Assembly: GCF_000307105.1 (NCBI RefSeq)
Contig: NC_018645.1
Span: 2,120,578-2,184,577, forward strand
Length of the DNA stretch: 64,000 bases
Direction: 5' to 3'
From: Desulfobacula toluolica Tol2
GTDB taxonomy: Bacteria; Desulfobacterota; Desulfobacteria; Desulfobacterales; Desulfobacteraceae
Part shown: positions 1 through 64,000 of the stretch, piece by piece
Position numbering within the stretch: the stretch's first letter is position 1
How the letters are laid out: each line of letters opens with the position of its first letter
Position numbers and translations under genes: made by a program
Notes under the pieces: model-generated
Told to the model about the DNA's origin: nothing
Seen by the model: the letters and a program-made list of their open reading frames with translations, nothing else
Databases searched by the model: none

Positions 1-491
1 GAATTGACCGGTTTATGGATGAACATCACAGTACAGGTCTGCCTCCCTTCTTGTGTAAAGGAGATACCGGGGTTCGCATGGGGCTTATGGGCGGTCAGTT
101 TATGACAACCTCTCTTGTGGCGGAAAACAGAACTCTTGCCATTCCGGCTTCCATTCAGTCTATCACATCGACGGCAGACTTTCAGGATATCGTCAGCTTT
201 GGCCTGATTGCCGGAAGAAAAGCCAGGAAGATTGTTGAGAATACCAACCATATACTCTCCTTTGAGTTGATGTGCGCTGCCCAGGCTGCGGATTTAAGAG
301 GTATTGAAAAATTGAGTCCTGCCGGTAAAATAATGCATGCAGCAGTTCGTGAAACCCTTCCGTACCTGGATCATGATAAAGTTTATATTGATCATATGGA
401 AGAACTCAAAGCCCGGATTGAATCAGGTGAGTTTGTAGAAAGAGTTGAAAAAGAAATTGGCGAACTATTGATTGTTCACGAAAAAGAATAA
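1..491 (+). CDS. Aromatic amino acid lyase/aminomutase, C-terminal part (5' end outside window)
   Basis: The frame is open from the first bases, so the gene begins before the window; about 160 C-terminal residues are visible. They match the C-terminal helical region of the MIO-dependent ammonia-lyase/aminomutase family and align with the complete HutH at 31107-32639 (PASIQSI against PASVDSI, CAAQAADL against CAAQGIDL). At the position where HutH has NKEDHVSMG this protein has DFQDIVSFG. The Glu-to-Gln change is the pattern of phenylalanine/tyrosine lyases and aminomutases rather than histidine lyases. The MIO loop lies outside the window, so lyase and aminomutase cannot be separated. A beta-amino acid transaminase-like gene follows 220 bp downstream, which favours an aromatic 2,3-aminomutase or lyase feeding that enzyme. 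Family certain, substrate inferred. Confidence 0.85.
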   Translation, partial: IDRFMDEHHSTGLPPFLCKGDTGVRMGLMGGQFMTTSLVAENRTLAIPASIQSITSTADFQDIVSFGLIAGRKARKIVENTNHILSFELMCAAQAADLRGIEKLSPAGKIMHAAVRETLPYLDHDKVYIDHMEELKARIESGEFVERVEKEIGELLIVHEKE

Positions 492-581
492 TAAAAGAAC
501 CCCCATGCCTTGATGGTAAAATAAAATATAAAAGTGGCGAGTGGGGAGAACTAAATACTGACTACTCAACATTCGTTACTT

Positions 582-695
582 TTATATAATTGCCACGGGC
601 AGGCCTTGGAAATTTATACTAAGATTGATCTCCTTGGTTTGCCTACAACAAAACATGAAAATCGCTGTTTGGGTTTGAAGACTTCAATATAAAAA
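582..695 (-). repeat. Dispersed intergenic hairpin repeat, copy A
   Basis: This is a member of a family of about 85-115 bp intergenic repeats. On the minus strand it contains GAAGTCTTCAAA, CCAAACAG, a TTTGTTGT tract, and GGCAAACC pairing across to a GGCCTGCC segment. Related copies lie near 7100, 11180, 14007, 17619 and 26384. It separates the lyase from the aminotransferase gene. Confidence 0.7.
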
Positions 696-711
696 TAACA
701 AGGACAATGCT

Positions 712-2049
712 ATGATTGAAGAGCAAATTGAAAAGAAAATTGAAGATGCATATAAGGAAAAATTTCCGGTTTCCAAGGAGCGTCATGAGCAACTTATCAA
801 TTATATTCCCGGTGGTGCGACCAGAAGCTTAAGTTATTTTAAACCTTATCCCATTCATATTGATTATGGACAGGGAGCGTATGTCTATACTCATGAAGGG
901 CATAAATTACTTGATGTCACCAATGCTTATGGAGCTATTGTCCATGGGCATGGTGATCCGGATGTTGTTCGGGCTGTTCGGGACGGTATTGCAAAGGGTT
1001 CTCAGTACTCTACCCCTACGGATGGGCAGTATAAGCTGGCAAAGCTCTTATGTGAAAGGGTGCCTGGTTTTGATAAGGTAAGGTTTTTGAATTCAGGAAC
1101 AGAAGCCACTTTGTTTGTTATGAGAACGGCAAGAGCTTATACCGGGAAAGACAAGATTCTGAAAATGATCGGCGGATTTCATGGAACCCATGACAGTGTG
1201 GCTGCATCAACAAAAAAGAATGTTATCACTGCCGGTATTCCAGAAGGAATGACCGAGGCTATTTTAGAAGTACCTTTTAATGACTTTGATGCCCTTGAAA
1301 AAACGGTTAAGGAAAATGCTTCTGAGCTGGCTGCCGTAATAATGGAACCTTTCCTTGGCGCCGGTGGCGTAGTCCTGCCAAAGCCCGGTTATCTTGAACA
1401 TGTAAGAAAAGTTACTTCGGATAATAACGTCCTGTTGATTTTTGATGAGATTTTTTCTTACAGGGTAAATACAGGCGGTTGCCAGAAACTTTTTGGCGTG
1501 ATTCCGGATCTGACAACGGTTGGAAAAGTTGTGGGAGGCGGGCTTCCCATTGGTGTGTTTGGTGGTAAAGAAGAGATAATGAATATCTTTTGCCATGAAA
1601 ACACGGAAAAGCCATTGTATCATTCAGGAACATTTAACGGGTATGAAACAGTTATGCAGGCCGGATATGCGGCTTTGTCCAAATATGATGAAGCTGCAGT
1701 GGCCTATGTAAATAAACTGGGGGATCAATTTAAAAATGGTCTTTTGGAAAGCTTTAAAGCCAACAGATTAAATATTCAGGCTAACCAGATTGGGTCTTTG
1801 CTCAATATTCATTTTGTCAATGAACCCATAACAAATGCTGATCAGGTTTTGAAATCAGAAGAACAGCTCCATCGGCTGATGCATTTGTCTTTATTGAATA
1901 AAGGGATTTTTACAATTCCAAGGGGATTGTTTATTTTGTCCACTGCAATTACAGAAGAAGAAATCGATCTTCTGGTCAATAAAATAGATGAAACTCTGAA
2001 AGAATTGTTGCCTTTGATTGAAGAAAAATATAACCATTTACTTTTATAA
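712..2049 (+). CDS. Class III PLP aminotransferase, beta-phenylalanine transaminase-like
   Basis: A 445-residue fold-type I aminotransferase of the glutamate-1-semialdehyde aminomutase/beta-amino acid transaminase branch. The PLP lysine is K272 in TVGKVVGGG, the pyridine-N aspartate is D245 in LLIFDEI, and NSGTEA (near 128) and GGFHGTHD (near 154) form the cofactor pocket. Compared from memory with Variovorax beta-phenylalanine aminotransferase, it keeps an arginine in the N-terminal ATRSL motif (R38) and the C-terminal PRG arginine near 400, both linked to carboxylate handling. ATG start with an ACAAGGAC ribosome site. Expected reaction: a beta-aromatic amino acid plus 2-oxoglutarate gives a 3-aryl-3-oxopropanoate. 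The BKACE gene downstream would use that product. A GSA aminomutase role is unlikely because no heme genes are nearby. Substrate is inferred. Confidence 0.85.
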   Translation: MIEEQIEKKIEDAYKEKFPVSKERHEQLINYIPGGATRSLSYFKPYPIHIDYGQGAYVYTHEGHKLLDVTNAYGAIVHGHGDPDVVRAVRDGIAKGSQYSTPTDGQYKLAKLLCERVPGFDKVRFLNSGTEATLFVMRTARAYTGKDKILKMIGGFHGTHDSVAASTKKNVITAGIPEGMTEAILEVPFNDFDALEKTVKENASELAAVIMEPFLGAGGVVLPKPGYLEHVRKVTSDNNVLLIFDEIFSYRVNTGGCQKLFGVIPDLTTVGKVVGGGLPIGVFGGKEEIMNIFCHENTEKPLYHSGTFNGYETVMQAGYAALSKYDEAAVAYVNKLGDQFKNGLLESFKANRLNIQANQIGSLLNIHFVNEPITNADQVLKSEEQLHRLMHLSLLNKGIFTIPRGLFILSTAITEEEIDLLVNKIDETLKELLPLIEEKYNHLLL

Positions 2050-2087
2050 TGAATTTAATTTAAAAGGATTTCCAAAAAGAGGAATAA

Positions 2088-2570
2088 ATGGTTCTGGATA
2101 AAATTGACAAACAGATTTTGAATACACTCCAGGAAAATGGAAAAACAACAAATTCTAAATTGTCTAAGATTGTCGGTATTTCTGCCCCTGCAACCCTTGA
2201 AAGGGTAAAGCGACTGGAGCTTGCAGGGGTAATCTCTCATTTTACAGCCATACTTGATCCTGAAAAAATCGGATTTTCAATCATGGCTATTGTGAATATC
2301 GGCTTAAGCTTGAGTAGCCTTTCTTCTGTGGCTGTTATAAAAGAAGAATTCACTGCTCTGGATGAAGTGATTGAGTGCTACCAGATTGCCGGTGCAAATG
2401 ATTTTATCTTAAAGGTGATTGCAAAGGATATTAAATCCTATGGTGAATTTATGAATATGAAGCTCACACAGATAGAAGGGATTCAAGTTGTTAAATCTTC
2501 TTTTGTGATTGATAATGTCAAAGATAAGAAGTTGCTCGTGCTTGATCTGGATGAGGAATACGAAGTGTAA
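2088..2570 (+). CDS. Lrp/AsnC family transcriptional regulator
   Basis: A 160-residue protein with the usual Lrp layout. The N-terminal winged HTH begins LDKIDKQILNTLQENGKTTN and is followed by a recognition helix near SAPATLERVKRLE. The C-terminal half is an alpha/beta RAM (ACT-like) domain that binds amino acids. It sits 38 bp after the aminotransferase and 37 bp before the BKACE gene in the same direction, so it probably senses the amino acid substrate and controls this operon. Members of this family commonly act as octameric activators or repressors responding to an amino acid ligand. No operator was identified. Confidence 0.92.
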   Translation: MVLDKIDKQILNTLQENGKTTNSKLSKIVGISAPATLERVKRLELAGVISHFTAILDPEKIGFSIMAIVNIGLSLSSLSSVAVIKEEFTALDEVIECYQIAGANDFILKVIAKDIKSYGEFMNMKLTQIEGIQVVKSSFVIDNVKDKKLLVLDLDEEYEV

Positions 2571-2607
2571 AAAAAATAATTTTTTTCAACGGGAGAATTA
2601 AAAAAAA

Positions 2608-3543
2608 ATGAAGAATAAAATAATCATTAGTGCTGCTATTACAGGATCTATTCACGTTCCAACCATGAGTGATTACCTTCCAATAACTCCTGACGAGATT
2701 GTGGAGGATGCGGTAAAGGCCCATGAGGCCGGTGCTGCCATTGCTCATCTTCATGTACGAAATCCTGAAAACGGGTTTCCATCGTCTGATCCTGAACTTT
2801 TTAAGGAAGTCTTGTCAAAAATAAAAGCAAGATGTGATATGGTACTTCAGATCACAACCGGTGGTGGTATGAACCAGACTACACCGGAAAAATTGATTCC
2901 TGTCAAAGAATTTGAACCTGAAATGTGTTCGTTTGATCCCGCACCGTTTAATTTCGGTATATTTCAGATTGCGGGCCGTTATAAGGAATACAAATATGAT
3001 TGGGAACCAGAATACTTAGAACTCTGCAAAAATATTTCTTTTAAACCCACATTCAGTGATGATGAGATTTATGGTAAAACCTTCATGGAAATAGGTACCA
3101 AGCCTGAATTTGAGATTTATGAATTGGGACATGTTTCATATGTTAAATGGCTTCTTGAAGAAAATTTGACAGAAGGACCTCCTCATCTCCAGTTTGTATT
3201 CGGTCCCATGGTAGGATGGATGACACCCTCGGTCAAACATTTGGTTTTAATTTATGATGAGGCAAAAGAAGTGCTTGGCGAAGGAAATTTTACCTGGTCG
3301 GTGGCAGCCGGTGGAAGATTTCAGATTCCCATCACCACGACTGCCATGGCAATGGGAGCACAAAATGTTCGAGTCGGACTTGAAGACTCTATCTATGCTG
3401 GCAAAGGGATACTGGCAAAAGCCAGTGCGGATCAGGTAAACATAGTTAAACGGATTGCAAAGGAATTGAGCCTTGAGCCTGCCACCCCTGAAGAGACAAG
3501 ACAGATCCTTGGGTTGAAGGGGCTTGATAAAGTTAATTTCTAA
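2608..3543 (+). CDS. Beta-keto acid cleavage enzyme (BKACE, DUF849 family)
   Basis: A 311-residue TIM-barrel protein of the BKACE family, typified by 3-keto-5-aminohexanoate cleavage enzyme (Kce). Family members condense a beta-keto acid with acetyl-CoA and release acetoacetate and the shortened acyl-CoA. The Zn-binding HLH motif is H47/H49 in AIAHLHVRN, and the third ligand Glu is probably in VGLEDSIYAGKG near residue 260. ITGSIHVPTMSDYLPITP is the usual N-terminal signature. There is no Kal ammonia-lyase or lysine-fermentation gene nearby, so the lysine route is unlikely. Beside a beta-amino acid transaminase, the expected substrate is a 3-aryl-3-oxopropanoate, which would give an aroyl-CoA such as benzoyl-CoA. 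Family firm, substrate inferred. Confidence 0.92.
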   Translation: MKNKIIISAAITGSIHVPTMSDYLPITPDEIVEDAVKAHEAGAAIAHLHVRNPENGFPSSDPELFKEVLSKIKARCDMVLQITTGGGMNQTTPEKLIPVKEFEPEMCSFDPAPFNFGIFQIAGRYKEYKYDWEPEYLELCKNISFKPTFSDDEIYGKTFMEIGTKPEFEIYELGHVSYVKWLLEENLTEGPPHLQFVFGPMVGWMTPSVKHLVLIYDEAKEVLGEGNFTWSVAAGGRFQIPITTTAMAMGAQNVRVGLEDSIYAGKGILAKASADQVNIVKRIAKELSLEPATPEETRQILGLKGLDKVNF

Positions 3544-3573
3544 ATTTGTGACATACTATTTGAGTGATCCCCG

Positions 3574-3661
3574 GAAACCTTTGAATAACATCCTTTTTTT
3601 TTCTGAAATTCAGACTACAACTTATTTGTTTTATGGAAAAATATCATTATTCAAAGGTTTC
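3574..3661. repeat. 15-bp perfect inverted repeat with 58-nt loop upstream of CoA ligase
   Basis: GAAACCTTTGAATAA at 3574-3588 pairs perfectly with TTATTCAAAGGTTTC at 3647-3661. The loop contains a smaller self-complementary segment (TCTGAA/TTCAGA). It lies in the 185-bp gap between the BKACE and ligase genes and may be a leader RNA structure or a processing site. It is not a simple terminator, because no U-run follows the second arm. Confidence 0.55.
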
Positions 3662-3728
3662 TAAAGATTTAAACAAGGAGATATGAGGTTAGCAGGATAC
3701 CATTAACTAAAAATTAAGGAGAGCACTG

Positions 3729-5309
3729 TTGAATTATTCAGGTTACGCTTCAATTCATGCCCGGCATAATCCGGAAAAAATTTGTCTGATTGAACGAACC
3801 CCGGAAACGGGTCAAAGACGATCTTTCACTTGGAAAGAATTTAACGATGAGATTAATCGAACAGCGAATTTTTTGGCAAATGAGATGGGGGTAAAGCATG
3901 GTGATTTTGTCATGCACCTTCAGAACAATTCCCTTGAATGGGTGTTGACGTATTATGCAATTATTCGGTTGGGTGCAGTTGTTGTTCCGCTCAATTTCCG
4001 TTTCGAAGGTACGGATGTCCTCTATGCAGCCGAAGTTTGCAATCCAGATGTTTTTATTCTTGGATCTGAATTTTTAAAGGTTGTTCAACCCATTCAAAAA
4101 GATCTTACTACCATTAAAAATTATATTTGCATCGGCGATGATGTACCGGATGACATGATTAATTTTAAAGCCGTGCAGAATTATGAAGATACTTCGGATG
4201 CATTGGTTGAAGTTGACAGGGATCATTCCCTGGCAATGATGTTTACATCTGGTACAACTGGCAAACCTAAACCTGTTTTACACACTCATTTTTCTTTGAA
4301 TAGTATAGCTGTGAGCAATGGGATGACATATTCTGTTCAAAAAGATGATAATTACCTGATTTTTCTTCCGTTGTATCATTCCGGCACCATGTTTTTATGG
4401 GCCCCTTTTTATGCCACAGGCGCAACAGGAACCATTGTAAAAGATTTGAAAAATCCCAAATCAATCATTGAAGCAATTGCTGCAGAAAAATGTACAGACA
4501 CTCTCTTTGTTGTCCCCATTGGTATTGCCATTCTTAATGCAATTGAAAATGGTGAGTTAAATCTGGATGACTATGATCTTTCATCATGGAAGTATATGGA
4601 AATAGGCGCACAGCCGGTACCTTATGATACCATGAAGCTGGTGGTGGAAAAACTGCCGTGTAGAGTATCCAATATCTATGGTATCACAGAGGGTGGCGGT
4701 GGAGGCAGCTTTAACCTCTATCCGGAAGATGTTCTGGAAAAACCGGGTTCCATTGGAAAACCAACCTTTGGTGTTGAAGCCAAAATTGTTGGTCCTACTG
4801 GAGAGGAACTTCCTGACGGATCTGTGGGTGAGCTGGTATTCAGGACACCCAGAATGATGCGGGAATATTATTCAAATCCTGAAAAAACGATAGAAACCCT
4901 GAAAGATGGTTGGCTTTATACAGGAGATCTATTAAGGAAAGACAAAGACGGTTATTTTTATATTGTTGATCGAATGAAAGATATGATTACCAGTGGTGGT
5001 GAAAATATTTTTCCGGTTGAAATTGAAGATGCGCTGATGGATCATCCTGATATAGATGATGTAGCATGTATAGGATATCCGGATGACCGGCTGGTGGAAA
5101 TAGTTCTTGCTGTTGTTCAAACCAAAGAAGGCAAACATTTGACTGAAGAAGATGTGATTGAGTTTGCAAAATCAAAGATATCTCTTTACAAGGTGCCTCG
5201 TAAGGTTCTTTTTGATCATGTTCCTCGAAATCCAACAGGAAAACTCATGAAACCACAACTTAGGGAAAAATTTACAGGTCGTAAGGAGGCGTTTAAACAA
5301 CTTGTTTAA
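3729..5309 (+). CDS. AMP-dependent acyl/aryl-CoA ligase (ANL superfamily)
   Basis: A 526-residue adenylate-forming ligase. The core motifs appear in order: FTSGTTGKPKP (A3, near 174), YGITEGGG (A5), GWLYTGDL (A7), DRMKDMITSGGENI (A8) and NPTGKLMK (A10, with the catalytic lysine). The start is TTG, chosen because AAGGAG ends about 8 nt upstream and MNYSGYASIHARHNPEK is a typical ANL N-terminus. It would activate a carboxylate with ATP and CoA. In this locus the candidates are an aromatic acid (benzoate or a cinnamate from the lyase) or the acetoacetate released by BKACE. Specificity cannot be read from the sequence. Confidence 0.9.
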   Translation: MNYSGYASIHARHNPEKICLIERTPETGQRRSFTWKEFNDEINRTANFLANEMGVKHGDFVMHLQNNSLEWVLTYYAIIRLGAVVVPLNFRFEGTDVLYAAEVCNPDVFILGSEFLKVVQPIQKDLTTIKNYICIGDDVPDDMINFKAVQNYEDTSDALVEVDRDHSLAMMFTSGTTGKPKPVLHTHFSLNSIAVSNGMTYSVQKDDNYLIFLPLYHSGTMFLWAPFYATGATGTIVKDLKNPKSIIEAIAAEKCTDTLFVVPIGIAILNAIENGELNLDDYDLSSWKYMEIGAQPVPYDTMKLVVEKLPCRVSNIYGITEGGGGGSFNLYPEDVLEKPGSIGKPTFGVEAKIVGPTGEELPDGSVGELVFRTPRMMREYYSNPEKTIETLKDGWLYTGDLLRKDKDGYFYIVDRMKDMITSGGENIFPVEIEDALMDHPDIDDVACIGYPDDRLVEIVLAVVQTKEGKHLTEEDVIEFAKSKISLYKVPRKVLFDHVPRNPTGKLMKPQLREKFTGRKEAFKQLV

Positions 5310-5433
5310 ATAATTTTTTTTTATTGGGCTTGACTTATTGTTGAAGTATGACGTAGAGTAAAACCCATTGACCATTCTAGTAAAATGAAAATTAGTTAAA
5401 GTAAAAATTAGTTGGATTCCAAAAGTTGAAACA

Positions 5434-5460
5434 GGTGCAAGACTTTTTAAGTCTTGCACC
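5434..5460 (+). promoter_or_regulatory. Perfect 12-bp hairpin between ligase and dctP
   Basis: GGTGCAAGACTT, a TTT loop, then AAGTCTTGCACC; every base of the stem pairs. It is followed by an A/T-rich stretch rather than a clean U-run, and the dctP ribosome site AGGAAAGG lies about 25 nt downstream. It may be an RNA-stabilising or partial termination hairpin setting the level of the binding protein relative to the enzymes. Confidence 0.6.
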
Positions 5461-5498
5461 ACAAATTATAAATTTAAATTTTTAGGAAAGGAACTAGT

Positions 5499-6575
5499 AT
5501 GAAGCTTGGCAAATGTTTAGTATTACTGCTTGTTTTGTTTGTTGGATCATTTATCGTTACGTCTTCTGTTTTTGCAAAAAAAGAAAGTTCGCTTGATAAA
5601 TGGAAACCGAATTTTGATCCCAAAGGAGCAAAATACAAATGCATTATTTCAAATGTTTCAACGCCAGCTCTGGTCGGGACATATGCCGGTTTTGAGATCA
5701 GGGATGAACTTTGGAAAAGAACAAATGGTCAGATCTATGTTGATTTTAAACCCCTATCAATTCTTGGTGGTGAAGTAGAGGTTTTAAACATGCTTCAGAT
5801 GGGTGCTGTTCAAGGTATGGGGGTGAGTTCTGTTGCTTCTACCAACCTTGGGCCCCGTTTTGGAATAGTGAACCTTCCTTTTCTTATCGACTCGTTTGAA
5901 AAATTAGATAATTTCATTGCCAACAAGAAATTGTTTGATCACTTCTTGAATGCCATGGATCATCAAGGAATTACAGGTCTTGATATCACGGGTTATGGAA
6001 ATTACGGATGGGCAACCACTGAGCCGGTTCAAACCATTGCAGACGCAAAAAAGATTAAATTCAGAACTGCCGAGGCTGCCGTGAACCAGTTAAGTTATCG
6101 AAACTGGGGGTTTAATCCTGTTTCCATGCCTTGGCCTGATGTTCAGATTGCTTTAAAACAAGGTGTTATAACAGGTTTGGATCATACACCAGCTGTGTGC
6201 AACCTGACAAAAAAATTTGAAGTGGCAAAGAATTTTACGCAATTAAATTATGCCCAGGGACTGTTTATCTGGATTTTTAACAAAGCCTGGCTTGCAAGGC
6301 TTCCCAAGGATTTGAGAGAAACATTTGTTTCCACTGTTCATGATGTGTGTGCTGAAAACAGGAGAAGAACAGCAACATGGGAAATGGAAAATATTGAATC
6401 TGCAAAAGCAAACGGGGTTGAATTTTTCAAGTTGTCTGAAGAGGAAATGAGAATCCTTAAAGATCAAAGCAAAGGGGCTTATGACAGGTATGCACAGGAA
6501 ATTAACCAGATCTATCCCGGCGATACCTATAAACCTTTGAATTTCTTAAAAGAAGTTCAGGATTTCTTGCAATAA
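5499..6575 (+). CDS. TRAP transporter solute-binding protein, DctP family
   Basis: A 358-residue periplasmic binding protein. It has a Sec signal peptide: positive MKLGK, a hydrophobic stretch to about residue 24, and a likely cleavage after SSVFA. The mature part carries the DctP fold, including the segment around VKFRTAEAAVNQ-like residues (near 190, IKFRTAEAAV), where family members place the Arg that binds the substrate carboxylate. A strong ribosome site (AGGAAAGG) precedes the ATG. It captures an organic anion and hands it to the DctQM membrane unit encoded downstream. From context the ligand is probably an aromatic or amino carboxylate, which is inference. Confidence 0.9.
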   Translation: MKLGKCLVLLLVLFVGSFIVTSSVFAKKESSLDKWKPNFDPKGAKYKCIISNVSTPALVGTYAGFEIRDELWKRTNGQIYVDFKPLSILGGEVEVLNMLQMGAVQGMGVSSVASTNLGPRFGIVNLPFLIDSFEKLDNFIANKKLFDHFLNAMDHQGITGLDITGYGNYGWATTEPVQTIADAKKIKFRTAEAAVNQLSYRNWGFNPVSMPWPDVQIALKQGVITGLDHTPAVCNLTKKFEVAKNFTQLNYAQGLFIWIFNKAWLARLPKDLRETFVSTVHDVCAENRRRTATWEMENIESAKANGVEFFKLSEEEMRILKDQSKGAYDRYAQEINQIYPGDTYKPLNFLKEVQDFLQ

Positions 6576-6617
6576 ATAACACTGGATTTTCATTCTAATT
6601 ATACAGGAATTAGGTTT

Positions 6618-7100
6618 ATGCTTGGGAAAACTTTAAAAAAATTAGACACTATTTTTACAAATGTTGAAGAGTGGACACTTTTTATTATTGTTATGGCGGC
6701 ATTAATGTCACTTTTTGCCAATGTTGTTTTGAGATACGGATTTAATTATACCCTTGCCTGGAGTGAGGAACTGGTTCGTATCGTGATGATTTATTCAACC
6801 TTTGTCGGGGCCAGTGTGGCTGTTAAACAGCGGGCAATGATCCGGATAGATGCTGTTGTCCAGATTTTCCCAAAGCTTAAACCGGGCCTGACACTTTATA
6901 CCAACCTGTTGATGCTTGTTTTTGCATGGATGATGGTATTCTATGGTTATAGAATGACTCATTTGCAGTTATTAACCCATCAGAAAACCATCATTATGCA
7001 GATTCCTCTTGTCATTGTTTATGCCATAATGCCTGTAATGGGCGTTATGATATTTATCCGGACGATTCAGGTAATTATTCAAGATATAAGATCTAAATAA
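6618..7100 (+). CDS. TRAP transporter small permease, DctQ family
   Basis: A 160-residue integral membrane protein with four predicted helices (about 20-40, 55-75, 92-112 and 130-150). The family motif region WSEELVRIVMIYSTFVGASV is present. It starts 42 bp after dctP and forms the small subunit of the sodium-coupled TRAP permease. The large subunit gene is 216 bp further on, because an intergenic repeat lies between them. DctQ and DctM genes are usually adjacent or fused. Confidence 0.9.
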   Translation: MLGKTLKKLDTIFTNVEEWTLFIIVMAALMSLFANVVLRYGFNYTLAWSEELVRIVMIYSTFVGASVAVKQRAMIRIDAVVQIFPKLKPGLTLYTNLLMLVFAWMMVFYGYRMTHLQLLTHQKTIIMQIPLVIVYAIMPVMGVMIFIRTIQVIIQDIRSK

Positions 7101-7290
7101 CGCTACGGGCAGACCGGACCATTTTATGCTATGATTTGGTCTTCTTAGGTTTGCCCATAACAAAATATGAAAGTCGCTGTTTGGATTTTTGAAAACTTTC
7201 ATATAAACTGCCATGGCAGATTGATCTGCCACAATAAAAAAATGAAAGAGATCTGATTCCAAGAGGTTAGAAGTTCTTTCATATAAAAAA
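7100..7290 (-). repeat. Dispersed intergenic hairpin repeats, copy B (two subtypes in tandem)
   Basis: Read on the minus strand, 7207-7290 is the 'GAAAGAACTTCTAACCTCTT' subtype followed by the palindrome GGCAGATCAATCTGCC. The part at 7100-7206 is the 'ATGAAAGTTTTCAAAAATCC' subtype, with ATGAAAGT pairing with ACTTTCAT. The same two subtypes adjoin each other at 26384-26610. The insertion splits dctQ from dctM. Confidence 0.75.
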
Positions 7291-7316
7291 TCAGATCTAA
7301 ACAGAAAAGGACCATC

Positions 7317-8609
7317 ATGCAGATCAGTGATTTGATTATTTTATGTATTCTTCTAGGTTGTATGACAACCTATGTACCGGTTTTTTTATGCCTGTTTTTT
7401 ACGGCAACCATAGGTTTTGTTGTTTTTCTGGATATGCCCCTGGCTCTTTTAGCACAAACGCTTTTCAGAAGTCTTGATAATTTCTCATTGGTGGTTGTGC
7501 TGTTTTTTATTCTTTGCGGTAACATCATGAGTAAGGGAAAGACCGTTGAAAAATTGATCAATCTGGCCAATGCACTGGTCAGCTGGTTGCCGGGAGGACT
7601 GGGAATGGCGGGTGTTATTGGCTGTGGTCTGTTTGGTGCCATTTCGGGCTCTACAGTTGCCACGGTGGTGGCACTGGGTGGGTTCATGATTCCGGCCCTT
7701 ATCAGAAACGGCTATGATGAGGATTATACACTGGGGCTTATGACTACCTCACCGAATTTAGGGGTTATTATTCCTCCGAGTATCAGTATGATCTTTTATT
7801 CAATGATCAGTAACGTATCCTTAGAGGGACTCTTTATTACAGGATTTGTTCCCGGTGTTCTCATCATTGGCTGTGTATGTCTTTATACCTGGCTAAAGTA
7901 TAGAAATAGAACAGATATCAACAGATTGCCCGCTCCGGATTTTATGCAGCTTTTTTCTATTTTTAAGGAAGGCTTCTGGGCATTCATGCTGATTGTCATT
8001 ATTTTCGGCGGCATTTTTTCCGGTATGTTCACTGCCAATGAAGCTGCTGTCGTTGCCAGTGTATATGCATTTTTTGTTGAACTGTTTATTTACAAGTCTA
8101 TAGATTTTAAAGATGTAAAAGAGATAACAGTCAGCTCTGCTGTAACAAGTGCAACTTTGTTGTTGATTGTTGCATCTGCAACCTGTTTTGGAAGATATCT
8201 GACGTTTGAGAATATTCCCAACAGGGTTGCGGAAGTTGTGGTGGCAAGCATTCAGTCGCCATTTGTCTTTTTGATGGCCATGAACATCTTGTTGCTTGTG
8301 ATCGGCATGTTTATGGATATTATTTCCGCCACGTTGATCTTGGGTCCGGTCTTTCTTCCCCTGCTTGGGCCGTTTAATGTGGATCCCATGCATTTCGGGC
8401 TTATTATGACCGTAAACCTTGCCATTGGATACTGTACGCCGCCTATGGGGGTGAGTTTGTTTATTACGGGTTCGCTGGCGAAAAGGGATATTATTTATGT
8501 TTCAAGGGCGGTAATGCCTTTTCTGGCTATCCAGATTGGGGTTCTTTTCTTTCTAACGTATTTTCCTGAAGTTGTTCTTTTTCTGCCCAGGTTCTTTGGA
8601 TATTTATAA
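7317..8609 (+). CDS. TRAP transporter large permease, DctM family
   Basis: A 430-residue membrane protein with about 12 hydrophobic helices. It has DctM signatures: GLFGAISGSTVATVVALG near 100, SPNLGVIIPPSI near 150, and a C-terminal NLAIGYCTPPMGVSLF repeat. It couples sodium influx to uptake of the ligand held by DctP. A ribosome site AAAGGA precedes the ATG. It closes the catabolic locus and is followed by a strong terminator 40 bp after the stop. Confidence 0.93.
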   Translation: MQISDLIILCILLGCMTTYVPVFLCLFFTATIGFVVFLDMPLALLAQTLFRSLDNFSLVVVLFFILCGNIMSKGKTVEKLINLANALVSWLPGGLGMAGVIGCGLFGAISGSTVATVVALGGFMIPALIRNGYDEDYTLGLMTTSPNLGVIIPPSISMIFYSMISNVSLEGLFITGFVPGVLIIGCVCLYTWLKYRNRTDINRLPAPDFMQLFSIFKEGFWAFMLIVIIFGGIFSGMFTANEAAVVASVYAFFVELFIYKSIDFKDVKEITVSSAVTSATLLLIVASATCFGRYLTFENIPNRVAEVVVASIQSPFVFLMAMNILLLVIGMFMDIISATLILGPVFLPLLGPFNVDPMHFGLIMTVNLAIGYCTPPMGVSLFITGSLAKRDIIYVSRAVMPFLAIQIGVLFFLTYFPEVVLFLPRFFGYL

Positions 8610-8648
8610 AAACAGCTAAAACGTCAGGTACTTTACCTGACAAATAAA

Positions 8649-8694
8649 AAAGCCGGTATTCATTAAGAAGTTTTCTTATGAATACCGGCTTTTG
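8649..8694 (+). terminator. Rho-independent terminator after dctM
   Basis: AGCCGGTATTCAT at 8651-8663 and ATGAATACCGGCT at 8678-8690 form a perfect 13-bp stem with a 14-nt loop, flanked by A-rich and T-rich tracts. It ends the catabolic operon and, read the other way, could also end the minus-strand gene at 8799-9356. Confidence 0.85.
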
Positions 8695-8798
8695 CTTGTT
8701 CTGTAATATTTATGTTGATGTATGATGTCCCTGACCTTGGATTTAGTGAACCCTTTCCTTAAACTGAATTAAATCCTGGGCCTATTTTTTATCCGGGG

Positions 8799-9356
8799 TT
8801 ATATCCCTTTATCGATGATGTTTTTGTCGTGTAAGAGTCTTTCCTGAATGCCCCTTGAGACTTCCCAGTTTTTTTCAAAATCATTCCAGAAATCTTTGTT
8901 ATCATCTTTCCAGCCTTTCCCAAAACGCTGGTTAAAATGATTCCCAAGCTTTTCAAACAAAAGTTTCCACACTGGTTTGCCCTGGTTTTTTTCTCCCAAA
9001 AGTTCATTGAGCAATGAATCAAGCTCGCTTAAATGTTCTTTTGAAAGATAGGAAATAGCTCCTTTTTTAATTGACTGCATCAAGGATTCCGGATTCAGAG
9101 AGTTGGCCGTTAACATAACAGCCGGAATATCTCTTTTTACGCATTCTTCCAACAGTTTGATTCCGTTAACGCCCATAATGTCAAGAATGGCAAGATCATA
9201 TTGTGTCTGGTGAATTTTTTCAGAAGCGGTTTCGTAGTCCTGTGCAATGTCCACTTTTGCTTCATCCAGAATTTCCTGTATGGTTTCAATTACATCCCAT
9301 TCATCGTCAACAGCCAATATATGTTTGTCTTTGAGAAAAGAACCGGTTTGTGTCAT
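8799..9356 (-). CDS. Response-regulator receiver protein with uncharacterised C-terminal region
   Basis: A 185-residue protein. Residues about 10-125 form a CheY-like receiver: the acidic pair in AVDDEWD, the phospho-acceptor Asp in LAILDIMGV, the Thr of VMLTAN and the Lys of YLSKEH. The remaining 60 residues are rich in Trp, Lys and Asp and match no output domain I recognise (no HTH, GGDEF or HD motif). AAGGAG precedes the ATG. No histidine kinase gene is nearby, so it is an orphan regulator that probably acts by protein contact. Confidence 0.85.
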   Translation of the reverse strand: MTQTGSFLKDKHILAVDDEWDVIETIQEILDEAKVDIAQDYETASEKIHQTQYDLAILDIMGVNGIKLLEECVKRDIPAVMLTANSLNPESLMQSIKKGAISYLSKEHLSELDSLLNELLGEKNQGKPVWKLLFEKLGNHFNQRFGKGWKDDNKDFWNDFEKNWEVSRGIQERLLHDKNIIDKGI

Positions 9357-9552
9357 TTTTTTTCTCCTTGTTAGAAAATATATAAGTCAAAAAATATATA
9401 AGTTAAAAGATATATAAAGGGATAAATGATATTTAGCTTAAAATAAAGTTGTCAGTATCCTTGATTTGAATATTAGATACTAGTTTTTTAAATTTTTTAT
9501 TAATACAAATAAGGTAATAAAAGCATCATGAAAAGTCAAGCTATTACAGGCG

Positions 9553-10632
9553 CTAAGATAAAAAATCCTTTCGGCAGAATGCGGTTTGGGGATGATCTGA
9601 ATAGGTTACCTCCATTGAGTGATCCTGCATCATTTCTACAGTGAGTAATTCATTCAAGATCAGTTCCTTTTCCTGATTGGTTGTGACTGGAAAACCATAA
9701 GGTATATTTTTATGTTTCAAGAGTTTGTCCGATGCTATCCGTTCATCAACAAAAACAAGGTGTTTTTTTAATCTGTTTTCCATATGTTGGTTGGACAGAT
9801 CTATAATATTTTCTTTGATCCGGGGTATGGATTCGTTAAAATCATTATCAATTTCAAATCCGATTGTATTTCTGGCTGAAGCCATGGATGCGGCCATGGT
9901 GGTTCCTGTGCCGACAAAAGGATCAAGTACATTATCCCCTTTAACAGAATACATATTGATCAGCCGGTAGGCCAGTTCAAATGGAAAGGCAGCACTTTTG
10001 TCTCTGGAAGCTTTGTCAATAAGTCCTTGACGAGTTCCTTTGATATCAAACCAGATGTCTGAGAAAAAAGTATTTCTTTCTTCCCAGAATATTGCGCTTT
10101 GTCTTCTGTTGAGTTTTTCAGGATTGCTCTTAAATTCGCGTTTTCCGCCTTTTCTGACAATCAGGATATATTCGTGTTCCAAGGTGACATAAGCGCCTGC
10201 CGGCAACATACCTGATCCCATGAATTTATTGGGCGCGTTGGTCTGTTTTCTCCATATTATTTCAGGCAGAATTGAGAACCCAAGCTTGACAAGATATTGA
10301 AGAATCCTTGAATGGTTTGAGTAAACTGCAAAATTTGAGTTGATTGTTCGTGTGGCATCTGCGATATTGATACAGGCAAATCCGCCGGTTTTTAAGACCC
10401 TGAAAATTTCATCCCATACCGAATCAAGTATTTTGTGCATAAGTTCAAATGCTTTGTGGCCGTCTTTTTTATTAAGGGCTTTTGCAATTGCATTATTCTG
10501 AGAAGAAAAGATATCATCCCACATCTCAATCATGGGATAGGGAGGCGATGTAACAATAAGGTCAATAGTTTTTGATGGTATCAAGTCAAGATTGCTTGAA
10601 TCCTGAAAAAAAATTGTATGGGTTGTTTTCAT
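9553..10632 (-). CDS. Solitary DNA methyltransferase (N4-cytosine/N6-adenine, beta class)
   Basis: A 359-residue S-adenosylmethionine-dependent DNA methyltransferase. The catalytic motif IV TSPPYP lies near the N-terminus (IDLIVTSPPYP) and the SAM-binding motif I DPFVGTGTT lies near residue 235. That order is the beta class, which includes N4-cytosine and N6-adenine enzymes. The start at MKTTHTIFFQDSS is preferred; an in-frame extension to 10665 has a poor leader and falls outside the conserved domain. No restriction endonuclease is adjacent, so it may be an orphan regulatory methylase or a relic of an R-M system. About 100 C-terminal residues after motif I are unassigned and may help recognise the target. 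Confidence 0.85.
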   Translation of the reverse strand: MKTTHTIFFQDSSNLDLIPSKTIDLIVTSPPYPMIEMWDDIFSSQNNAIAKALNKKDGHKAFELMHKILDSVWDEIFRVLKTGGFACINIADATRTINSNFAVYSNHSRILQYLVKLGFSILPEIIWRKQTNAPNKFMGSGMLPAGAYVTLEHEYILIVRKGGKREFKSNPEKLNRRQSAIFWEERNTFFSDIWFDIKGTRQGLIDKASRDKSAAFPFELAYRLINMYSVKGDNVLDPFVGTGTTMAASMASARNTIGFEIDNDFNESIPRIKENIIDLSNQHMENRLKKHLVFVDERIASDKLLKHKNIPYGFPVTTNQEKELILNELLTVEMMQDHSMEVTYSDHPQTAFCRKDFLS

Positions 10633-10808
10633 AAGTGTTATTCTCAGTAATAAAATTTGGGTCAAACCATAACAAGTTTATGATTTTTTGTATAGCCTCT
10701 TCAGATTCAGTGTTTAATAACCCTCAAGACTGATTTGTCCAAAATCCAATTGCCCAAAATTTGTCTGCCGAAAAGTTGTCCGGTTGATACTTGTAGTAAA
10801 GGCACTTA

Positions 10809-10941
10809 GGCGCAATATCATAAATAAATAGCCCGCAAGAAAATTCTGTAACTGCTGTCTGAAATTTGGAAATAGTGGGCTGTGACCAAACCGTTTATAG
10901 ATAAACTGAGCCTATGGAACATTTTAATTTGATATTGCGCC
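10809..10941 (+). mobile_element. 133-bp MITE-like element, copy 1
   Basis: The ends are perfect inverted repeats, GGCGCAATATCA and TGATATTGCGCC, with TTA directly repeated on both sides (10806-10808 and 10942-10944). A second copy of exactly 133 bp at 60937-61069 has the same internal sequence with about ten differences and is flanked by TAA on both sides. There is no coding capacity. Three-base TNA duplications resemble those of some IS5-group transposases, so it is probably a non-autonomous derivative of such an element. Confidence 0.8.
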
Positions 10942-11179
10942 TTAAATATTTAAATGTATGGATTAATTGTGTCTGTCTTTTAACCATTCCAAATATAGTT
11001 TGAAAAATAATTTTAGTTTTTTTAAAGTTCAGTCTTAGGTTGAACGATATCATAGATATCTGGACAGGTATTGTTAGTATTAATTCAATTTGATTGTGTC
11101 CGGCTTATATTCTTGAGCTTTTTTTTGTACTGCAGGTTTATTTTCTTGGCAAGAACCATTTAATGGGTGACCTGTATGC

Positions 11180-11274
11180 TATAACTGCCACGGGCAGACT
11201 TGGTCTTTCACCTTGGTTTGCTCACAACAAAGATTGAAAGTCACTGTTTGGATTTTTGAAGACTTTCATATAAA
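11180..11274 (-). repeat. Dispersed intergenic hairpin repeat, copy C
   Basis: On the minus strand it carries TATATGAAAGTCTTCAAAAA, CCAAACAG, ACTTTCA and the paired AAACCAAGG / CTTGGT-type arms before TCTGCCCGTGGCA. It lies 79 bp upstream of the gene at 11353. Apart from this repeat and the MITE, the 720 bp between 10633 and 11352 show no gene. Confidence 0.7.
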
Positions 11275-11352
11275 CATAACTTAAGTTCGAAAATTGAGGT
11301 ATCAAATTAAAGAGTCTCAAACAAATGAAGTTTGGAAGGGAAATATAAAAAC

Positions 11353-11883
11353 ATGAAAACATCAATTATTTCAGGACATTCGTTGGATTATAAACTGAAT
11401 CAATTTTCAGCTTCTGTTAAAAGTGATCGCAGTATTCAGGCAAGCAAAAAATCCATGGAATTGAACATGATATCCAGTCAATTCAGTATCAGCGTCAAAT
11501 CCCAAGCCTTTGAAAATTTTAACAAACAGGGCATCTTGCTGAAGGAAAATTTTTCTTTAGAATCCATGGATTTGAAACTTGACGCTCCTGGTTCTGATTT
11601 AAATCAAATTTCAGATCCTCAGTCGCTTTTTGGCGAAAATGATTATTGGGGAGTCAAAAAGACATCTGAACGTATCTCCGATTTCGTTCTTCAGGGGGCG
11701 GGTGATGATCTTGAGCGTTTGAAATCAGGAAGAGAAGGTGTTTTGCGGGGATTTCAGGAAGCTGAAAAAGCATGGGGCGGCAAATTACCGGATATTTCAT
11801 ATGGAACCATGGAGAAGAGTCTTGAGGCCATTGATGAAAAAATTCGAGAGCTTGGAGGATCTGTGATAGATCTTTCTACTTAG
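11353..11883 (+). CDS. Uncharacterised 176-residue protein
   Basis: A soluble protein without signal peptide or membrane segment. The N-terminal 80 residues are rich in Ser and Gln (VKSDRSIQASKKS, SSQFSISVKSQ) and look disordered. The C-terminal half is predicted helical around ERISDFVLQGAGDDLERLKS and GFQEAEKAWGGKLPDIS. That half faintly recalls the DUF5610-type domain, but I cannot confirm it. The start is the ATG at 11353, 12 nt after GGAAGGG; a TTG seven codons upstream would overlap that ribosome site. It stands alone between a repeat and the nitrilase gene. Confidence 0.6.
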   Translation: MKTSIISGHSLDYKLNQFSASVKSDRSIQASKKSMELNMISSQFSISVKSQAFENFNKQGILLKENFSLESMDLKLDAPGSDLNQISDPQSLFGENDYWGVKKTSERISDFVLQGAGDDLERLKSGREGVLRGFQEAEKAWGGKLPDISYGTMEKSLEAIDEKIRELGGSVIDLST

Positions 11884-12017
11884 AAATTTTTATCTGTACA
11901 AAATAGCCTTAGGATAAAAAGATTGACGATGTAAGGGTGAAATTATATGGTGAGGAGGTGTTGATTCATAGTAAGGCTTTGAAAGGTAAAGCTTGAAAAA
12001 AAGGAAGATTGAGAAAG

Positions 12018-12803
12018 TTGAAAAAAAAGATTAAAGCTGGTGTTGTACAGTTTGATATAAAAAACGGGCAAATTGAAACCAATTTGAATAAAGCTTTTGA
12101 ATATTTGGAGAAGCTGGTATCTCAAGGTGTCTCTCTTGCAGTCCTGCCGGAAATGTTTCCCTGTTCTTTTGACAATGAAAATTTAAGTCTGCATTCAGAA
12201 AAAACAGATAAGGTAGTTGAAAAACTTTCTTTTTTTGCCGGAGAAAATAAGATCGCCATAGTAGGAACGCTTCCTGAAAAGAAAGCAAATAAAATTTACA
12301 ATACCATGGTGTTCATTGATGTGGATGGAAAAGTAAACGGGGTATATAGAAAACTGCACCTTTTTCGGTTGACCGGTGAACATCTGTATTATACTGCCGG
12401 AGATAAAATTGTTACAATCGATTCAAGTTTTGGAAAAATAGGACTGATGACTTGTTATGATTTGAGGTTTCCGGAGCTTGCCAGATCACTGTTTTTGCAG
12501 GGCGCTCAAATGATTGTTGTTTCGGCGCAGTGGCCGGAATCCAGAAAATGTCATTGGAAAACCCTGGTCACGGCAAGGTCGGTTGAAAATCAATTGTTCA
12601 TGGTCTGTTCAAACCGGACAGGCAGTGATGATTTATTGCATTTTCCAGGGATGTCCATGATTGTGGATCCCATGGGTAATGTCATTGCAGATGCCGGATG
12701 TGATGAAACAAGTGTTTTTGCGAAGATTGATTATGGCCTTGTGAAAACGGCCAGAGCGTTAATTCCCTGCATGACGGACAGGAGACCTGATGTCTATGGA
12801 TAA
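12018..12803 (+). CDS. Carbon-nitrogen hydrolase (nitrilase superfamily, omega-amidase-like)
   Basis: A 261-residue nitrilase-fold amidohydrolase. The Glu-Lys-Cys triad is visible: E in AVLPEMFPCS near 45, K in YRKLHLFR near 114 and C in GLMTCYDLRFPELAR near 146. It would hydrolyse a small amide or nitrile; the branch resembles omega-amidase/YafV-type enzymes, but the substrate is unknown. The TTG at 12018 is preferred because GGAAG lies 10 nt upstream. The TTG at 12009 is too close to that site. It overlaps the next gene by 14 bp, giving a compact nitrilase-rfaE2-pgeF operon. Confidence 0.88.
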   Translation: MKKKIKAGVVQFDIKNGQIETNLNKAFEYLEKLVSQGVSLAVLPEMFPCSFDNENLSLHSEKTDKVVEKLSFFAGENKIAIVGTLPEKKANKIYNTMVFIDVDGKVNGVYRKLHLFRLTGEHLYYTAGDKIVTIDSSFGKIGLMTCYDLRFPELARSLFLQGAQMIVVSAQWPESRKCHWKTLVTARSVENQLFMVCSNRTGSDDLLHFPGMSMIVDPMGNVIADAGCDETSVFAKIDYGLVKTARALIPCMTDRRPDVYG

Positions 12804-13278
12804 AATTTCCACTTTTTCTGAGATTAAAATATTATCCAGGCAATATAAGAATGCTTACAAGACCATTGTATTTACCAATGGATGTTTCGATATCCTTCAT
12901 GCCGGCCATGTAAAATACTTAACCCATGCGGCAGAATTTGGAGATGTATTGATTTTAGGGCTCAATTCCGACAATTCTGTGAAACGTATCAAAGGAGAAA
13001 AACGTCCTGTTTTGTCTCAGGATCATAGATCTTATGTTATTGCATCCCTTGCTTGCATTGATCATGTAGTATTGTTTGATGAACCTGATCCTGAAAAATT
13101 GATTGAAGCCATCTGTCCTGATGTACTTGTTAAAGGGGCGGATTGGTCCGAAGATCAGATCATTGGAGCAGATTTTGTAAAACGCAATGGGGGGCGCGTA
13201 GAAAGGGTCATTTTGGAACCTGATATTTCCACAACAAAGATTATAGAACGAATCGGCACTCTTTATTATGGAAGATAA
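12790..13278 (+). CDS. rfaE2: D-glycero-beta-D-manno-heptose 1-phosphate adenylyltransferase (RfaE domain II)
   Basis: A 162-residue cytidylyltransferase-fold protein with FTNGCFDILHAGHVKYL near 27 (the HxGH nucleotide-binding motif). DNSVKRIKGEKRPV and VKGADW are typical of HldE/RfaE2. It makes ADP-heptose for the inner core of lipopolysaccharide. It is the stand-alone adenylyltransferase; the kinase half of HldE is not fused and not in the window. It overlaps both neighbours, 14 bp upstream and 11 bp downstream, so translation is probably coupled. Confidence 0.93.
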   Translation: MSMDKISTFSEIKILSRQYKNAYKTIVFTNGCFDILHAGHVKYLTHAAEFGDVLILGLNSDNSVKRIKGEKRPVLSQDHRSYVIASLACIDHVVLFDEPDPEKLIEAICPDVLVKGADWSEDQIIGADFVKRNGGRVERVILEPDISTTKIIERIGTLYYGR

Positions 13279-13993
13279 TGATATCAACGTCTATGAATTT
13301 GAGCTTTTTAAAGCCTGTCCTAATATCGTTCACGGCATATTTACCAGGATGAACAAAATTCTTGTAGCTCCCTTTGATTCTTTGAAAATTGGTATTGATT
13401 CTAAAATTGGGCGAAAACCCCTTGTTCTTTTAAATCAGGTTCATGGGGATACGATCAAGGTGTTAAAAAAATATGACACTGAATTAACTGAAAATTTTGA
13501 TTTGAGAAAAGAGACCAGCACAGCTGACGGTGTCATTACCAATATAAAGGACGTGGCGCTTGTGATACGGGTGGCTGATTGTCAGTCGGTCATGATGTAT
13601 GATCCGGTGAAAAAAGTTATTGCAAACATTCATTCCGGCTGGCGTGGAAGCGTTAAAAATATTATTGGAAATTGCCTGGACAAAATGATTTTAGAGTTTG
13701 GCTGTCAGCCTGAAGATATTATTGCAGGTATTTCTCCATCCCTTGGCCCATGTTGTTCTGAATTTATTAATTATAAGGATGAAATCCCAAAAAGATTATG
13801 GAAGTATAAAATTGAAGATAAAAATTATTTTAATTTTTGGGAAATGAGTTCGGATCAGCTTATGGATAAAGGGGTTAAAAAAGAACATATTGAAAATATG
13901 GAAATTTGTACAAAATGTCATACAGATCTGTTTTATTCTTTTCGGGGTGAAAAGACTGCCGGTAGATTTGCTTGTGTGATATCAATGTGTTGA
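13268..13993 (+). CDS. pgeF: Peptidoglycan editing factor / YfiH-LACC1 family purine nucleosidase
   Basis: A 241-residue protein of the YfiH (DUF152) family. The metal and active-site residues lie in LLNQVHGD, ADCQSVMMYDP, NIHSGWRG near 120 and SLGPCCSEF. Family members have been described as polyphenol oxidases, purine nucleoside phosphorylases/adenosine deaminases and a peptidoglycan editing factor (E. coli PgeF). The ATG overlaps the end of rfaE2 by 11 bp, consistent with an envelope-related operon. Family assignment is firm; the exact activity is debated. Confidence 0.92.
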   Translation: MEDNDINVYEFELFKACPNIVHGIFTRMNKILVAPFDSLKIGIDSKIGRKPLVLLNQVHGDTIKVLKKYDTELTENFDLRKETSTADGVITNIKDVALVIRVADCQSVMMYDPVKKVIANIHSGWRGSVKNIIGNCLDKMILEFGCQPEDIIAGISPSLGPCCSEFINYKDEIPKRLWKYKIEDKNYFNFWEMSSDQLMDKGVKKEHIENMEICTKCHTDLFYSFRGEKTAGRFACVISMC

Positions 13994-14006
13994 TATGTGC
14001 TGGGCT

Positions 14007-14089
14007 TTTTTATATGAAAGTCTTCAAAAATTCAAACAGCAACTTTTGATTTTTGTTGTGGCGGTTTGATCTGCCATGGTCGTTATATG
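14007..14089 (+). repeat. Dispersed intergenic hairpin repeat, copy D
   Basis: It begins TATATGAAAGTCTTCAAAAA, then TCAAACAGCAACTTTT, a TTTGTTGTGGCGG tract and TGATCTGCCATGG. This is the short-tail form with the GGC..GATCTGCC palindrome. It fills most of the pgeF-selD gap. Confidence 0.75.
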
Positions 14090-14127
14090 GGAAATTGAAA
14101 CGAAAAAAAGTAAATGGAAAAAAGTAA

Positions 14128-15177
14128 ATGGAAAAAAGTAATACCGTATTTTTGACACAGAAAGTAAAAGCATCCGGTTGAGCTGCCAAACTTGATCCAG
14201 GGACGCTGGATCGAATTGTTCAAGGACTTGAAATAAAATCGCATCCAAACCTGATTGTCGGACTTGATTCGCCGGATGATGCGGGTGTATATAAGCTGGA
14301 TTCACAGACAGCCCTTATCCAGACTCTTGATTTTTTAACACCGGTTACTGATTCACCTTATGAATTTGGTCAGATTGCTGCTGCTAATTCTTTGAGTGAT
14401 GTCTATGCCATGGGGGGCAGACCCATAACAGTTATGAATATCGTCTGTTTTCCCAGCTGTGATCTTGCTGAGGATATTCTGGCCAAAACCTTAAAGGGTG
14501 GCATGGATAAGATTAATGAGTCTGGTGCCGTTCTTGTCGGCGGTCATTCAGTGGAGGATGATGAGTTTAAGTACGGGCTTTCCGTTACCGGTATTGTTCA
14601 CCCAGATAAGGTATTGACCAATGCTGCAGCTGCCACAGGGGATGCTGTTGTTTTAACAAAACCTGTGGGAACCGGAATCATGTCAACGGCCATAAAGGCA
14701 AAGCTTGCCACAAAAGAGAATATAAATGAATCCGTGTCGGTCATGTCCCTGTTAAACAAAGCTGCAGCCATGGTAATGACACAATTTAAGGTCAATGCCT
14801 GTACAGATGTTACAGGATTCGGACTGGCAGGGCATTTGCTGGAAATGGCAAAAGGATCAAAAAAAGAGATTACTCTCCATACCTCAAAGGTGCCTTTTTT
14901 AAACAGTGTGCTTGATTTTGCAAATATGGGAATGGTGCCGGCGGGGGCTCATAAAAACCGGAAGTTTTTTGAAGCATCGACTCATATTGATCCGGCTGTT
15001 GACAGGGCCGTGGTTGACCTGATGTTTGACCCACAAACATCAGGTGGTCTGTTGATCAGCCTGAACAAAGACATTGCCGGGGCCTGCGTTGAGAAAATGA
15101 AAATCAATGGTCAAAACGCCTGGATAGTTGGTGAAATTACCCGTGACAGCAATGCTGGATTTTTGAGAATGATTTAA
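14128..15177 (+). CDS. selD: Selenide, water dikinase (SelD) with in-frame UGA selenocysteine
   Basis: SelD makes selenophosphate from selenide and ATP. Reading from the ATG at 14128 gives MEKSNTVFLTQKVKASG, then UGA (14179-14181), then AAKLDPGTLDRIVQGLE, and onward without a break to the stop at 15177. That totals 349 residues, close to the usual 347. The UGA falls at the catalytic Cys17 position of E. coli SelD (SGxxxK context), so it encodes selenocysteine-18. A SECIS-like hairpin follows immediately. Later motifs also fit: LDSPDDAGV-type Asp residues, ANSLSDVYAMGG, and TDVTGFGLAGH near 230. A gene call that treats UGA as stop would begin at 14392 and lose 88 residues. AAAAAAG leader only, so the ribosome site is weak. 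Confidence 0.95.
14194..14212 (+). promoter_or_regulatory. Bacterial SECIS hairpin for selD
   Basis: GATCCAG (14194-14200), loop GGACG and CTGGATC (14206-14212) form a perfect 7-bp stem. The loop begins with GG and lies about 19 nt after the UGA, as expected for SelB-dependent elements inside the coding region. Two further A-U pairs can extend the base if one G bulges. Confidence 0.8.
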
Positions 15178-15273
15178 TGCGTTTTCACATTGACTTGAGA
15201 TTCAGCATATGTTATTTGCTCTCAAGATAAATTGATCTTTGAAGGCTAAAAGAGAGGATTTGGAAGGTATAAG

Positions 15274-15492
15274 ATGAAAAAGGAAACCGGCAAAACCGTC
15301 AGAGAACTTGGATATTTTGCCAGCCTTGGATTGTCCGTGGCAATTTCAATTTTTATCGGTCTTTTCATTGGAATCTGGCTGGATAAGAAATTTGATACAG
15401 ACCCTGTCCTGATGTTTATCGGGCTTGCATTTGGTATTGCGGCCGGATTCAGCAATATTATCAGAGCAGGTAAAAAGGGAAGAAAGTTTTAA
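15274..15492 (+). CDS. atpZ: AtpZ/AtpQ-like small membrane protein of the ATP synthase operon
   Basis: A 72-residue protein with two hydrophobic helices (about 15-38 and 45-65) separated by WLDKKFDTDP, the typical AtpZ/'F1F0-ATPase subunit' (DUF4405-independent) layout. It leads the Fo genes, and its stop overlaps the ATG of the next gene (TAATG). Such proteins are thought to help ATP synthase assembly or Mg/Ca handling. AGGATTTGGAAGG precedes the start. Identity rests on position and topology. Confidence 0.85.
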   Translation: MKKETGKTVRELGYFASLGLSVAISIFIGLFIGIWLDKKFDTDPVLMFIGLAFGIAAGFSNIIRAGKKGRKF

Positions 15493-15893
15493 TGCAGGAT
15501 CTTCATAAGATAGTTAATTTTGTTACAACTTCCAACTGGCTTTTATTGCTGTTCGGAGGAATGATCGGCCTGATGATGACCCCGGTAAAATTTGCTTTGG
15601 GAATCATTCTTGGTGGATTGATTGTGGCAATTAATTTTCATCTTTTGAAAAACACGCTTAAAAACATGTTTCACCCCGAAGTCGTATCAGAGCAAGGACG
15701 TTCGATTGTGAGCAATGTCCTGGTAAAATACTATATCCGATTTGCGATAAGCGGGACAGTGATTTTCCTGCTTATATCAAACCATATTGTGCATCCGCTG
15801 GGTCTTTTGGCGGGTCTGTCTGTGGTTGTGGCAAGCATGTTTATGGCTACGGTGCTTGAGTTAACAAGATTATTATTCAAGGAGGCGGTATAA
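15492..15893 (+). CDS. atpI: ATP synthase subunit I (AtpI family)
   Basis: A 133-residue protein with four predicted helices, including GGMIGLMMTPVKFALGIILG (about 23-42) and a C-terminal GLLAGLSVVVASMFMATVLE segment. It matches AtpI-like proteins that help assemble the c-ring. It overlaps atpZ by one base, and GGAGGCGG ahead of atpB lies at its own 3' end. The sequence is poorly conserved in this family, so the call depends on gene order. Confidence 0.82.
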   Translation: MQDLHKIVNFVTTSNWLLLLFGGMIGLMMTPVKFALGIILGGLIVAINFHLLKNTLKNMFHPEVVSEQGRSIVSNVLVKYYIRFAISGTVIFLLISNHIVHPLGLLAGLSVVVASMFMATVLELTRLLFKEAV

Positions 15894-15894
15894 G

Positions 15895-16584
15895 GTGGAA
15901 CATCCGTATTTGATTCTTACGTCATTTTTTGGAATGATAGGTTTGGAAGAGTGGGCAGCAGCATATCCACATGTTACATATATGTGGCTGTGTATGATTG
16001 TTTTAATATTTTTCGGCTGGCTTGCAGGAAAGAGTATTACAATGGTGCCCAAAGCTGCACAGAATGTATTTGAAGTTCTGATCTCGGGGCTTGAAGAGTT
16101 TATGGTTACGGTTACAGGGGATGAGGGAAGAAAATCTTATCCACTTGTATTGACAATATTTTTGTTTGTTCTGCTGGGAAATCTCATGGGATTGGTTCCT
16201 GCATTTTTTCCCCCAACGGCAAATATCAATACAACCCTGGGTTTAGCTATTATTGCGGTTTTATGGAGTCATGTAATTGGTGTTCAGCAGCATGGTTTCA
16301 AGTATATTAAACATTTTTTAGGGCCTGTTCCTGCAATGATTCCCTTGTTTTTACCCATTGAACTTATAGGTCATTCCGCAAGAGTTCTGTCTCTTACTTT
16401 CCGTCTTTTTGGAAACATGGCAGGTCATGAGCTGGTTGTCGGTATTCTTCTGGGACTTGGGGGAATGTTCCTTGCACCTTTGCCGGTCATGGCTTTGGGA
16501 GCATTTGTTGCTCTGGTACAGGCGTTTGTATTCTTTTTGTTGTCAACCATGTATATTGCGGGTGCAATAGAAGAAGCACATTAA
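15895..16584 (+). CDS. atpB: ATP synthase Fo subunit a
   Basis: A 229-residue polytopic protein. The essential arginine of the ion path is in LTFRLFGNMAGHEL, and the preceding PIELIGHSARVLSL and the C-terminal LVQAFVFFLLSTMYI are hallmarks of subunit a. The start is GTG at 15895, placed 7 nt after GGAGGCGG; no ATG fits that site. It partners subunit c encoded 74 bp downstream. Confidence 0.95.
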   Translation: MEHPYLILTSFFGMIGLEEWAAAYPHVTYMWLCMIVLIFFGWLAGKSITMVPKAAQNVFEVLISGLEEFMVTVTGDEGRKSYPLVLTIFLFVLLGNLMGLVPAFFPPTANINTTLGLAIIAVLWSHVIGVQQHGFKYIKHFLGPVPAMIPLFLPIELIGHSARVLSLTFRLFGNMAGHELVVGILLGLGGMFLAPLPVMALGAFVALVQAFVFFLLSTMYIAGAIEEAH

Positions 16585-16658
16585 TAAGGCGTTTTACGGG
16601 AACTGGGAAGAAGCCCGTTATTTTATATTATTTATTAAATTATATTAAGGAGTAAAAC

Positions 16659-16928
16659 ATGGAATTTCTAGTTGGTAGTGTATGGGCAGCAGGTCTTGCA
16701 ATTGGTATTGCCGCTTTTGGTTGCGGTATTGGTCAGGGCCTGGGTTTGAGTGGTGCTATGAGTGGTATTTCAAGAAATCCTGAAGCAGCCGGTAAAATTC
16801 AGGTTAACATGCTGATCGGTCTTGCAATGATTGAATCTCTTTGTATCTATGCACTTGTTGTTGCCTTGATCCTTATGTATGCTCATCCTGCTCTTAAGGG
16901 TGCTATTGCTGCTTTGGGCGGACATTAA
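16659..16928 (+). CDS. atpE: ATP synthase Fo subunit c
   Basis: An 89-residue hairpin protein with two helices and the polar loop [11 protein letters not shown]. The carboxylate in helix 2 is E59 in [13 protein letters not shown]26 (GIGQG), S60 and Y64 occupy the same spacing as Q32, E65, S66 and Y70 of the sodium-binding Ilyobacter c subunit; the Thr67 equivalent is Leu. AAGGAG precedes the ATG. No b, delta, alpha or other F1 genes follow. A terminator comes next, so the rest of the synthase is encoded elsewhere. Confidence 0.95.
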
Positions 16929-16968
16929 GCCATACTGCATAAATTAAACAGAGTATCGTTTTAAAATT

Positions 16969-17006
16969 AAAAAGGGTATAAGATATTTTTATCTTATACC
17001 CTTTTT
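16969..17006 (+). terminator. Terminator after atpE
   Basis: AAAAAGGGTATAAGATA (16969-16985) and TATCTTATACCCTTTTT (16990-17006) make a perfect 17-bp stem with a TTTT loop and terminal U-run. It closes the atpZ-I-B-E operon. Confidence 0.9.
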
Positions 17007-17146
17007 CCATTTTATCCTGTTTTAACGATTTTTCTTGCCTGGGTCTGTCATTATTGCTATATTTTCAGGCGATGTTAGAACTTAGGACTATCTGATATGA
17101 AATCAGATGAAAATTTAATGTTTTCGTGCAATTTAGAAGGTGGTAT

Positions 17147-17560
17147 ATGAATGATCAATCCATTGAATTTGGGAAGATAAAAGACGATTCAACTTTACCT
17201 GAAATCGTTCGTAAATCATTTCGTGTCCCTGTTAAAGACAGTCAGAATGTCTGGGTTAAAATTCATAATAAAAAATATCCTGTACTGGATATTTGCCTGG
17301 ATAGTATCGGCATTGTCCTTGAAGATAAATCAGCGTTTACCATTGACCAGATTTTAAAAAGTTGTGAACTTAATATCTTTGATTTAAAAATTAAAGATTT
17401 GAACGGTCGGATTGTTCATTTTTCTTTGAGTCCTTCTAAACATTGGCACTGTGGTATTAAGTGGATGGATATTAAACAAAAAATTGCTGATCAAATTTCA
17501 AAGATAGTTGCAAAAATGAAAGAACAAGTGTTAAAAGATGATACTATTTTGTTTGATTAA
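17147..17560 (+). CDS. PilZ-domain protein (putative c-di-GMP receptor)
   Basis: A 137-residue protein. RKSFRVPV near 24-31 supplies the RxxxR part, and LDSIGIVL near 57 supplies the [D/N]xSxxG part, of the PilZ cyclic-di-GMP site. The rest follows the PilZ beta-barrel pattern, ending in HWHCGIKWMD and a C-terminal helix. The ATG at 17147 is chosen because GAAGGTGG lies 5 nt upstream; the GTG seven codons earlier has no ribosome site. It stands alone in its transcription unit, so its partner process (motility or exopolysaccharide) cannot be read from context. Confidence 0.78.
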   Translation: MNDQSIEFGKIKDDSTLPEIVRKSFRVPVKDSQNVWVKIHNKKYPVLDICLDSIGIVLEDKSAFTIDQILKSCELNIFDLKIKDLNGRIVHFSLSPSKHWHCGIKWMDIKQKIADQISKIVAKMKEQVLKDDTILFD

Positions 17561-17618
17561 GAAAAAAATATTTCATGCTTTAGAGAAATGATATTATGGA
17601 CAATATCCTTGTTGATTT

Positions 17619-17705
17619 TTATATGAAAGAATTTTCAATTGCTGAAATTAAATAACTTTCATTATTTGTTGTGGCAGATTGATCTGCCATTGCCGCGTTA
17701 TAGGG
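17619..17705 (+). repeat. Dispersed intergenic hairpin repeat, copy E
   Basis: It begins ATATGAAAGAATTTTCAATT, then AACTTTCATTATTTGTTGT and the perfect palindrome GGCAGATTGATCTGCC, ending GCCGCGTTATAG. It lies directly upstream of the ParA-like gene. Confidence 0.75.
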
Positions 17706-17724
17706 AACTTAAGAAGGAGGATTA

Positions 17725-18660
17725 GTGGCTATTATCGTCTGTCCTAAATGTGCAAAAAAACACAAAGTCAATTTAGATAGTCTTAAAGAAAATGCGCCTT
17801 TAGGAAAAAAAATTGCTGCAAGATGTAAAGCCTGCGGTCATAAATTTCCTGTGCAACTTGACCAGATCATTAACAAAGAAAAATTTCAAGAATCAAAAAC
17901 TAATGCCAGAAAAATTTGTGTTACCTTGAGTAAAGGAGGTGTCGGTAAAACCACGACTTCAGTCAACTTGAGTGCAGGATTGGCCCTTGCCGGATATAAA
18001 GTCCTGCTTGTTGATACAGATACTCAGGGTCAGTCCTCCTATATCCTTGGAAAAAAAACAAGAGCAGGTTTAACGGAATTGCTGACAAAAGAGCTTGCGC
18101 CTGAAGAGTGTATTGTCAGGGCCAGAAAAAATCTTTGGCTCCTTTCCGGAGGAAAATCACTGGCAGGTGTTAAAAGAATTATTGATCGCAAAAGTTTCGG
18201 TGCTGAATGGACATTATCTGAAGCTATGAAAGAATTGGATCAACGATATGATTTTATCATTATTGATACGGCTCCAGGATGGGATCAGCTAATAGTCAAT
18301 GTCCTTTTTTATGCCACAGAACTTCTCGTGCCGGTCGCATTGGAAGTAATGCCACTTCAGGGGTTGTCGGAATTTATGAAAAGTTTGGGATCAATTCAAA
18401 AATATAGAAAGGAAATTGTCCTGAAATATATTGTTCCAACTTTTATGGATACCCGGATAAAGGGACCTGAAACAATCTATTCACAGCTTAAAAAATTATA
18501 TTCGGAATATATGTGTACTCCCATAAGATACTGTGAAAGCCTTTCCGAGGCACCATCTTATGGAAAATCAATTTTTGAGTTTGCTCCCGGTTGTACTGCA
18601 TCCGCTGACTACAAGGAATTGGTAAGAACAGTGACAAAGGATGAGTCCGCACTTCTGTAG
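17725..18660 (+). CDS. ParA/MinD-like ATPase with N-terminal zinc finger
   Basis: A 311-residue protein. Residues 1-45 form a two-CxxC zinc-finger of the MJ0042 type (CPKCAKKHK and CKACGHKF). From about residue 68 it is a ParA-family deviant Walker ATPase: SKGGVGKTTT (P-loop), VDTDTQGQSS (Walker A') and FIIIDTAPGWDQ (Walker B). No parB or parS-like sequence is beside it, so a chromosome-partition role is not supported. Such orphan ATPases often position other machines in the cell. The GTG start sits 7 nt after AAGGAGG. Confidence 0.85.
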   Translation: MAIIVCPKCAKKHKVNLDSLKENAPLGKKIAARCKACGHKFPVQLDQIINKEKFQESKTNARKICVTLSKGGVGKTTTSVNLSAGLALAGYKVLLVDTDTQGQSSYILGKKTRAGLTELLTKELAPEECIVRARKNLWLLSGGKSLAGVKRIIDRKSFGAEWTLSEAMKELDQRYDFIIIDTAPGWDQLIVNVLFYATELLVPVALEVMPLQGLSEFMKSLGSIQKYRKEIVLKYIVPTFMDTRIKGPETIYSQLKKLYSEYMCTPIRYCESLSEAPSYGKSIFEFAPGCTASADYKELVRTVTKDESALL

Positions 18661-18787
18661 TCTTTTTGTCCAGAATCACCGTCTGCTGAAACCTATGCAG
18701 AGTTTGCCGGGATTTTTTTATTCCCATTGCATTGCCCTCCACAAGTTATTTCAAATCGAAAATTTCCTATAATCTATGATAAAAAAT

Positions 18788-18838
18788 AGGGTGCTGCCGT
18801 CTTTGCATTCCGGCAGCACCCTGATTTGTTTTTTTTTA
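18788..18838. terminator. Bidirectional terminator between ParA-like and ACT genes
   Basis: AGGGTGCTGCCG (18788-18799) and CGGCAGCACCCT (18811-18822) form a perfect 12-bp stem. A T-rich run follows on the plus strand and another (CTATTTTTTATC) follows on the minus strand, so it can stop transcription from both convergent genes. Confidence 0.9.
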
Positions 18839-19267
18839 TAGATTACAGATTTCCTGGCTGTTAATCACTTTAATATTTTGTTCGGCCAGGATTTTTAATG
18901 CTTTGTCATGATCATCAAACCGGAAAATCATGATGGCATTTTTGCATTGCGGATTTGCAAATGCATACATATATTCCACATTAACCTCATTTTCAGAAAG
19001 TGGATCTAAAATATTATTCAATCCACCGGGCTCATCTCTCACTTCAACCGCTATAACCTTTGTTATGCCCACGGTAAACCCTTCTTTTTTCAATGCAGTT
19101 TTTGCGCCTTCATTGTTATTTACAATTAAGCGCAATACACCGAAATCAGTTGTATCTGCAAGGGATAAAGCCCTGATATTAACATTGGCATCCCTTAAGA
19201 TTGCAGTAACTTCTGCAAGTCTGCCTTCCTTGTTTTCAATAAATACGGAAATTTGTTCAGCACACAT
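18836..19267 (-). CDS. Tandem ACT-domain protein
   Basis: A 143-residue protein made of two ACT modules. The first begins ISVFIENKEGRLAEVTAILR (residues 5-24) and the second KVIAVEVRDEPGGLNNILD (about 70). ACT domains bind amino acids. Two-ACT proteins of this size are often encoded beside phenylacetate-CoA ligase in anaerobes, as here with paaK 22 bp upstream, and are thought to sense an aromatic or branched amino acid. No catalytic or DNA-binding domain is present. Confidence 0.88.
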   Translation of the reverse strand: MCAEQISVFIENKEGRLAEVTAILRDANVNIRALSLADTTDFGVLRLIVNNNEGAKTALKKEGFTVGITKVIAVEVRDEPGGLNNILDPLSENEVNVEYMYAFANPQCKNAIMIFRFDDHDKALKILAEQNIKVINSQEICNL

Positions 19268-19289
19268 TGTGTTTACCCCTTAAAGTAAT

Positions 19290-20594
19290 TTAAATTTTTC
19301 GATTATCAATGACACGTACTGCTTTTCCTTCGCTTCTTTCAATAGTCTTTGGCTCAACAAGCATAACTTTTGCCGAAACTCCCAGATACTCTTTGATATC
19401 ATTGGAGATTTTTTGTTCCATGGTCTGAAGAGTCTTTATTTCATCACTGAAAAGTTCTTCATCAATTTCAACTTTTACGGTAAGGCTGTCAAGATTTCCT
19501 TTTCTGTCAACCAACAGCTGATAATGGGGAAGAATTTGTTTTGTCTCCATTAAAACACTTTCAATCTGGGACGGAAAGACGTTAACGCCTCTAATAATAA
19601 GCATGTCATCGGTACGGCCCGAGGGTTTGTTCATCCTTATATGGGTTCTTCCGCAGATGCAGGGTTCAGGATTTAAAGAAGTAATGTCTTTGGTCCGATA
19701 CCGGATTACAGGAAAAGCTTCTTTGGTGATGGATGTGAACACCAGTTCCCCGGTTTCACCATATGGAAGAACTTCTTGTGTTTCCGGATCAATAATTTCA
19801 ACAATAAAGTGATCTTCAAAAATATGCAGGCCCTTTTGTTCTTCGTAACATTCAATTGCGACGCCGGGGCCGATGACTTCACTTAGTCCGTAAATATCCA
19901 TGGCTTTCAGGTGAAGTTTTGATTCAAGTTCTTCTCTCATATTTTCAGACCATGGTTCTGCACCGAAAATTCCGGATTTAAAATAAAGGTTTTTGAAATC
20001 AACGCCCATTTCATCGGCAACCTCTGCAAGATGAAGAACATAAGAAGGGGTACCGGTGAGTATGGTCGGTTTGAAATCCTGCATAATGGTAATCTGACGT
20101 TTGGTATTGCCGCCTGAAACCGGTATGATGGACGCACCAAGTTTTTCCGCACCATAATGAACCCCCAAGCCACCTGTAAACAGCCCATATCCAAAGGCAT
20201 TGTGGATAATATCACCACTTGTTCCGCCAGCAGCAGCAAAGCATCTTGCCATAAGCCTGGCCCAAGTATCAATATCCCTTTTTGTATAACCCACAACTGT
20301 AGGTTTTCCTGTAGTGCCTGAAGATGCATGGATACGAACAATGTTTTCCATGGGTACGGCAAACATATCATAGGGATAGTTGTCCCTTAAATCCAGTTTG
20401 GTTGTAAAGGGCAGCCGTTTGAGATCATCAAGGCTCTTGATATCCGAGGGCTTAATCCCGGCTTTGTCAAATGTTTTTTTGTAAAAAGGAACAGTGACGT
20501 AAATCCGTTCAATGGTTGTTTGGAGTCTTTTTAGCTGAATCGCTTCAATGCCTTCCCTTGGCATTGTTTCGGAATCAATATTATAAATGGGCAT
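19290..20594 (-). CDS. paaK: Phenylacetate-CoA ligase
   Basis: A 434-residue ANL enzyme of the short PaaK type, lacking the first part of the usual N-terminal domain. The P-loop is [15 protein letters not shown] near 92. [10 protein letters not shown] near 240 and the C-terminal [20 protein letters not shown] complete the signature. It activates phenylacetate or related arylacetates (from phenylalanine, tyrosine or tryptophan breakdown) with CoA and ATP. It lies between a crotonase gene and an ACT gene in the same direction, consistent with anaerobic aromatic acid metabolism. Confidence 0.93.
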
Positions 20595-20623
20595 TTTTTA
20601 TTCCTTATAAAAGAGGAGAACTT

Positions 20624-21412
20624 TTAATAAAGTTCTCCTTTGAACACGGGTTTTCTTTTTTCAAGAAAGGCACTTGTCCCTTCTTTTGCATCTTCGCTGG
20701 CCATGTTGAGGCCAAACACATCATTTTCAATTTTACATCCGGTTTCAAGGTCTGTATTCAGGCCGCTTTGAATGACTTCTTTTGCAGACCTTAAGGCTAC
20801 TTTTCCCCTTGCGGCAATGAGATTTGCGGTTTTCAAGACCTCTTCCATGAGTTTATCGGGTTCGCAGATTTTGTTGACCATACCGTATTCCATAGCCTCT
20901 TGTGCCTTGATGGGTTTCCCGATAAAGATCAGTTCTTTTGCACGGTTTATACCAACAACTCTTGCCAGTCTCTGTGTTCCGCCAAAGCCTGGAATCAATC
21001 CCAGGGTGATTTCAGGCAACCCGAAAAGCGCTTTTTCCGATGCATAGATAAAATCACAGGCAAGAGCTGCTTCAGAACCGCCTCCCAGGGCAAATCCATT
21101 TACTGCTGCAATGACCGGAATGGGAAGGTCTTCAATTTTGGAAAAAATTTTCTGTCCTCTGCGTGAAAAAAATTTTCCTTGTAGGGGACTCATTTGAGAG
21201 AGTTCTGCAATGTCTGCTCCTGCGACAAATGATTTGTCTCCTGCACCGGTCAGGACAAGAACCCTGATATCCTTGTTTTCCCTTATCTGGTCAAGGGCAA
21301 TGTCCAATTCATCAAACAGGGCATTATTCAGTGCATTTAAAGCTTTGGGTCTGTTAAAAAATATGGTTGCAACAGGGTCGGCAACCTCAAGAATAATGTT
21401 TTCAAAAGACAT
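20624..21412 (-). CDS. Enoyl-CoA hydratase (crotonase family)
   Basis: A 262-residue crotonase. The oxyanion-hole segment is AGADIAELSQ. Both catalytic glutamates of hydratases are present, in GFALGGGSEAALACDF and GLPEITLGLIPGFGGTQRL. It would hydrate trans-2-enoyl-CoA such as crotonyl-CoA in fatty or aromatic acid breakdown. The start at MSFENIILEV follows AAGGAGAA; 16 further in-frame codons upstream lack a ribosome site and overlap it. It lies 29 bp before paaK. Confidence 0.92.
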   Translation of the reverse strand: MSFENIILEVADPVATIFFNRPKALNALNNALFDELDIALDQIRENKDIRVLVLTGAGDKSFVAGADIAELSQMSPLQGKFFSRRGQKIFSKIEDLPIPVIAAVNGFALGGGSEAALACDFIYASEKALFGLPEITLGLIPGFGGTQRLARVVGINRAKELIFIGKPIKAQEAMEYGMVNKICEPDKLMEEVLKTANLIAARGKVALRSAKEVIQSGLNTDLETGCKIENDVFGLNMASEDAKEGTSAFLEKRKPVFKGELY

Positions 21413-21434
21413 GATGTTCTCCTTATAATATGGG

Positions 21435-23195
21435 TTATAATTGTTTGGGGTTTGTTGCATCTATATATTTTGTAACCCCATCAGCGATGGCGTTACAAAT
21501 TGATGTTTGGTATGAATCACTCATGAGCCTTTTGCATTCTGTTTTGTTGCTCAGAAAGGATGCTTCCACCAGGATGGATGGCATTCGGGCACCTAATAAG
21601 ACATAAAAGGGGGCCTGTTTAACGCCTAAATCCGTAATGCCTGAATATCTTTTTTTCATTCCGTTTACAAAAGAATTATGCACCACATTGGCAAGCCGTG
21701 TGGATTCCTCAATTTTGGCATGCTTCATTAAATCACTTAAAATATATTCCAGATCCGAGATATTTTTTTCAGATGTTGCATTTTCCCTGGCTGCCACTGC
21801 AATGGCCTGCTCATCAGTGGCAAGGTTTAAGATATAAGTTTCAATACCCTTGGCGCGCCTGTTTTTTGCTGCATTGCAATGAAGCGAGATAAACAGATCC
21901 GCTTTTTTTGTGTTGGCAATGGCGGTTCTTTCCTCAAGGGTCAGTTTCTTGTCGGTTGACCGTGTCAGCAGCACAGTGCAGTTTAAGCGTTCCCTTAAAA
22001 TGCCGGCTAATTTTTTGGCCAGTTTTAAAACAATATCTTTTTCCCAGACATTTTTAAAATATCCCGGAGCTCCCGGATCTGCGCCGCCATGACCCGGATC
22101 AATAACTATTTTGTTTACCCCCAATGCCAGCTGCCGTGCGATATCGGAGGATTTTAAATTGTCTGTTGTGATCCTGGAAAATTTTTCAGGTTTTTCAGGT
22201 TTGCCCAGACTTGCGATGCGCTGACCCGACGGAGGAACAGTTCCACCATTAGAACCCTTTCCCCAGACATCAATAACAATCCTGAACGGATCTTTTAAAG
22301 AGAAAATTTTATAATTTTCAAATGATTTGATATCAATCACAACTCTGACTGTATGGGGCAGATACTGCCCGGCCCTGGCCTGTTTTAACAGATTGTCATT
22401 GATAGGGGTATATTCGGCAACCCCGTTGCCAAGTTTTGATTGCTCAATATCAATATATAGTCGCTGAAAAGGCTTATCAATGCCCGGATCTTTTTTTAAA
22501 AGCCTGTGGGAATAATCGCTTTCTTTATCAGCATTGACGACAATCCTGGTATATTCAGGGTTGGACCAGAACCGCAGATCTGCAATAGTTGTGTCTCTTG
22601 AAAAAATTTCTTTTACCGGCACAGGTTTTATGGCAGACGGTTTTTGATAGTGGGGCTTATTAAGGCTTGATTTTTTTTCAATGGCTTGTTTTTGAGCCTG
22701 ATTAAATTTTTTGATAAGGCTGTCGTTTTTGGTCAGATTTTTTTTTGATTTAAGGTGTCTGATTTCTTTTGTATAGAGCTTCGGGTTGGCATCTATCGAC
22801 TTGAGAAGTGATTTAGCCCTTTTGCCATAAGCGCTTTCAGGGTATTTGTTATTGATTCGTGCAAGAAGGTCTTCGGCCTGGCTTTTGTGGCTTTTTTTGC
22901 CGGATAATTTGGAGAGGGTTAAATAAAGCTGGGCTGCCTTGTACATTCCTGCGGGTGCCCAGGAACTTCTCGGATGAAGTTTATATATGCTTTCATACCG
23001 GCTGATACAGTTGAGCCATTCTGATTCAAGCCTCTTTTTGACAGGAGAATTTCGAAGCTTTTTATAGCAGGAGTCTGCTATAAGATACTTTCCTTTGGCA
23101 GTATCGGCTGGTCCGTTTGCCGGGAAAATAAAAACACCTGAAAAGAGCATCATAAAAAAAGAGATTGACCGTATTAATGGTTTAAACCTGCGCAT
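21435..23195 (-). CDS. amiC: N-acetylmuramoyl-L-alanine amidase, AmiC-type with AMIN domain
   Basis: A 586-residue exported amidase. It has an N-terminal signal peptide (hydrophobic to about residue 28), a TPR-like helical region (45-150), a basic linker, an AMIN domain near 205-310 (DLRFWSNPEYTRIVVNAD) and a C-terminal Amidase_3 zinc domain. The zinc domain shows VIDPGHGGADPGAPG near 370, ERTAIAN, SLHCNAA and PSILVEASFLSN. It cleaves the amide between MurNAc and the peptide at the septum. It is longer than E. coli AmiC (about 417) because of the helical region. Only 3 bp separate it from mutS. Confidence 0.93.
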   Translation of the reverse strand: MRRFKPLIRSISFFMMLFSGVFIFPANGPADTAKGKYLIADSCYKKLRNSPVKKRLESEWLNCISRYESIYKLHPRSSWAPAGMYKAAQLYLTLSKLSGKKSHKSQAEDLLARINNKYPESAYGKRAKSLLKSIDANPKLYTKEIRHLKSKKNLTKNDSLIKKFNQAQKQAIEKKSSLNKPHYQKPSAIKPVPVKEIFSRDTTIADLRFWSNPEYTRIVVNADKESDYSHRLLKKDPGIDKPFQRLYIDIEQSKLGNGVAEYTPINDNLLKQARAGQYLPHTVRVVIDIKSFENYKIFSLKDPFRIVIDVWGKGSNGGTVPPSGQRIASLGKPEKPEKFSRITTDNLKSSDIARQLALGVNKIVIDPGHGGADPGAPGYFKNVWEKDIVLKLAKKLAGILRERLNCTVLLTRSTDKKLTLEERTAIANTKKADLFISLHCNAAKNRRAKGIETYILNLATDEQAIAVAARENATSEKNISDLEYILSDLMKHAKIEESTRLANVVHNSFVNGMKKRYSGITDLGVKQAPFYVLLGARMPSILVEASFLSNKTECKRLMSDSYQTSICNAIADGVTKYIDATNPKQL

Positions 23196-23198
23196 ATC

Positions 23199-25862
23199 TT
23201 AATTTGATGCTTTCTGTTTTAGATCGTTTAACAAGTTAATTGCTTCAAGGGGAGTAATACTTGAAATATCAATCTTTTCCAACATTTTTTTGATGGATTG
23301 TTCATTGTTGCCAAATAAGTCCAATTGATCGTCATCTTTTTTGTTTTTCTTTTTACCCTTTGTTTTTGTCTCTTTGGGAGGCTGTTTGAGGGCATCTGTT
23401 TCATTTTTTTTCTCAATACCTGATAATATCTGTTTTGCATTATTGATCACAATGTCAGGCACACCGGCAAGCTTTGCCACCTGGATGCCATAGCTTTTAT
23501 TAGTCCCGCCTTGAACAAGCCGTCGTAAAAACACAATATTGTCATTGAATTCTTTGACTGCGATATTAAAATTTTTTATTCTGGGTTTGATCTGTTCTAA
23601 TTTTATCAATTCATGGTAGTGGGTTGCAAACAGGGTTTTTACGCCTTTATTGTTCAGGTCATGGAGATATTCTGCAACGGCCCAGGCAATACTCATTCCG
23701 TCATAGGTACTGGTGCCCCTTCCTATTTCATCCAGAATGACAAGGCTGTTGTTCGTGGCGTTATTGATAATATTGGCGGTTTCTTCCATTTCCACCATAA
23801 ATGTACTTTGACCGGAAGACAGATTGTCCAGAGCCCCGACCCGCGTAAATATCCTGTCCACAATGCATACAGATGCTTTCTGGGCAGGCACAAATGATCC
23901 CATTTGTGCCATTAAAATTGTCAGGGCAACCTGTCGTAATACAGTGGATTTTCCCGCCATATTGGGGCCGGTGATTAGCAGGGTCTGGTTTTCAATATCA
24001 TCTATTTCAATGGAATTGGGAACATACCGCTCCCCTTTTATCAGTTTTTCAACTACCGGATGCCGCCCGTCTTCAATACAAATAAGGTTTTTTTCATTGA
24101 TGAAAGGCTTGGTATATGAGTTTTCCGATGCCACCAGAGCAAGCCCCTGGAGTACGTCAACGGTTGCAATAAAATCGGCTGTTTTCAGGATAAGGGTCGC
24201 CTTTGAAACAATTTTGTCCCTGATAGTGCAAAAAATTTTGTATTCCATTGCGTTGCGCTTATCCTGGGCATTCAGGATGGTGGATTCAACCTGCTTCATT
24301 TCATCTGTGATATATCGTTCCGCATTGACCAGGGTCTGTTTTCGGATATAATGATCCGGAACTGAAACAGCCTGGGCTTTTGACACTTCTATAAAATAAC
24401 CAAATACTCTATTGTATTTGATTTTAAGTGAACTCAGTTTTGTTTTTTCTTTTTCCGTGGCCTCGGCTTTTGCAATCCAGGATTTTCCATCCCTTGAAAT
24501 CAGCAGAAGTTCATCCAGTTCAGGGCTGTATCCATCATTGATTAATCCGCCTTCATTCAGCACATGAGTGGCATCATCACGGATGGCTTTTTCTATCAAA
24601 GCCGCAAGGGCATTAAGTTCAGATAAAATTGTTTCCCTTTCTTCAAAATTTTTTCCATTGAGCAAAGGGCTTTGAAACAGGGACAGTTCCTTAAAAAGAA
24701 TGGGAAGCTTTTTTAGCGAATTTTTCAGGGCAATCAAATCCCTGGCATTGCCCTGGCCCATTGAAATTTTGCCGCCAAGACGCTCAAGGTCATAAACTGA
24801 TTTCAGGTGATTGATGATCAATTGATGAATATGGGCAGCCCGGGTGAGTTCTTCAATACAATCCAGGCGCTGTTGGATCTTGTTTTTATCAATCAGCGGA
24901 TATCTGACCCAGTTCTTGATCAGGCGTGAGCCCATGGCAGTAACCGTCCGGTCAAGCACATGGATCAATGTGCCTTTTTTATTCAATGTTTGTATATTTG
25001 TAAGGATTTCAAGATTTTTACAGGACCGGTCATCAATCACCAGAAAATTTTTCAGGTCATATGGGATGATTTGAAAGATGTGTTTTGTATCCTGCATCTG
25101 GGTGTTCTGGACATAGGATAAAATAGCGCCGGCAGCACAAATGGATGCATGAAGATTTTCCGCACCAAACCCTTCAAGACTCCGGGTTTTAAATTTGTCT
25201 AAAAGCCTTTCTTTTGCTTCTTCAAGCGAAAAATCAGTTTTATCAAGATAAGTGATTTGTCTTCCGTAAAATGCCTGCCGTATATGTTTATACACAGGGT
25301 CTGTTTTAAAATTGGAGGGCAGAAGTATTTCTTTGGGATCAACTTTTAATGCCTCGTCAATCAATTGTTCCGGTATTTTTGACTGCCGGCTTTCAACCTG
25401 GGTGGTTTTAAAGGTTCCGGTTGATATGTCAAGATACGCAATACCGCAAACATCCCTTGTCTTTGACAGGGCTAAAAGAAAGTTATTGGATTTTTTATCC
25501 AGTAATTCTTCAGTTAAAATCATGCCCGGAGTAATGACCCTGACAACTTCTCTTTTCACAAGTCCTTTGGTTGCAGAAGCATCTTCCATTTGCTCACACA
25601 CGGCAACTTTGCAGCCGTTTTCAATGAGTTTGGCAATATAATTGTCAGCAGCCCGAAATGGAACCCCGCACATGGGAATAGGATCGGTATCATTTTTGTT
25701 TCTGGAGGTTAAGGAAATTTCCAGAATAGATGCCGCCTTTTGTGCATCTTCAAGGAACATTTCATAAAAATCCCCCATCCGGTAAAATAATATGGCATCT
25801 TGATGAGATTTTTTGATGGACAGGTATTGCTCCATCATGGGAGTGTTTTTTTTTTTGCTCAT
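23199..25862 (-). CDS. mutS: DNA mismatch repair protein MutS
   Basis: A full-length 887-residue MutS1. The mismatch-wedge FYE motif is in YRMGDFYEMF near residue 30, the Walker A is GPNMAGKST near 630, and STYDGMSIAWAVAEYLH and the TLFATHYHEL segment follow. The Lys-rich stretch KETKTKGKKKNKKDDDQLDL before the C-terminal tetramer region is low-complexity. It binds mispairs and recruits MutL (not in this window). It is followed after 3 bp by the amidase gene and preceded by the lapA-like gene. Confidence 0.97.
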   Translation of the reverse strand: MSKKKNTPMMEQYLSIKKSHQDAILFYRMGDFYEMFLEDAQKAASILEISLTSRNKNDTDPIPMCGVPFRAADNYIAKLIENGCKVAVCEQMEDASATKGLVKREVVRVITPGMILTEELLDKKSNNFLLALSKTRDVCGIAYLDISTGTFKTTQVESRQSKIPEQLIDEALKVDPKEILLPSNFKTDPVYKHIRQAFYGRQITYLDKTDFSLEEAKERLLDKFKTRSLEGFGAENLHASICAAGAILSYVQNTQMQDTKHIFQIIPYDLKNFLVIDDRSCKNLEILTNIQTLNKKGTLIHVLDRTVTAMGSRLIKNWVRYPLIDKNKIQQRLDCIEELTRAAHIHQLIINHLKSVYDLERLGGKISMGQGNARDLIALKNSLKKLPILFKELSLFQSPLLNGKNFEERETILSELNALAALIEKAIRDDATHVLNEGGLINDGYSPELDELLLISRDGKSWIAKAEATEKEKTKLSSLKIKYNRVFGYFIEVSKAQAVSVPDHYIRKQTLVNAERYITDEMKQVESTILNAQDKRNAMEYKIFCTIRDKIVSKATLILKTADFIATVDVLQGLALVASENSYTKPFINEKNLICIEDGRHPVVEKLIKGERYVPNSIEIDDIENQTLLITGPNMAGKSTVLRQVALTILMAQMGSFVPAQKASVCIVDRIFTRVGALDNLSSGQSTFMVEMEETANIINNATNNSLVILDEIGRGTSTYDGMSIAWAVAEYLHDLNNKGVKTLFATHYHELIKLEQIKPRIKNFNIAVKEFNDNIVFLRRLVQGGTNKSYGIQVAKLAGVPDIVINNAKQILSGIEKKNETDALKQPPKETKTKGKKKNKKDDDQLDLFGNNEQSIKKMLEKIDISSITPLEAINLLNDLKQKASN

Positions 25863-25884
25863 GGGCAGGTTTATTTAAGCAGAA

Positions 25885-26301
25885 TCAATCCGCAGTACCG
25901 GATTTGTCGCCTTTTTTGTTGTCATTTTCAGGTGGATCGACAACTGTTTTTTCTTTCATTTCTTTTTTGATATACGGATCATGCTGAAACACGCCCAGAT
26001 CGGCTTTCAGTTTATGTACCTGTTCGTTAAGCAATGCAATATCAGCGTCCTTTGATTTGATCTGTTTTTTTAATCGAAGTTTCACAGCAAACCCTTTGAT
26101 GCCGGCAATTATAAGACCCAGAAGAAAGCAAATTCCAAAGTAGGCAATGTTTTGAAGTTCCGGTATTGTCCAGTTCCAGGAAGCAACTTTAAGATCAAAT
26201 TTTAAGGAAACAGTTGTCATGAAATACTCTAAATTTTGATAAATCAAGATTCCAAGCGTTGCTATGATAATAAACCACAAAATATATTTAATTGTTTTCA
26301 T
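25885..26301 (-). CDS. LapA-domain (DUF1049) membrane protein
   Basis: A 138-residue protein with two hydrophobic helices (about 5-22 and 50-72) separated by a short polar loop. A coiled-coil tail then follows (SKDADIALLNEQVHKLKADL) and a charged C-terminus. This matches LapA/YciS (DUF1049) proteins, which help assemble lipopolysaccharide. It is the first gene of the lapA-mutS-amiC run, 22 bp ahead of mutS. Confidence 0.75.
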   Translation of the reverse strand: MKTIKYILWFIIIATLGILIYQNLEYFMTTVSLKFDLKVASWNWTIPELQNIAYFGICFLLGLIIAGIKGFAVKLRLKKQIKSKDADIALLNEQVHKLKADLGVFQHDPYIKKEMKEKTVVDPPENDNKKGDKSGTAD

Positions 26302-26383
26302 TGGTCTGCTCCATATTCAATTCAAAATTATTAAGTTTTTGTGATCATAGATCAATTCTTCTTTTTTTTCAATTCTTCTTTTT

Positions 26384-26610
26384 ATATATGAAAGAACTTC
26401 TAACTTGTTGGAATTAGCTCTCTTTTATTTTATGCTTTGGCAGTTTGGTCTGCGATGTTCGTTTTATTTGAAAGAAATTCTAACCTCTTGAAATAAGTTG
26501 TTTTTTATTGCTTGTTTTGACAGGTCAATCTGCCATAGCCGTTTTATATGAAAGTCTTCAAAAATCCCAAAAGTAACTTTCAATCTTTGTTATGGGTAAA
26601 CTAAAGTTAT
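26384..26610 (+). repeat. Dispersed intergenic hairpin repeats, copy F (three modules)
   Basis: Two modules of the 'GAAAGAACTTCTAACTTGTT' subtype are followed by one of the 'ATGAAAGTCTTCAAAAATCC' subtype. Each has a GGCAG..TCTGC-type tail (GGCAGTTTGGTCTGC, ACAGGTCAATCTGCC). This is the longest array in the window. The rest of the 421-bp gap from 26302 to 26722 shows no gene. Confidence 0.75.
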
Positions 26611-26722
26611 AACACTATGTCTGCATTTGGCAGTTATATAAAACAGGCTTAAATACTTAATTTAAGAACAGTATTTGGTTATTGGGGAACAAAATTCAAA
26701 TTTTTTCCCCAATAATTATTTG

Positions 26723-27289
26723 TTAAAGAAAAACAGGGTGAATCAAATTGACGTCACGGCCTCCTGAAAAAAAGTTCCAGTTAAGATGCTTGGGCAAAAC
26801 CTGCCGCGATGCTTCAAAACAGGAAAAATGCAGATGTGGAGGTAATTGCGGATTTTTACAGGTATTACATACCTTTGCAATAACCTCACTTTTTTCGATA
26901 GTCTGACCGATTTTTAACCTTTTTTCAGGGATGATATGAGCATATACAAAAAGGATTCGTCGATTAAAAACAAATGAATTCTCATGTTCAATCACAAGGG
27001 TCTGACCCAGAAAATCATCACAGATATTTACAATAATCCCGTTATCCATTGCCGGAACTTTTATGGAATCATCAAAGACCTGTAGATTATCCGGGTCTGT
27101 TCTGAAGTAGGTAATGTCTATCCCTTCATGGACGGCATGCCGGAATTTGAAATCCCCCCACCATTTATCCTTGGTGGAAAAGAGCATGCCGCAATGGAAA
27201 AGCCATTGAACGGATTGGTCGTTTCCCAGGCCGCTGGCCAGATCATTGACTTGGGAAATGACTTGAAGATAGTCTGAAAACTTGCTCAT
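26723..27289 (-). CDS. M23-family metallopeptidase-like protein (cytoplasmic?)
   Basis: A 188-residue protein with the LytM/M23 zinc signature. HEGID (near 69-73) is the HxGxD motif, and PPHLHFS near 152 is the HxH motif, with VYAHIIPEK supplying the middle His. M23 enzymes cut peptidoglycan cross-links or peptides. It is unusual in having no signal peptide or membrane anchor. It overlaps the CooT gene by one base (TAATG), so the two are co-translated; the pairing may hint at a metal- or cofactor-linked role rather than wall turnover. Confidence 0.75.
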   Translation of the reverse strand: MSKFSDYLQVISQVNDLASGLGNDQSVQWLFHCGMLFSTKDKWWGDFKFRHAVHEGIDITYFRTDPDNLQVFDDSIKVPAMDNGIIVNICDDFLGQTLVIEHENSFVFNRRILFVYAHIIPEKRLKIGQTIEKSEVIAKVCNTCKNPQLPPHLHFSCFEASRQVLPKHLNWNFFSGGRDVNLIHPVFL

Positions 27290-27480
27290 TACAGGGCTTT
27301 CAGGATGATTTTATGTCCCATGAGATTAATATCTTCAATAATAGCCTTGACCTCCATGCTTTCTCCCAAAAGTCCTTTTAAAATAAATGTGTCTTCACCA
27401 ATCGGAGAGATGGCTGCAACATTTTCCATAATCAATTCTTCGTTATTGTCTTTTTTTAAGTATACATTGGATTCACACAT
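27289..27480 (-). CDS. CooT-family small nickel-binding protein
   Basis: A 63-residue protein beginning MCESNVY, with the conserved Cys2 of CooT proteins and the small beta-rich pattern ending GHKIILKAL. CooT from Rhodospirillum is a nickel chaperone for CO dehydrogenase, with Cys2 as ligand. No cooS gene is in the window, so the client is unknown. It is translationally coupled to the M23-like gene downstream. Confidence 0.8.
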   Translation of the reverse strand: MCESNVYLKKDNNEELIMENVAAISPIGEDTFILKGLLGESMEVKAIIEDINLMGHKIILKAL

Positions 27481-27806
27481 TGTTTTGTTCCTTTGTCTGT
27501 TTTATTTTATATTTAGGAATAAAAATTAAATAAGTTAATCATAATTTACCATGAAGGACTTGAAGAGCATGAAAGGCCTTTGGCCGGAAACAACTCTTTG
27601 TCATTTGATTTTCCATGTTATTTAATTTGCGTTCCTTAGCCTGTTTAAATTTTTTAAATGCATTGTCTATATACAATTTATATGGATGGTTTTCAAATGT
27701 TAACTATATTCTGTTATCAGGGCCAAAATGAATGTGACTTGAAAAGCTTTTCTTTTAATTGCTTTTATTTTGTTTGATATGATTGAATCATAGGTTAATT
27801 ACGCGG
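27481..27806. other. Intergenic stretch, nothing recognised
   Basis: A/T-rich, 326 bp, between the CooT start and the hutI stop. I see no reading frame, repeat or strong hairpin. It should hold the promoter of the CooT-M23 pair on the minus strand. Confidence 0.5.
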
Positions 27807-29045
27807 TTAGTCGTGGTGTATGAGACCTTTTATCATGACAATGTTACTGGGACTCAGCCCGGCAAGATAACAGAGATCTGCAGGGGTATCAATATCCCAG
27901 ACCACAAGATCGGCATCCTTGCCGGTTTCAAGGCTGCCCTTTGAACAGTCAAGACCCAGGGCTTTTGCGCCGTTTATGGTGGCTCCAAGCAAAGCTTCTT
28001 CACAGGTCAGGCCAAACAGCATACAGCCCATATTCAAGATGAGTGTCATGGAGTGAACCGGGCTGGAACCGGGATTCAGATCCGTGGCCAGGGCCATGGG
28101 AATTTTAAGATCCCTGAAGATATTCACGGGTGGCTTTTGTGTTTGCTTTAAAAAGTAGAAGGCACCGGGTAAAAGAACTGCAGTCACATTCTGAAGGGCC
28201 ATTTTTTGTGCCCCGGACAAAGACAGATACTCCAGGTGATCACATGACAGGGCATTGAATTGTGCGGCAAGAGCAGCACCATTGGAATCGGATAATTGTT
28301 CTGCATGAAGTTTGATATTCAATCCAAGATCCTTTGCCGTTTCAAACACTTTTTGGGTCTGATCCAGGGAAAAGGCGATATGTTCGCAAAATACATCAAC
28401 TGTTGTTGCAATGGCCTGGGATTTAACTTTCGGCAGCATGGTTCGGGTTACAAGATCAATATAACCGTCCGGGTTGTTGACAAATTCTTGGGGCAGGGCA
28501 TGTGCCCCTAAAAACGTTGCCTCTATGTGCAGAGGGAAGTGGTTGTCCAGGCGCTGGATGACTTTGAGTATTTTCAATTCGGTTTCAAGGTTAAGCCCGT
28601 AGCCGGATTTGATTTCAATTGTTGTGATACCATTTTTCAACAAAGCGTTTACACGTTTTGCGGCCAGGCCGAATAAGTGTTCTGTTGAGGCGTTGCGCGT
28701 GGCTTTGACTGTAGAAAAGATGCCGCCGCCTTTTTTTGAAATCTCTTCATATGTGGCTCCTGCAAGTCGCATTTCAAACTCATTGGACCTGGAGCCTGCC
28801 CAGACCAGGTGGGTATGGCAGTCCACAAAGCCCGGCAGAATCCAGCCGTTTTTGCAGTCGATAATTTTTTGGCATCTGCCTTTAAAATTTTTTGGCAGCT
28901 CTTTTTCTTTACCCACCCATGAAATGGTTTTACCGGTGACAGCCAGGGCACCCTTTTTAATCGCGCAAAGGGAAGTGTTGGCCATGGTGGCCAGGTGACA
29001 ATTGATAAAAAGAGTATCGATTTTATCCGGCAGCAGGTTTTTCAA
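27807..29045 (-). CDS. hutI: Imidazolonepropionase
   Basis: A 412-residue amidohydrolase. The metal-binding HTHLVWAGSR is near 78, KSGYGLN near 140 and LHAEQLSDSNGAALAAQF near 240. DLNPGSSPV near 318 is specific for HutI. It opens the imidazolone ring to N-formimino-L-glutamate, the third step of histidine breakdown. It is downstream of hutU on the minus strand, 131 bp apart, probably in one transcript. Confidence 0.96.
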   Translation of the reverse strand: MKNLLPDKIDTLFINCHLATMANTSLCAIKKGALAVTGKTISWVGKEKELPKNFKGRCQKIIDCKNGWILPGFVDCHTHLVWAGSRSNEFEMRLAGATYEEISKKGGGIFSTVKATRNASTEHLFGLAAKRVNALLKNGITTIEIKSGYGLNLETELKILKVIQRLDNHFPLHIEATFLGAHALPQEFVNNPDGYIDLVTRTMLPKVKSQAIATTVDVFCEHIAFSLDQTQKVFETAKDLGLNIKLHAEQLSDSNGAALAAQFNALSCDHLEYLSLSGAQKMALQNVTAVLLPGAFYFLKQTQKPPVNIFRDLKIPMALATDLNPGSSPVHSMTLILNMGCMLFGLTCEEALLGATINGAKALGLDCSKGSLETGKDADLVVWDIDTPADLCYLAGLSPSNIVMIKGLIHHD

Positions 29046-29176
29046 TGGTTTTCAGGCTCCATGTTAGTTTTTTTTGGGGTCTTGTTTCTGATTTTAATCA
29101 TTTACTCAACTTTCGGAGTTGGCAAAAAATAATAATTCCTTCATTTTTTTCATGACCTTCATGGTAAAAAATGTTT

Positions 29177-30880
29177 TTAATGCATATTGATCATGGGCAG
29201 TTTGACACCTTTTGTATTGGCCACATCAATGGCGGTTTCATATCCTGCATCGGCATGGCGGATAATACCGGTGGCCGGATCATTTCTAAGAACCATTGTC
29301 ACTCTTTTTTCTGCTGCCAAGGTGCCGTCAGCCACTGTGACCTGGCCTGCATGGAGGGCATATCCGATCCCCACGCCTCCTCCGTCATGAAAGGAAACCC
29401 ATGTGGCACCGGATGCCACATTGCTCATGCAGTTTAATAAAGCCCAGTCCGCCACCACATCAGACCCGTCTTTCATGGCTTCGGTTTCTCTATAGGGGGA
29501 TGCCACAGATCCGCAGTCCAGATGGTCCCTGCCAATAACAATGGGGGCTTTGACCTTTTTGTCCCTGACCAGATCATTGAACAATTTACCGGCTTTTTCC
29601 CGTTCACCATATCCCAGCCAGCAGATTCTTGTGGGAAGTCCCATATGTTCCACTTTTTCCCCGGCCATTTTCAGCCAGTTGATCATTTTTGTTTTTTCAG
29701 GAAACAGTTTGACAAGCTCCCGGTCAGTTACCTTTATGTCTTCAGGATCTCCGGACAGGGCTGCCCATCTGAAAGGCCCTTCTCCTTGACAAAAAAGCTC
29801 CCGGATATAGGCCGGAACAAATCCCGGGTAATCCATGGCATTGTCAACTCCCCGTTTCATGGCCTGGGCCCTTAAATTATTTCCATAATCAAAGGCAACA
29901 GCTCCTTTTTTCTGTATTGCTAAAATGGCCCTAACATGATCGGCCATGGAGTTAAGAGCCATGTCCTTGTATCTTTCAGGGTCGGTTTTTCGAAGTTGTA
30001 AAGCGGCTTTAAAGGACAGACCTTGGGGGAAATATCCGTTTAGTTCATCATGGGCACTTGTCTGATCGGTGATTACATCCGGGACAAAGCCTTTTTGTAT
30101 CATGGCAGGCAGGATATCTCCGATATTGGCGCACAGGCCGATGGAAAGCGGTTTGCCGATTCTTGCCGCCTCTTTTGCTTTAAAAATAGCTTTGTCAAGA
30201 TGTGATACTTCAATGTCCAGGTAGTGTTTTTCAAGCCTTTTTTTGATGCGGTCAGGGTCAATCTCAACACAGATGGCCACCCCGTTTGCCATGGTAATGG
30301 AAAGGGGCTGTGCCCCGCCCATTCCGCCAAGTCCTGCTGTAACGACGATTTTACCGGTCAAATCGGAATTGTAATGTTTTAATCCCAGGGAGGCAAAGGT
30401 CTCATAGGTGCCTTGAAGGATGCCCTGGGTGCCGATATAAATCCATGAACCCGCTGTCATCTGTCCATACATGATCAGCCCTTTTTTGTCCAGCTCATGG
30501 AATGTGTCCCAATTGGCCCATTGGGGAACGATGTTTGAATTGGCAATCAGTACCCGTGGTGCATTTTCATGGGTTTTTAATACACCCACTGGTTTTCCCG
30601 ACTGTACCAGCAGGGTTTCATCATTTTCAAGATCCAGCAGGGTTCTGACAATGGCATCAAAGCAGGTCCAGTTTCTTGCAGCTTTGCCAAGACCGCCGTA
30701 GACGATTAATTCATCCGGGTTTTCACCGTTATCAGGGTCGAGATTGTTGCACAGCATGCGCAGGGCTGCTTCCTGTTGCCAGCCCTTGCAGTGCAGTTGT
30801 GTGCCCCGGGGCGCTCGGACAGGACGGGCAACCCCGCATCCGATCTTCAGGTCTGTTAAAAGTTTTTCCCTGTTATTCAT
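29177..30880 (-). CDS. hutU: Urocanate hydratase
   Basis: A 567-residue urocanase, full length. It shows [20 protein letters not shown] near 25, the NAD-binding [18 protein letters not shown] near 175 and the active-site region [10 protein letters not shown] near 410. It converts urocanate to imidazolonepropionate with tightly bound NAD+. The start at MNNREKLL is preceded by GAGAGGG; nine further in-frame codons upstream have no ribosome site. It diverges from hutH across the operator at 31012-31050. Confidence 0.97.
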
Positions 30881-31011
30881 TGTTTTCCCTCTCAAGATGG
30901 TTGACATTTGAGTTTGAAATGGATACTGCTCGTTTTTACAAGTATAAATATGATATCAAGTGGTTTTTAAAGTCAACAACTATCGCTATGATTGGACAGA
31001 TGAATTAATGG

Positions 31012-31050
31012 TTGTATCAAGCATATTTGTATCAAATATACTTGATACAA
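31012..31050. promoter_or_regulatory. Palindromic operator between divergent hutU and hutH
   Basis: TTGTATCAAG and CTTGATACAA bound a 39-bp near-perfect palindrome. Inside it, CATATTTG and CAAATATAC continue the symmetry, and a third TTGTATCAA lies near the centre. It sits 57 bp before the hutH start and 132 bp before the hutU start, so one regulator could control both. The half-sites resemble the TTGTAT-type half-sites of HutC-like GntR repressors. No hut regulator gene is in the window. Confidence 0.8.
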
Positions 31051-31106
31051 GAATGCTTGGGTCAAAATATGAACCGGTTTCTTAAATTCATGCGGGGGCA
31101 GGAACA

Positions 31107-32639
31107 ATGAAAAATCAAATTGTTTTAAACGGAAAAGATTTTTTTCTCAAAGATCTGGTCCGGATCGCCAGAAACAATGTAGGCATAACCATATCTGTTG
31201 AGTCTGAATCAAGGATCAATAAGGCAAGAGATCTGGTTGACCAGTGGGTAGGGCAGGGGAAAAGGATCTATGGTGTCACCACAGGATTTGGCGCTTTGTC
31301 GGATGTGGCGATTTGTCGTGAAGATACAAAAAGACTTCAAAAAAATATATTGTTCAGTCATGCAGCCGGGATGGGTCAACCCATGGAAGATGATGTGGTC
31401 CGGGCCATGATCGCATTGAGGGTAAATGATTTTTGTCGCGGGAATTCAGGGTTGAGGCTTAAAACCATTGAAAAACTTGCTCAAATTTTAAATGAAGGCA
31501 TTATACCTGTTGTACCTGAAAAGGGTTCTGTGGGTGCAAGCGGAGACCTTGTTCCCATGGCCCATCTTTCCCTTGTATTGATTGGTGAGGGAGAAGCCTT
31601 TGTGGATGGAAAAAGGATGTCGGGTGCCGGGGCGTTAAGGGAAAAATTGATCAAACCAATTGTGCTTGAGGCGGGAGAGGGACTTGCCCTGATCAATGGA
31701 ACACAGTTCATGATTGCACTTGGGTGCCTTGCCCTCCATGATGCCTTGAATCTTTGCAAACATGCAGATATCGCCGCTGGCATGAGCCTTGAAACCCTCA
31801 TGGGTACAAGATCTGCCTTTGACCCGAGAATTCATCGTGCAAGACCCCATACAGGTCAGATCAAGGCTGCCGATAATATGCTCAGGATTACGGAAAGTTC
31901 AGAGATCATCTCTTCTCATCACGATTGTTCAAGGATTCAGGATGCCTATACCTTGAGATGTTCTCCTCAGGTCCACGGGGCTTCCTGGGATGCCTTTGCT
32001 TATGTGGAAAAGGTTATCAGGGTTGAAATGAATTCATCCACGGAAAATCCCCTGATTTTCCCGGAATCAAATGATTTTCTGTCCGGCGGTAATTTCCATG
32101 GTCAGCCTTTGGCACTTGCTTGTGATTTTCTGGGTATTGCCATTGCAGAGCTTGCCAATATTTCGGAACGGCGGATAGAACGGCTTGTAAATCCTCAGCT
32201 TTCAGGTCTTCCGGCATTCCTTGTTGAAGACGGCGGCTTGAATTCAGGATTCATGATTGCCCAGTATGCGGCAGCTTCCCTTGTGTCGGAAAATAAAGTG
32301 CTTGCCCATCCGGCATCGGTTGATTCCATTCCCACTTCCGCAAACAAGGAAGACCATGTTTCCATGGGTTCTATTGCCGCGCGAAAGTGCAGGGATATTG
32401 TGGCCAACACTGAAGAAGTTATTGCCATTGAACTTTTATGTGCTGCCCAGGGAATTGATCTGTTCACCAATATGAAAGCCGGAAAAGGTACTCTGGCAGC
32501 ATATGAAGTTATTCGAAGCAAGGTTGACTACATGACCGAAGACCGGATTCTTGCATCAGATATTGCCAGGGTAAAAGAATTGCTCCAAGACGGCAGTATT
32601 GTCAAGGCTGTTGAGGATAAAGTCGGCGGGTTGTATTGA
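31107..32639 (+). CDS. hutH: Histidine ammonia-lyase
   Basis: A 510-residue MIO enzyme. The cofactor forms from A144-S145-G146 in GSVGASGDLVPMAH. TTGFGALSD near 58 supplies the Tyr-containing loop, and SANKEDHVSMG near 405 holds the Glu typical of histidine lyases. It removes ammonia from histidine to give urocanate. GGGGGCAGGAACA precedes the ATG. hutU and hutI lie on the other strand; the formiminoglutamate step (hutG, hutF or ftcD) is not in the window. Confidence 0.97.
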   Translation: MKNQIVLNGKDFFLKDLVRIARNNVGITISVESESRINKARDLVDQWVGQGKRIYGVTTGFGALSDVAICREDTKRLQKNILFSHAAGMGQPMEDDVVRAMIALRVNDFCRGNSGLRLKTIEKLAQILNEGIIPVVPEKGSVGASGDLVPMAHLSLVLIGEGEAFVDGKRMSGAGALREKLIKPIVLEAGEGLALINGTQFMIALGCLALHDALNLCKHADIAAGMSLETLMGTRSAFDPRIHRARPHTGQIKAADNMLRITESSEIISSHHDCSRIQDAYTLRCSPQVHGASWDAFAYVEKVIRVEMNSSTENPLIFPESNDFLSGGNFHGQPLALACDFLGIAIAELANISERRIERLVNPQLSGLPAFLVEDGGLNSGFMIAQYAAASLVSENKVLAHPASVDSIPTSANKEDHVSMGSIAARKCRDIVANTEEVIAIELLCAAQGIDLFTNMKAGKGTLAAYEVIRSKVDYMTEDRILASDIARVKELLQDGSIVKAVEDKVGGLY

Positions 32640-32681
32640 TACTGATCTGGGTGTTGGGTCCTGTGGGCGTTATCAATCATA

Positions 32682-33416
32682 TTAATCGGGCAGTCGAACG
32701 ATCTTGAGATCTCCCCATAACCCAATATTGTCGCCTTTAATGATAACAATTCCCTGGACACCCGGTATGGTTTTTCCGGTATCAATGGCATCTTTAATAT
32801 CTGTTGCCTTTTTGATCCGGTTGCCCAGTGCTGTGGCCACAGCATCCGCCAACGGGCATGAATCTGCCAGCACTGTAACTGCATCAGCTTTGCCAAAGCT
32901 TTTTGAATGCCCCAGTGTGCCCGAAGAAGTACACAGTCCATATGGCGTATCTCTTTTTTCTACCTGGATACCCGTGGTCATGCTGAACACAGAGTTCTCA
33001 GCATAAATACTGAAAATGGTTTTTGAATCGGATTTAATGAAAATGTCTCCCCCGTTTTCCACAACAATTTCATTTGAGTACGGCAATAATGATGTTCCAG
33101 CAGCGGCTGCCACAGCGCCTGCTACAGCTGCCATGGGGCCGACATTTGCAAGTTCTGCAGCTTTTATCATATCCCGTATTATTTGTGGTGCAGGACTTGA
33201 GTTCTGTAAAGGGGTCATGGATGTTGCAAATTCAGGATGCAGATTTATATAGGTTTCAATATAATTTCTACAGGTTAATACGGATTTTATGGTTTTGTCG
33301 GTCAGGTCGGTCTCAGCCTGGATGTTCAAATTGGTTTCTTTTACCGTGATATCAAAAGATATCAATCCTTTTTTTTGATGCTGTCTGCGATAAATACGAT
33401 TTTCAAACATGTTCAA
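32682..33416 (-). CDS. UPF0280 family protein (ApbE-like fold)
   Basis: A 244-residue protein with the UPF0280 signature: a basic YRRQHQKKGLISFDITVKET N-terminus, GPMAAVAGAVAAAAG near 95, VENGGDIFI near 120 and TSSGTLGHSKSFGKADAV near 163. The glycine/alanine-rich and GGD segments resemble the FAD-binding regions of ApbE flavin transferases, but the function is not established. Members are common in methanogens and sulfate reducers. Its start overlaps the dgt gene by 14 bp. Confidence 0.85.
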   Translation of the reverse strand: MNMFENRIYRRQHQKKGLISFDITVKETNLNIQAETDLTDKTIKSVLTCRNYIETYINLHPEFATSMTPLQNSSPAPQIIRDMIKAAELANVGPMAAVAGAVAAAAGTSLLPYSNEIVVENGGDIFIKSDSKTIFSIYAENSVFSMTTGIQVEKRDTPYGLCTSSGTLGHSKSFGKADAVTVLADSCPLADAVATALGNRIKKATDIKDAIDTGKTIPGVQGIVIIKGDNIGLWGDLKIVRLPD

Positions 33417-34572
33417 TGGAATCCGGTTTTAAATGATCGGGTGCCTGACGGATTAAACAGGAGTCAGTCATTCCCGATATATAGTCTCTTACAATTTCAG
33501 GGTTTGAATGGGTTTGTCTGTATTCGGGTGACATGCCGTGTAAAAAATCCGTAAAAATGGCAGATTTTTTGGTCCCGTTTTCCAGATCTGCCAGATAGGT
33601 TTTAAAGAGAAAACAAAAAATATCCTCAATGGAAGACAAATGTTTCTTGATCACGGGGTTTGTATAAATATGCCGGTAATTAAATTCCTTCAGTTGTTTT
33701 AAAGCAGCGGAAATTGTTTCGGAAAATCCGATGAAAGGCTGATCCAGGCTGTTTGAGATCAGGTCGGTCACAAGGGTATAAACAATTGTGCCGTTTGTCC
33801 GGCCCAGTATCTGTTTGCAACTTTTTGGCATGTCGTTTCTTTTTACCAGGCCCAACCGGATTGCATCTTCCAGGTCCCGGCCGATATAAGCGATGGTATC
33901 GGCCATTCTGACCACACAACCTTCCATGGTCATTGGGATGGCTTCAAAGGAAGCCTTTGTTTTCATGGTGTTCACCATTTGATCAAATTCTTTAAACGAC
34001 CTGTTTTTTTGAGGAACAAGTTGTCGTGAGTGGGTTTCCCCGTCATGGCAGAGGATGGCGTCCAGGGTCTGAAGGCTTAAATTCCAGCCCTTGCCTTTTT
34101 TTTCAATCCTGTCGAGAAATTGAATACTTTGAATATTATGATGAAAAAAACCGGCACCATGTTTATGGGTCAGTTTTGAAAGGAAACGCTCGCCGTCATG
34201 CCCGAATGGTGTGTGGCCGATGTCGTGGCCCAGGCTTGCCGCTTCAATGAGGTCTTCGTTTAATCCCAGATACCTGCCAATGGTTCTTGCAATTCTTGAG
34301 ACCAGCTGAACATGGATCACCCGGTGGGTGAGATGATCGTTATTGATCAGGGAAAAGACCTGGGTTTTATCAATATACCGTGTAAATGCAAGGGAATTTA
34401 AAATACGGTCGGCATCTGAGGAAAATTGCTGGCGGTATTCGTTTTCAGTGAATTTTTCTTTGCGTCGTCTGATGGCATTATGACTGAAACAGGCCAGGGA
34501 ACAAAGATTTTCCTTTTCTCTGAGATTAAGAAGATCTTTTAGTTCCCCGGCTTTTTTAAAATTATCATCCAA
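33403..34572 (-). CDS. dgt: Deoxyguanosinetriphosphate triphosphohydrolase-like protein
   Basis: A 389-residue HD-domain phosphohydrolase. THRVIHVQLVSRIAR near 80 gives the first metal His, LGHDIGHTPFGHDGE near 115 is the HD motif, and DTIAYIGRDLEDAI near 225 gives the last Asp. It splits dNTPs to deoxynucleoside and tripolyphosphate, with relaxed specificity in this subgroup. The start appears to be TTG (MDDNFKKAGEL) with no clear ribosome site, so the true start is uncertain. It is co-transcribed with UPF0280 downstream and mrp upstream. Confidence 0.9.
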   Translation of the reverse strand: MDDNFKKAGELKDLLNLREKENLCSLACFSHNAIRRRKEKFTENEYRQQFSSDADRILNSLAFTRYIDKTQVFSLINNDHLTHRVIHVQLVSRIARTIGRYLGLNEDLIEAASLGHDIGHTPFGHDGERFLSKLTHKHGAGFFHHNIQSIQFLDRIEKKGKGWNLSLQTLDAILCHDGETHSRQLVPQKNRSFKEFDQMVNTMKTKASFEAIPMTMEGCVVRMADTIAYIGRDLEDAIRLGLVKRNDMPKSCKQILGRTNGTIVYTLVTDLISNSLDQPFIGFSETISAALKQLKEFNYRHIYTNPVIKKHLSSIEDIFCFLFKTYLADLENGTKKSAIFTDFLHGMSPEYRQTHSNPEIVRDYISGMTDSCLIRQAPDHLKPDSIEHV

Positions 34573-34590
34573 TAGCGTAACTACACTTGA

Positions 34591-35463
34591 CTACAATTGT
34601 TTGGTAATGTTTTCCACTATGGTTTCAAATGCTTTTGTAAATTCAGTTTCTTCGTCCTGGAACATCACGGGAATACCCTTGTCTCCTGAGACGACCACCT
34701 GATTGTCAAAAGGTATGGAGCCTAAAAATGTAAGACCCTGGGCTTTTGCTGTTTTTTCACCACCGCCTGAACTGAACAGGTCAATGGGTTCGTTGCAGTG
34801 CGGGCATTTGAAACTAGCCATATTTTCTACAATTCCAAGGGTTTTTAAACGAACCGTCTTGCAAAAGGAGATGGATTTTCTGATATCTGCCAATGCCACT
34901 TCCTGGGGGGTGGTCACAATGACGCCCAAAGCATCGGGAATGGTCTGCACAACGGTCAAGGGTTCATCACCGGTTCCCGGAGGCGCATCAATAATTAAAA
35001 AATCAAGCTCTCCCCAGTCCACTGAACTGACAAATTGTTTGATCATACCTGTTTTGGCAGGGCCTCTCCAGATAATGGCCTGGTCCTGGTCCTGCATCAA
35101 TGACTGGACGGAAACAACCTTAAGGTTTCCATTGACCTGTTTGGGAATCAAAAGCTGGTTTTCAGAAATATCCATAATTCCTGTCAGTCCCAGCATCTGG
35201 GCAATGGATGGGCCGTGGACATCAACATCCATCAGGCCTGTTTTATACCCTTTTTTTGAAAGGCTGGCTGCAAGGTTGGCAGATACACTGCTTTTCCCAA
35301 CTCCGCCTTTACCGCTTAAGACAAAAATTTTGTGTTTTATTTTTGAAAGAGAAGCCTTAATTGCTATTTCTTCTTGTTGCTGTCTGGCATCCATATTCTG
35401 GCCACCGCTTTGTGACGGGCAGCTGCTTCCCTTTTTGGCTTTGTCAACACTTTCATGAATCAT
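34591..35463 (-). CDS. mrp: Mrp/NBP35-family iron-sulfur carrier ATPase
   Basis: A 290-residue P-loop protein. VLSGKGGVGKSSVSANLA near 48 is the deviant Walker A, LMDVDVHGPS near 77 the Walker A', DFLIIDAPPGTGDEP near 145 the Walker B. The CPHC pair in ASFKCPHCNEPIDLF near 225 carries the bridging cluster. It moves Fe-S clusters to target proteins. AAGGAGATG precedes the ATG. A short Cys/Ser-rich leader (SSCPSQSGGQN) precedes the ATPase core, as in some NBP35-type proteins. Confidence 0.93.
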   Translation of the reverse strand: MIHESVDKAKKGSSCPSQSGGQNMDARQQQEEIAIKASLSKIKHKIFVLSGKGGVGKSSVSANLAASLSKKGYKTGLMDVDVHGPSIAQMLGLTGIMDISENQLLIPKQVNGNLKVVSVQSLMQDQDQAIIWRGPAKTGMIKQFVSSVDWGELDFLIIDAPPGTGDEPLTVVQTIPDALGVIVTTPQEVALADIRKSISFCKTVRLKTLGIVENMASFKCPHCNEPIDLFSSGGGEKTAKAQGLTFLGSIPFDNQVVVSGDKGIPVMFQDEETEFTKAFETIVENITKQL

Positions 35464-35525
35464 TTTATAACATCTCCTTTGAGAAATATCGTTAGCATAT
35501 CACTCCGTAATAATGATCATTATCC

Positions 35526-36287
35526 TTATTCTGTCAACAGGAATACAGATTCTTTTATGGGAGGGTTGGCAATAAAGTCTGTAATTCCCAGTGTCAGTTT
35601 TCTTTCATTTGTGTCTTGAATCTCAATTTTTATGGGAATATCACCAAAATCATATGCTTTATATTTTGTGGGGGTTATTTGATATAATAACTTTCCGCCA
35701 GGATCTGTGAATATCAGCTCATCAACATTTCCATTGTTATTAAAATGGAGGTGCTGTGCTGTTCTTTTCCATTTTTGTTTTAATATAAGTGTGGATAAGG
35801 AAGAATCCGCTACTGAAAAATATGCATCATCAAATGGTTTTAGTGGTAACCGTCCCAATAAAAGCAATATCAGTTCAGACATTTTGACCGGAACATGGAT
35901 ATATTTTTCCATATCAGGATTTTTTGAATTATATGAGTATTTGGAATGTTCCCCTGTATGTGAAAAAAAAGTTATTTTTTCTCCATTGGTAATAATGGTT
36001 TCTATGGGCAGGCCGGATAAAAGAAAGGTGATCCTGACTTTATCGGGAAATACTGCAGCCCATGCAATTCTGAATTTTTCTACGCGGGTTTTGGTTTCAA
36101 GTTTTGCCCAGCCGCTTCCCTTGCTTGCCAGAATGTGTCGATTTAACGATTTTGCCTGTTTGGAGAATCTTAATGCTTTTTTGTCGAGTAACGGATCTGT
36201 TTCAGGCCGAATGGATGCACAACCTGAGATCGTAAGGATCACCGCAATGATACAAACTGTTCTTGATAAAAGGGTTTGGTTATTCAT
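35526..36287 (-). CDS. Outer-membrane lipoprotein, LolB/DUF4292-like
   Basis: A 253-residue protein with a lipoprotein signal peptide (hydrophobic CIIAVILTISG then Cys at about 23, lipobox ISGC). The mature part is beta-rich with alternating hydrophobic strands (KLETKTRVEKFRIAWAAV, KVRITFLLSG), as in LolB/LppX-like or DUF4292 lipoproteins that bind acyl chains. It overlaps the TPR lipoprotein gene by 8 bp. The pair probably acts in lipoprotein or lipid transfer to the outer membrane. Similarity is structural rather than motif-based. Confidence 0.7.
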   Translation of the reverse strand: MNNQTLLSRTVCIIAVILTISGCASIRPETDPLLDKKALRFSKQAKSLNRHILASKGSGWAKLETKTRVEKFRIAWAAVFPDKVRITFLLSGLPIETIITNGEKITFFSHTGEHSKYSYNSKNPDMEKYIHVPVKMSELILLLLGRLPLKPFDDAYFSVADSSLSTLILKQKWKRTAQHLHFNNNGNVDELIFTDPGGKLLYQITPTKYKAYDFGDIPIKIEIQDTNERKLTLGITDFIANPPIKESVFLLTE

Positions 36288-38046
36288 CTATTTTCTTCCG
36301 GGCAGCGTTGATTTTTTCTTTGAGTTCAAGGATTTTGTTTTTGTCCTCATCTTTGGCATTGGACAAAGCTTTTTTATAGGTTTCAAGAGCTTTTTTAAAT
36401 TGATCGGTTTTTTGATAAGCATCCCCTAAATGATCGGATATAATGGTTTCAAAGGACGTTAATTGTGCTGCTTTTTCAAGGTGTTCCACAGCTTTTTGGT
36501 ATTGGCCAAGCTTATAATAAACCCAGCCCAGGCTGTCTGTGATATACCCGTCATCAGGCCTTAGTTCATATGCCCTTTTAAGAAGCAAAAGGGCTTCATC
36601 AAGCTTGATACCCCGATCCGCATATGAATATCCCAGGTAGTTTAATGCGCTGGCATCCTTTGGATCAATCTCAATGATTTTTTTCATGGTGACCATGCTT
36701 TCTTCTGCAAAACCCGCCTTGTCCTGTAATGCGCCAAGCCTGAATAATAAAGATGTGTTTTCAGGAGAATCTTCCAGTCCTTTTTTAAAGAGGGCAATGG
36801 CTTGATCATAGTTGTTGTCCTTTTCATAAAAAGAGGCCAGATAGATGATGATGTCAATATCTTTTGGAAAGAGCTTGTATTTGTCTTCAAGATAGTTTCT
36901 GGCAGACAGTTCTTCTCCGAGACGTTTGTAAAGCATGGCAATATTTAAAATGGTTTTCTTATATTGGGAGTGGTCTGGTTTTATTTTTAAATAGTAAGAA
37001 ATAGCTTTTTTGAAGTCCCCGACAGCTTCATAGGACATGCCCGTGAAAAAGTTCAAAGTAGAGTTGTCAGGGTCTGCTTTCAGCATTTGGGAAAAGACAA
37101 TGACGGCATCTTCATATTTTTGACCGGAAAGATATTCGTCCACTGCAACCATGACAAGCCTGGAATTGGTTTCAATGTCCCGGCCAAGGTCTAAAAAAAG
37201 GTTTTCAGCTTGTTTTTTTCTGTTGTTTTTAAAGTAGTGCAGGGCCATCCCTAATTGTGCCCGATTATTATCCGGTTCTATTTCAAGTATTTCCTTGTAG
37301 GTCTCAATGATTTTTTGTCTATTATCCGTTCTATTCTCGTTCGGGATATTTTCAGTGTTGTAGATTTCTATCAATTGAAATCTTGGCTCTAAAAGATCAG
37401 GTTCAAGTTCAATTGTTTTTAAAAACTGGATTTTCGCAAGATCATAATGCTTTTGAATCATATTGACCTGGCCCAGATAAAACCTTGCTACATAATAGTC
37501 AGGGAACTGGTCCACCATTTTTTTGAACAATATCAGGGCTTCTGTGTAGTTTTCCTTGTCCATATGTATTTTGCCAAGACGAAGAAATATTTCTTTGTTT
37601 TTAGGGTCAAGCTCTATAACTTGGTTTAAAATTTCCACCAGTTTTTTTTCATCAAGTGAATCCTTTTTTAACTGTACAAGCAGCAGAAGCGCATCTACAT
37701 TATCAGGATTTTCCAGTACCAGTTTTTCCGAGAGTTCAAATGCTTTGTCGTTATTGTTTTGTCTCAGGTATAACCAGATCAGATCCTGGGTTAAAATAAA
37801 TGAACCAGGATCTTGGGTCAGTGCCTTTTCCAGAGAAACAATGGCTTTTTGAAAGTTTTTGTTTTGAATGTGTAACCTTGATTCAAGGTAGTAATAATTT
37901 GAAGACAGATAGTTTTCTTCGTTTGAATTGTTTGTCTTAACGGTTTGAAATTCAGAATGCTGCCGGCTTGTTTTTAATTGTGTGCAGCCGGCAAGAAAAA
38001 AAACCGGTATAAAAATGAGAAGGATAAAAACAAGACTTTTTTTCAT
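36280..38046 (-). CDS. TPR-repeat lipoprotein
   Basis: A 588-residue exported protein with a lipobox (FFLAGC, Cys near 21), followed by about fourteen tetratricopeptide repeats from residue 48 to the C-terminus. Typical repeat starts are YYLESRLHIQNKNFQKAIVS, LNFFTGMSYEAVGDFKKAIS and DSLGWVYYKLGQYQKAVEHL. TPR arrays build scaffolds for protein complexes, here probably at the periplasmic face of the outer membrane. It overlaps the LolB-like gene and follows rpoH by 61 bp. No specific partner can be named. Confidence 0.88.
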   Translation of the reverse strand: MKKSLVFILLIFIPVFFLAGCTQLKTSRQHSEFQTVKTNNSNEENYLSSNYYYLESRLHIQNKNFQKAIVSLEKALTQDPGSFILTQDLIWLYLRQNNNDKAFELSEKLVLENPDNVDALLLLVQLKKDSLDEKKLVEILNQVIELDPKNKEIFLRLGKIHMDKENYTEALILFKKMVDQFPDYYVARFYLGQVNMIQKHYDLAKIQFLKTIELEPDLLEPRFQLIEIYNTENIPNENRTDNRQKIIETYKEILEIEPDNNRAQLGMALHYFKNNRKKQAENLFLDLGRDIETNSRLVMVAVDEYLSGQKYEDAVIVFSQMLKADPDNSTLNFFTGMSYEAVGDFKKAISYYLKIKPDHSQYKKTILNIAMLYKRLGEELSARNYLEDKYKLFPKDIDIIIYLASFYEKDNNYDQAIALFKKGLEDSPENTSLLFRLGALQDKAGFAEESMVTMKKIIEIDPKDASALNYLGYSYADRGIKLDEALLLLKRAYELRPDDGYITDSLGWVYYKLGQYQKAVEHLEKAAQLTSFETIISDHLGDAYQKTDQFKKALETYKKALSNAKDEDKNKILELKEKINAARKKIDE

Positions 38047-38107
38047 AATTCGTATTACCTTATTTTAATGATAGCAAATTGCAGTATGAATGATGGCAAG
38101 TTATCTT

Positions 38108-39067
38108 TTACGTGCTGTGGTCATACATATCGAAGTCAGGCATGTCTTTTTTGAAAAAGGCTTTCATTTTTTTTATGATATTGTTTTCAATCTGTCTTAC
38201 CCGTTCGCGCGATATGGAGTATTGTTCACCTATTTCCTGAAGGGTTTCAGGGCTGTCTGAGAAAATTCTTCTGTCAAATATATCCAGTTCTCTATTGTTA
38301 AGGGACTTTTTGAATTCATTGACCTTGGTATGCAGAATATCTTCAATTTCTTTTTTGGCAACCTGTTCTTCTGATGAATCAGACTCAACATTTATGAATT
38401 CAATTCTTTCCGTATTTGAATCATTTTTTAGCGGTTCATCAAGGCTCAAATCCCAGTTGGCCAATCTCTGATCCATATCAACCACTTCTTTTTCCGACAC
38501 CCCGAGCCGTTCTGACAAAAGCTTGGGTTTTGGATCAAATCCCTGTTCAATCAGTCGTTGTTTTTCTTTTTTCAGTCTGAAAAACAATTTGCGCTGCCCC
38601 TGAGTTGTTCCTATTTTTACCATTCGCCAATTATCCATGATAAATTTGAGAATATAGGCTTTTATCCAGAATGATGCATAATATGAAAATTTAACATTTT
38701 TATACGGGTTAAATTTTTTGACGGCTTTCACAAGTCCGATATTGCCTTCCTGGATCAAATCCAGAAGGTTCTGAACCCATATTCTATGGAATTCAAGGGC
38801 AATTTTAACCACCAGCCGCAGATTGGATGTGGTCATGATATATGCCGCTTCCTGATCTTCTTCTTCCTGGATTCTTTTTCCAAGCTCAATTTCCTGCTCT
38901 CTTGTAAGCAGCTTGTATCTGCTTATTTCGTTAAGATAGCTTTGAATAGGATCTGACTTTACAAGTGCTTTTGAGTTTGAAGTTTTTGCCTTTTGTATGG
39001 GAATCAGAAAATCTTTTTTTGTCAATCTTTCTTTGTTTTTGTTCTCCTGGTCGATCTTTTTTGTCAT
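38108..39067 (-). CDS. rpoH: RNA polymerase heat-shock sigma factor (sigma-32)
   Basis: A 319-residue sigma-70 family protein. Region 1.2/2 runs from DPIQSYLNEISRYKLLTREQ (near 40) to FSYYASFWIKAYILKFIMDN. TQGQRKLFFRLKKEK near 155 is the RpoH box specific to sigma-32, and region 4 is LQEIGEQYSISRERVRQIEN near 275. It directs heat-shock transcription. It is longer than E. coli RpoH (284) by an N-terminal basic extension of about 35 residues. The gene ends beside the TPR lipoprotein gene, and its start lies 145 bp from tRNA-Arg. Confidence 0.92.
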   Translation of the reverse strand: MTKKIDQENKNKERLTKKDFLIPIQKAKTSNSKALVKSDPIQSYLNEISRYKLLTREQEIELGKRIQEEEDQEAAYIMTTSNLRLVVKIALEFHRIWVQNLLDLIQEGNIGLVKAVKKFNPYKNVKFSYYASFWIKAYILKFIMDNWRMVKIGTTQGQRKLFFRLKKEKQRLIEQGFDPKPKLLSERLGVSEKEVVDMDQRLANWDLSLDEPLKNDSNTERIEFINVESDSSEEQVAKKEIEDILHTKVNEFKKSLNNRELDIFDRRIFSDSPETLQEIGEQYSISRERVRQIENNIIKKMKAFFKKDMPDFDMYDHST

Positions 39068-39211
39068 TCAATATACCTTAAGATGTTTTGATAAAAATTA
39101 ATACACCATACCATAATATTGATAAAAGCAATATGTTTTGCATAAAAAAAATAAATGCGGCATTTTTTTGTGGACAATTTAAAATGAATTTGATAGAAGT
39201 TCTTTTTGTTT

Positions 39212-39300
<89 letters not shown>

Positions 39301-39303
<3 letters not shown>

Positions 39304-39331
39304 CTTCAACTAAAAGCTGAAGACCTTTTTT
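39301..39331 (+). terminator. Terminator of tRNA-Arg
   Basis: GGTCTTCA and TGAAGACC pair (8 bp) around ACTAAAAGC and are followed by TTTTTT. At attR the corresponding hairpin has the loop in the opposite orientation. Confidence 0.8.
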
Positions 39332-39349
39332 GTTTGACTGTTGTTCCAG

Positions 39350-39368
39350 TCCCCACCCTGTCCCCATT
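39350..39368. promoter_or_regulatory. Possible integrase arm-binding site near attL
   Basis: TCCCCACCCTGTCCCCATT is almost identical to TCCCCATTCTGTCCCCATT at 60666-60684 beside attR. The two lie inside both island ends, which fits arm-type sites of tyrosine recombinases. Assignment by position only. Confidence 0.4.
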
Positions 39369-39707
39369 ATTGTTGTTAAACTAAATGAAATATCTAATTC
39401 ATTTTACTGAAATAAAACTTAAAATATGCAGAATGTTCCAGGCTCCCAGCATGTTTTATAGATGATATTTGATTTTATTTTTCAGGACTGGATTTATTTT
39501 ATTATGATCGAAGGCCGCTGATGATTGTTTGGATGTTAAATATTAATGGCTTTATTGAACATTAAAATAATGACATGTGCTGAGAAAATCAAAGAGGGGA
39601 GATTCCATTTTTTTTTGTCGTAAGGGGCACCCTTTACATTTTTTCTGAACCTTTTTGGAATTGAGCCATAATTATTCTCGATGCTTATTATTTATTAAGA
39701 TACAAAC

Positions 39708-39758
39708 CGCAGACTTCGAATCCATAGGTCGGGGGTTCGAATCATAGTCACCCAGCCA
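39708..39758 (+). pseudogene. Degenerate tRNA 3'-end fragment
   Basis: It contains AGACTTCGAATCCATAGGTC, a GGGGGTTCGAATC T-arm and a CACCCAGCCA tail with terminal CCA, all in tRNA spacing. The stems no longer pair well and the 5' half is missing. It is probably a relic attachment site from an earlier integration. Confidence 0.6.
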
Positions 39759-39825
39759 CTGATAATAAAGGCTTTCAGGGTTATTTTAATGTGGTTTTCT
39801 ATTTCTAAACCACAAGTTACACTAC

Positions 39826-39928
39826 TCAGACAGAGGGGCTGAAAATCCCCGTGTCGGCAGTTCAATTGTGTCCCTGGGCACCACAACAGCAGAGGGTTTT
39901 GGCGATTCAGTCAAAACCTTTTTTTATT
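39826..39928 (+). pseudogene. tRNA-Phe 3'-end fragment with terminator
   Basis: CTCAGACAGAGGGGCTGAAA onward matches the D-to-anticodon part of tRNA-Phe (anticodon GAA, stem GGGG/CCCC). A GTGTCGGCAGTTCAATT T-arm and CCTGGGCACCA (ending at 39883) follow. A hairpin GGTTTTG/CAAAACC with a T-run follows at 39895-39928. The acceptor 5' half is absent and the T-stem has mismatches, so it is a relic, not a working tRNA. Confidence 0.7.
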
Positions 39929-40162
39929 TTTTGGAGTGTTTTGTACAACTCCTGTACAACTTTTTTTATTCGCTATATCATTCTCGGTTTTAAATGCAAT
40001 AATTTTTTCCTACAATCGGTTCCTGCTTTTCCAGGGTGCCATGTCCAATCTCAAAATGACCCAGACCCCCCCATCGATCCCAGGCCCACCCCCCGGATCG
40101 AATTTGGACGGCTCCCTTTCTACTCAAAGGTAAAAATTTAACAATCCGCTGAGGAGAGTGCT

Positions 40163-40191
40163 AAGAATGGGTACATTTTGTACCAATTCTT
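40163..40191. repeat. 29-bp palindrome, copy 1
   Basis: The arms begin AAGAATGGGTACA and end TGTACCAATTCTT around a TTT centre. A near-identical palindrome lies at 52930-52958; both are followed by TTGGAAT/TTGAAAT and a CAGAA segment. It lies in non-coding DNA left of the IS4-type element. Confidence 0.6.
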
Positions 40192-40478
40192 GGAATTGCC
40201 CCACAGAACTTATATTGATCCTTCTGAGAAAATATTGATACAAGTTTCCAGTTTTAAAATCTCCCACTCCCAGATTCTTAATAATAGTCCAGGGTTTTAA
40301 ATTCCACATTGGGAACATTTCAATATTGATGTAGTCCACAGTGAGAATGTGGAATAATCTCCCTCCACAATACTTCTGTTATTGAATACTTTTTTGAAAT
40401 ATGCTTGGGCGACTGATAATACCATTATTCAACACCTGAGCAGAATTAAGGTTAATGGAAGTTATCTTGAGTGTCAGA

Positions 40479-41983
40479 CAGCAATTTTAAATTTGAAGCA
40501 AAATCAATAAGATCTTGATTTTTAACTTATAATCAACTATTCGGACACAGTGTGTTTAAATTAAAGCAATTGATCAATACCTAAGATTGAGATCAAACCA
40601 TGATATTAAACAAAAAATAATGGGATATCAATGAACTGTAGCTCCAATTTTGACTGGTTTATAGACAAACTTCATAATACATTTGACCGGTTACCCGATT
40701 ATAGATCTTTTAGTCCTGCGTTAACCTATGAGGTGAAAGATGCCGTATTAGGAGCCTTTTCAATGTTTTTCAGTCAATCCGCATCCTTTTTGTCATATCA
40801 GAATTCCATGAAACAAGCGAAGGGCAAAAGCAACGCTGAAAGTTTGTTCAAAATTGAAAAGATACCATCAGATAATCAAATCCGTAATATTTTAGATGGG
40901 GTCTCGCCCGATAATTTCTATTCTGTATTTTCAGATTGTTATTCAAAAATTGAAGAGTCCGGTCACTTGGGTGGATACAGGTTCTTTCAGGATTGCCTGT
41001 TGGTCGTAATTGATGGTACGGAGTACTTCAGATCTTCCAAAATACATTGTAAAAATTGTACGGTTACACATCATAAGAACGGTAAAGTGTCATATTCTCA
41101 TAAAGTGCTGACACCTGTTATAACACAGCCTGGCAGCACAACAGTGATACCGCTTGAGCCTGAATTTGTTATTCCCCAAGATGGTTCAAAAAAACAAGAT
41201 TGTGAACTTAATGCTGCCAAAAGATGGATTGAGAGAAATGCCCATATGGCGGATGAAAAATCTATTATTTTAGGGGATGATCTTTTTTCAAGAGAGCCGT
41301 TTTGCAAACAATTGCTTCTTAAAGGGTTCCATTTCATATTAGTTTGTAAGCCGGATTCACACAAGACTCTCTATGAATATTTAGATGGTTTTATCAAAAG
41401 CAATGATGTCTCATCTATTTCCAGCAGGCGTTGGAATGGGAAATACCATGAAAAAATAATTCTTCGTTACTTTAATAACTTACCTGTTAAAGATGGAGAA
41501 AATGTTCTCCATGTTAATTGGGCAGACATTACCATAACCAACACAAAGACGCAGGAAACCTGTTATTATAATTCATTCATTACAGATTTCATTATAGACG
41601 ACTCAAACGTTGAACAAATAATTCAAGCGGGAAGAGCGCGTTGGAAAGTTGAAAATGAAAATAATAACGTTCTTAAAACCAAAGGATATCATCTTGAACA
41701 TAATTATGGTCATGGGAAAAAATTTTTATCTTCTACATTATTAACTCTGAATCTTTTGGCATTTTTAAGCCATATTTTCCTGGAATTTATGGATAAAACA
41801 TATTTTTCAGTCCGAAAAGCACTTTCCGTAAGAAAAATTTTTTTTCATGATTTTAAAGCATTAACAAAGTACTTGTATTTTGATAACTGGAAGCATTTGA
41901 TAAACTTTATGGCAGAACAGCTTGAATTGAATATAACTGATATTAAAATGAATTCCGGTTAATCGTCAAATTTAGAATTGCTG
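40479..41983 (+). mobile_element. IS4-type insertion sequence, intact ends
   Basis: 1505 bp. Terminal inverted repeats are CAGCAATTTTAAATTTGAAG on the left and CAGCAATTCTAAATTTGACG on the right (18 of 20 match). A 10-bp target duplication GAGTGTCAGA lies at 40469-40478 and 41984-41993. It contains one transposase gene. Confidence 0.88.
40631..41962 (+). CDS. IS4-family-like DDE transposase
   Basis: A 443-residue transposase. Catalytic acidic residues are probably the Asp of VVIDGTEYF (near 125), the Asp of ILGDDLFSRE (near 220) and the Glu of RWKVENENNNVLK (near 350), the last being the YREK-like signature region. The 10-bp target duplication supports the IS4 superfamily. It is intact and bracketed by matching ends, so the element may be active. 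The stop lies 21 bp inside the right end. Confidence 0.88.
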   Translation: MNCSSNFDWFIDKLHNTFDRLPDYRSFSPALTYEVKDAVLGAFSMFFSQSASFLSYQNSMKQAKGKSNAESLFKIEKIPSDNQIRNILDGVSPDNFYSVFSDCYSKIEESGHLGGYRFFQDCLLVVIDGTEYFRSSKIHCKNCTVTHHKNGKVSYSHKVLTPVITQPGSTTVIPLEPEFVIPQDGSKKQDCELNAAKRWIERNAHMADEKSIILGDDLFSREPFCKQLLLKGFHFILVCKPDSHKTLYEYLDGFIKSNDVSSISSRRWNGKYHEKIILRYFNNLPVKDGENVLHVNWADITITNTKTQETCYYNSFITDFIIDDSNVEQIIQAGRARWKVENENNNVLKTKGYHLEHNYGHGKKFLSSTLLTLNLLAFLSHIFLEFMDKTYFSVRKALSVRKIFFHDFKALTKYLYFDNWKHLINFMAEQLELNITDIKMNSG

Positions 41984-42101
41984 GAGTGTCAGATATAATT
42001 AAATACTTCTTTACATCAACAACCCCACTTGATACTGAATTGTTTATTATAGATGCGAAAAAATAATACTTATACCTTGGATATATTGGGGATAATAGAG
42101 T

Positions 42102-42926
42102 TTGAACTGGTCTGTTTTTTCTATCACGGTGTTAACAAGCATTGCATGTGGGATAATTGTTGTCTTTCTTCTCCCGTTAGACCTTTTTACAATGCTATCT
42201 ATAGCCATAATATTATTTTTAATTTCTATTTGGATTATCATTAGAAAAAATAAAAATTCAAAGGCAAATAAAAATATACCTCCATTAGAAGAATTTGTTT
42301 TTGTTGATCCCCCTGGATACTATACACACCCCAAATATCCAAATCAAAAAATTTGTCCCAGTTGTTTAAATCAATCTAAATTAGTTTCTCCAATATCACA
42401 AATTGATAAAAATTTTTGGCGCTGCAATGTTTGCGACAAACCATTATCTGGTAGTAAGGGGGATGCCTTTAATATTGATATATTCAACATTTATCATGAA
42501 ACGCAAGTGTTGAAATTTCTTCAAGTGGCTGATCTGTGGGCAAAAGAGATTGATGCCAATATTTGGACCGTAGCCAGAAAAATGGCGGAAGGCACCAAAA
42601 ATGATCCCGAAGGTTTGAGGTGTCCGTTAATAATCAACCACACTTCAATGATTGATAGCTATGGACAGCATAAGCCGACAGGTGGTTTTAGAAATCGATT
42701 TTTCCCAGAAGCCATTAATTCATTAATTAATGATGCACCTGACCGCAGAAATGATACAATCACCCGAGGTCTTCATGATATGTGCATCACTAAGCAGAAT
42801 TTCAGGATGTGGTGCATTGGTCGCTATCCTCTACCAAGATTTTGGTTCACAGAGAAGGAGATTAACAATTTAACTGAAGCAGAACAAGTAACAATTAAAA
42901 GAATTGCTGCGGTTTCTATGAATTAA
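42102..42926 (+). CDS. Uncharacterised membrane protein with zinc-ribbon
   Basis: A 274-residue protein. Two hydrophobic helices cover residues 5-48 and are followed by a basic RKNKNSKANKN stretch. A CPSC...CNVC zinc-ribbon then lies near 90-115. The last 160 residues are soluble and mixed alpha/beta (YHETQVLKFLQVADLWAKEI). I recognise no enzyme motif. The TTG start is inferred from the extent of the membrane segment; AATAGAG is the only upstream purine run. It is the first of three same-strand genes between the IS4-type element and IS66, all probably island cargo. Confidence 0.6.
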   Translation: MNWSVFSITVLTSIACGIIVVFLLPLDLFTMLSIAIILFLISIWIIIRKNKNSKANKNIPPLEEFVFVDPPGYYTHPKYPNQKICPSCLNQSKLVSPISQIDKNFWRCNVCDKPLSGSKGDAFNIDIFNIYHETQVLKFLQVADLWAKEIDANIWTVARKMAEGTKNDPEGLRCPLIINHTSMIDSYGQHKPTGGFRNRFFPEAINSLINDAPDRRNDTITRGLHDMCITKQNFRMWCIGRYPLPRFWFTEKEINNLTEAEQVTIKRIAAVSMN

Positions 42927-42966
42927 AAAACACAAAAAAGGCGACTGTTCCCCTTTTATATTTTAT

Positions 42967-43698
42967 GTGAGGCAAAAAATCCTTAAATTAATAGAAGACA
43001 ACCATTACCATATTTGGACTGATGCCCTTCACGCCCGAGCCCTTGCCCATGAGACAAAAAATAGATGGGACCGAGGAACATATGTTCGATGGACGCTTAT
43101 GACATCTTGGATTGCTCTTGAAATTGCCTGTCAAGAAGCTCTCGAAGAACCACAAATTTCATATAGTTTCAAGAATAATCTGAATCATGCGATAGAGAAA
43201 AAGTCCTTTTCAAAATTGGATTGGGGTAAGGGAATATGGCAGCAAGTTTTAAATTTGCAGGGACTTAGAAAGAATTGTGTTCACAGGTTTTCTCAGGAGT
43301 CTGATTTATTTCCTGATGCAAGTGTTGCCGACGAAGCTATTATTACTGCACGGAAGGCTATAATTGAAATTTATAATCATGTTGGAAAACGCGCACCTCA
43401 TTGGGTTAAAGATAATGAGGATCAAGGCTGGTGTGTTAAAGGTATGTCTATTTTTGCCAATGCATATTCAATACCTCCAGGCGTTGATGAGAATGCTTCA
43501 GACACAATTAAAATCATGTACATTTACAAAGATAACGAATGTATCCGTGATGTATTACCAGCCAACACAGATCCAGCACCTTATGTTGCGAAGCTGATTG
43601 CCACAATCGGTTTGCCAATAAGTGGCATTAGGGTGTATAGAGGCCAAGAAGTAATTAATGAAATTCAATTCCCCATGGACAAAATAAGATGTATATAA
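42967..43698 (+). CDS. Uncharacterised protein with HEPN-like RxxxxH motif
   Basis: A 243-residue protein starting at GTG. Residues 10-130 are helical, with an acidic helix (SWIALEIACQEALEE) and the motif LRKNCVH in which R101 and H106 form the Rx4H active-site pattern of HEPN ribonucleases. The C-terminal 100 residues are a separate alpha/beta region (TIKIMYIYKDNECIRDVLPA). HEPN proteins are often toxins or anti-phage effectors. The call rests on one motif plus helix pattern, so it is tentative. It is 40 bp after the zinc-ribbon membrane protein. Confidence 0.5.
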   Translation: MRQKILKLIEDNHYHIWTDALHARALAHETKNRWDRGTYVRWTLMTSWIALEIACQEALEEPQISYSFKNNLNHAIEKKSFSKLDWGKGIWQQVLNLQGLRKNCVHRFSQESDLFPDASVADEAIITARKAIIEIYNHVGKRAPHWVKDNEDQGWCVKGMSIFANAYSIPPGVDENASDTIKIMYIYKDNECIRDVLPANTDPAPYVAKLIATIGLPISGIRVYRGQEVINEIQFPMDKIRCI

Positions 43699-43766
43699 TG
43701 TCTCTTGTGCGAACGCGAAAATCCGCGCTGCACAGTTCATAGGTTGCTTAATAAGGATTTTAAATC

Positions 43767-44240
43767 ATGCGAATTCATTTTGGAATATTTCATGATAAAG
43801 TAATAAAATGGCCCACAAGGTGTGCATGGTGCGGGGCCGAAACTTTATATCGCCATAATTATAAGAAGAAAACAATATATGACTTTCAATATAAAATATT
43901 GTGGTTTGAAATATTGTCGAGAACTAAAATGATTTCATACCCTGTCTGCCGACTGCACAATTTTTTAGCCCACTTACTAAAACCCGTTCGATTGGCAATT
44001 GTATTCGTCATTATGAATCTGATTATTTTTCCTGATTTCGGTATGAAATCTTCTGTTGTATATTTACTCAACGCACTTATTGTTGTTGGATATATCTATT
44101 ACAGAAGGAAAGCTGTCATTATTCACCGTGTCCATGAACGGTATTTTGAATTGTCTATTCCAGATGGGAAATATGCAGAAGAATTTGCAATGCTTAATGA
44201 ATGCAACAAACTTGAGCGACACATTTTAATGCAGGATTAG
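43767..44240 (+). CDS. Uncharacterised small membrane protein with CxxC motif
   Basis: A 157-residue protein. CAWC near 19-22 and YPVCRLH near 58 could form a zinc site. Two hydrophobic helices lie at about 72-90 and 95-112, and a soluble charged tail follows. No family is recognised. It shares strand and spacing (68 bp) with the HEPN-like gene and, like the first gene of the trio, combines Cys pairs with membrane helices. Confidence 0.55.
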   Translation: MRIHFGIFHDKVIKWPTRCAWCGAETLYRHNYKKKTIYDFQYKILWFEILSRTKMISYPVCRLHNFLAHLLKPVRLAIVFVIMNLIIFPDFGMKSSVVYLLNALIVVGYIYYRRKAVIIHRVHERYFELSIPDGKYAEEFAMLNECNKLERHILMQD

Positions 44241-44516
44241 CTAACCTCATACTTTACACGGCCTGTGAACTACGGAGTTAAAAGGATGGTGTGTGAAGTG
44301 TCCAATATTGATCAACGACAAATATTTTTTTCCTTCAACGACAATTAAAATTCCCGTTTCTCATTCCTTTATAACCTGCTGATTTTATATTTTTTTTCAT
44401 TATTGACTTGATATTTTTTGTAACATTGATAATATCCCTCACGCCGGTCTGGAGGATAGGGCAACTGCTGGGAAGCAACGTAAGCGATGTTTTAACCCCA
44501 CTCAGGGGGCGGAAGG

Positions 44517-46049
44517 TCAAGCCAACTGTTTTTTATCGACATTGTATGGAAGCAACGCCTTAAAATCATCTTCCGTCATAGCCTCAGGCAAGTGTTCAAA
44601 CAGATATTTGAGATACCAATATGGCTCCAGCCCATTTGATTTGGCTGTTTCAATCAAGCTGTAAATCAGTGCACTGGCCCGGGCACCCTTAACGGTGTCC
44701 GAGAAAAGCCAATTCTTTCGTCCGACCACAAAAGGTCGGATGGCATTTTCAACCAGATTGTTATCAGGCCTGATGATTCCGTCGGTCGTGTATTGGATGA
44801 GCCTGTGCCATTGGTTGAGAGTATAATGGATCGCCTTGCCAAGCAGACTTTTGGGAGGAACTTTTTCCACTCTTGCATCAAGCCATTTCTTGAACTCTTC
44901 TAAAATTGGAACCGCTTCTTTTTGCCTCCGAGCATATAATTGGTCAGGCGTTAATTCCTGCACCCGGGCTTCTTTTTCAATTTTATAAAGCAGACTGATA
45001 TACTTTAAAGCGGTGCCGGCATTGCCCGATGAACTCTTTTTATTCCCTGCAGCTTTTGTTACATTTTTAAATCCCCTGCGGGCGTGAGTCCAGCATGCCA
45101 CATGAATGATATCTGTTATTTTGTCCAGAAAATCATATCCTTTATAGCCATCCGTCTGAACAATGCCTTTGTATCCATTCAAAAATGATGCGGCAACATC
45201 TCCGGATCGTGTCGGATGATATTGGAATTGAATAATTGGCATATCAGGCGGACCACCTCTAAAAATCCACATATATGATTTTGATTTCCGGGGGCCCTTT
45301 AAGACCAGAAGAGGTGTTTCATCAGCACCAATCATCGGGCTTGCCAGTATGTCCTTTTGCATCATGTCGATTAGAATATCACAGGCGTCAGCGACTTTCA
45401 TGGCCCATGTACACATGGTCGACCGGCCAAGTTCAATACCGATCCTGGTAAATTGCTTTTCCTGACGGTAAAACGGCAGGGCATCTGCAAATTTTGCGGT
45501 CAGAATATGTGCCAGAAGGCCCGGGGTAGCAATGCTTTTGGGGATAATCTGTTCAGGCATCCTGGCAATTGACACGGTGGGGCCGTCGTCTTCCACACCT
45601 TCACAATTTTTGCAGGCGTATTTATACCGGATGTTTCGAAGTACCCTTACTTTGGCAGGGATATAGTCCAGTTGTTCTGACTCTTCCTGGCCGATGCGTT
45701 CCTTAAGGCAACCGCAGTTGCACTGTCTTTCATCCTCGCTGAGTTCATGTATAACATCTATACGGGGAAGATCGGCGGGTAAAGGCTTGCGGCCACGTTT
45801 TTTACGGGTATGTTCACCAATCGTTACGTCTTCCTCCTCTTTTTCCAGGATAGGAAGTTCGGGTTCAGGCATATCGAACAGAGACATTTGCCCGTCATCT
45901 TTAGGCGTTTTCTCTGATTTGCGACCAAAGATCATATTCTGAAGTGATTTAACCTGCTCTTTAAGGATTTGATTCTCATCAATCAAATCACAAGCAATTT
46001 TCTTCACTTCATCCAGATTCCGATTACCTTTTACCTTGCCTTTAGTCAT
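44517..46049 (-). CDS. tnpC: IS66 transposase TnpC (copy 1)
   Basis: A 510-residue IS66 transposase. An N-terminal leucine-rich/coiled-coil segment (LIDENQILKEQVKSLQNMIF) leads into a zinc-finger region (CNCGCLKERI, CKNCEGVEDDG). The DDE core follows: Asp in GADETPLLVLKG near 245, Asp in VQTDGYKGYDF near 298 and Glu in NNLVENAIRP near 438. The protein is identical to that of copy 2. Confidence 0.95.
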   Translation of the reverse strand: MTKGKVKGNRNLDEVKKIACDLIDENQILKEQVKSLQNMIFGRKSEKTPKDDGQMSLFDMPEPELPILEKEEEDVTIGEHTRKKRGRKPLPADLPRIDVIHELSEDERQCNCGCLKERIGQEESEQLDYIPAKVRVLRNIRYKYACKNCEGVEDDGPTVSIARMPEQIIPKSIATPGLLAHILTAKFADALPFYRQEKQFTRIGIELGRSTMCTWAMKVADACDILIDMMQKDILASPMIGADETPLLVLKGPRKSKSYMWIFRGGPPDMPIIQFQYHPTRSGDVAASFLNGYKGIVQTDGYKGYDFLDKITDIIHVACWTHARRGFKNVTKAAGNKKSSSGNAGTALKYISLLYKIEKEARVQELTPDQLYARRQKEAVPILEEFKKWLDARVEKVPPKSLLGKAIHYTLNQWHRLIQYTTDGIIRPDNNLVENAIRPFVVGRKNWLFSDTVKGARASALIYSLIETAKSNGLEPYWYLKYLFEHLPEAMTEDDFKALLPYNVDKKQLA

Positions 46050-46093
46050 GGACTGTATATACCATAACCACGGGCTTTTTCATAGTTTTAACA

Positions 46094-46441
46094 TCAATAA
46101 ATCATGGAATATTTCAAGGGTTTATGTGCCTGATTTATATTCAGGCCGTCAACTAACCAGGACAACTCTCGACTGGTAATATTCATGACATCGTCAGATG
46201 TTTTCGGCCACTTGAAACGGTCTTTTTCAAGACGTTTCTGCCACATACAGAAGCCATTTTTATCCCAGTATAAAATTTTTAAAATGGTCTGCGTCCGGTT
46301 GCAGAATACAAACAAGTTGGAGGAAAATATGTCAAGTTGCATCTGTTCACTGACAATGACGGACAATCCGTTAATAGCTTTGCGCATATCCGTTGCGCCT
46401 AAGAATAGATAGACCTTGGTGTCTGACGGAAAATTCATCAT
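46094..46441 (-). CDS. tnpB: IS66 accessory protein TnpB (copy 1)
   Basis: A 115-residue IS66 Orf2 protein. KVYLFLGATDMRKAINGLS and NRTQTILKILYWDKNGFCMW are the family signatures, and KRLEKDRFKWP is the usual C-terminal block. It overlaps tnpA by 4 bp and is needed with TnpA for IS66 transposition, though its biochemical role is unknown. Confidence 0.93.
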   Translation of the reverse strand: MMNFPSDTKVYLFLGATDMRKAINGLSVIVSEQMQLDIFSSNLFVFCNRTQTILKILYWDKNGFCMWQKRLEKDRFKWPKTSDDVMNITSRELSWLVDGLNINQAHKPLKYSMIY

Positions 46442-46758
46442 TGGACAGCCTTCAATACAGAAAGCACCTGCTCAAGGGTTTCTTTCTTAAAACCGTCGGG
46501 GATTTCCACTTGCAGTTCCCGGCCTATATTCAGTTTTAGCCCTGCTTGACAAAAGTGAGTCGGCACAGGAACCTGAACCAGTCCTGTGGGCTGATTTGGT
46601 TTACCGAATTTAATCTTCCAATAGGTGAACCTGTTCGGCCTCAGGCCATTCTGGCGGCAGTACTCTATTTGGGACAGGCGGGATTCAGTCCATTGATCGA
46701 TATGTGTTTTCCAGAATATTGCCTTTTCTTCGTTTATTTTCTTCCACGATTTGCTCAA
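46438..46758 (-). CDS. tnpA: IS66 accessory protein TnpA (copy 1)
   Basis: A 106-residue protein of the IS66 Orf1 family. SRLSQIEYCRQNGLRPNRFT forms an HTH-like segment, and the tail VEIPDGFKKETLEQVLSVLK is typical. It is the first gene of the tnpA-B-C operon. AAAGGAGG precedes the start. Confidence 0.9.
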   Translation of the reverse strand: MSKSWKKINEEKAIFWKTHIDQWTESRLSQIEYCRQNGLRPNRFTYWKIKFGKPNQPTGLVQVPVPTHFCQAGLKLNIGRELQVEIPDGFKKETLEQVLSVLKAVQ

Positions 46759-46842
46759 TACACACCTCCTTTTTGAGAAGAAATATTAAGCGAAATCTGG
46801 AGGCCTTAGTAGATGGGGTTTAATTACCGCTTACGAAGCAAC

Positions 46843-46990
46843 CCGAGCGCCGTGACTGGTGACGAAGACATGGGGGGCAGTATGCTGTCCAATGTATTCT
46901 GCCCTTCCCCCCATGTTTTTGTCCTTCATGCGTTAAATCCCCGCGCCTTAGCGCGGAACAAATACCCCGTAGGGCCGCCGGAGGCATATT
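46843..46990. other. GC-rich hairpin-rich segment split by IS66 copy 1
   Basis: Markedly richer in G and C than its surroundings. ACATGGGGGG pairs with CCCCCCATGT (46868-46916), and CCGCGC-CTTA-GCGCGG is a perfect 6-bp tetraloop hairpin at 46941-46956. The segment continues on the other side of the IS as CCGGTCTGGAGGATAGGGCA before 44480. It could be a structured RNA or a repeat that the IS entered. Confidence 0.4.
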
Positions 46991-46998
46991 GTTTTTCT

Positions 46999-47178
46999 TC
47001 ATTTTTCTGCTTGATACTTGAAACCCGCTTTAATCAATATATCCTCCAAAATTATCCCAACCTCACCTCTTTTTTTGAGCTCATCAAGCATCCACCGCTG
47101 GATGCGGGCATTCACATGAACACGCTTTAGATGTGACGGCAATTTCGGTTTTGGTTTTCCTCTATATCCTCCACGCAT
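46999..47178 (-). CDS. Small basic protein, possible ribbon-helix-helix
   Basis: 59 residues, beginning MRGGYRGKPKPKLPSHLKR, followed by VHVNARIQRWMLDELKKRG and EVGIILEDILIKAG. A basic N-arm, a short beta strand and two helices are the pattern of CopG/Arc-type DNA-binding proteins. AAGGAG lies 5-6 nt before the ATG, supporting expression. The GC-rich hairpin segment follows directly downstream on the same strand. No neighbour suggests its target. Confidence 0.5.
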   Translation of the reverse strand: MRGGYRGKPKPKLPSHLKRVHVNARIQRWMLDELKKRGEVGIILEDILIKAGFKYQAEK

Positions 47179-47308
47179 ACCATCTCCTTTTTAAATAAAA
47201 AAACCCGAAAGCCTTGCCATTCAAAGATTATAGATAACCGTACAACGCTTTACAAAAAAAATATGTGATTTTCGCATAAAAAAATGGCCGTTTATTATTC
47301 ATCTGTTT

Positions 47309-47542
47309 TTAAACAGGATTATTATAAAAACCGGTTCTGCCATGTGTTAGGCCATGTCGTGATAATATACGCCCAATAGTTCTCACAGAAGGTATTGGCT
47401 GGATATTCTCATTCTCCATTTCCTCCCTTATAACCCTGGCGCCACAGTGCAGGCCTCTATTGTATAAATGCAGCCGTATCATTTTGACAATTTCTACGAG
47501 TTCTTCCCTGGTATATGCTGTTTCCATATCGTGTTCGAACAT
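47309..47542 (-). CDS. Transposase HTH fragment after istB
   Basis: 77 residues resembling the N-terminal HTH of rve-type integrase/transposases (IREEMENENIQPIPSVRTIG and RILSRHGLTHGR). It overlaps the istB stop by one base. It lacks the DDE core, so it is a relic or a short accessory frame. It may derive from an element disrupted by the IS21 insertion. Confidence 0.5.
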   Translation of the reverse strand: MFEHDMETAYTREELVEIVKMIRLHLYNRGLHCGARVIREEMENENIQPIPSVRTIGRILSRHGLTHGRTGFYNNPV

Positions 47543-48291
47543 TATCTTGCCTCCTTTTTGGCCTGCTCCATGCGATAGCTCTCAACATTCAATTCAAAGA
47601 TAATGCTGTGATGAACAAGCCTGTCGATAGCCGCAGCCGTCGTCATCGGATCTTTAAAAATCTGTTCCCACTTGGAAAAGGGAAGATTGCTGGTGATCAT
47701 CAGACTGCCTTGCTCATACCGGTCTGCCAGGAAGGTGAACAGCACCTCCATCTCTTCCCGGCTTTGCTGGACATATCCGATATCATCGATAATCACGGCA
47801 TCAAACCTGGAGAGGCTTTTGAGCTTTTTTGTCAACTCAAGCTCCCTTTTGGCGATCAGCAGCTCCTGAACAAGCTGGCTGCATGAGATGAAAAGGACCT
47901 GCTTTCCTTTTGCAATCAATTCATGGCCAATGGCACACAACAGATGGGTTTTCCCGCTTCCCGGATTCCCAAAGGCCAAAATATTTTCAGATCGGCTTAA
48001 AAAAGAGCCGTCGATCAGTACATTCAAATGATTAGCGACCTTTATGGGAAGGCGTTTTTTATCAAAATTTTCAAAGGTCTTTGACGGTGGCAGCTTGGAT
48101 GCCCTCAGGTTCCGTGCTATCCGGTTTTGCCACCGCACTTCACATTCAAGATTCAGCAGCTGTAAAAGATACTGTTCATACCCCCATGACTCCGCCCGGG
48201 CCTGATCTGCCATTTCTTCATAGCTGCGGCGCATGGTCGGCATGTGGAGACTCTTGAGATGGTTCATGATCTGGTCATGATCACTCATCAT
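47542..48291 (-). CDS. istB: IS21 helper ATPase IstB
   Basis: A 249-residue DnaC/IstB-type AAA+ ATPase with Walker A FGNPGSGKTHLLCAI near 105, Walker B DAVIIDDIGYVQQSREE near 160 and sensor LMITSNLPFSKWEQIF near 200. It loads IstA on target DNA. Four-base overlap with istA. Confidence 0.95.
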   Translation of the reverse strand: MMSDHDQIMNHLKSLHMPTMRRSYEEMADQARAESWGYEQYLLQLLNLECEVRWQNRIARNLRASKLPPSKTFENFDKKRLPIKVANHLNVLIDGSFLSRSENILAFGNPGSGKTHLLCAIGHELIAKGKQVLFISCSQLVQELLIAKRELELTKKLKSLSRFDAVIIDDIGYVQQSREEMEVLFTFLADRYEQGSLMITSNLPFSKWEQIFKDPMTTAAAIDRLVHHSIIFELNVESYRMEQAKKEAR

Positions 48292-49784
48292 GCTGCCACC
48301 TCCTTGAGAAGTTTGTCATAAAGGGTTAAATCAACTGCCGGAATATGGATATCATCTGGTCCGGCAACAGGGGCATTGGATTCCATAAGGCGCTGAACCG
48401 CATCTTTGCTGATTTCATGGCTTTCGTTTATTAAAACCGTCAGAGCACTGTCTACAGCCACTTCACTGTCTTTTGCGGCAAGGTATAGAATCTTCAAATA
48501 TCTTGAGGCAGCGCTTTGAACAGTATAGCGTTCTTTTAAATAGTCATAGGCAATCCGGAAACGGCTGGTGGGAAACATGGCATCACGATAGCGGTAGTTT
48601 TCAAACGCCCTCGGCTTTTTGACCAGGCTGTCAATGATATGCCGGTAATTGATTTTGTGCTTCCCCTCACCCCGTAACCGTGGCAAGGTGTCGATCTTTT
48701 TCTGTCCGTACCAGATTTCCAGACATTCCATGTAAAGACGAACCTGTATTTTTTCTCCTATGAGCCTGCTGTTCACTGAGTAGACATTGTGATTGACTCG
48801 TATGGTACTGCTGGGACCGACTTTTAAATCCAGTTTTTTACATGAGTCGATCCGGCGTTTGGGGAGCCGATGCAGGAGTTCCACTTCTTCTGCAAGGCGG
48901 CCTTTTCGGCCGGCATTCAGTTGCCCAAACAACCTGGACAGAAAACTCTCATACTCTTCCCGGTCTTTAAAATCCCGGTGACCTCTCAATAACAGGGCTT
49001 GTTCAACGGCTTTTTTGAACCGGTAATTGCGCTGCTCCACATCACCATTTTCATTGGGGCTGGACGGGTTCGTTTTAGAAGGAGTCAGACCGTAATGGTC
49101 GACAAGATCCTGATATCTGCGGGTGAACTCTTCCGGGTGGGTCTCCTTGTTGACAGCGGCAGCCAAGCGATCTGTGCGGTGATGATACGGTACACCGCCC
49201 AATTCCCATAAAGCATTTTGCAGGCCCTGGCTCAGGCTTTCAAAACTCTCGGAGAAACATATGGTACCGGTTTCCCAGTTGGAATAGGTTAAAACAAAAT
49301 GATAAATCATGTGATCAAAAGGAACGCCGGATATGGTGATGCCCAGCTCATCCATATGGGTGAAGTCAGACTGGCATAATTCGCCCGGCTTATGAATTTG
49401 AGCGAAGAAAATTTCTTTACCCGGTCCTTCTGTTGCCCTCCAATGTTTTATCCTCCGTTGCAAGGTCCTCAACTGCCCATCGGCAAATCGGCTTGGCTGG
49501 TTTCTTTGAAGATCCTCAAAAATGGTTTTGGCTTCCAACCCCGGATTTATTGATAACATTCCTTTGATACCATCCCATACGTCTTCAAACGGGTCCTTAC
49601 GTGTTCTCCAGTTATGCTCCTGTTTAAGTTCGCTTGGCAATTTGCCCATTTTACGGTACTTTCGAGCCGTTTTTTCATCCATACCTGCTTTCATTGCTGC
49701 TATCCCGAAATTTTTTTCAGTTTGAATCAACTTGAATAACCTCCTCACTTGCTGGTCCGTTACCATCCAAATCTCTCCTTTCAT
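48288..49784 (-). CDS. istA: IS21 transposase IstA
   Basis: A 498-residue transposase. The N-terminal HTH (NFGIAAMKAGMDEKTARKYR) is followed by an rve DDE core: Asp in GELCQSDFTHMDEL near 137, Asp in YHHRTDRLAAAVN near 205, and Glu in SSPNENGDVEQRN near 245. The C-terminal beta-barrel begins VGPSSTIRVNHNVYSVNSRL. Complete. Confidence 0.95.
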   Translation of the reverse strand: MKGEIWMVTDQQVRRLFKLIQTEKNFGIAAMKAGMDEKTARKYRKMGKLPSELKQEHNWRTRKDPFEDVWDGIKGMLSINPGLEAKTIFEDLQRNQPSRFADGQLRTLQRRIKHWRATEGPGKEIFFAQIHKPGELCQSDFTHMDELGITISGVPFDHMIYHFVLTYSNWETGTICFSESFESLSQGLQNALWELGGVPYHHRTDRLAAAVNKETHPEEFTRRYQDLVDHYGLTPSKTNPSSPNENGDVEQRNYRFKKAVEQALLLRGHRDFKDREEYESFLSRLFGQLNAGRKGRLAEEVELLHRLPKRRIDSCKKLDLKVGPSSTIRVNHNVYSVNSRLIGEKIQVRLYMECLEIWYGQKKIDTLPRLRGEGKHKINYRHIIDSLVKKPRAFENYRYRDAMFPTSRFRIAYDYLKERYTVQSAASRYLKILYLAAKDSEVAVDSALTVLINESHEISKDAVQRLMESNAPVAGPDDIHIPAVDLTLYDKLLKEVAA

Positions 49785-50011
49785 AAGATTTGGCGGCTTT
49801 TACCATTTTTTTGATTTATATTTCAGGAATTTTAATTGTCGTTCGGCGGGTATTATATATGACGCTGATCACAATATGTCTATTTATGTTGGGTGTAGCC
49901 CTTGCCAGTAAAGGTGTTGACTTCATTTGTTATTGTTGGCTTGATATGCAAAATTTGGCCGATCAAACCGTAATATTTGAGACGCTGTTTTCATTCAAAA
50001 AAAGTCTCGTT

Positions 50012-50368
50012 TTACCGCTTTATATTATGAATTGGTTTCCACATTTCCGGCATTTTAATTTTGCTGGGATTTCCACCCCAAAGCATAATTTGTAAATCTC
50101 TTGGCAACAATTGTACGACTTCAGTATCATGAGGCCACCAACTGATTTTTCCCTCTGAGTATCTTTTTATACACCATTGAATTCCATGGCCATCATAGGT
50201 TAATAAGCCTATTTGGGTTTCGTTTTCATCTCTGAAGGCATAAATATCCCCTGAAAAATAATCTAATCTGTATCTTTTACAAATGCCTGTTATTTGATCG
50301 ATAGGAATATCAAAACTGATATGTTTCGGAATCGCAAAAATAATTGATTGTGGTGGTATGTATATCAT
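50012..50368 (-). CDS. Orphan IS66 TnpB-like protein
   Basis: 118 residues with a diverged IS66 Orf2 pattern: FSGDIYAFRDENETQIGLLT, then YDGHGIQWCIKRYSEGKISW and LQIMLWGGNP. It shares little identity with the tnpB genes in this window, and no tnpA or tnpC accompanies it. It is either a relic of another IS66 subtype or a stand-alone homologue. It sits 187 bp right of the IS21 end. Confidence 0.65.
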   Translation of the reverse strand: MIYIPPQSIIFAIPKHISFDIPIDQITGICKRYRLDYFSGDIYAFRDENETQIGLLTYDGHGIQWCIKRYSEGKISWWPHDTEVVQLLPRDLQIMLWGGNPSKIKMPEMWKPIHNIKR

Positions 50369-50487
50369 GTTTTTTGTCGATTCCTTAAGCCTGTCACCGG
50401 GTTAATCAACGCTTTATCCAGCGCATTCATTGGTTATAAATCAATAATCAAGACCTGATGATCAGCCTGATCCGATCTTCTTTCCTT

Positions 50488-51339
50488 CTATTCTTCAGGT
50501 TTCGGTAATGGCGGTATCAATGGCAAGATCTCCTCGAACACATTATTGAACGAGTAATCGCTATTTCCTTGCCAATGCTGTATGGCAATTATTTCCCGCA
50601 AAGAGAGACGCCCCTTTAGACTGGATATCCCATCTTCATAGAAATGAATGGGCATACGTTCAACTTCCGGAATGGATTTTTGAAACTCTTCCATCATTCG
50701 GGGATATGCGGCATTGATTTTTTCCATGGGGTTTTCGATAGTGGACGTAACCCTCTTCAGGTCGTTGATCACCTCCAACCCCTTATCGAAATAGTCCTGG
50801 TGTTTAGGGATAAATCCTTTCGAACCATCATGAAACTTATTCAAAAAAGTAATATCTTTAACCTTAGCAGCCTTTCTTGGTAAATATTTGTCGAAAAATA
50901 CGACTGCTTTGATGGCCCGATCAAAGGAATTGAGGTCAAGAACCATTTCCCTGTTGTTCCTGAAGAAAAAAGCCCCAAGAACGATCGGCCTTCTTTCAAT
51001 AGGGATATCCTTATATGTGCCCTTGAACTTCAATCTCTTGGCTTCCGCCTTGTACAGCCATACCCATCTATCTCGAAACGGATCATGTTGCATACAACGA
51101 AGTTTTAAAAATACCCGATGTATTTTTTCTGAATCCAACAAATCATAATGCAATCTGGCCAGCATATAGATTTCTTTGGTCATGGTAGTTAGGAGCCTTC
51201 TGTCCTCATTCCCTCCTTGAGGCATTAAATCCTTTGACACCTCTACTCTGGGGGCTGGCGATTGCCTGTTGGCGGCATTACGGATTGACATCGTTTTTTT
51301 AAGTCTTCTTTTATTCTTCTTTTTGCTTTTTTTTCCCAC
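50488..51339 (-). CDS. Uncharacterised 283-residue protein
   Basis: A soluble protein with a very basic N-terminus (MGKKSKKKNKRRLKK), a helical middle (TKEIYMLARLHYDLLDSEKI) and a Pro-rich end (LPLIPPLPKPEE). No catalytic motif or known domain is recognised. The basic arm suggests nucleic acid or ribosome contact. It is transcribed away from the C-protein gene with 644 bp of apparently non-coding DNA between them. It was probably brought in with the island. Confidence 0.6.
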   Translation of the reverse strand: MGKKSKKKNKRRLKKTMSIRNAANRQSPAPRVEVSKDLMPQGGNEDRRLLTTMTKEIYMLARLHYDLLDSEKIHRVFLKLRCMQHDPFRDRWVWLYKAEAKRLKFKGTYKDIPIERRPIVLGAFFFRNNREMVLDLNSFDRAIKAVVFFDKYLPRKAAKVKDITFLNKFHDGSKGFIPKHQDYFDKGLEVINDLKRVTSTIENPMEKINAAYPRMMEEFQKSIPEVERMPIHFYEDGISSLKGRLSLREIIAIQHWQGNSDYSFNNVFEEILPLIPPLPKPEE

Positions 51340-51983
51340 AAGCTACTCCCAATGATGAATCCACCAGCAAAACGTACTTTTTCCGATTTTTAAATTTTTA
51401 TCTTTACCCTCTATCTCGTTCAGATGCAATTCATATATTTCCCAAGCCTTTATTGAAGCGGCGTGGGGTACTTTTGTTATTTCTGACCTGGATCGAAAAT
51501 TTGGAAAATCAAATCAAGGGTCTGAAGTGAAGACTACCTACGTAACAATGTCCGCGTTTCATACGAATGAACACAGTAGACTATCCCTGTCAATCATCAC
51601 TTACCTAACAGGATAATGCCCAAAAAGTAAAATATCCAAATCAGCTTAATTTCCCATAATATCAATGAAAAAATTCTTACCACCATCCGAAATAGTTTGC
51701 AAAGTTTTATTCAACTCATCATATAAGTGTGGCACAAAACGTTTGACAATAAATCAAGGCTCATGTTGTGTTTCAGGGTCTTTTAGACCTCAGTTGCTCC
51801 AACTGTTTGAATTTATTTAAAATTTGCCAAGATTTTACAAATTATAATCTTGGGTATTATTTCCAATTATTTCAAACAATTATGGCTCACCATAAAAATA
51901 AGACCCCGGAATCCAACAAGAGCCTAAATCAAAATAGATTTAATGCTTTGAATGTTATTACGGGGAATGTCTAATAGGTTGCA
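51340..51983. other. Non-coding stretch with a possible gene relic
   Basis: There is no complete gene. On the minus strand, 51753-51646 stays open for about 35 codons and reads like a protein C-terminus (VPHLYDELNKTLQTISDGGK) ending in TAA. This is the place where a restriction gene would be expected downstream of a controller gene, so it may be a decayed remnant. Confidence 0.35.
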
Positions 51984-52277
51984 TTAGTAATGGCCATTTT
52001 CCTTTAAAAGCAAGGCTGTCAGTATAAAAATGCAGCCTGAAAGACATTCAGGGTAATAAATGTCGAAAAATTCAGAAGTTTCGATTTTAAGGACTGCGGA
52101 CAGGCGACAGATATTCACGATACTGATATTCCTTTTCCCCAGTTCCACGCTGCTGATATATGTTCTATCCAGGTCTGAAAGTTCAGCCAATTTTTCTTGG
52201 GATAGGCCTTTTGATGTTCTGAGCGAACGTAGTTTCTTCCCGAAAGCAGTTTTAATATTCTGGCAATCAATATCCAT
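51984..52277 (-). CDS. Restriction-modification controller-like (C protein) HTH regulator
   Basis: A 97-residue XRE-type HTH protein: FGKKLRSLRTSKGLSQEKLA, then LDRTYISSVELGKRNISIVN and a short C-terminal helix. This is the pattern and size of C proteins that time expression of type II restriction enzymes. Two C-boxes lie 26-51 bp upstream of its start, as in autoregulated C genes. No endonuclease or methylase is adjacent, so the R-M genes have been lost or lie elsewhere. An extra hydrophobic tail (CIFILTALLL) is unusual for the family. Confidence 0.8.
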   Translation of the reverse strand: MDIDCQNIKTAFGKKLRSLRTSKGLSQEKLAELSDLDRTYISSVELGKRNISIVNICRLSAVLKIETSEFFDIYYPECLSGCIFILTALLLKENGHY

Positions 52278-52302
52278 GATGCCTTAATATATTTGCCTTG
52301 AC

Positions 52303-52328
52303 GACTATCAGTCTACGGACTATAAGTC
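52303..52328 (-). promoter_or_regulatory. Twin C-boxes (operator of the controller gene)
   Basis: Read toward the gene on the minus strand: GACTTATAGTC, CGTA, GACTGATAGTC. Each box is the GACTnnnAGTC palindrome that defines C-protein operators, and the 4-base spacer equals that of characterised tandem sites. The flank ATGTGACTTATAGTCCGT also follows the known operator style. Confidence 0.85.
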
Positions 52329-52452
52329 ACATAAGTGTATTCTTGTTTCCTTTATACAAGGGTCCGATAAATGCCAAAAAATAATTTCATTAACTCCGTT
52401 TGCATCATAATTTTTAGATTGTGCAATCGCTACTAAATATTAAGAGGATGAT

Positions 52453-52827
52453 ATGGGATTTTTAAAAAACCTTACGATTAAAACCAACACTAAACGTGTT
52501 TTTTCTGACTTCAATAATGCTTACATGAATTTTTTTTCGAATAAACCGGAGGTTGGTATTAATGAGGCTCTTCGAGACTATTCATTTCTACAGACTATAC
52601 CTGTTAAAGGTTTAACTGGAGGTGCTATGGCGGATGCGTCTATTTTTCATGAATATATGACGACCCTTCCAGAGGATGAAAATTTCATGCTCCTTTTCCA
52701 GCTTATTTGGTCAATTGTATCTTATGAATTACAATACGATGATACGATAGGAAACGATAAGGATATGCAACTTGTGATGAAGACTTTAGAATCCCAGATA
52801 AATAAAGGAAGAAGTAGGTATTCCTGA
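52453..52827 (+). CDS. Uncharacterised 124-residue protein
   Basis: A soluble, mostly helical acidic protein (ENFMLLFQLIWSIVSYELQY near 80) without recognised motif. It diverges from the controller gene, with the C-boxes 125-150 bp upstream of its start, so it may be co-regulated. AAGAGGATG overlaps the ATG context, giving a fair ribosome site. Confidence 0.6.
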   Translation: MGFLKNLTIKTNTKRVFSDFNNAYMNFFSNKPEVGINEALRDYSFLQTIPVKGLTGGAMADASIFHEYMTTLPEDENFMLLFQLIWSIVSYELQYDDTIGNDKDMQLVMKTLESQINKGRSRYS

Positions 52828-52929
52828 TGTCTGTCAAAAAAAGGTTATGATTGAAAAATCGATTATAATGTTAGAGCGAAGTGATAGCCAAATGAAGTTC
52901 TGGCTTGTTATTTAAGTTTTGTTAATTTC

Positions 52930-52958
52930 AAGAATTGGTACATTTTGTACTCATTCTT
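52930..52958. repeat. 29-bp palindrome, copy 2
   Basis: The arms begin AAGAATTGGTACA and end TGTACTCATTCTT around TTT, matching the palindrome at 40163-40191. It lies in the 263-bp gap between two small plus-strand genes. Confidence 0.6.
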
Positions 52959-53411
52959 GAAATGATTTTCCAGAAAATGTAATAAATCGTTTATGCGAAC
53001 GGGCCTGATAGCTGGAAAAAAGAGATTATATTGAAGCAGTTAGCGAAAGGTGTAGTATAGGCATAGGAAACAGTAAAAGGAGATAAAGGCATGAATCATA
53101 AAGAATCTTACGTTGGAACTGCGATGGTCGTTTGGTTTATCACGTCCATTGTAGGTTTTATTGATAGTGGAGGCTGTGATGTAAGATTTTTTTCCTTAAA
53201 ATTCTTATTTTTTCTTTTGGGTGGAGTCTTTATTCTTTCGAGCATTTTTGGATATATTTTTACAATGTTATTTGGATACGCCACATCAATAGTTTTAAAA
53301 AACTCTGAACTTGTCTCATTTGATCCAGAAAGGGAAAATATCGCCCTCATCCTAAAGATTGGTAAAATAATAAAGTAAGCGATGTTTTAACCCCACTCAG
53401 GGGGCGGAAGG

Positions 53412-54944
53412 TCAAGCCAACTGTTTTTTATCGACATTGTATGGAAGCAACGCCTTAAAATCATCTTCCGTCATAGCCTCAGGCAAGTGTTCAAACAGAT
53501 ATTTGAGATACCAATATGGCTCCAGCCCATTTGATTTGGCTGTTTCAATCAAGCTGTAAATCAGTGCACTGGCCCGGGCACCCTTAACGGTGTCCGAGAA
53601 AAGCCAATTCTTTCGTCCGACCACAAAAGGTCGGATGGCATTTTCAACCAGATTGTTATCAGGCCTGATGATTCCGTCGGTCGTGTATTGGATGAGCCTG
53701 TGCCATTGGTTGAGAGTATAATGGATCGCCTTGCCAAGCAGACTTTTGGGAGGAACTTTTTCCACTCTTGCATCAAGCCATTTCTTGAACTCTTCTAAAA
53801 TTGGAACCGCTTCTTTTTGCCTCCGAGCATATAATTGGTCAGGCGTTAATTCCTGCACCCGGGCTTCTTTTTCAATTTTATAAAGCAGACTGATATACTT
53901 TAAAGCGGTGCCGGCATTGCCCGACGAACTCTTTTTATTCCCTGCAGCTTTTGTTACATTTTTAAATCCCCTGCGGGCGTGAGTCCAGCATGCCACATGA
54001 ATGATATCTGTTATTTTGTCCAGAAAATCATATCCTTTATAGCCATCCGTCTGAACAATGCCTTTGTATCCATTCAAAAATGATGCGGCAACATCTCCGG
54101 ATCGTGTCGGATGATATTGGAATTGAATAATTGGCATATCAGGCGGACCACCTCTAAAAATCCACATATATGATTTTGATTTCCGGGGGCCCTTTAAGAC
54201 CAGAAGAGGTGTTTCATCAGCACCAATCATCGGGCTTGCCAGTATGTCCTTTTGCATCATGTCGATTAGAATATCACAGGCGTCAGCGACTTTCATGGCC
54301 CATGTACACATGGTCGACCGGCCAAGTTCAATACCGATCCTGGTAAATTGCTTTTCCTGACGGTAAAACGGCAGGGCATCTGCAAATTTTGCGGTCAGAA
54401 TATGTGCCAGAAGGCCCGGGGTAGCAATGCTTTTGGGGATAATCTGTTCAGGCATCCTGGCAATTGACACGGTGGGGCCGTCGTCTTCCACACCTTCACA
54501 ATTTTTGCAGGCGTATTTATACCGGATGTTTCGAAGTACCCTTACTTTGGCAGGGATATAGTCCAGTTGTTCTGACTCTTCCTGGCCGATGCGTTCCTTA
54601 AGGCAACCGCAGTTGCACTGTCTTTCATCCTCGCTGAGTTCATGTATAACATCTATACGGGGAAGATCGGCGGGTAAAGGCTTGCGGCCACGTTTTTTAC
54701 GGGTATGTTCACCAATCGTTACGTCTTCCTCCTCTTTTTCCAGGATAGGAAGTTCGGGTTCAGGCATATCGAACAGAGACATTTGCCCGTCATCTTTAGG
54801 CGTTTTCTCTGATTTGCGACCAAAGATCATATTCTGAAGTGATTTAACCTGCTCTTTAAGGATTTGATTCTCATCAATCAAATCACAAGCAATTTTCTTC
54901 ACTTCATCCAGATTCCGATTACCTTTTACCTTGCCTTTAGTCAT
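53412..54944 (-). CDS. tnpC: IS66 transposase TnpC (copy 2)
   Basis: 510 residues, identical in protein sequence to the TnpC of copy 1. One synonymous base difference is visible (GAC/GAT near 53931). The DDE residues described for copy 1 are all kept, so both copies appear competent. Confidence 0.95.
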   Translation of the reverse strand: MTKGKVKGNRNLDEVKKIACDLIDENQILKEQVKSLQNMIFGRKSEKTPKDDGQMSLFDMPEPELPILEKEEEDVTIGEHTRKKRGRKPLPADLPRIDVIHELSEDERQCNCGCLKERIGQEESEQLDYIPAKVRVLRNIRYKYACKNCEGVEDDGPTVSIARMPEQIIPKSIATPGLLAHILTAKFADALPFYRQEKQFTRIGIELGRSTMCTWAMKVADACDILIDMMQKDILASPMIGADETPLLVLKGPRKSKSYMWIFRGGPPDMPIIQFQYHPTRSGDVAASFLNGYKGIVQTDGYKGYDFLDKITDIIHVACWTHARRGFKNVTKAAGNKKSSSGNAGTALKYISLLYKIEKEARVQELTPDQLYARRQKEAVPILEEFKKWLDARVEKVPPKSLLGKAIHYTLNQWHRLIQYTTDGIIRPDNNLVENAIRPFVVGRKNWLFSDTVKGARASALIYSLIETAKSNGLEPYWYLKYLFEHLPEAMTEDDFKALLPYNVDKKQLA

Positions 54945-54988
54945 GGACTGTATATACCATAACCACGGGCTTTTTCATAGTTTTAACA

Positions 54989-55336
54989 TCAATAAATCAT
55001 GGAATATTTCAAGGGTTTATGTGCCTGATTTATATTCAGGCCGTCAACTAACCAGGACAACTCTCGACTGGTAATATTCATGACATCGTCAGATGTTTTC
55101 GGCCACTTGAAACGGTCTTTTTCAAGACGTTTCTGCCACATACAGAAGCCATTTTTATCCCAGTATAAAATTTTTAAAATGGTCTGCGTCCGGTTGCAGA
55201 ATACAAACAAGTTGGAGGAAAATATGTCAAGTTGCATCTGTTCACTGACAATGACGGACAATCCGTTAATAGCTTTGCGCATATCCGTTGCGCCTAAGAA
55301 TAGATAGACCTTGGTGTCTGACGGAAAATTCATCAT
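54989..55336 (-). CDS. tnpB: IS66 accessory protein TnpB (copy 2)
   Basis: 115 residues, identical to the copy 1 protein, with the same 44-bp gap before tnpC and 4-bp overlap with tnpA. Confidence 0.93.
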   Translation of the reverse strand: MMNFPSDTKVYLFLGATDMRKAINGLSVIVSEQMQLDIFSSNLFVFCNRTQTILKILYWDKNGFCMWQKRLEKDRFKWPKTSDDVMNITSRELSWLVDGLNINQAHKPLKYSMIY

Positions 55337-55653
55337 TGGACAGCCTTCAATACAGAAAGCACCTGCTCAAGGGTTTCTTTCTTAAAACCGTCAGGGATTT
55401 CCACTTGCAGTTCCCGGCCTATATTCAGTTTTAGCCCTGCTTGACAAAAGTGAGTCGGCACAGGAACCTGAACCAGTCCTGTGGGCTGATTTGGTTTACC
55501 GAATTTAATCTTCCAATAGGTGAACCTGTTCGGCCTCAGGCCATTCTGGCGGCAGTACTCTATTTGGGACAGGCGGGATTCAGTCCATTGATCGATATGT
55601 GTTTTCCAGAATATTGCCTTTTCTTCGTTTATTTTCTTCCACGATTTGCTCAA
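55333..55653 (-). CDS. tnpA: IS66 accessory protein TnpA (copy 2)
   Basis: 106 residues, identical to copy 1. One silent base differs near 55392 (CAG against CGG on the plus strand), and another difference lies just upstream of the gene near 55677. Confidence 0.9.
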   Translation of the reverse strand: MSKSWKKINEEKAIFWKTHIDQWTESRLSQIEYCRQNGLRPNRFTYWKIKFGKPNQPTGLVQVPVPTHFCQAGLKLNIGRELQVEIPDGFKKETLEQVLSVLKAVQ

Positions 55654-55904
55654 TACACACCTCCTTTTTGAGAAGAGATATTAAGCGAAATCTGGAGGCC
55701 TTAGTAGATGGGGTTTAATTACCGCTTACATAATAAAATATTTAGAGGTTGTTATAGTTTTAATAATAACGGCATTTTGTTTCAGAGCCATATTCTGTTA
55801 GGGTTAACCGCCCTTTTTATTCCAAGCATAATAATACAATTACACTGTCTGCCTGACATATACATCTCATAAAGACTTCTTTGCGAAACCATAATATAAT
55901 TATG

Positions 55905-56279
55905 CTAATCTCCTGTCTCTCTCTTTTCCAATTCTATCAAATACTCAGTCAATCCAGTGATTTTAATTCTGTCTTTCTCTAATCCAAGTTCTGCTGACTT
56001 TAAAACCTTAAAGGCCCTTACAAGATCCACCAAGGAAGCATCCTCTATTTTTTCCGGTGTTACTGCTTCAAGAATCCTTGCCTGTAATGATGTCAGCTGC
56101 AGAGTTTGTAAAGACCTGTATTTTAGTAAAATCCCTTTTTTTGATTTTATCTCAGCAATACGCTTTGCCAACGTAACGTGAGAAACTCCAAGTGTTTTGG
56201 CAATTTCCTTCTGGGTCATTCCCTTAGAAAACATCGAATGTAACACAACAGGATTTATTTCTTTTCTCTTTCTTCCCAT
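55905..56279 (-). CDS. HTH protein of the island replication module
   Basis: 124 residues. The N-terminal half is an HTH (MFSKGMTQKEIAKTLGVSHV and TLAKRIAEIKSKKG), and the C-terminal half is helical (LVRAFKVLKSAELGLEKDRI). It resembles small regulators or small-terminase-like DNA-binding proteins of phages and satellites. It lies downstream of the primase gene on the same strand. Role unproven. Confidence 0.65.
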   Translation of the reverse strand: MGRKRKEINPVVLHSMFSKGMTQKEIAKTLGVSHVTLAKRIAEIKSKKGILLKYRSLQTLQLTSLQARILEAVTPEKIEDASLVDLVRAFKVLKSAELGLEKDRIKITGLTEYLIELEKRETGD

Positions 56280-56576
56280 AAGAACCTCAGTTTATTTTTA
56301 TTGAACCATTATTGAACTGGATTTCTTTCTTTTTTCGTTTCGTTTTTGGGGTTGAATGTTGCGCGAATTGCCGTTTTATGGGCCGTAATAGGCCATATAA
56401 CGGGCGTTGGCGCATTACCGAATATCAATGATCAATTAAATGTTTGCCGCATTATGATTGATTTTAATTGATTCGGAATAATGGAAGGAATGGAAGGAAC
56501 AATAAGACTGCTTCGATATCAATAGAATGATTTTTGAAAAAATTTATTTTTATTAAAAATCATTCCATTGTTCCAA
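56280..56576. other. Intergenic stretch in the replication module
   Basis: 297 bp, A/T-rich, with alternating GC pieces (GGGCCGTAATAGGCC). No gene is seen. It is a candidate for the element's origin or for the promoter of the HTH gene; no iteron array is evident by eye. Confidence 0.35.
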
Positions 56577-58091
56577 TCATTCCAGATAATACGAATAATC
56601 TTGTTTTAAGCCAATACCAAGGTAGTATATGCCGTTAGACCGTTTCACCTTGAATTTTTTTCTAATTTCTGCTCCAAAAGATTTTAGTCCTAATGCATCA
56701 TAGCCACTATCCCTACACCAATCTTTATATGCTTCATACAAATTGCTCGATTTAATCTGCTGGCCATCTTTTTCAATACAGGCCTCATCAATAAACAGCC
56801 TGATTGGATCACTCTGTTTTTTATATTCAGCGGTTGCCAAAAGAACTTCCTTTGGAGGTTTTAAAGTAATCCTTTGGTATTCTAAACAGCCTTGAACAAG
56901 CCAACTCAATATCCCTTCAGCTTCTTCCTTGAGTTTATCGGGCAAATCTTTGTCGATTTCACATTGTGAAAGCCCTTTTGGATTTTCAACAAAAGAAACA
57001 TTAAAAGGTACAAGGTGAACTCTCTTCCAAAATGCGAATTCATCTTCTCCGCCTGGTATTTTAGGTTCGTGGTTAGTTATTAGCAGCAAGGTATGACTTG
57101 GGGGAAAACGACGTTCCGATTTACCGTACATCGGTCTGCCTACTAATTCATCCCCTCCAGTCAACCATTTGACTACTCCTGTATCCAATTTATTTTGTTT
57201 ATTCGTCTCACTACACCATATAAGTCTTTTACCCTTTAAGTCTAAAATGTCTGGATTAGGTGATGAGCTCGATATTGTTCTTCCTTGATCAAGTAACAAA
57301 CCAGATTTTACAGGACCACCTAAAGGGCCTAAAATATGGTACATAATTTGAAGCAATGTGGTTTTCCCGTTACGACCATTTCCACACATTATTACAAAGA
57401 TATGTTCACGAGAAGTTCCTAAAAGGGAATATCCAAAAAGCCGCTGGATATAATCAATGATATCTTGGTTGCCATTGAAAACACCCTTCAAAAAATTCAA
57501 AAAAGTTAATGGGCTTGGAGAATTCGCAGAATATATTATTGGTGAGGCTGATTTTATATACTGACCAGGCATCCCTTGAGTAAGTTTACCGGTTTTTAGA
57601 TTTATTATACCGTTGGCACATGGAAATAGGTTTGAAGCGTTATTCCACTCATCTCCGGAAATACCCAAAGAGTTTTTCCCACTGGAAGCAAGCTGCAGAA
57701 CCGCCTTTTTACGATACATCGTATGCAGAGCGCTTATTCTTTTTTTGATATATTTAGAATAACCTCCAAATGTCTTGGAAGCTTCATCATCTCCGTCTTT
57801 TGTAGCTTCAACAGATTGAATACTGTATTTAGTTGCAAGCCTGCCGTAGGCATAAATAAGCTTTCCGAATCCATCATATACTTCTTGAACCTTGTCTATT
57901 TCCCAGAAATTACCGTTAAACTTGAACCAAGTTTTGTCTGAATGGTCATAACAAAACCTTCCTTTGTTCAATTTTATAAAAAGCTTCGTATCACCATCCT
58001 GATTTGATTCTAAGGCTTCCCAAATATCTTTTTCTGAGAAGAGTTCTCCCGTGGAAAAATCTGAATTTATTGGTTTTGGCATAGGTATCAA
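56577..58091 (-). CDS. P4-family primase/helicase (D5-like SF3 ATPase)
   Basis: 504 residues. The N-terminal and middle parts form a D5_N-type domain (GISGDEWNNASNLFPCANGI and NLKTGKLTQGMPG). The SF3 helicase Walker A is CGNGRNGKTTLLQIM near 240 and Walker B is KRLIWCSETNKQ near 285. A C-terminal winged-helix-like region follows (DGQQIKSSNLYEAYKDWCRD). The zinc-finger/Toprim primase part of full P4 alpha (777 residues) is missing, so this is the helicase half. It would open the origin of the excised element. Confidence 0.88.
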   Translation of the reverse strand: MIPMPKPINSDFSTGELFSEKDIWEALESNQDGDTKLFIKLNKGRFCYDHSDKTWFKFNGNFWEIDKVQEVYDGFGKLIYAYGRLATKYSIQSVEATKDGDDEASKTFGGYSKYIKKRISALHTMYRKKAVLQLASSGKNSLGISGDEWNNASNLFPCANGIINLKTGKLTQGMPGQYIKSASPIIYSANSPSPLTFLNFLKGVFNGNQDIIDYIQRLFGYSLLGTSREHIFVIMCGNGRNGKTTLLQIMYHILGPLGGPVKSGLLLDQGRTISSSSPNPDILDLKGKRLIWCSETNKQNKLDTGVVKWLTGGDELVGRPMYGKSERRFPPSHTLLLITNHEPKIPGGEDEFAFWKRVHLVPFNVSFVENPKGLSQCEIDKDLPDKLKEEAEGILSWLVQGCLEYQRITLKPPKEVLLATAEYKKQSDPIRLFIDEACIEKDGQQIKSSNLYEAYKDWCRDSGYDALGLKSFGAEIRKKFKVKRSNGIYYLGIGLKQDYSYYLE

Positions 58092-58106
58092 GGGAACACT
58101 TTAAGC

Positions 58107-58343
58107 TTAATCAATTTCGCGAGCGCGTAAGGATAACCAATCGCACAGATCATCAACATGATACACGACCTTCCGGCCAACTCTGTAGCGTTGTGGACCA
58201 AGGCCCTTGCTATCTAAATTGGCGAGGGTTCTTGGGTGAAGGATACCACCCGAAAACTCTCCCACTTTTTCTCTGGAAACATAAGTAGAAGGCCATTTAT
58301 CAGCCATTGAATGGAACTTTTTTAGAATTGATGAAAAGGACAT
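58107..58343 (-). CDS. AlpA/MerR-like HTH protein (candidate excisionase)
   Basis: 78 residues with an HTH_17-type pattern: YVSREKVGEFSGGILHPRTL, NLDSKGLGPQRYRVGRKVVY and VDDLCDWL. AlpA-type proteins activate or direct excision of P4-like elements. It lies 15 bp before the primase gene in the same direction. AGGTG precedes the ATG. Excisionase against regulator cannot be decided from sequence. Confidence 0.8.
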   Translation of the reverse strand: MSFSSILKKFHSMADKWPSTYVSREKVGEFSGGILHPRTLANLDSKGLGPQRYRVGRKVVYHVDDLCDWLSLRAREID

Positions 58344-58433
58344 AACACCTCCGTAAATACATTCGTTATCATTTACGTATGGTTATACCTCATTGTGAAT
58401 AATATGAACCGGGGATAGAATGCGGTGTCAGTA

Positions 58434-59219
58434 TTATTCCGGGATTAAAATGTGTTTTCTATATCCACCATTTATAAGCTCTTTCGCAGTTTTATAGTTC
58501 TTTTTAACCTTGCCATTCGCTGGATAGTCTGTATCCCTATTATCATCATTCGGATAAATCTCAGATGCAATCTCCCTGGTTTTAGCATTGTCAGAATATC
58601 CATCAAATATTCTTAGATAGACAGCGAATTTATCCAAATGTGTTTTTGGGGATTCGACCTTTAATTTATCAGTTTTCTTCAAAGCTTCTTGTGTGTGAAG
58701 TAAAAGTTCTTGAGCCTTTTTAAGTTGAGGTTTGATTGGCAATCTTAGATCGAAAATCAGATTTGCTTTGCCATCTGGTACGTTTAGCGGTTTAATTTTT
58801 TCAATATCATCAATGGGTGTTCCGAGATGGAACTCATTTAGCCGACTGAGTTGGATATCCCCGTATTGCCTCTCAAAAATAATATATGGACTATTAACAT
58901 CTGGATTGCATAACCAGCAAAGTCCCCATTTTGATACTGTGGACTTCTTTTGAGGTGCAATGAAAAACCATGGATCATTAATGTCCAAATCTTCAAAACC
59001 CTCCAGCTCCTTTTTTTCAAGGTAATGCTGTAATTCGCGTTCCCAATCCTTCCGATACTCAGCATTCCTTCTTATAAATTGCCAAGCGTAAAATTGCTTT
59101 TCGGTCCAAAAACCTGGCTTAAAGGCATAATCATCTGGATTGCGCCAGTCAGGTGACCTGACAGTTTTTTTATTTGATTCCAATATATTATTCTCCTGTT
59201 GCATATCGAAGGTGGACAA
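58434..59219 (-). CDS. DUF6499-like DNA-binding/regulatory protein
   Basis: 261 residues. Near 23-65 it has the DWRNPDDYAF and WQFIRRNAEYRKDWEREL motifs typical of the transcriptional-regulator-like DUF6499 domain found in integrative elements. The C-terminal part (KTREIASEIYPNDDNRDTDY) resembles the DUF2285-type partner helix region. It probably regulates the island's early genes. It lies between integrase and AlpA-like genes on the same strand. Confidence 0.7.
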   Translation of the reverse strand: MSTFDMQQENNILESNKKTVRSPDWRNPDDYAFKPGFWTEKQFYAWQFIRRNAEYRKDWERELQHYLEKKELEGFEDLDINDPWFFIAPQKKSTVSKWGLCWLCNPDVNSPYIIFERQYGDIQLSRLNEFHLGTPIDDIEKIKPLNVPDGKANLIFDLRLPIKPQLKKAQELLLHTQEALKKTDKLKVESPKTHLDKFAVYLRIFDGYSDNAKTREIASEIYPNDDNRDTDYPANGKVKKNYKTAKELINGGYRKHILIPE

Positions 59220-59388
59220 AGTCTTACGCTCCCATTATAAATCTACTTTCTCTTTAACCCTCTTTAATGGGAAACCTTCCCATTCGATCTTTTAACAATG
59301 GAGTTTTGCTCCATTGCCTTTACAGCCTGTTTTAAGTCGTCGTCGGCCAGCTTGCTATACCAGTTCAAACCGGTTAATTACTCCGATT

Positions 59389-60627
59389 CTATCCCAGGGA
59401 AGTGTTATCAGCCATTTTTGTCTTTTCAAGTGGGGCAATGTTATTTTTTATAACCTTTTCATCAAAGTTTTGTGCTGCTTTTTTTAAACCATCAGGCCTT
59501 AGATGGCTGTAGCGCTCAGTAAGTTGTATGGTTGAATGCCCGAGTAAATTTTTGACTGTGTAAAGGTCAGTGCCGTTCTGAACATGCCAGGATGCAAAGG
59601 TGTGGCGGCAAGTATGGAAGGTGACTTTATCACGCCGGTCAGTGACACCATCATTAAATCCAAGTTCTTTAACTGTTCTATCAAAAGTATGGCTGATAAA
59701 TTGAATTTGTTTCCCGTTGGTATCTTTAAACACCAGTTCAGAAGGGGATTGACCTTCATAGATTCTTTCAAACATGGCTTGTGTGGCATCAGTTAGATAA
59801 ACATGACGTGGTTTTCCTTTGGCATCTCGTACTAATGCAAAACCATTTTCAAGATCAATAACTCCCCAAGTCAAAGAAAATATTTCTCCGGCCCTTACTC
59901 CGGTATGTAATGATAACAAGGTCATATCATGGATTTTTTGGCTTTTGATTTTCAAGCTTTTCAAAAGGATTTCAGCTTCCTCATGACTTAAAAAACGTAA
60001 TCTCTGGTTTTCAACTTTAGGTAATTTTACATTTCGTGTTGGGCTCTCGTTATTAATAAGGCCATTTATTCGTGCATGGTTCCATATTTGTCTGAAAGTT
60101 GCAAAACAATATTGCACGCTTCTTGGCGCTCTTCCTTCATCAAGCATGTTCTTTCTTAAACGTTCCAGATCAAAACTGGAAATATCTTTAAATGTTTTAT
60201 GGCCTATTGCTGGGTTAATCCATGTTCTGAATAAGGATTCTTCTCTGATATGTGTTTTATGCTTTTTTTCTTGCTGGATAGCAGGGTAATAGGTCTTGTA
60301 AAAATAATTTTTTATGGTAATAGCATCTTTTTCTTTTCGTGCTTTTTCTTTCTGGATCTCTATTTTTTTTATTCTGGCTTTTTCCCGTTTCTCAGATAAT
60401 CTTGTCTCGCCGTTTCCAGTAACGGCGGCCTCTTTTAACTCTGCAAGTTTCAAAGCAGCTTTTTGCAGAGTCCAGCCCCCAGACGTCCACCCCAGGCCCT
60501 CTTCTTTCCTTTTGCCGTCTCTCTGGTATCGAATAGCAAAATATTTATCAAATGAAACACCGTGCTTTCTGGTGGGGTGTTCCCTGAATCTGACACCAGG
60601 ATATTTTGAGCTTTTCCATTTGGCCAT
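59389..60627 (-). CDS. int: Tyrosine-type site-specific integrase of the island
   Basis: 412 residues. The N-terminal AP2-like arm-binding domain is SKYPGVRFREHP. A SAM-like core-binding domain covers about 105-200. The catalytic domain has R in GVRAGEIFSL near 248, K in DAKGKPRHVYL, HTCRHTFASW near 345 (H and R), LLGHST near 368 and the nucleophile Tyr in ERYSHLRP near 378. It joins the island att site to tRNA-Arg. The gene starts 182 bp inside attR and points inward. AAGGAG precedes the ATG. Confidence 0.95.
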   Translation of the reverse strand: MAKWKSSKYPGVRFREHPTRKHGVSFDKYFAIRYQRDGKRKEEGLGWTSGGWTLQKAALKLAELKEAAVTGNGETRLSEKREKARIKKIEIQKEKARKEKDAITIKNYFYKTYYPAIQQEKKHKTHIREESLFRTWINPAIGHKTFKDISSFDLERLRKNMLDEGRAPRSVQYCFATFRQIWNHARINGLINNESPTRNVKLPKVENQRLRFLSHEEAEILLKSLKIKSQKIHDMTLLSLHTGVRAGEIFSLTWGVIDLENGFALVRDAKGKPRHVYLTDATQAMFERIYEGQSPSELVFKDTNGKQIQFISHTFDRTVKELGFNDGVTDRRDKVTFHTCRHTFASWHVQNGTDLYTVKNLLGHSTIQLTERYSHLRPDGLKKAAQNFDEKVIKNNIAPLEKTKMADNTSLG

Positions 60628-60665
60628 ATTTCTCCTTTAAATTGATAGTCTGCTTGTTTGGTCTG

Positions 60666-60684
60666 TCCCCATTCTGTCCCCATT
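60666..60684. promoter_or_regulatory. Possible integrase arm-binding site near attR
   Basis: TCCCCATTCTGTCCCCATT in direct orientation with 39350-39368, between the integrase start and attR. Confidence 0.4.
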
Positions 60685-60809
60685 TTTTTGCTGAATATTG
60701 ATGTTGTTGAGTGATAATTAATGAAACCTACAGATATAAAATAGGTCAAAAAACTTTTAAAGTCAATGCGTTAATTATGAATAATGACGATATGTGAAAT
60801 TAAATAAAG

Positions 60810-60870
<61 letters not shown>

Positions 60871-60873
<3 letters not shown>

Positions 60874-60901
60874 TTTCAGCTTTTAGTTGAAAACCTTTTT
60901 T
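60871..60901 (+). terminator. Terminator-like hairpin at attR
   Basis: GGTTTTCA and TGAAAACC pair around GCTTTTAGT and are followed by TTTTTT. Its loop is the reverse complement of the loop at attL, with C-G pairs replaced by T-A. Confidence 0.75.
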
Positions 60902-60936
60902 GTTTCAAATCGTATTCATTAAAAAATTGTGAATAA

Positions 60937-61069
60937 GGCGCAATATCATAAATAAATAGTCCGCAAGAAAATTCTGTAATTGCTGTCTGAAATTTGGAAA
61001 TAGTGAGCTGTGACCAAACCGTTTATAGGCAAATTGAGCCGATGGAACATTTTAATTTGATACTGCGCC
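60937..61069 (+). mobile_element. 133-bp MITE-like element, copy 2
   Basis: The ends are GGCGCAATATCA and TGATACTGCGCC (one mismatch), flanked by TAA on both sides (60934-60936 and 61070-61072). The interior matches copy 1 at 10809-10941 without length change. It lies just outside the island, 63 bp from attR. Confidence 0.8.
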
Positions 61070-61134
61070 TAAGCGTGTAGTGGGCCTGCCTTTTGGGAAA
61101 AGAGGGGGGTACTGTTTTGTGTAGAATATTGAGT

Positions 61135-62670
61135 TTATTTATCATCAAACCAACGCAGCTCATACAGATCGGTTCGTCGATTCTCGGCATTTAGCACGCT
61201 TCCCATCGCTCTTATCTCCTTGATTAAATCTAAATCCAGATTGGCAATTAAGGTCGTTTCTATACCTGGTGTTGCTTCGGAGGCTATCGCATCGTGAGGA
61301 CATGAAAAATCTGATGGGGTAAAAATTGCAGACTGCGAATATTGGATGCCCATGGTTTCGACTTTAGGGATATTGCCTACGCTCCCTGAAATGGCAACAT
61401 AGTACTCGTTTTCAATCGCTCTGGCCTGCGCACACCGCCGAACCCGTAAATAGGCAGTCTTGGTGTCGGTCCAGAAAGGCACTAACAATATCTTTACACC
61501 CTTTAAAGCCTGCAATCTGGCCAGCTCTGGAAACTCGACATCATAACAAATCAGGATTCCGATCTTGCCCACATCAGTATCAAAGACTTTTAAATCATGA
61601 CCGCCGGAAAAACCCCAGTCAGTAGCTTCTTCCGGGGTTATATGTAATTTTTCCTGGCTGTCCCAAGTACCATCTCGTTTGCACAAAAAACTCACGTTGT
61701 ACAGTTTCCCATCATCCCTCAGCTGCGGAACACTGCCTGTTACAATATTGATGTTATAGCTGAGTGCCATTTCAGTCATGAGCATGCGCATATCTTCCGT
61801 ATAGCTAGCTAACATTCGCATGGCATCAGCCGGGTTGTTACCTTCATAGGTATGAATGAGTGGTGCATTGAGCAATTCAGGAAAGAGGATTATGTCAGCT
61901 TTGTAATCGCTCACAGTATCGATAAAGAACTCAACCTGCTGCATAAAATCCTCAAATGTGTCGAAACGACGCATTTTCCACTGAACGACACCAAGCCTGG
62001 CAATGGATTTGGTCTTGCCAATCAGCTTGGTTTTTTTTTGATAATAGATGTTGATCCATTCCAACAGGACTGCATTGCCGCGGGATTGAAGATCTTCCGG
62101 CCAGTAGTCATCGAGGAGGTTGCGGACATGGAAATCGTTGGAGAGCTGGAAGGTGAGTACCGGGTCGTACAGTTCTCGATTTTTCACTTTAAGAATGTAC
62201 TGCTGGGCCTTCATCTCTTTAGAATATTTATGGTAATCAGGTATGCGTCCGCCGAGTAAAATTCCTTTGAGGTTGAGATTTTCTGCCAGCTCCCTGCGAG
62301 CGTCATACAGGCGACGGCCAAGACGCATTCCCTGGTATTCCGGGTTTACTGAGATATCTATACCATAAAGATAGTCTCCTTCCGGGTCGTGCGATTTAAA
62401 GGTTCCGTCTCGAACAATCTGGTTATAGGAGTGTTGATCCCCGAACAGACTAAAATCGATAATCAAAGACAGGGCAATGGCAACTGGTTTTCCCTTATCC
62501 TCAATACATATCTGGCCTTCTGGGAATAATTTAATTAATCGATTTACTTGTGCCTCAGTCCAGGGAGAGGCAATGTCTTTATAGACTTTATTAGAAAGAT
62601 CATACAATACTGAGTAGTCATCCAATCTGAGATGTCTGGTTTTAAGTTTGTGCTTTATTTCATCAATCAT
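61135..62670 (-). CDS. GNAT acetyltransferase-nitrilase fusion protein
   Basis: 511 residues in two domains. Residues 1-200 form a GNAT acetyltransferase with the acetyl-CoA loop NPEYQGMRLGRRLYDARREL near 110. Residues 225-505 form a carbon-nitrogen hydrolase with Glu in ILFPELLNAP (near 265), Lys in EKLHITPEEA (near 345) and Cys in LICYDVEFPELARL (near 378). The fusion is a known arrangement and suggests N-acylation coupled to amide cleavage, but substrates are unknown. It is chromosomal, just right of the island. A long 3' gap separates it from prfC. Confidence 0.92.
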   Translation of the reverse strand: MIDEIKHKLKTRHLRLDDYSVLYDLSNKVYKDIASPWTEAQVNRLIKLFPEGQICIEDKGKPVAIALSLIIDFSLFGDQHSYNQIVRDGTFKSHDPEGDYLYGIDISVNPEYQGMRLGRRLYDARRELAENLNLKGILLGGRIPDYHKYSKEMKAQQYILKVKNRELYDPVLTFQLSNDFHVRNLLDDYWPEDLQSRGNAVLLEWINIYYQKKTKLIGKTKSIARLGVVQWKMRRFDTFEDFMQQVEFFIDTVSDYKADIILFPELLNAPLIHTYEGNNPADAMRMLASYTEDMRMLMTEMALSYNINIVTGSVPQLRDDGKLYNVSFLCKRDGTWDSQEKLHITPEEATDWGFSGGHDLKVFDTDVGKIGILICYDVEFPELARLQALKGVKILLVPFWTDTKTAYLRVRRCAQARAIENEYYVAISGSVGNIPKVETMGIQYSQSAIFTPSDFSCPHDAIASEATPGIETTLIANLDLDLIKEIRAMGSVLNAENRRTDLYELRWFDDK

Positions 62671-63141
62671 TTTTCAATTGTCCTTTACAATCTAAGAAAC
62701 TAATTTTGAGAATACACTTTTACCTTTCTGTAACTTTTGCCTGAATTCAGCATGGCAGGCAATCATGACAATATCTTTATTGTTATGGATAACCTTGTTT
62801 TGATTGGTGATAGTGGTGATTTTGCCTCTGTTATGGCCATGGCGAAATATCTGCATTATTCTTAATTATGTGATACAGAAATACGTCTATTGTCAATAAA
62901 TACGATTAGTTAAGTTTAGGATGGAATTTACTTTTTGTCAACAAAAGTATCAAATTTAATGATTAGCTAAGGTGAGTTTTATGTGTTCATTAAATATTAG
63001 TGTGAACTGAATTTGATCAAAAAGTATTGATCCTCTGTCTTGTTGATGTTATTTTGTACAGAGCCATTTTTGAAGAGATTTGGTTTATGATATTTGATTG
63101 GGTCGAAATAAGCATTATGAGTATTAAGTTTGAGGTCTAAA
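62671..63141. other. Intergenic stretch, no convincing gene
   Basis: 471 bp, A/T-rich. It should hold the divergent promoters of the fusion gene (minus) and of the small genes (plus). A 26-codon frame from ATG 62785 (MDNLVLIGDSGDFASVMAMA) has no good ribosome site and is probably not a gene. Confidence 0.4.
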
Positions 63142-63285
63142 ATGGAAAAAAAGGACGAAAAATACGCTCCGCCTCAGATGAGTCCCTATATTTTTACAAT
63201 TTTATTGATCGGGTTTGGTTTGTGGTGCTTTTGGGATGGTTGGCTGACAAACAACCCTGATATGGTTGAACATGAAACTTTATAA
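63142..63285 (+). CDS. 47-residue single-helix membrane peptide
   Basis: It begins MEKKDEKYAPPQMSPYIFTI, continues with one hydrophobic helix (LLIGFGLWCFWDGWL) and ends in an acidic tail. TTGAGGTC lies upstream of the ATG. It overlaps the next small gene by 14 bp, which supports real translation. Function unknown; small accessory subunits of membrane complexes often look like this. Confidence 0.6.
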   Translation: MEKKDEKYAPPQMSPYIFTILLIGFGLWCFWDGWLTNNPDMVEHETL

Positions 63286-63379
63286 TAAGGTGTTAAGTGT
63301 GATTCTGCTTCCATGGGGCGTTTATGATTTTTTTAAAATAAAAAAGAGACAAAAGATTAAGAAACAATCAGAAGATTAA
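63272..63379 (+). CDS. 35-residue basic peptide overlapping the previous gene
   Basis: It begins MKLYNKVLSVILLPWGVYDF and ends in a Lys-rich tail (KIKKRQKIKKQ). A short hydrophobic segment followed by positive charge predicts a membrane peptide with cytoplasmic tail. The start lies inside the 47-residue gene, suggesting coupled translation. It is 167 bp before prfC. Confidence 0.5.
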   Translation: MKLYNKVLSVILLPWGVYDFFKIKKRQKIKKQSED

Positions 63380-63546
63380 CACGTTATAACCACTATTAGT
63401 TGCAAAAAAATTAAATCTAATACTCTCTTCTAATGATCTGAAATTATTTAAAATTTGTCATGATAGAATATTTTTCTGTTGATAAATAGAAAAAATGCTG
63501 TTAGGTTTCAACCCTTAAAATTTAGCGTATAAGGAATTCGAAGTTA

Positions 63547-64000
63547 ATGAATTCAAATAATAATATAGATAAAAACCTTTTAAATCAAATTAATAAACGC
63601 AGAACTTTTGCGATCATAAGCCATCCTGATGCAGGCAAAACAACTTTGACTGAAAAGTTACTTTTATTTGGCGGTGCCATACAGCAAGCTGGCGCTGTAA
63701 AATCCAGAAAAGTTGCAAAAGCTGCCACCAGTGATTTTATGTCCATTGAACAGGAAAGAGGGATAAGTGTGTCTTCTTCTGTTATGAAGTTTACCTATCA
63801 AGGATATGAAATTAATCTTCTGGATACTCCAGGGCATAAAGATTTTTCTGAAGATACTTACAGAGTTTTGACTGCTGTTGACTGTGCAGTCATGATAATC
63901 GATAATGCAAAAGGGGTTGAACCACAGACTCAGAAATTGATGGAAGTCTGTCGAATGAGAAACACTCCCATCATTACCTTTATTAACAAACTGGATCGAG
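63547..64000 (+). CDS. prfC: Peptide chain release factor 3, N-terminal part (3' end outside window)
   Basis: 151 residues are visible, starting [20 protein letters not shown], with TAAGGAA about 10 nt before the ATG. The GTPase motifs are [15 protein letters not shown] (G1), the RGISVSS switch segment (G2), [14 protein letters not shown] (G3) and, at the window edge, NKLDR (G4). The [12 protein letters not shown] and [10 protein letters not shown] segments distinguish RF3 from EF-G. RF3 recycles RF1/RF2 from the ribosome after termination. Confidence 0.95.

Follow-up and report, generated by a model that had tools for sequence, protein, structure and literature searches.

Which reactions could be carried out by a block of plus-strand genes in Desulfobacula toluolica Tol2 that combines a MIO aminomutase/lyase, a HemL-type transaminase, an Lrp regulator, a BKACE (beta-keto acid cleavage enzyme), a CoA ligase and a TRAP importer? 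All of these genes were found in the order given by the initial annotation (Table 1). Positions refer to the window, i.e., the whole stretch of 64,000 nucleotides that was analysed. The complete MIO gene has 540 codons (G000:C1:2119446-2121065) and starts 1132 bases upstream of the window, so that window positions 3-491 encode its C-terminal part. The convergent response regulator is probably part of the block. An Rfam scan of window positions 1-12000 gave no match, and promoter and terminator scans stayed at chance level. Ungapped repeats of at least 30 bases were not detected in positions 1-9400, where a gapped repeat is visible by eye.

Table 1 Features of the block (positions in the window)
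Feature	Position	Strand	Remarks
MIO aminomutase/ammonia-lyase, C-terminal part	1..491	+	AdmH (3unv) best solved relative; TIGR04475
PLP class III (HemL-type) transaminase, likely for beta-amino acids	712..2049	+	PF00202; 6k8h best
Lrp/AsnC-type regulator	2088..2570	+	
BKACE (beta-keto acid cleavage enzyme), distinct clade	2608..3543	+	PF05853
AMP-forming acyl-CoA ligase	3729..5309	+	TTG start as listed; G044 orthologue 73% identical
TRAP solute-binding protein DctP	5499..6575	+	80% to G044
TRAP small permease DctQ	6618..7100	+	75% to G044
TRAP large permease DctM	7317..8609	+	90% to G044
Response regulator, convergent	8799..9356	-	Homologue beside G044 TRAP/CoA-ligase cluster

With moderate confidence, we consider the block to be a catabolic cassette leading from phenylalanine via beta-phenylalanine and benzoylacetate to benzoyl-CoA and acetoacetate, and we infer its substrates, direction and reaction steps from the sequences. 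The MIO enzyme would isomerise L-phenylalanine by shifting its amino group onto the beta carbon, and the transaminase would convert beta-phenylalanine to 3-oxo-3-phenylpropanoate (benzoylacetate). BKACE would then exchange the acetate unit by reaction with acetyl-CoA, yielding acetoacetate and benzoyl-CoA, which would enter the ring-reduction pathway marked by BamA. Such a use of BKACE would spare the ATP cost of a benzoylacetate-CoA ligase and would trap at once a keto acid prone to decarboxylation. Lrp is probably the amino acid sensor, and the TRAP importer would take up the aromatic substrate. The CoA ligase would be accessory and most likely activate aryl acids, either phenylacetate or any cinnamate that escapes from the MIO enzyme. 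The initial annotation had outlined such a pathway from aromatic amino acids to aroyl-CoA. Its outline gains partial support from the kinship of the MIO enzyme to AdmH, the transaminase Arg, the Zn and catalytic residues of BKACE and the co-occurrence with BamA, whereas the CoA ligase probably has to be taken out of the main line.

The three core genes (MIO, transaminase and BKACE) lie side by side in the same orientation in 40 of the 48 family genomes carrying a BKACE of this clade, a count that includes G004, G021 and G023, which were scored by short MIO fragments. Because of this synteny, a chance neighbourhood of the block genes was rejected. Among the other eight carriers, the contig of the BKACE differs from that of a partner gene in seven (G003, G007, G012, G018, G482, G491 and G492), and in G490 neither partner was found. 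Over all 86 family genomes, BKACE and the transaminase occur together in 45, BKACE without the transaminase in 3 and the transaminase without BKACE in none. The corresponding numbers for BKACE and MIO are 43, 5 and 1, and MIO fragments of 84-91% identity are present in four further BKACE carriers (G003, G004, G021 and G023). Homologous loci lacking both MIO and the transaminase had been named at the outset as evidence against the pathway. Within the family, all three genes stay together, whereas among 80 BKACE loci of varying relatedness, 77 contain neither partner; these 77 belong to other BKACE clades and are at most about 51% identical. The searches made did not find the gene set outside the family. 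The carrier family apparently consists of sulfate reducers.

The imported substrate might already be a beta-amino acid from natural products (beta-phenylalanine or beta-tyrosine), in which case the MIO enzyme would run in reverse or serve a side branch, and transaminase and BKACE would form the main line. MIO aminomutases are reversible, and 17 of the 20 loci fetched have a TRAP importer linked with the cassette despite its changing type; the importer is exchangeable. Against this reading, MIO persists in 43 of the 48 BKACE carriers, with fragments in four more, and beta-aryl amino acids in free form are probably uncommon in sediments. In addition, the excerpted text of PMC5109826 links this TRAP type to phenylalanine and phenylacetate. 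Hence, we regard the import of beta-amino acids as unlikely.

The CoA ligase/TRAP half of the block is a module separable from the core. In the Desulfococcus-like genome G044, CoA ligase and TRAP genes form a cluster from which the core genes are absent: no MIO, transaminase or clade BKACE was found in the region read, and MIO and clade BKACE are absent genome-wide. DctM of the host is 90% identical to its G044 counterpart, the next best match in its own genome reaching 30%, and the response regulator shares 111 of 185 residues with the G044 homologue. The TRAP values for G044 (75, 80 and 90%) agree with the published identity range to D. toluolica of 74-90% (excerpt of PMC5109826). The cassette of G030, in turn, keeps MIO, transaminase and BKACE and has no CoA ligase beside them. 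Because the G030 cassette lacks the ligase and the G044 orthologue lies in a core-less cluster, the CoA ligase probably stands outside the main line, and its candidacy as an obligatory step is weakened.

The ligase would gain weight in an enterocin-like route, in which the MIO enzyme is a phenylalanine ammonia-lyase, the CoA ligase forms cinnamoyl-CoA, and beta-oxidation encoded elsewhere yields benzoyl-CoA; transaminase and BKACE would then serve another compound. EncP is kin of AdmH. According to the part of PMC8773403 consulted, EncP is a lyase feeding benzoyl-CoA, and the CoA ligase adjoins BKACE in 17 of 20 fetched loci. The core of G030 without an adjoining ligase, the way transaminase and BKACE track MIO across genomes, and the absence of hydratase, dehydrogenase and thiolase from the host operon make this route quite unlikely.

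Benzoyl-CoA is the hub of anaerobic aromatic degradation, and BamA is a marker of ring cleavage. In the 86 family genomes, BKACE and BamA occur together in 39, BKACE only in 9, BamA only in 3 and neither in 35 (Fisher p 2e-12, phylogeny ignored). For the 42 genomes of at least 90% completeness and at most 5% contamination, the same four counts are 19, 3, 0 and 20. In genus g8, 2 of 19 genomes contain BKACE, and BamA is present in exactly those two. In G030, BamA (476.2 bits, cut-off 464.45) and Had (482.0, cut-off 338.65) are encoded in the same direction as the core, and BamA precedes the TRAP genes by 390 bp. Counting against the proposed route, BamA is absent from 9 of the 48 BKACE carriers, including three good-quality genomes (G013, G014 and G020), and occurs without the cassette in 8 of 23 order-level genomes.

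BKACE: The protein matches PF05853 with 299.3 bits (cut-off 24.8), covers the whole profile (1-274 of 274) and agrees with the TIM-barrel fold of solved PF05853 members; a single-sequence fold prediction was uninformative (pLDDT 37.6). Residues H47, H49, E259, R255 and E169, mapped onto BKACE15, are kept in 20/20 clade sequences and 77/77 others. H47, H49 and E259 are presumably the Zn ligands. E169 corresponds to the base E171 of BKACE15, for which the available part of PMC11961710 gives experimental support. The clade differs in a loop, where D110-P111-A112-P113 replaces N-M-G-S, and by W204 in place of G. The loop Asn and Gly are invariant in 77/77 outgroup BKACEs, and within the clade D110 is found in 19/20 and A112 in 20/20. 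As this Asn and Gly are replaced, the substrate or even the chemistry may differ. The scores are below the cut-offs for the Kce model of lysine fermentation (NF052387, 212.6 against 382) and for the 3,5-dioxohexanoate:acetyl-CoA enzyme (NF053538, 349.9 against 430). Benzoylacetate is a listed substrate of BKACE subgroup G3 in Table 7 of PMC4922564 (excerpt), which summarises a published screen. The same paper lists BKACE groups without BKACE activity, and together with the altered loop and W204 this could mean that members of the clade can no longer carry out the cleavage with acetyl-CoA, or that their keto acid is not aromatic. We think this quite improbable, as the clade retains the metal ligands as well as the base with experimental support and is statistically linked to BamA.

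MIO enzyme: The best match among solved structures is the phenylalanine aminomutase AdmH (3unv, E 1.9e-138), with 225 of 501 aligned residues identical. The tripeptide of the prosthetic group is TSG, and the catalytic Tyr expected for the family is Y59 (P0001, AdmH alignment). Both enzymes are identical at the aligned positions Y78, L104, V108, L216, Y320, R323, F428 and F455. The top score among eight matched NCBIfam models was obtained for TIGR04475 (D-beta-Phe-forming aminomutase; 663.7 bits, cut-off 800); the scores are also below the cut-offs for TIGR01225 (histidine ammonia-lyase; 458, cut-off 539.15) and TIGR03832 (tyrosine 2,3-aminomutase; 445, cut-off 501). Among the models listed, none of the MIO, transaminase and BKACE proteins reaches an NCBIfam equivalog cut-off, a point against the proposed route. 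A histidine ammonia-lyase was rejected because the score is too low and the host has a separate HutH, which scores 697.6 on TIGR01225, above the cut-off. The cassette could process tyrosine or another aryl amino acid by the same route, giving 4-hydroxybenzoyl-CoA or a related aroyl-CoA, as its enzyme families accept ring-substituted substrates. At the position of tyrosine aminomutase His93, however, the MIO enzyme has Val, as in AdmH, and we consider such a substrate very unlikely. Thus, of the two products envisaged in the initial annotation, benzoyl-CoA from phenylalanine is favoured by the sequence and 4-hydroxybenzoyl-CoA from tyrosine less so.

Transaminase: The protein matches PF00202 with 193.2 bits. 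Its best solved relative is 6k8h (Sphaerobacter omega-TA), and the beta-transaminase 2yku and the beta-phenylalanine aminotransferase 4ao9 are also related. The Arg of its PGGATR motif (PGGxTR) aligns with R36 of StoTA, the proposed carboxylate binder. A HemL function in porphyrin synthesis was ruled out, as the score for glutamate-1-semialdehyde aminomutase (TIGR00713) is 350.2, below the cut-off of 527.3. The substrates are likely beta-amino acids. A route in which the ligase forms beta-phenylalanyl-CoA, a Kat-like HemL homologue yields benzoylacetyl-CoA, a thiolase finishes and BKACE plays another role could draw on Kat, a HemL-like 3-aminobutyryl-CoA transaminase that converts the beta-phenylalanine thioester (excerpt of PMC3149608), but is highly improbable because the Arg proposed to bind a free carboxylate is kept (the comparison being with StoTA, not Kat), the ligase is absent beside the core of G030, and BKACE would be left without a role.

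The proposed phenylalanine route resembles lysine fermentation, where an alpha-amino acid is likewise converted via the beta-amino acid to a beta-keto acid, which a BKACE-family enzyme (Kce) cleaves with acetyl-CoA to acyl-CoA and acetoacetate (excerpt of PMC3149608). That pathway uses two aminomutases and a dehydrogenase and gives an amino-alkyl product, whereas a MIO enzyme and a transaminase would lead to an aryl product here. Triacetate acetoacetate-lyase places another BKACE in anaerobic aromatic breakdown, namely that of phloroglucinol (excerpt of PMC10470551), but acts on 3,5-dioxohexanoate after ring opening, whereas BKACE here would act before ring reduction. The beta-phenylalanine aminotransferases (4ao9, 2yku and 6k8h) share sequence and, with 6k8h, the aligned Arg. 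Their catabolic route is thought to end with a CoA ligase and a thiolase instead of BKACE. Similarly, a CoA ligase followed by thiolysis completes the Aromatoleum benzoylacetate route, in contrast to the ATP-free CoA transfer by BKACE proposed here. AdmH, the solved relative with which the MIO enzyme has most compared residues in common, is known from antibiotic biosynthesis. EncP belongs to antibiotic biosynthesis as well (excerpt of PMC8773403), whereas the present hosts carry BamA. The Aromatoleum route, with acetophenone carboxylase and benzoylacetate-CoA ligase, also passes through benzoylacetate to benzoyl-CoA (excerpts of PMC4729919 and PMC5214803). The phenylacetate/phenylpyruvate cluster of Desulfococcus multivorans, taken as G044, has the homologous CoA ligase, TRAP and response regulator close together, but no MIO, transaminase or clade BKACE in the region read.

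A literature search that left the 2013 D. toluolica genome paper outside its scope gave no description of the proposed pathway among the matches and passages listed. Published work speaks against the proposed route: the anaerobic degradation of phenylalanine described so far passes through phenylpyruvate, phenylacetate and phenylglyoxylate. The excerpted text of PMC5109826 assigns this series to D. toluolica as well and suggests AtoAD for its final step, which is called unclear for D. multivorans. The same text reports atoAD genes for D. toluolica and a rise of AtoAD on phenylalanine, said to occur on phenylacetate too. In the search for a consumer of the acetoacetate, the CoA-transferase subunit model TIGR02429 matched at E<=1e-30 in 4 of the 86 family genomes and not in the other 82, including the host, which counts against the proposal; the reported atoAD may belong to another CoA-transferase family.

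If the proposed route is true, Desulfobacula would have a path avoiding phenylglyoxylate, for which the step to benzoyl-CoA has no more than a tentative assignment in this organism (excerpt of PMC5109826), and the reported AtoAD rise on phenylalanine could reflect acetoacetate released by BKACE. The benzoylacetate activity of BKACE would gain a possible physiological role, and beta-phenylalanine and benzoyl-CoA would be connected by an inexpensive enzyme route. D. multivorans is outside the scope of the cassette, as the core is apparently absent. For the carriers, a three-enzyme cassette that would bypass the phenylglyoxylate step and is statistically tied to BamA across the family provides a testable gene set. 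Judged by sequence comparison, the chances are evenly balanced that phenylalanine breakdown in an entire branch of sulfate reducers follows the logic of lysine fermentation in an aromatic form, in which a new BKACE clade adapted to benzoylacetate would provide an ATP-free entry to benzoyl-CoA.

The window occupies positions 2120578-2184577 of the host genome, a single contig of 5,197,905 bases, and begins inside the gene of the MIO enzyme (540 residues in full, as read from the genome). On the same strand follow a class III transaminase, an Lrp-type regulator, BKACE, an AMP-forming CoA ligase, and a three-gene TRAP importer, which confirms the gene order of the initial annotation. Two intergenic gaps of this operon (220 and 216 bases wide) carry a repeat, a third copy of whose core was not found within the window at up to three mismatches. 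In the relatives read, the second gap measures only 12-35 bases, and the first is below 50 in some and 120-150 in others.

Coordinates of features in the window, the host genome, and two regions fetched from relatives
Feature	Region	Position	Strand	Remark
Gapped repeat, ~90 bases	window	592-690; 7101-7208		intergenic gaps of the operon
Response regulator	window	8799-9356	convergent to cassette	downstream of cassette
Selenophosphate-synthase-like frame (presumed)	window	14392-15177		start looks short; an in-frame TGA upstream would, we assume, fit a selenocysteine-containing SelD
PaaK-like phenylacetate-CoA ligase	window	19290-20594	-	TIGR02155, 637.4 bits (cut-off 646.3); adjoined by an enoyl-CoA hydratase gene; 11 kb from cassette
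Hut cluster, histidine degradation	window	27807-33416		includes true HutH and HutU; remaining members presumed
IS66 transposase, two copies	window	44517-46049; 53412-54944		apparently equal translations
Remnant of second BKACE-like gene	host genome	G000:C1:802698-803055		frame-broken
EamA-like exporter (presumed)	L046 (G030)	9796-10719	-	inserted between MIO and transaminase
Two 689-residue frames, presumably 3-hydroxyacyl-CoA dehydrogenase-like	L185 (G044)	86-2152; 6523-8589		identical first 110 residues; ~6 kb apart

MIO enzyme: The enzyme would isomerize phenylalanine to beta-phenylalanine. Its nearest relative among solved structures is the phenylalanine aminomutase AdmH, and its top NCBIfam model is a D-beta-phenylalanine-forming aminomutase (663.7, not reaching the strict cut-off of 800). 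The prosthetic-group site reads TSG. We compared 20 positions assumed to line the pocket, in AdmH numbering with the prosthetic group counted as three residues. The two proteins agree at 78-81, 104, 108, 216, 320, 323, 356, 424, 427, 428, 455, 456, and 459 and differ at 107, 231, 421, and 431. Both have Val where tyrosine aminomutase has His93. Hence, the aromatic amino acid proposed at first can be narrowed, as a prediction from sequence, to phenylalanine as the favored substrate. The gene is not the histidine lyase of the host because separate HutH and HutU are present.

Transaminase: This enzyme is predicted to convert beta-phenylalanine to benzoylacetate. The best alignment is to 6k8h, a Sphaerobacter omega-transaminase that accepts beta-phenylalanine; 2yku and 4ao9 align as well. 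Arg is found at the position of R36 in 6k8h, the proposed carboxylate binder. HemL proteins in the PDB score about equally; thus, the name rests on motif and context rather than on score alone.

BKACE: With acetyl-CoA, BKACE would cleave benzoylacetate to benzoyl-CoA and acetoacetate, a cleavage reported for a BKACE in vitro (PMC4922564). Benzoyl-CoA would then pass to ring reduction and BamA, the ring-cleaving hydrolase. A weak point of the route is that a consumer of the released acetoacetate was not found in the host with TIGR02429. Lysine fermentation follows the same scheme on another side chain, by means of aminomutases, deamination, and Kce (PMC3149608), and BKACE also serves anaerobic phloroglucinol degradation (PMC10470551). 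Each enzyme family, the in vitro cleavage, and the lysine-type logic are already known; what appears to be new is how they are combined and where this combination fits in anaerobic aromatic catabolism. No description of the route was found in the literature searched; the 2013 D. toluolica genome paper may mention the genes.

At strict E-value limits, 48 of 86 family genomes carry BKACE of this clade, 44 carry the MIO gene, and 45 carry the transaminase. Of the 48 BKACE carriers, 40 have all three as codirectional neighbors (three via MIO fragments). In five carriers (G003, G004, G021, G023, and G490), no MIO hit passes the limit; the first four hold MIO fragments (84-91% identical), which in G003, G004, and G021 lie at the end of a contig. 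Of 20 fetched regions, 18 contain Lrp and 17 have the CoA ligase next after BKACE. An orthologous TRAP importer is present in ten; six have an unrelated type downstream and one (G030) has an unrelated type upstream, two regions stop at a contig edge, and L060 holds no cassette. The gene set proposed initially thus recurs within the family. Among the best 80 BKACE loci of the GTDB contig collection, at least three (80-81% identical, titled Desulfobacteraceae or Desulfobacterales) have MIO and transaminase. The other 77 are no more than ~51% identical and lack a MIO match; four of these show a transaminase match of 23-26% among the matches listed. MIO matches at E ≤ 1e-130 in 395 phylum-wide genomes were confined to the host. 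Therefore, judged by sequence matches and as far as the searches reach, the cassette belongs to a single family.

BamA (TIGR03200) was detected in 42 of the 86 genomes at E ≤ 1e-60, 39 exceeding the curated cut-off. BKACE and BamA occur together in 39, BKACE only in nine, BamA only in three, and neither in 35 (19, 3, 0, and 20 in the 42 good-quality genomes), with p-values inflated by kinship. In genus g8, two of 19 genomes have BKACE, and only the same two have BamA. Outside the family, BamA is present and the cassette absent in eight of 23 order-level genomes, which is what one would expect if the route is peripheral and optional. Of all single loci, the one that joins the core and BamA/Had most clearly is in the family genome G030, where one run in one direction encodes thiolase, a small protein (presumably Zn-ribbon type), Had, a presumed hydrolase, SDR, BamA, DctP, DctQ, DctM, MIO, the exporter, transaminase, and BKACE. 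Had (TIGR03201) and BamA both exceed their cut-offs, the BamA frame being shorter than usual; CoA ligase and Lrp were not found beside this core.

The accessory genes are grouped at ~2.78 Mb in the 4,455,399-base genome of a Desulfococcus-like relative (G044), with identities to the host of 73% (CoA ligase), 80% (DctP), 75% (DctQ), 90% (DctM), and 60% (response regulator); core genes were not found in this cluster. We take this genome to be Desulfococcus multivorans, as cluster position and content fit the published description. The TRAP identities agree with the D. multivorans/D. toluolica Tol2 comparison in PMC5109826, and a second TRAP of that type was not found in the host. Hence, the host importer is probably DctM9Q9P9 of Tol2. 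One argument against this is that TIGR02429 did not recover in the host the atoAD genes that the same source describes for Tol2. If the importer is DctM9Q9P9, published proteomics already ties that of this locus to phenylalanine and phenylacetate.
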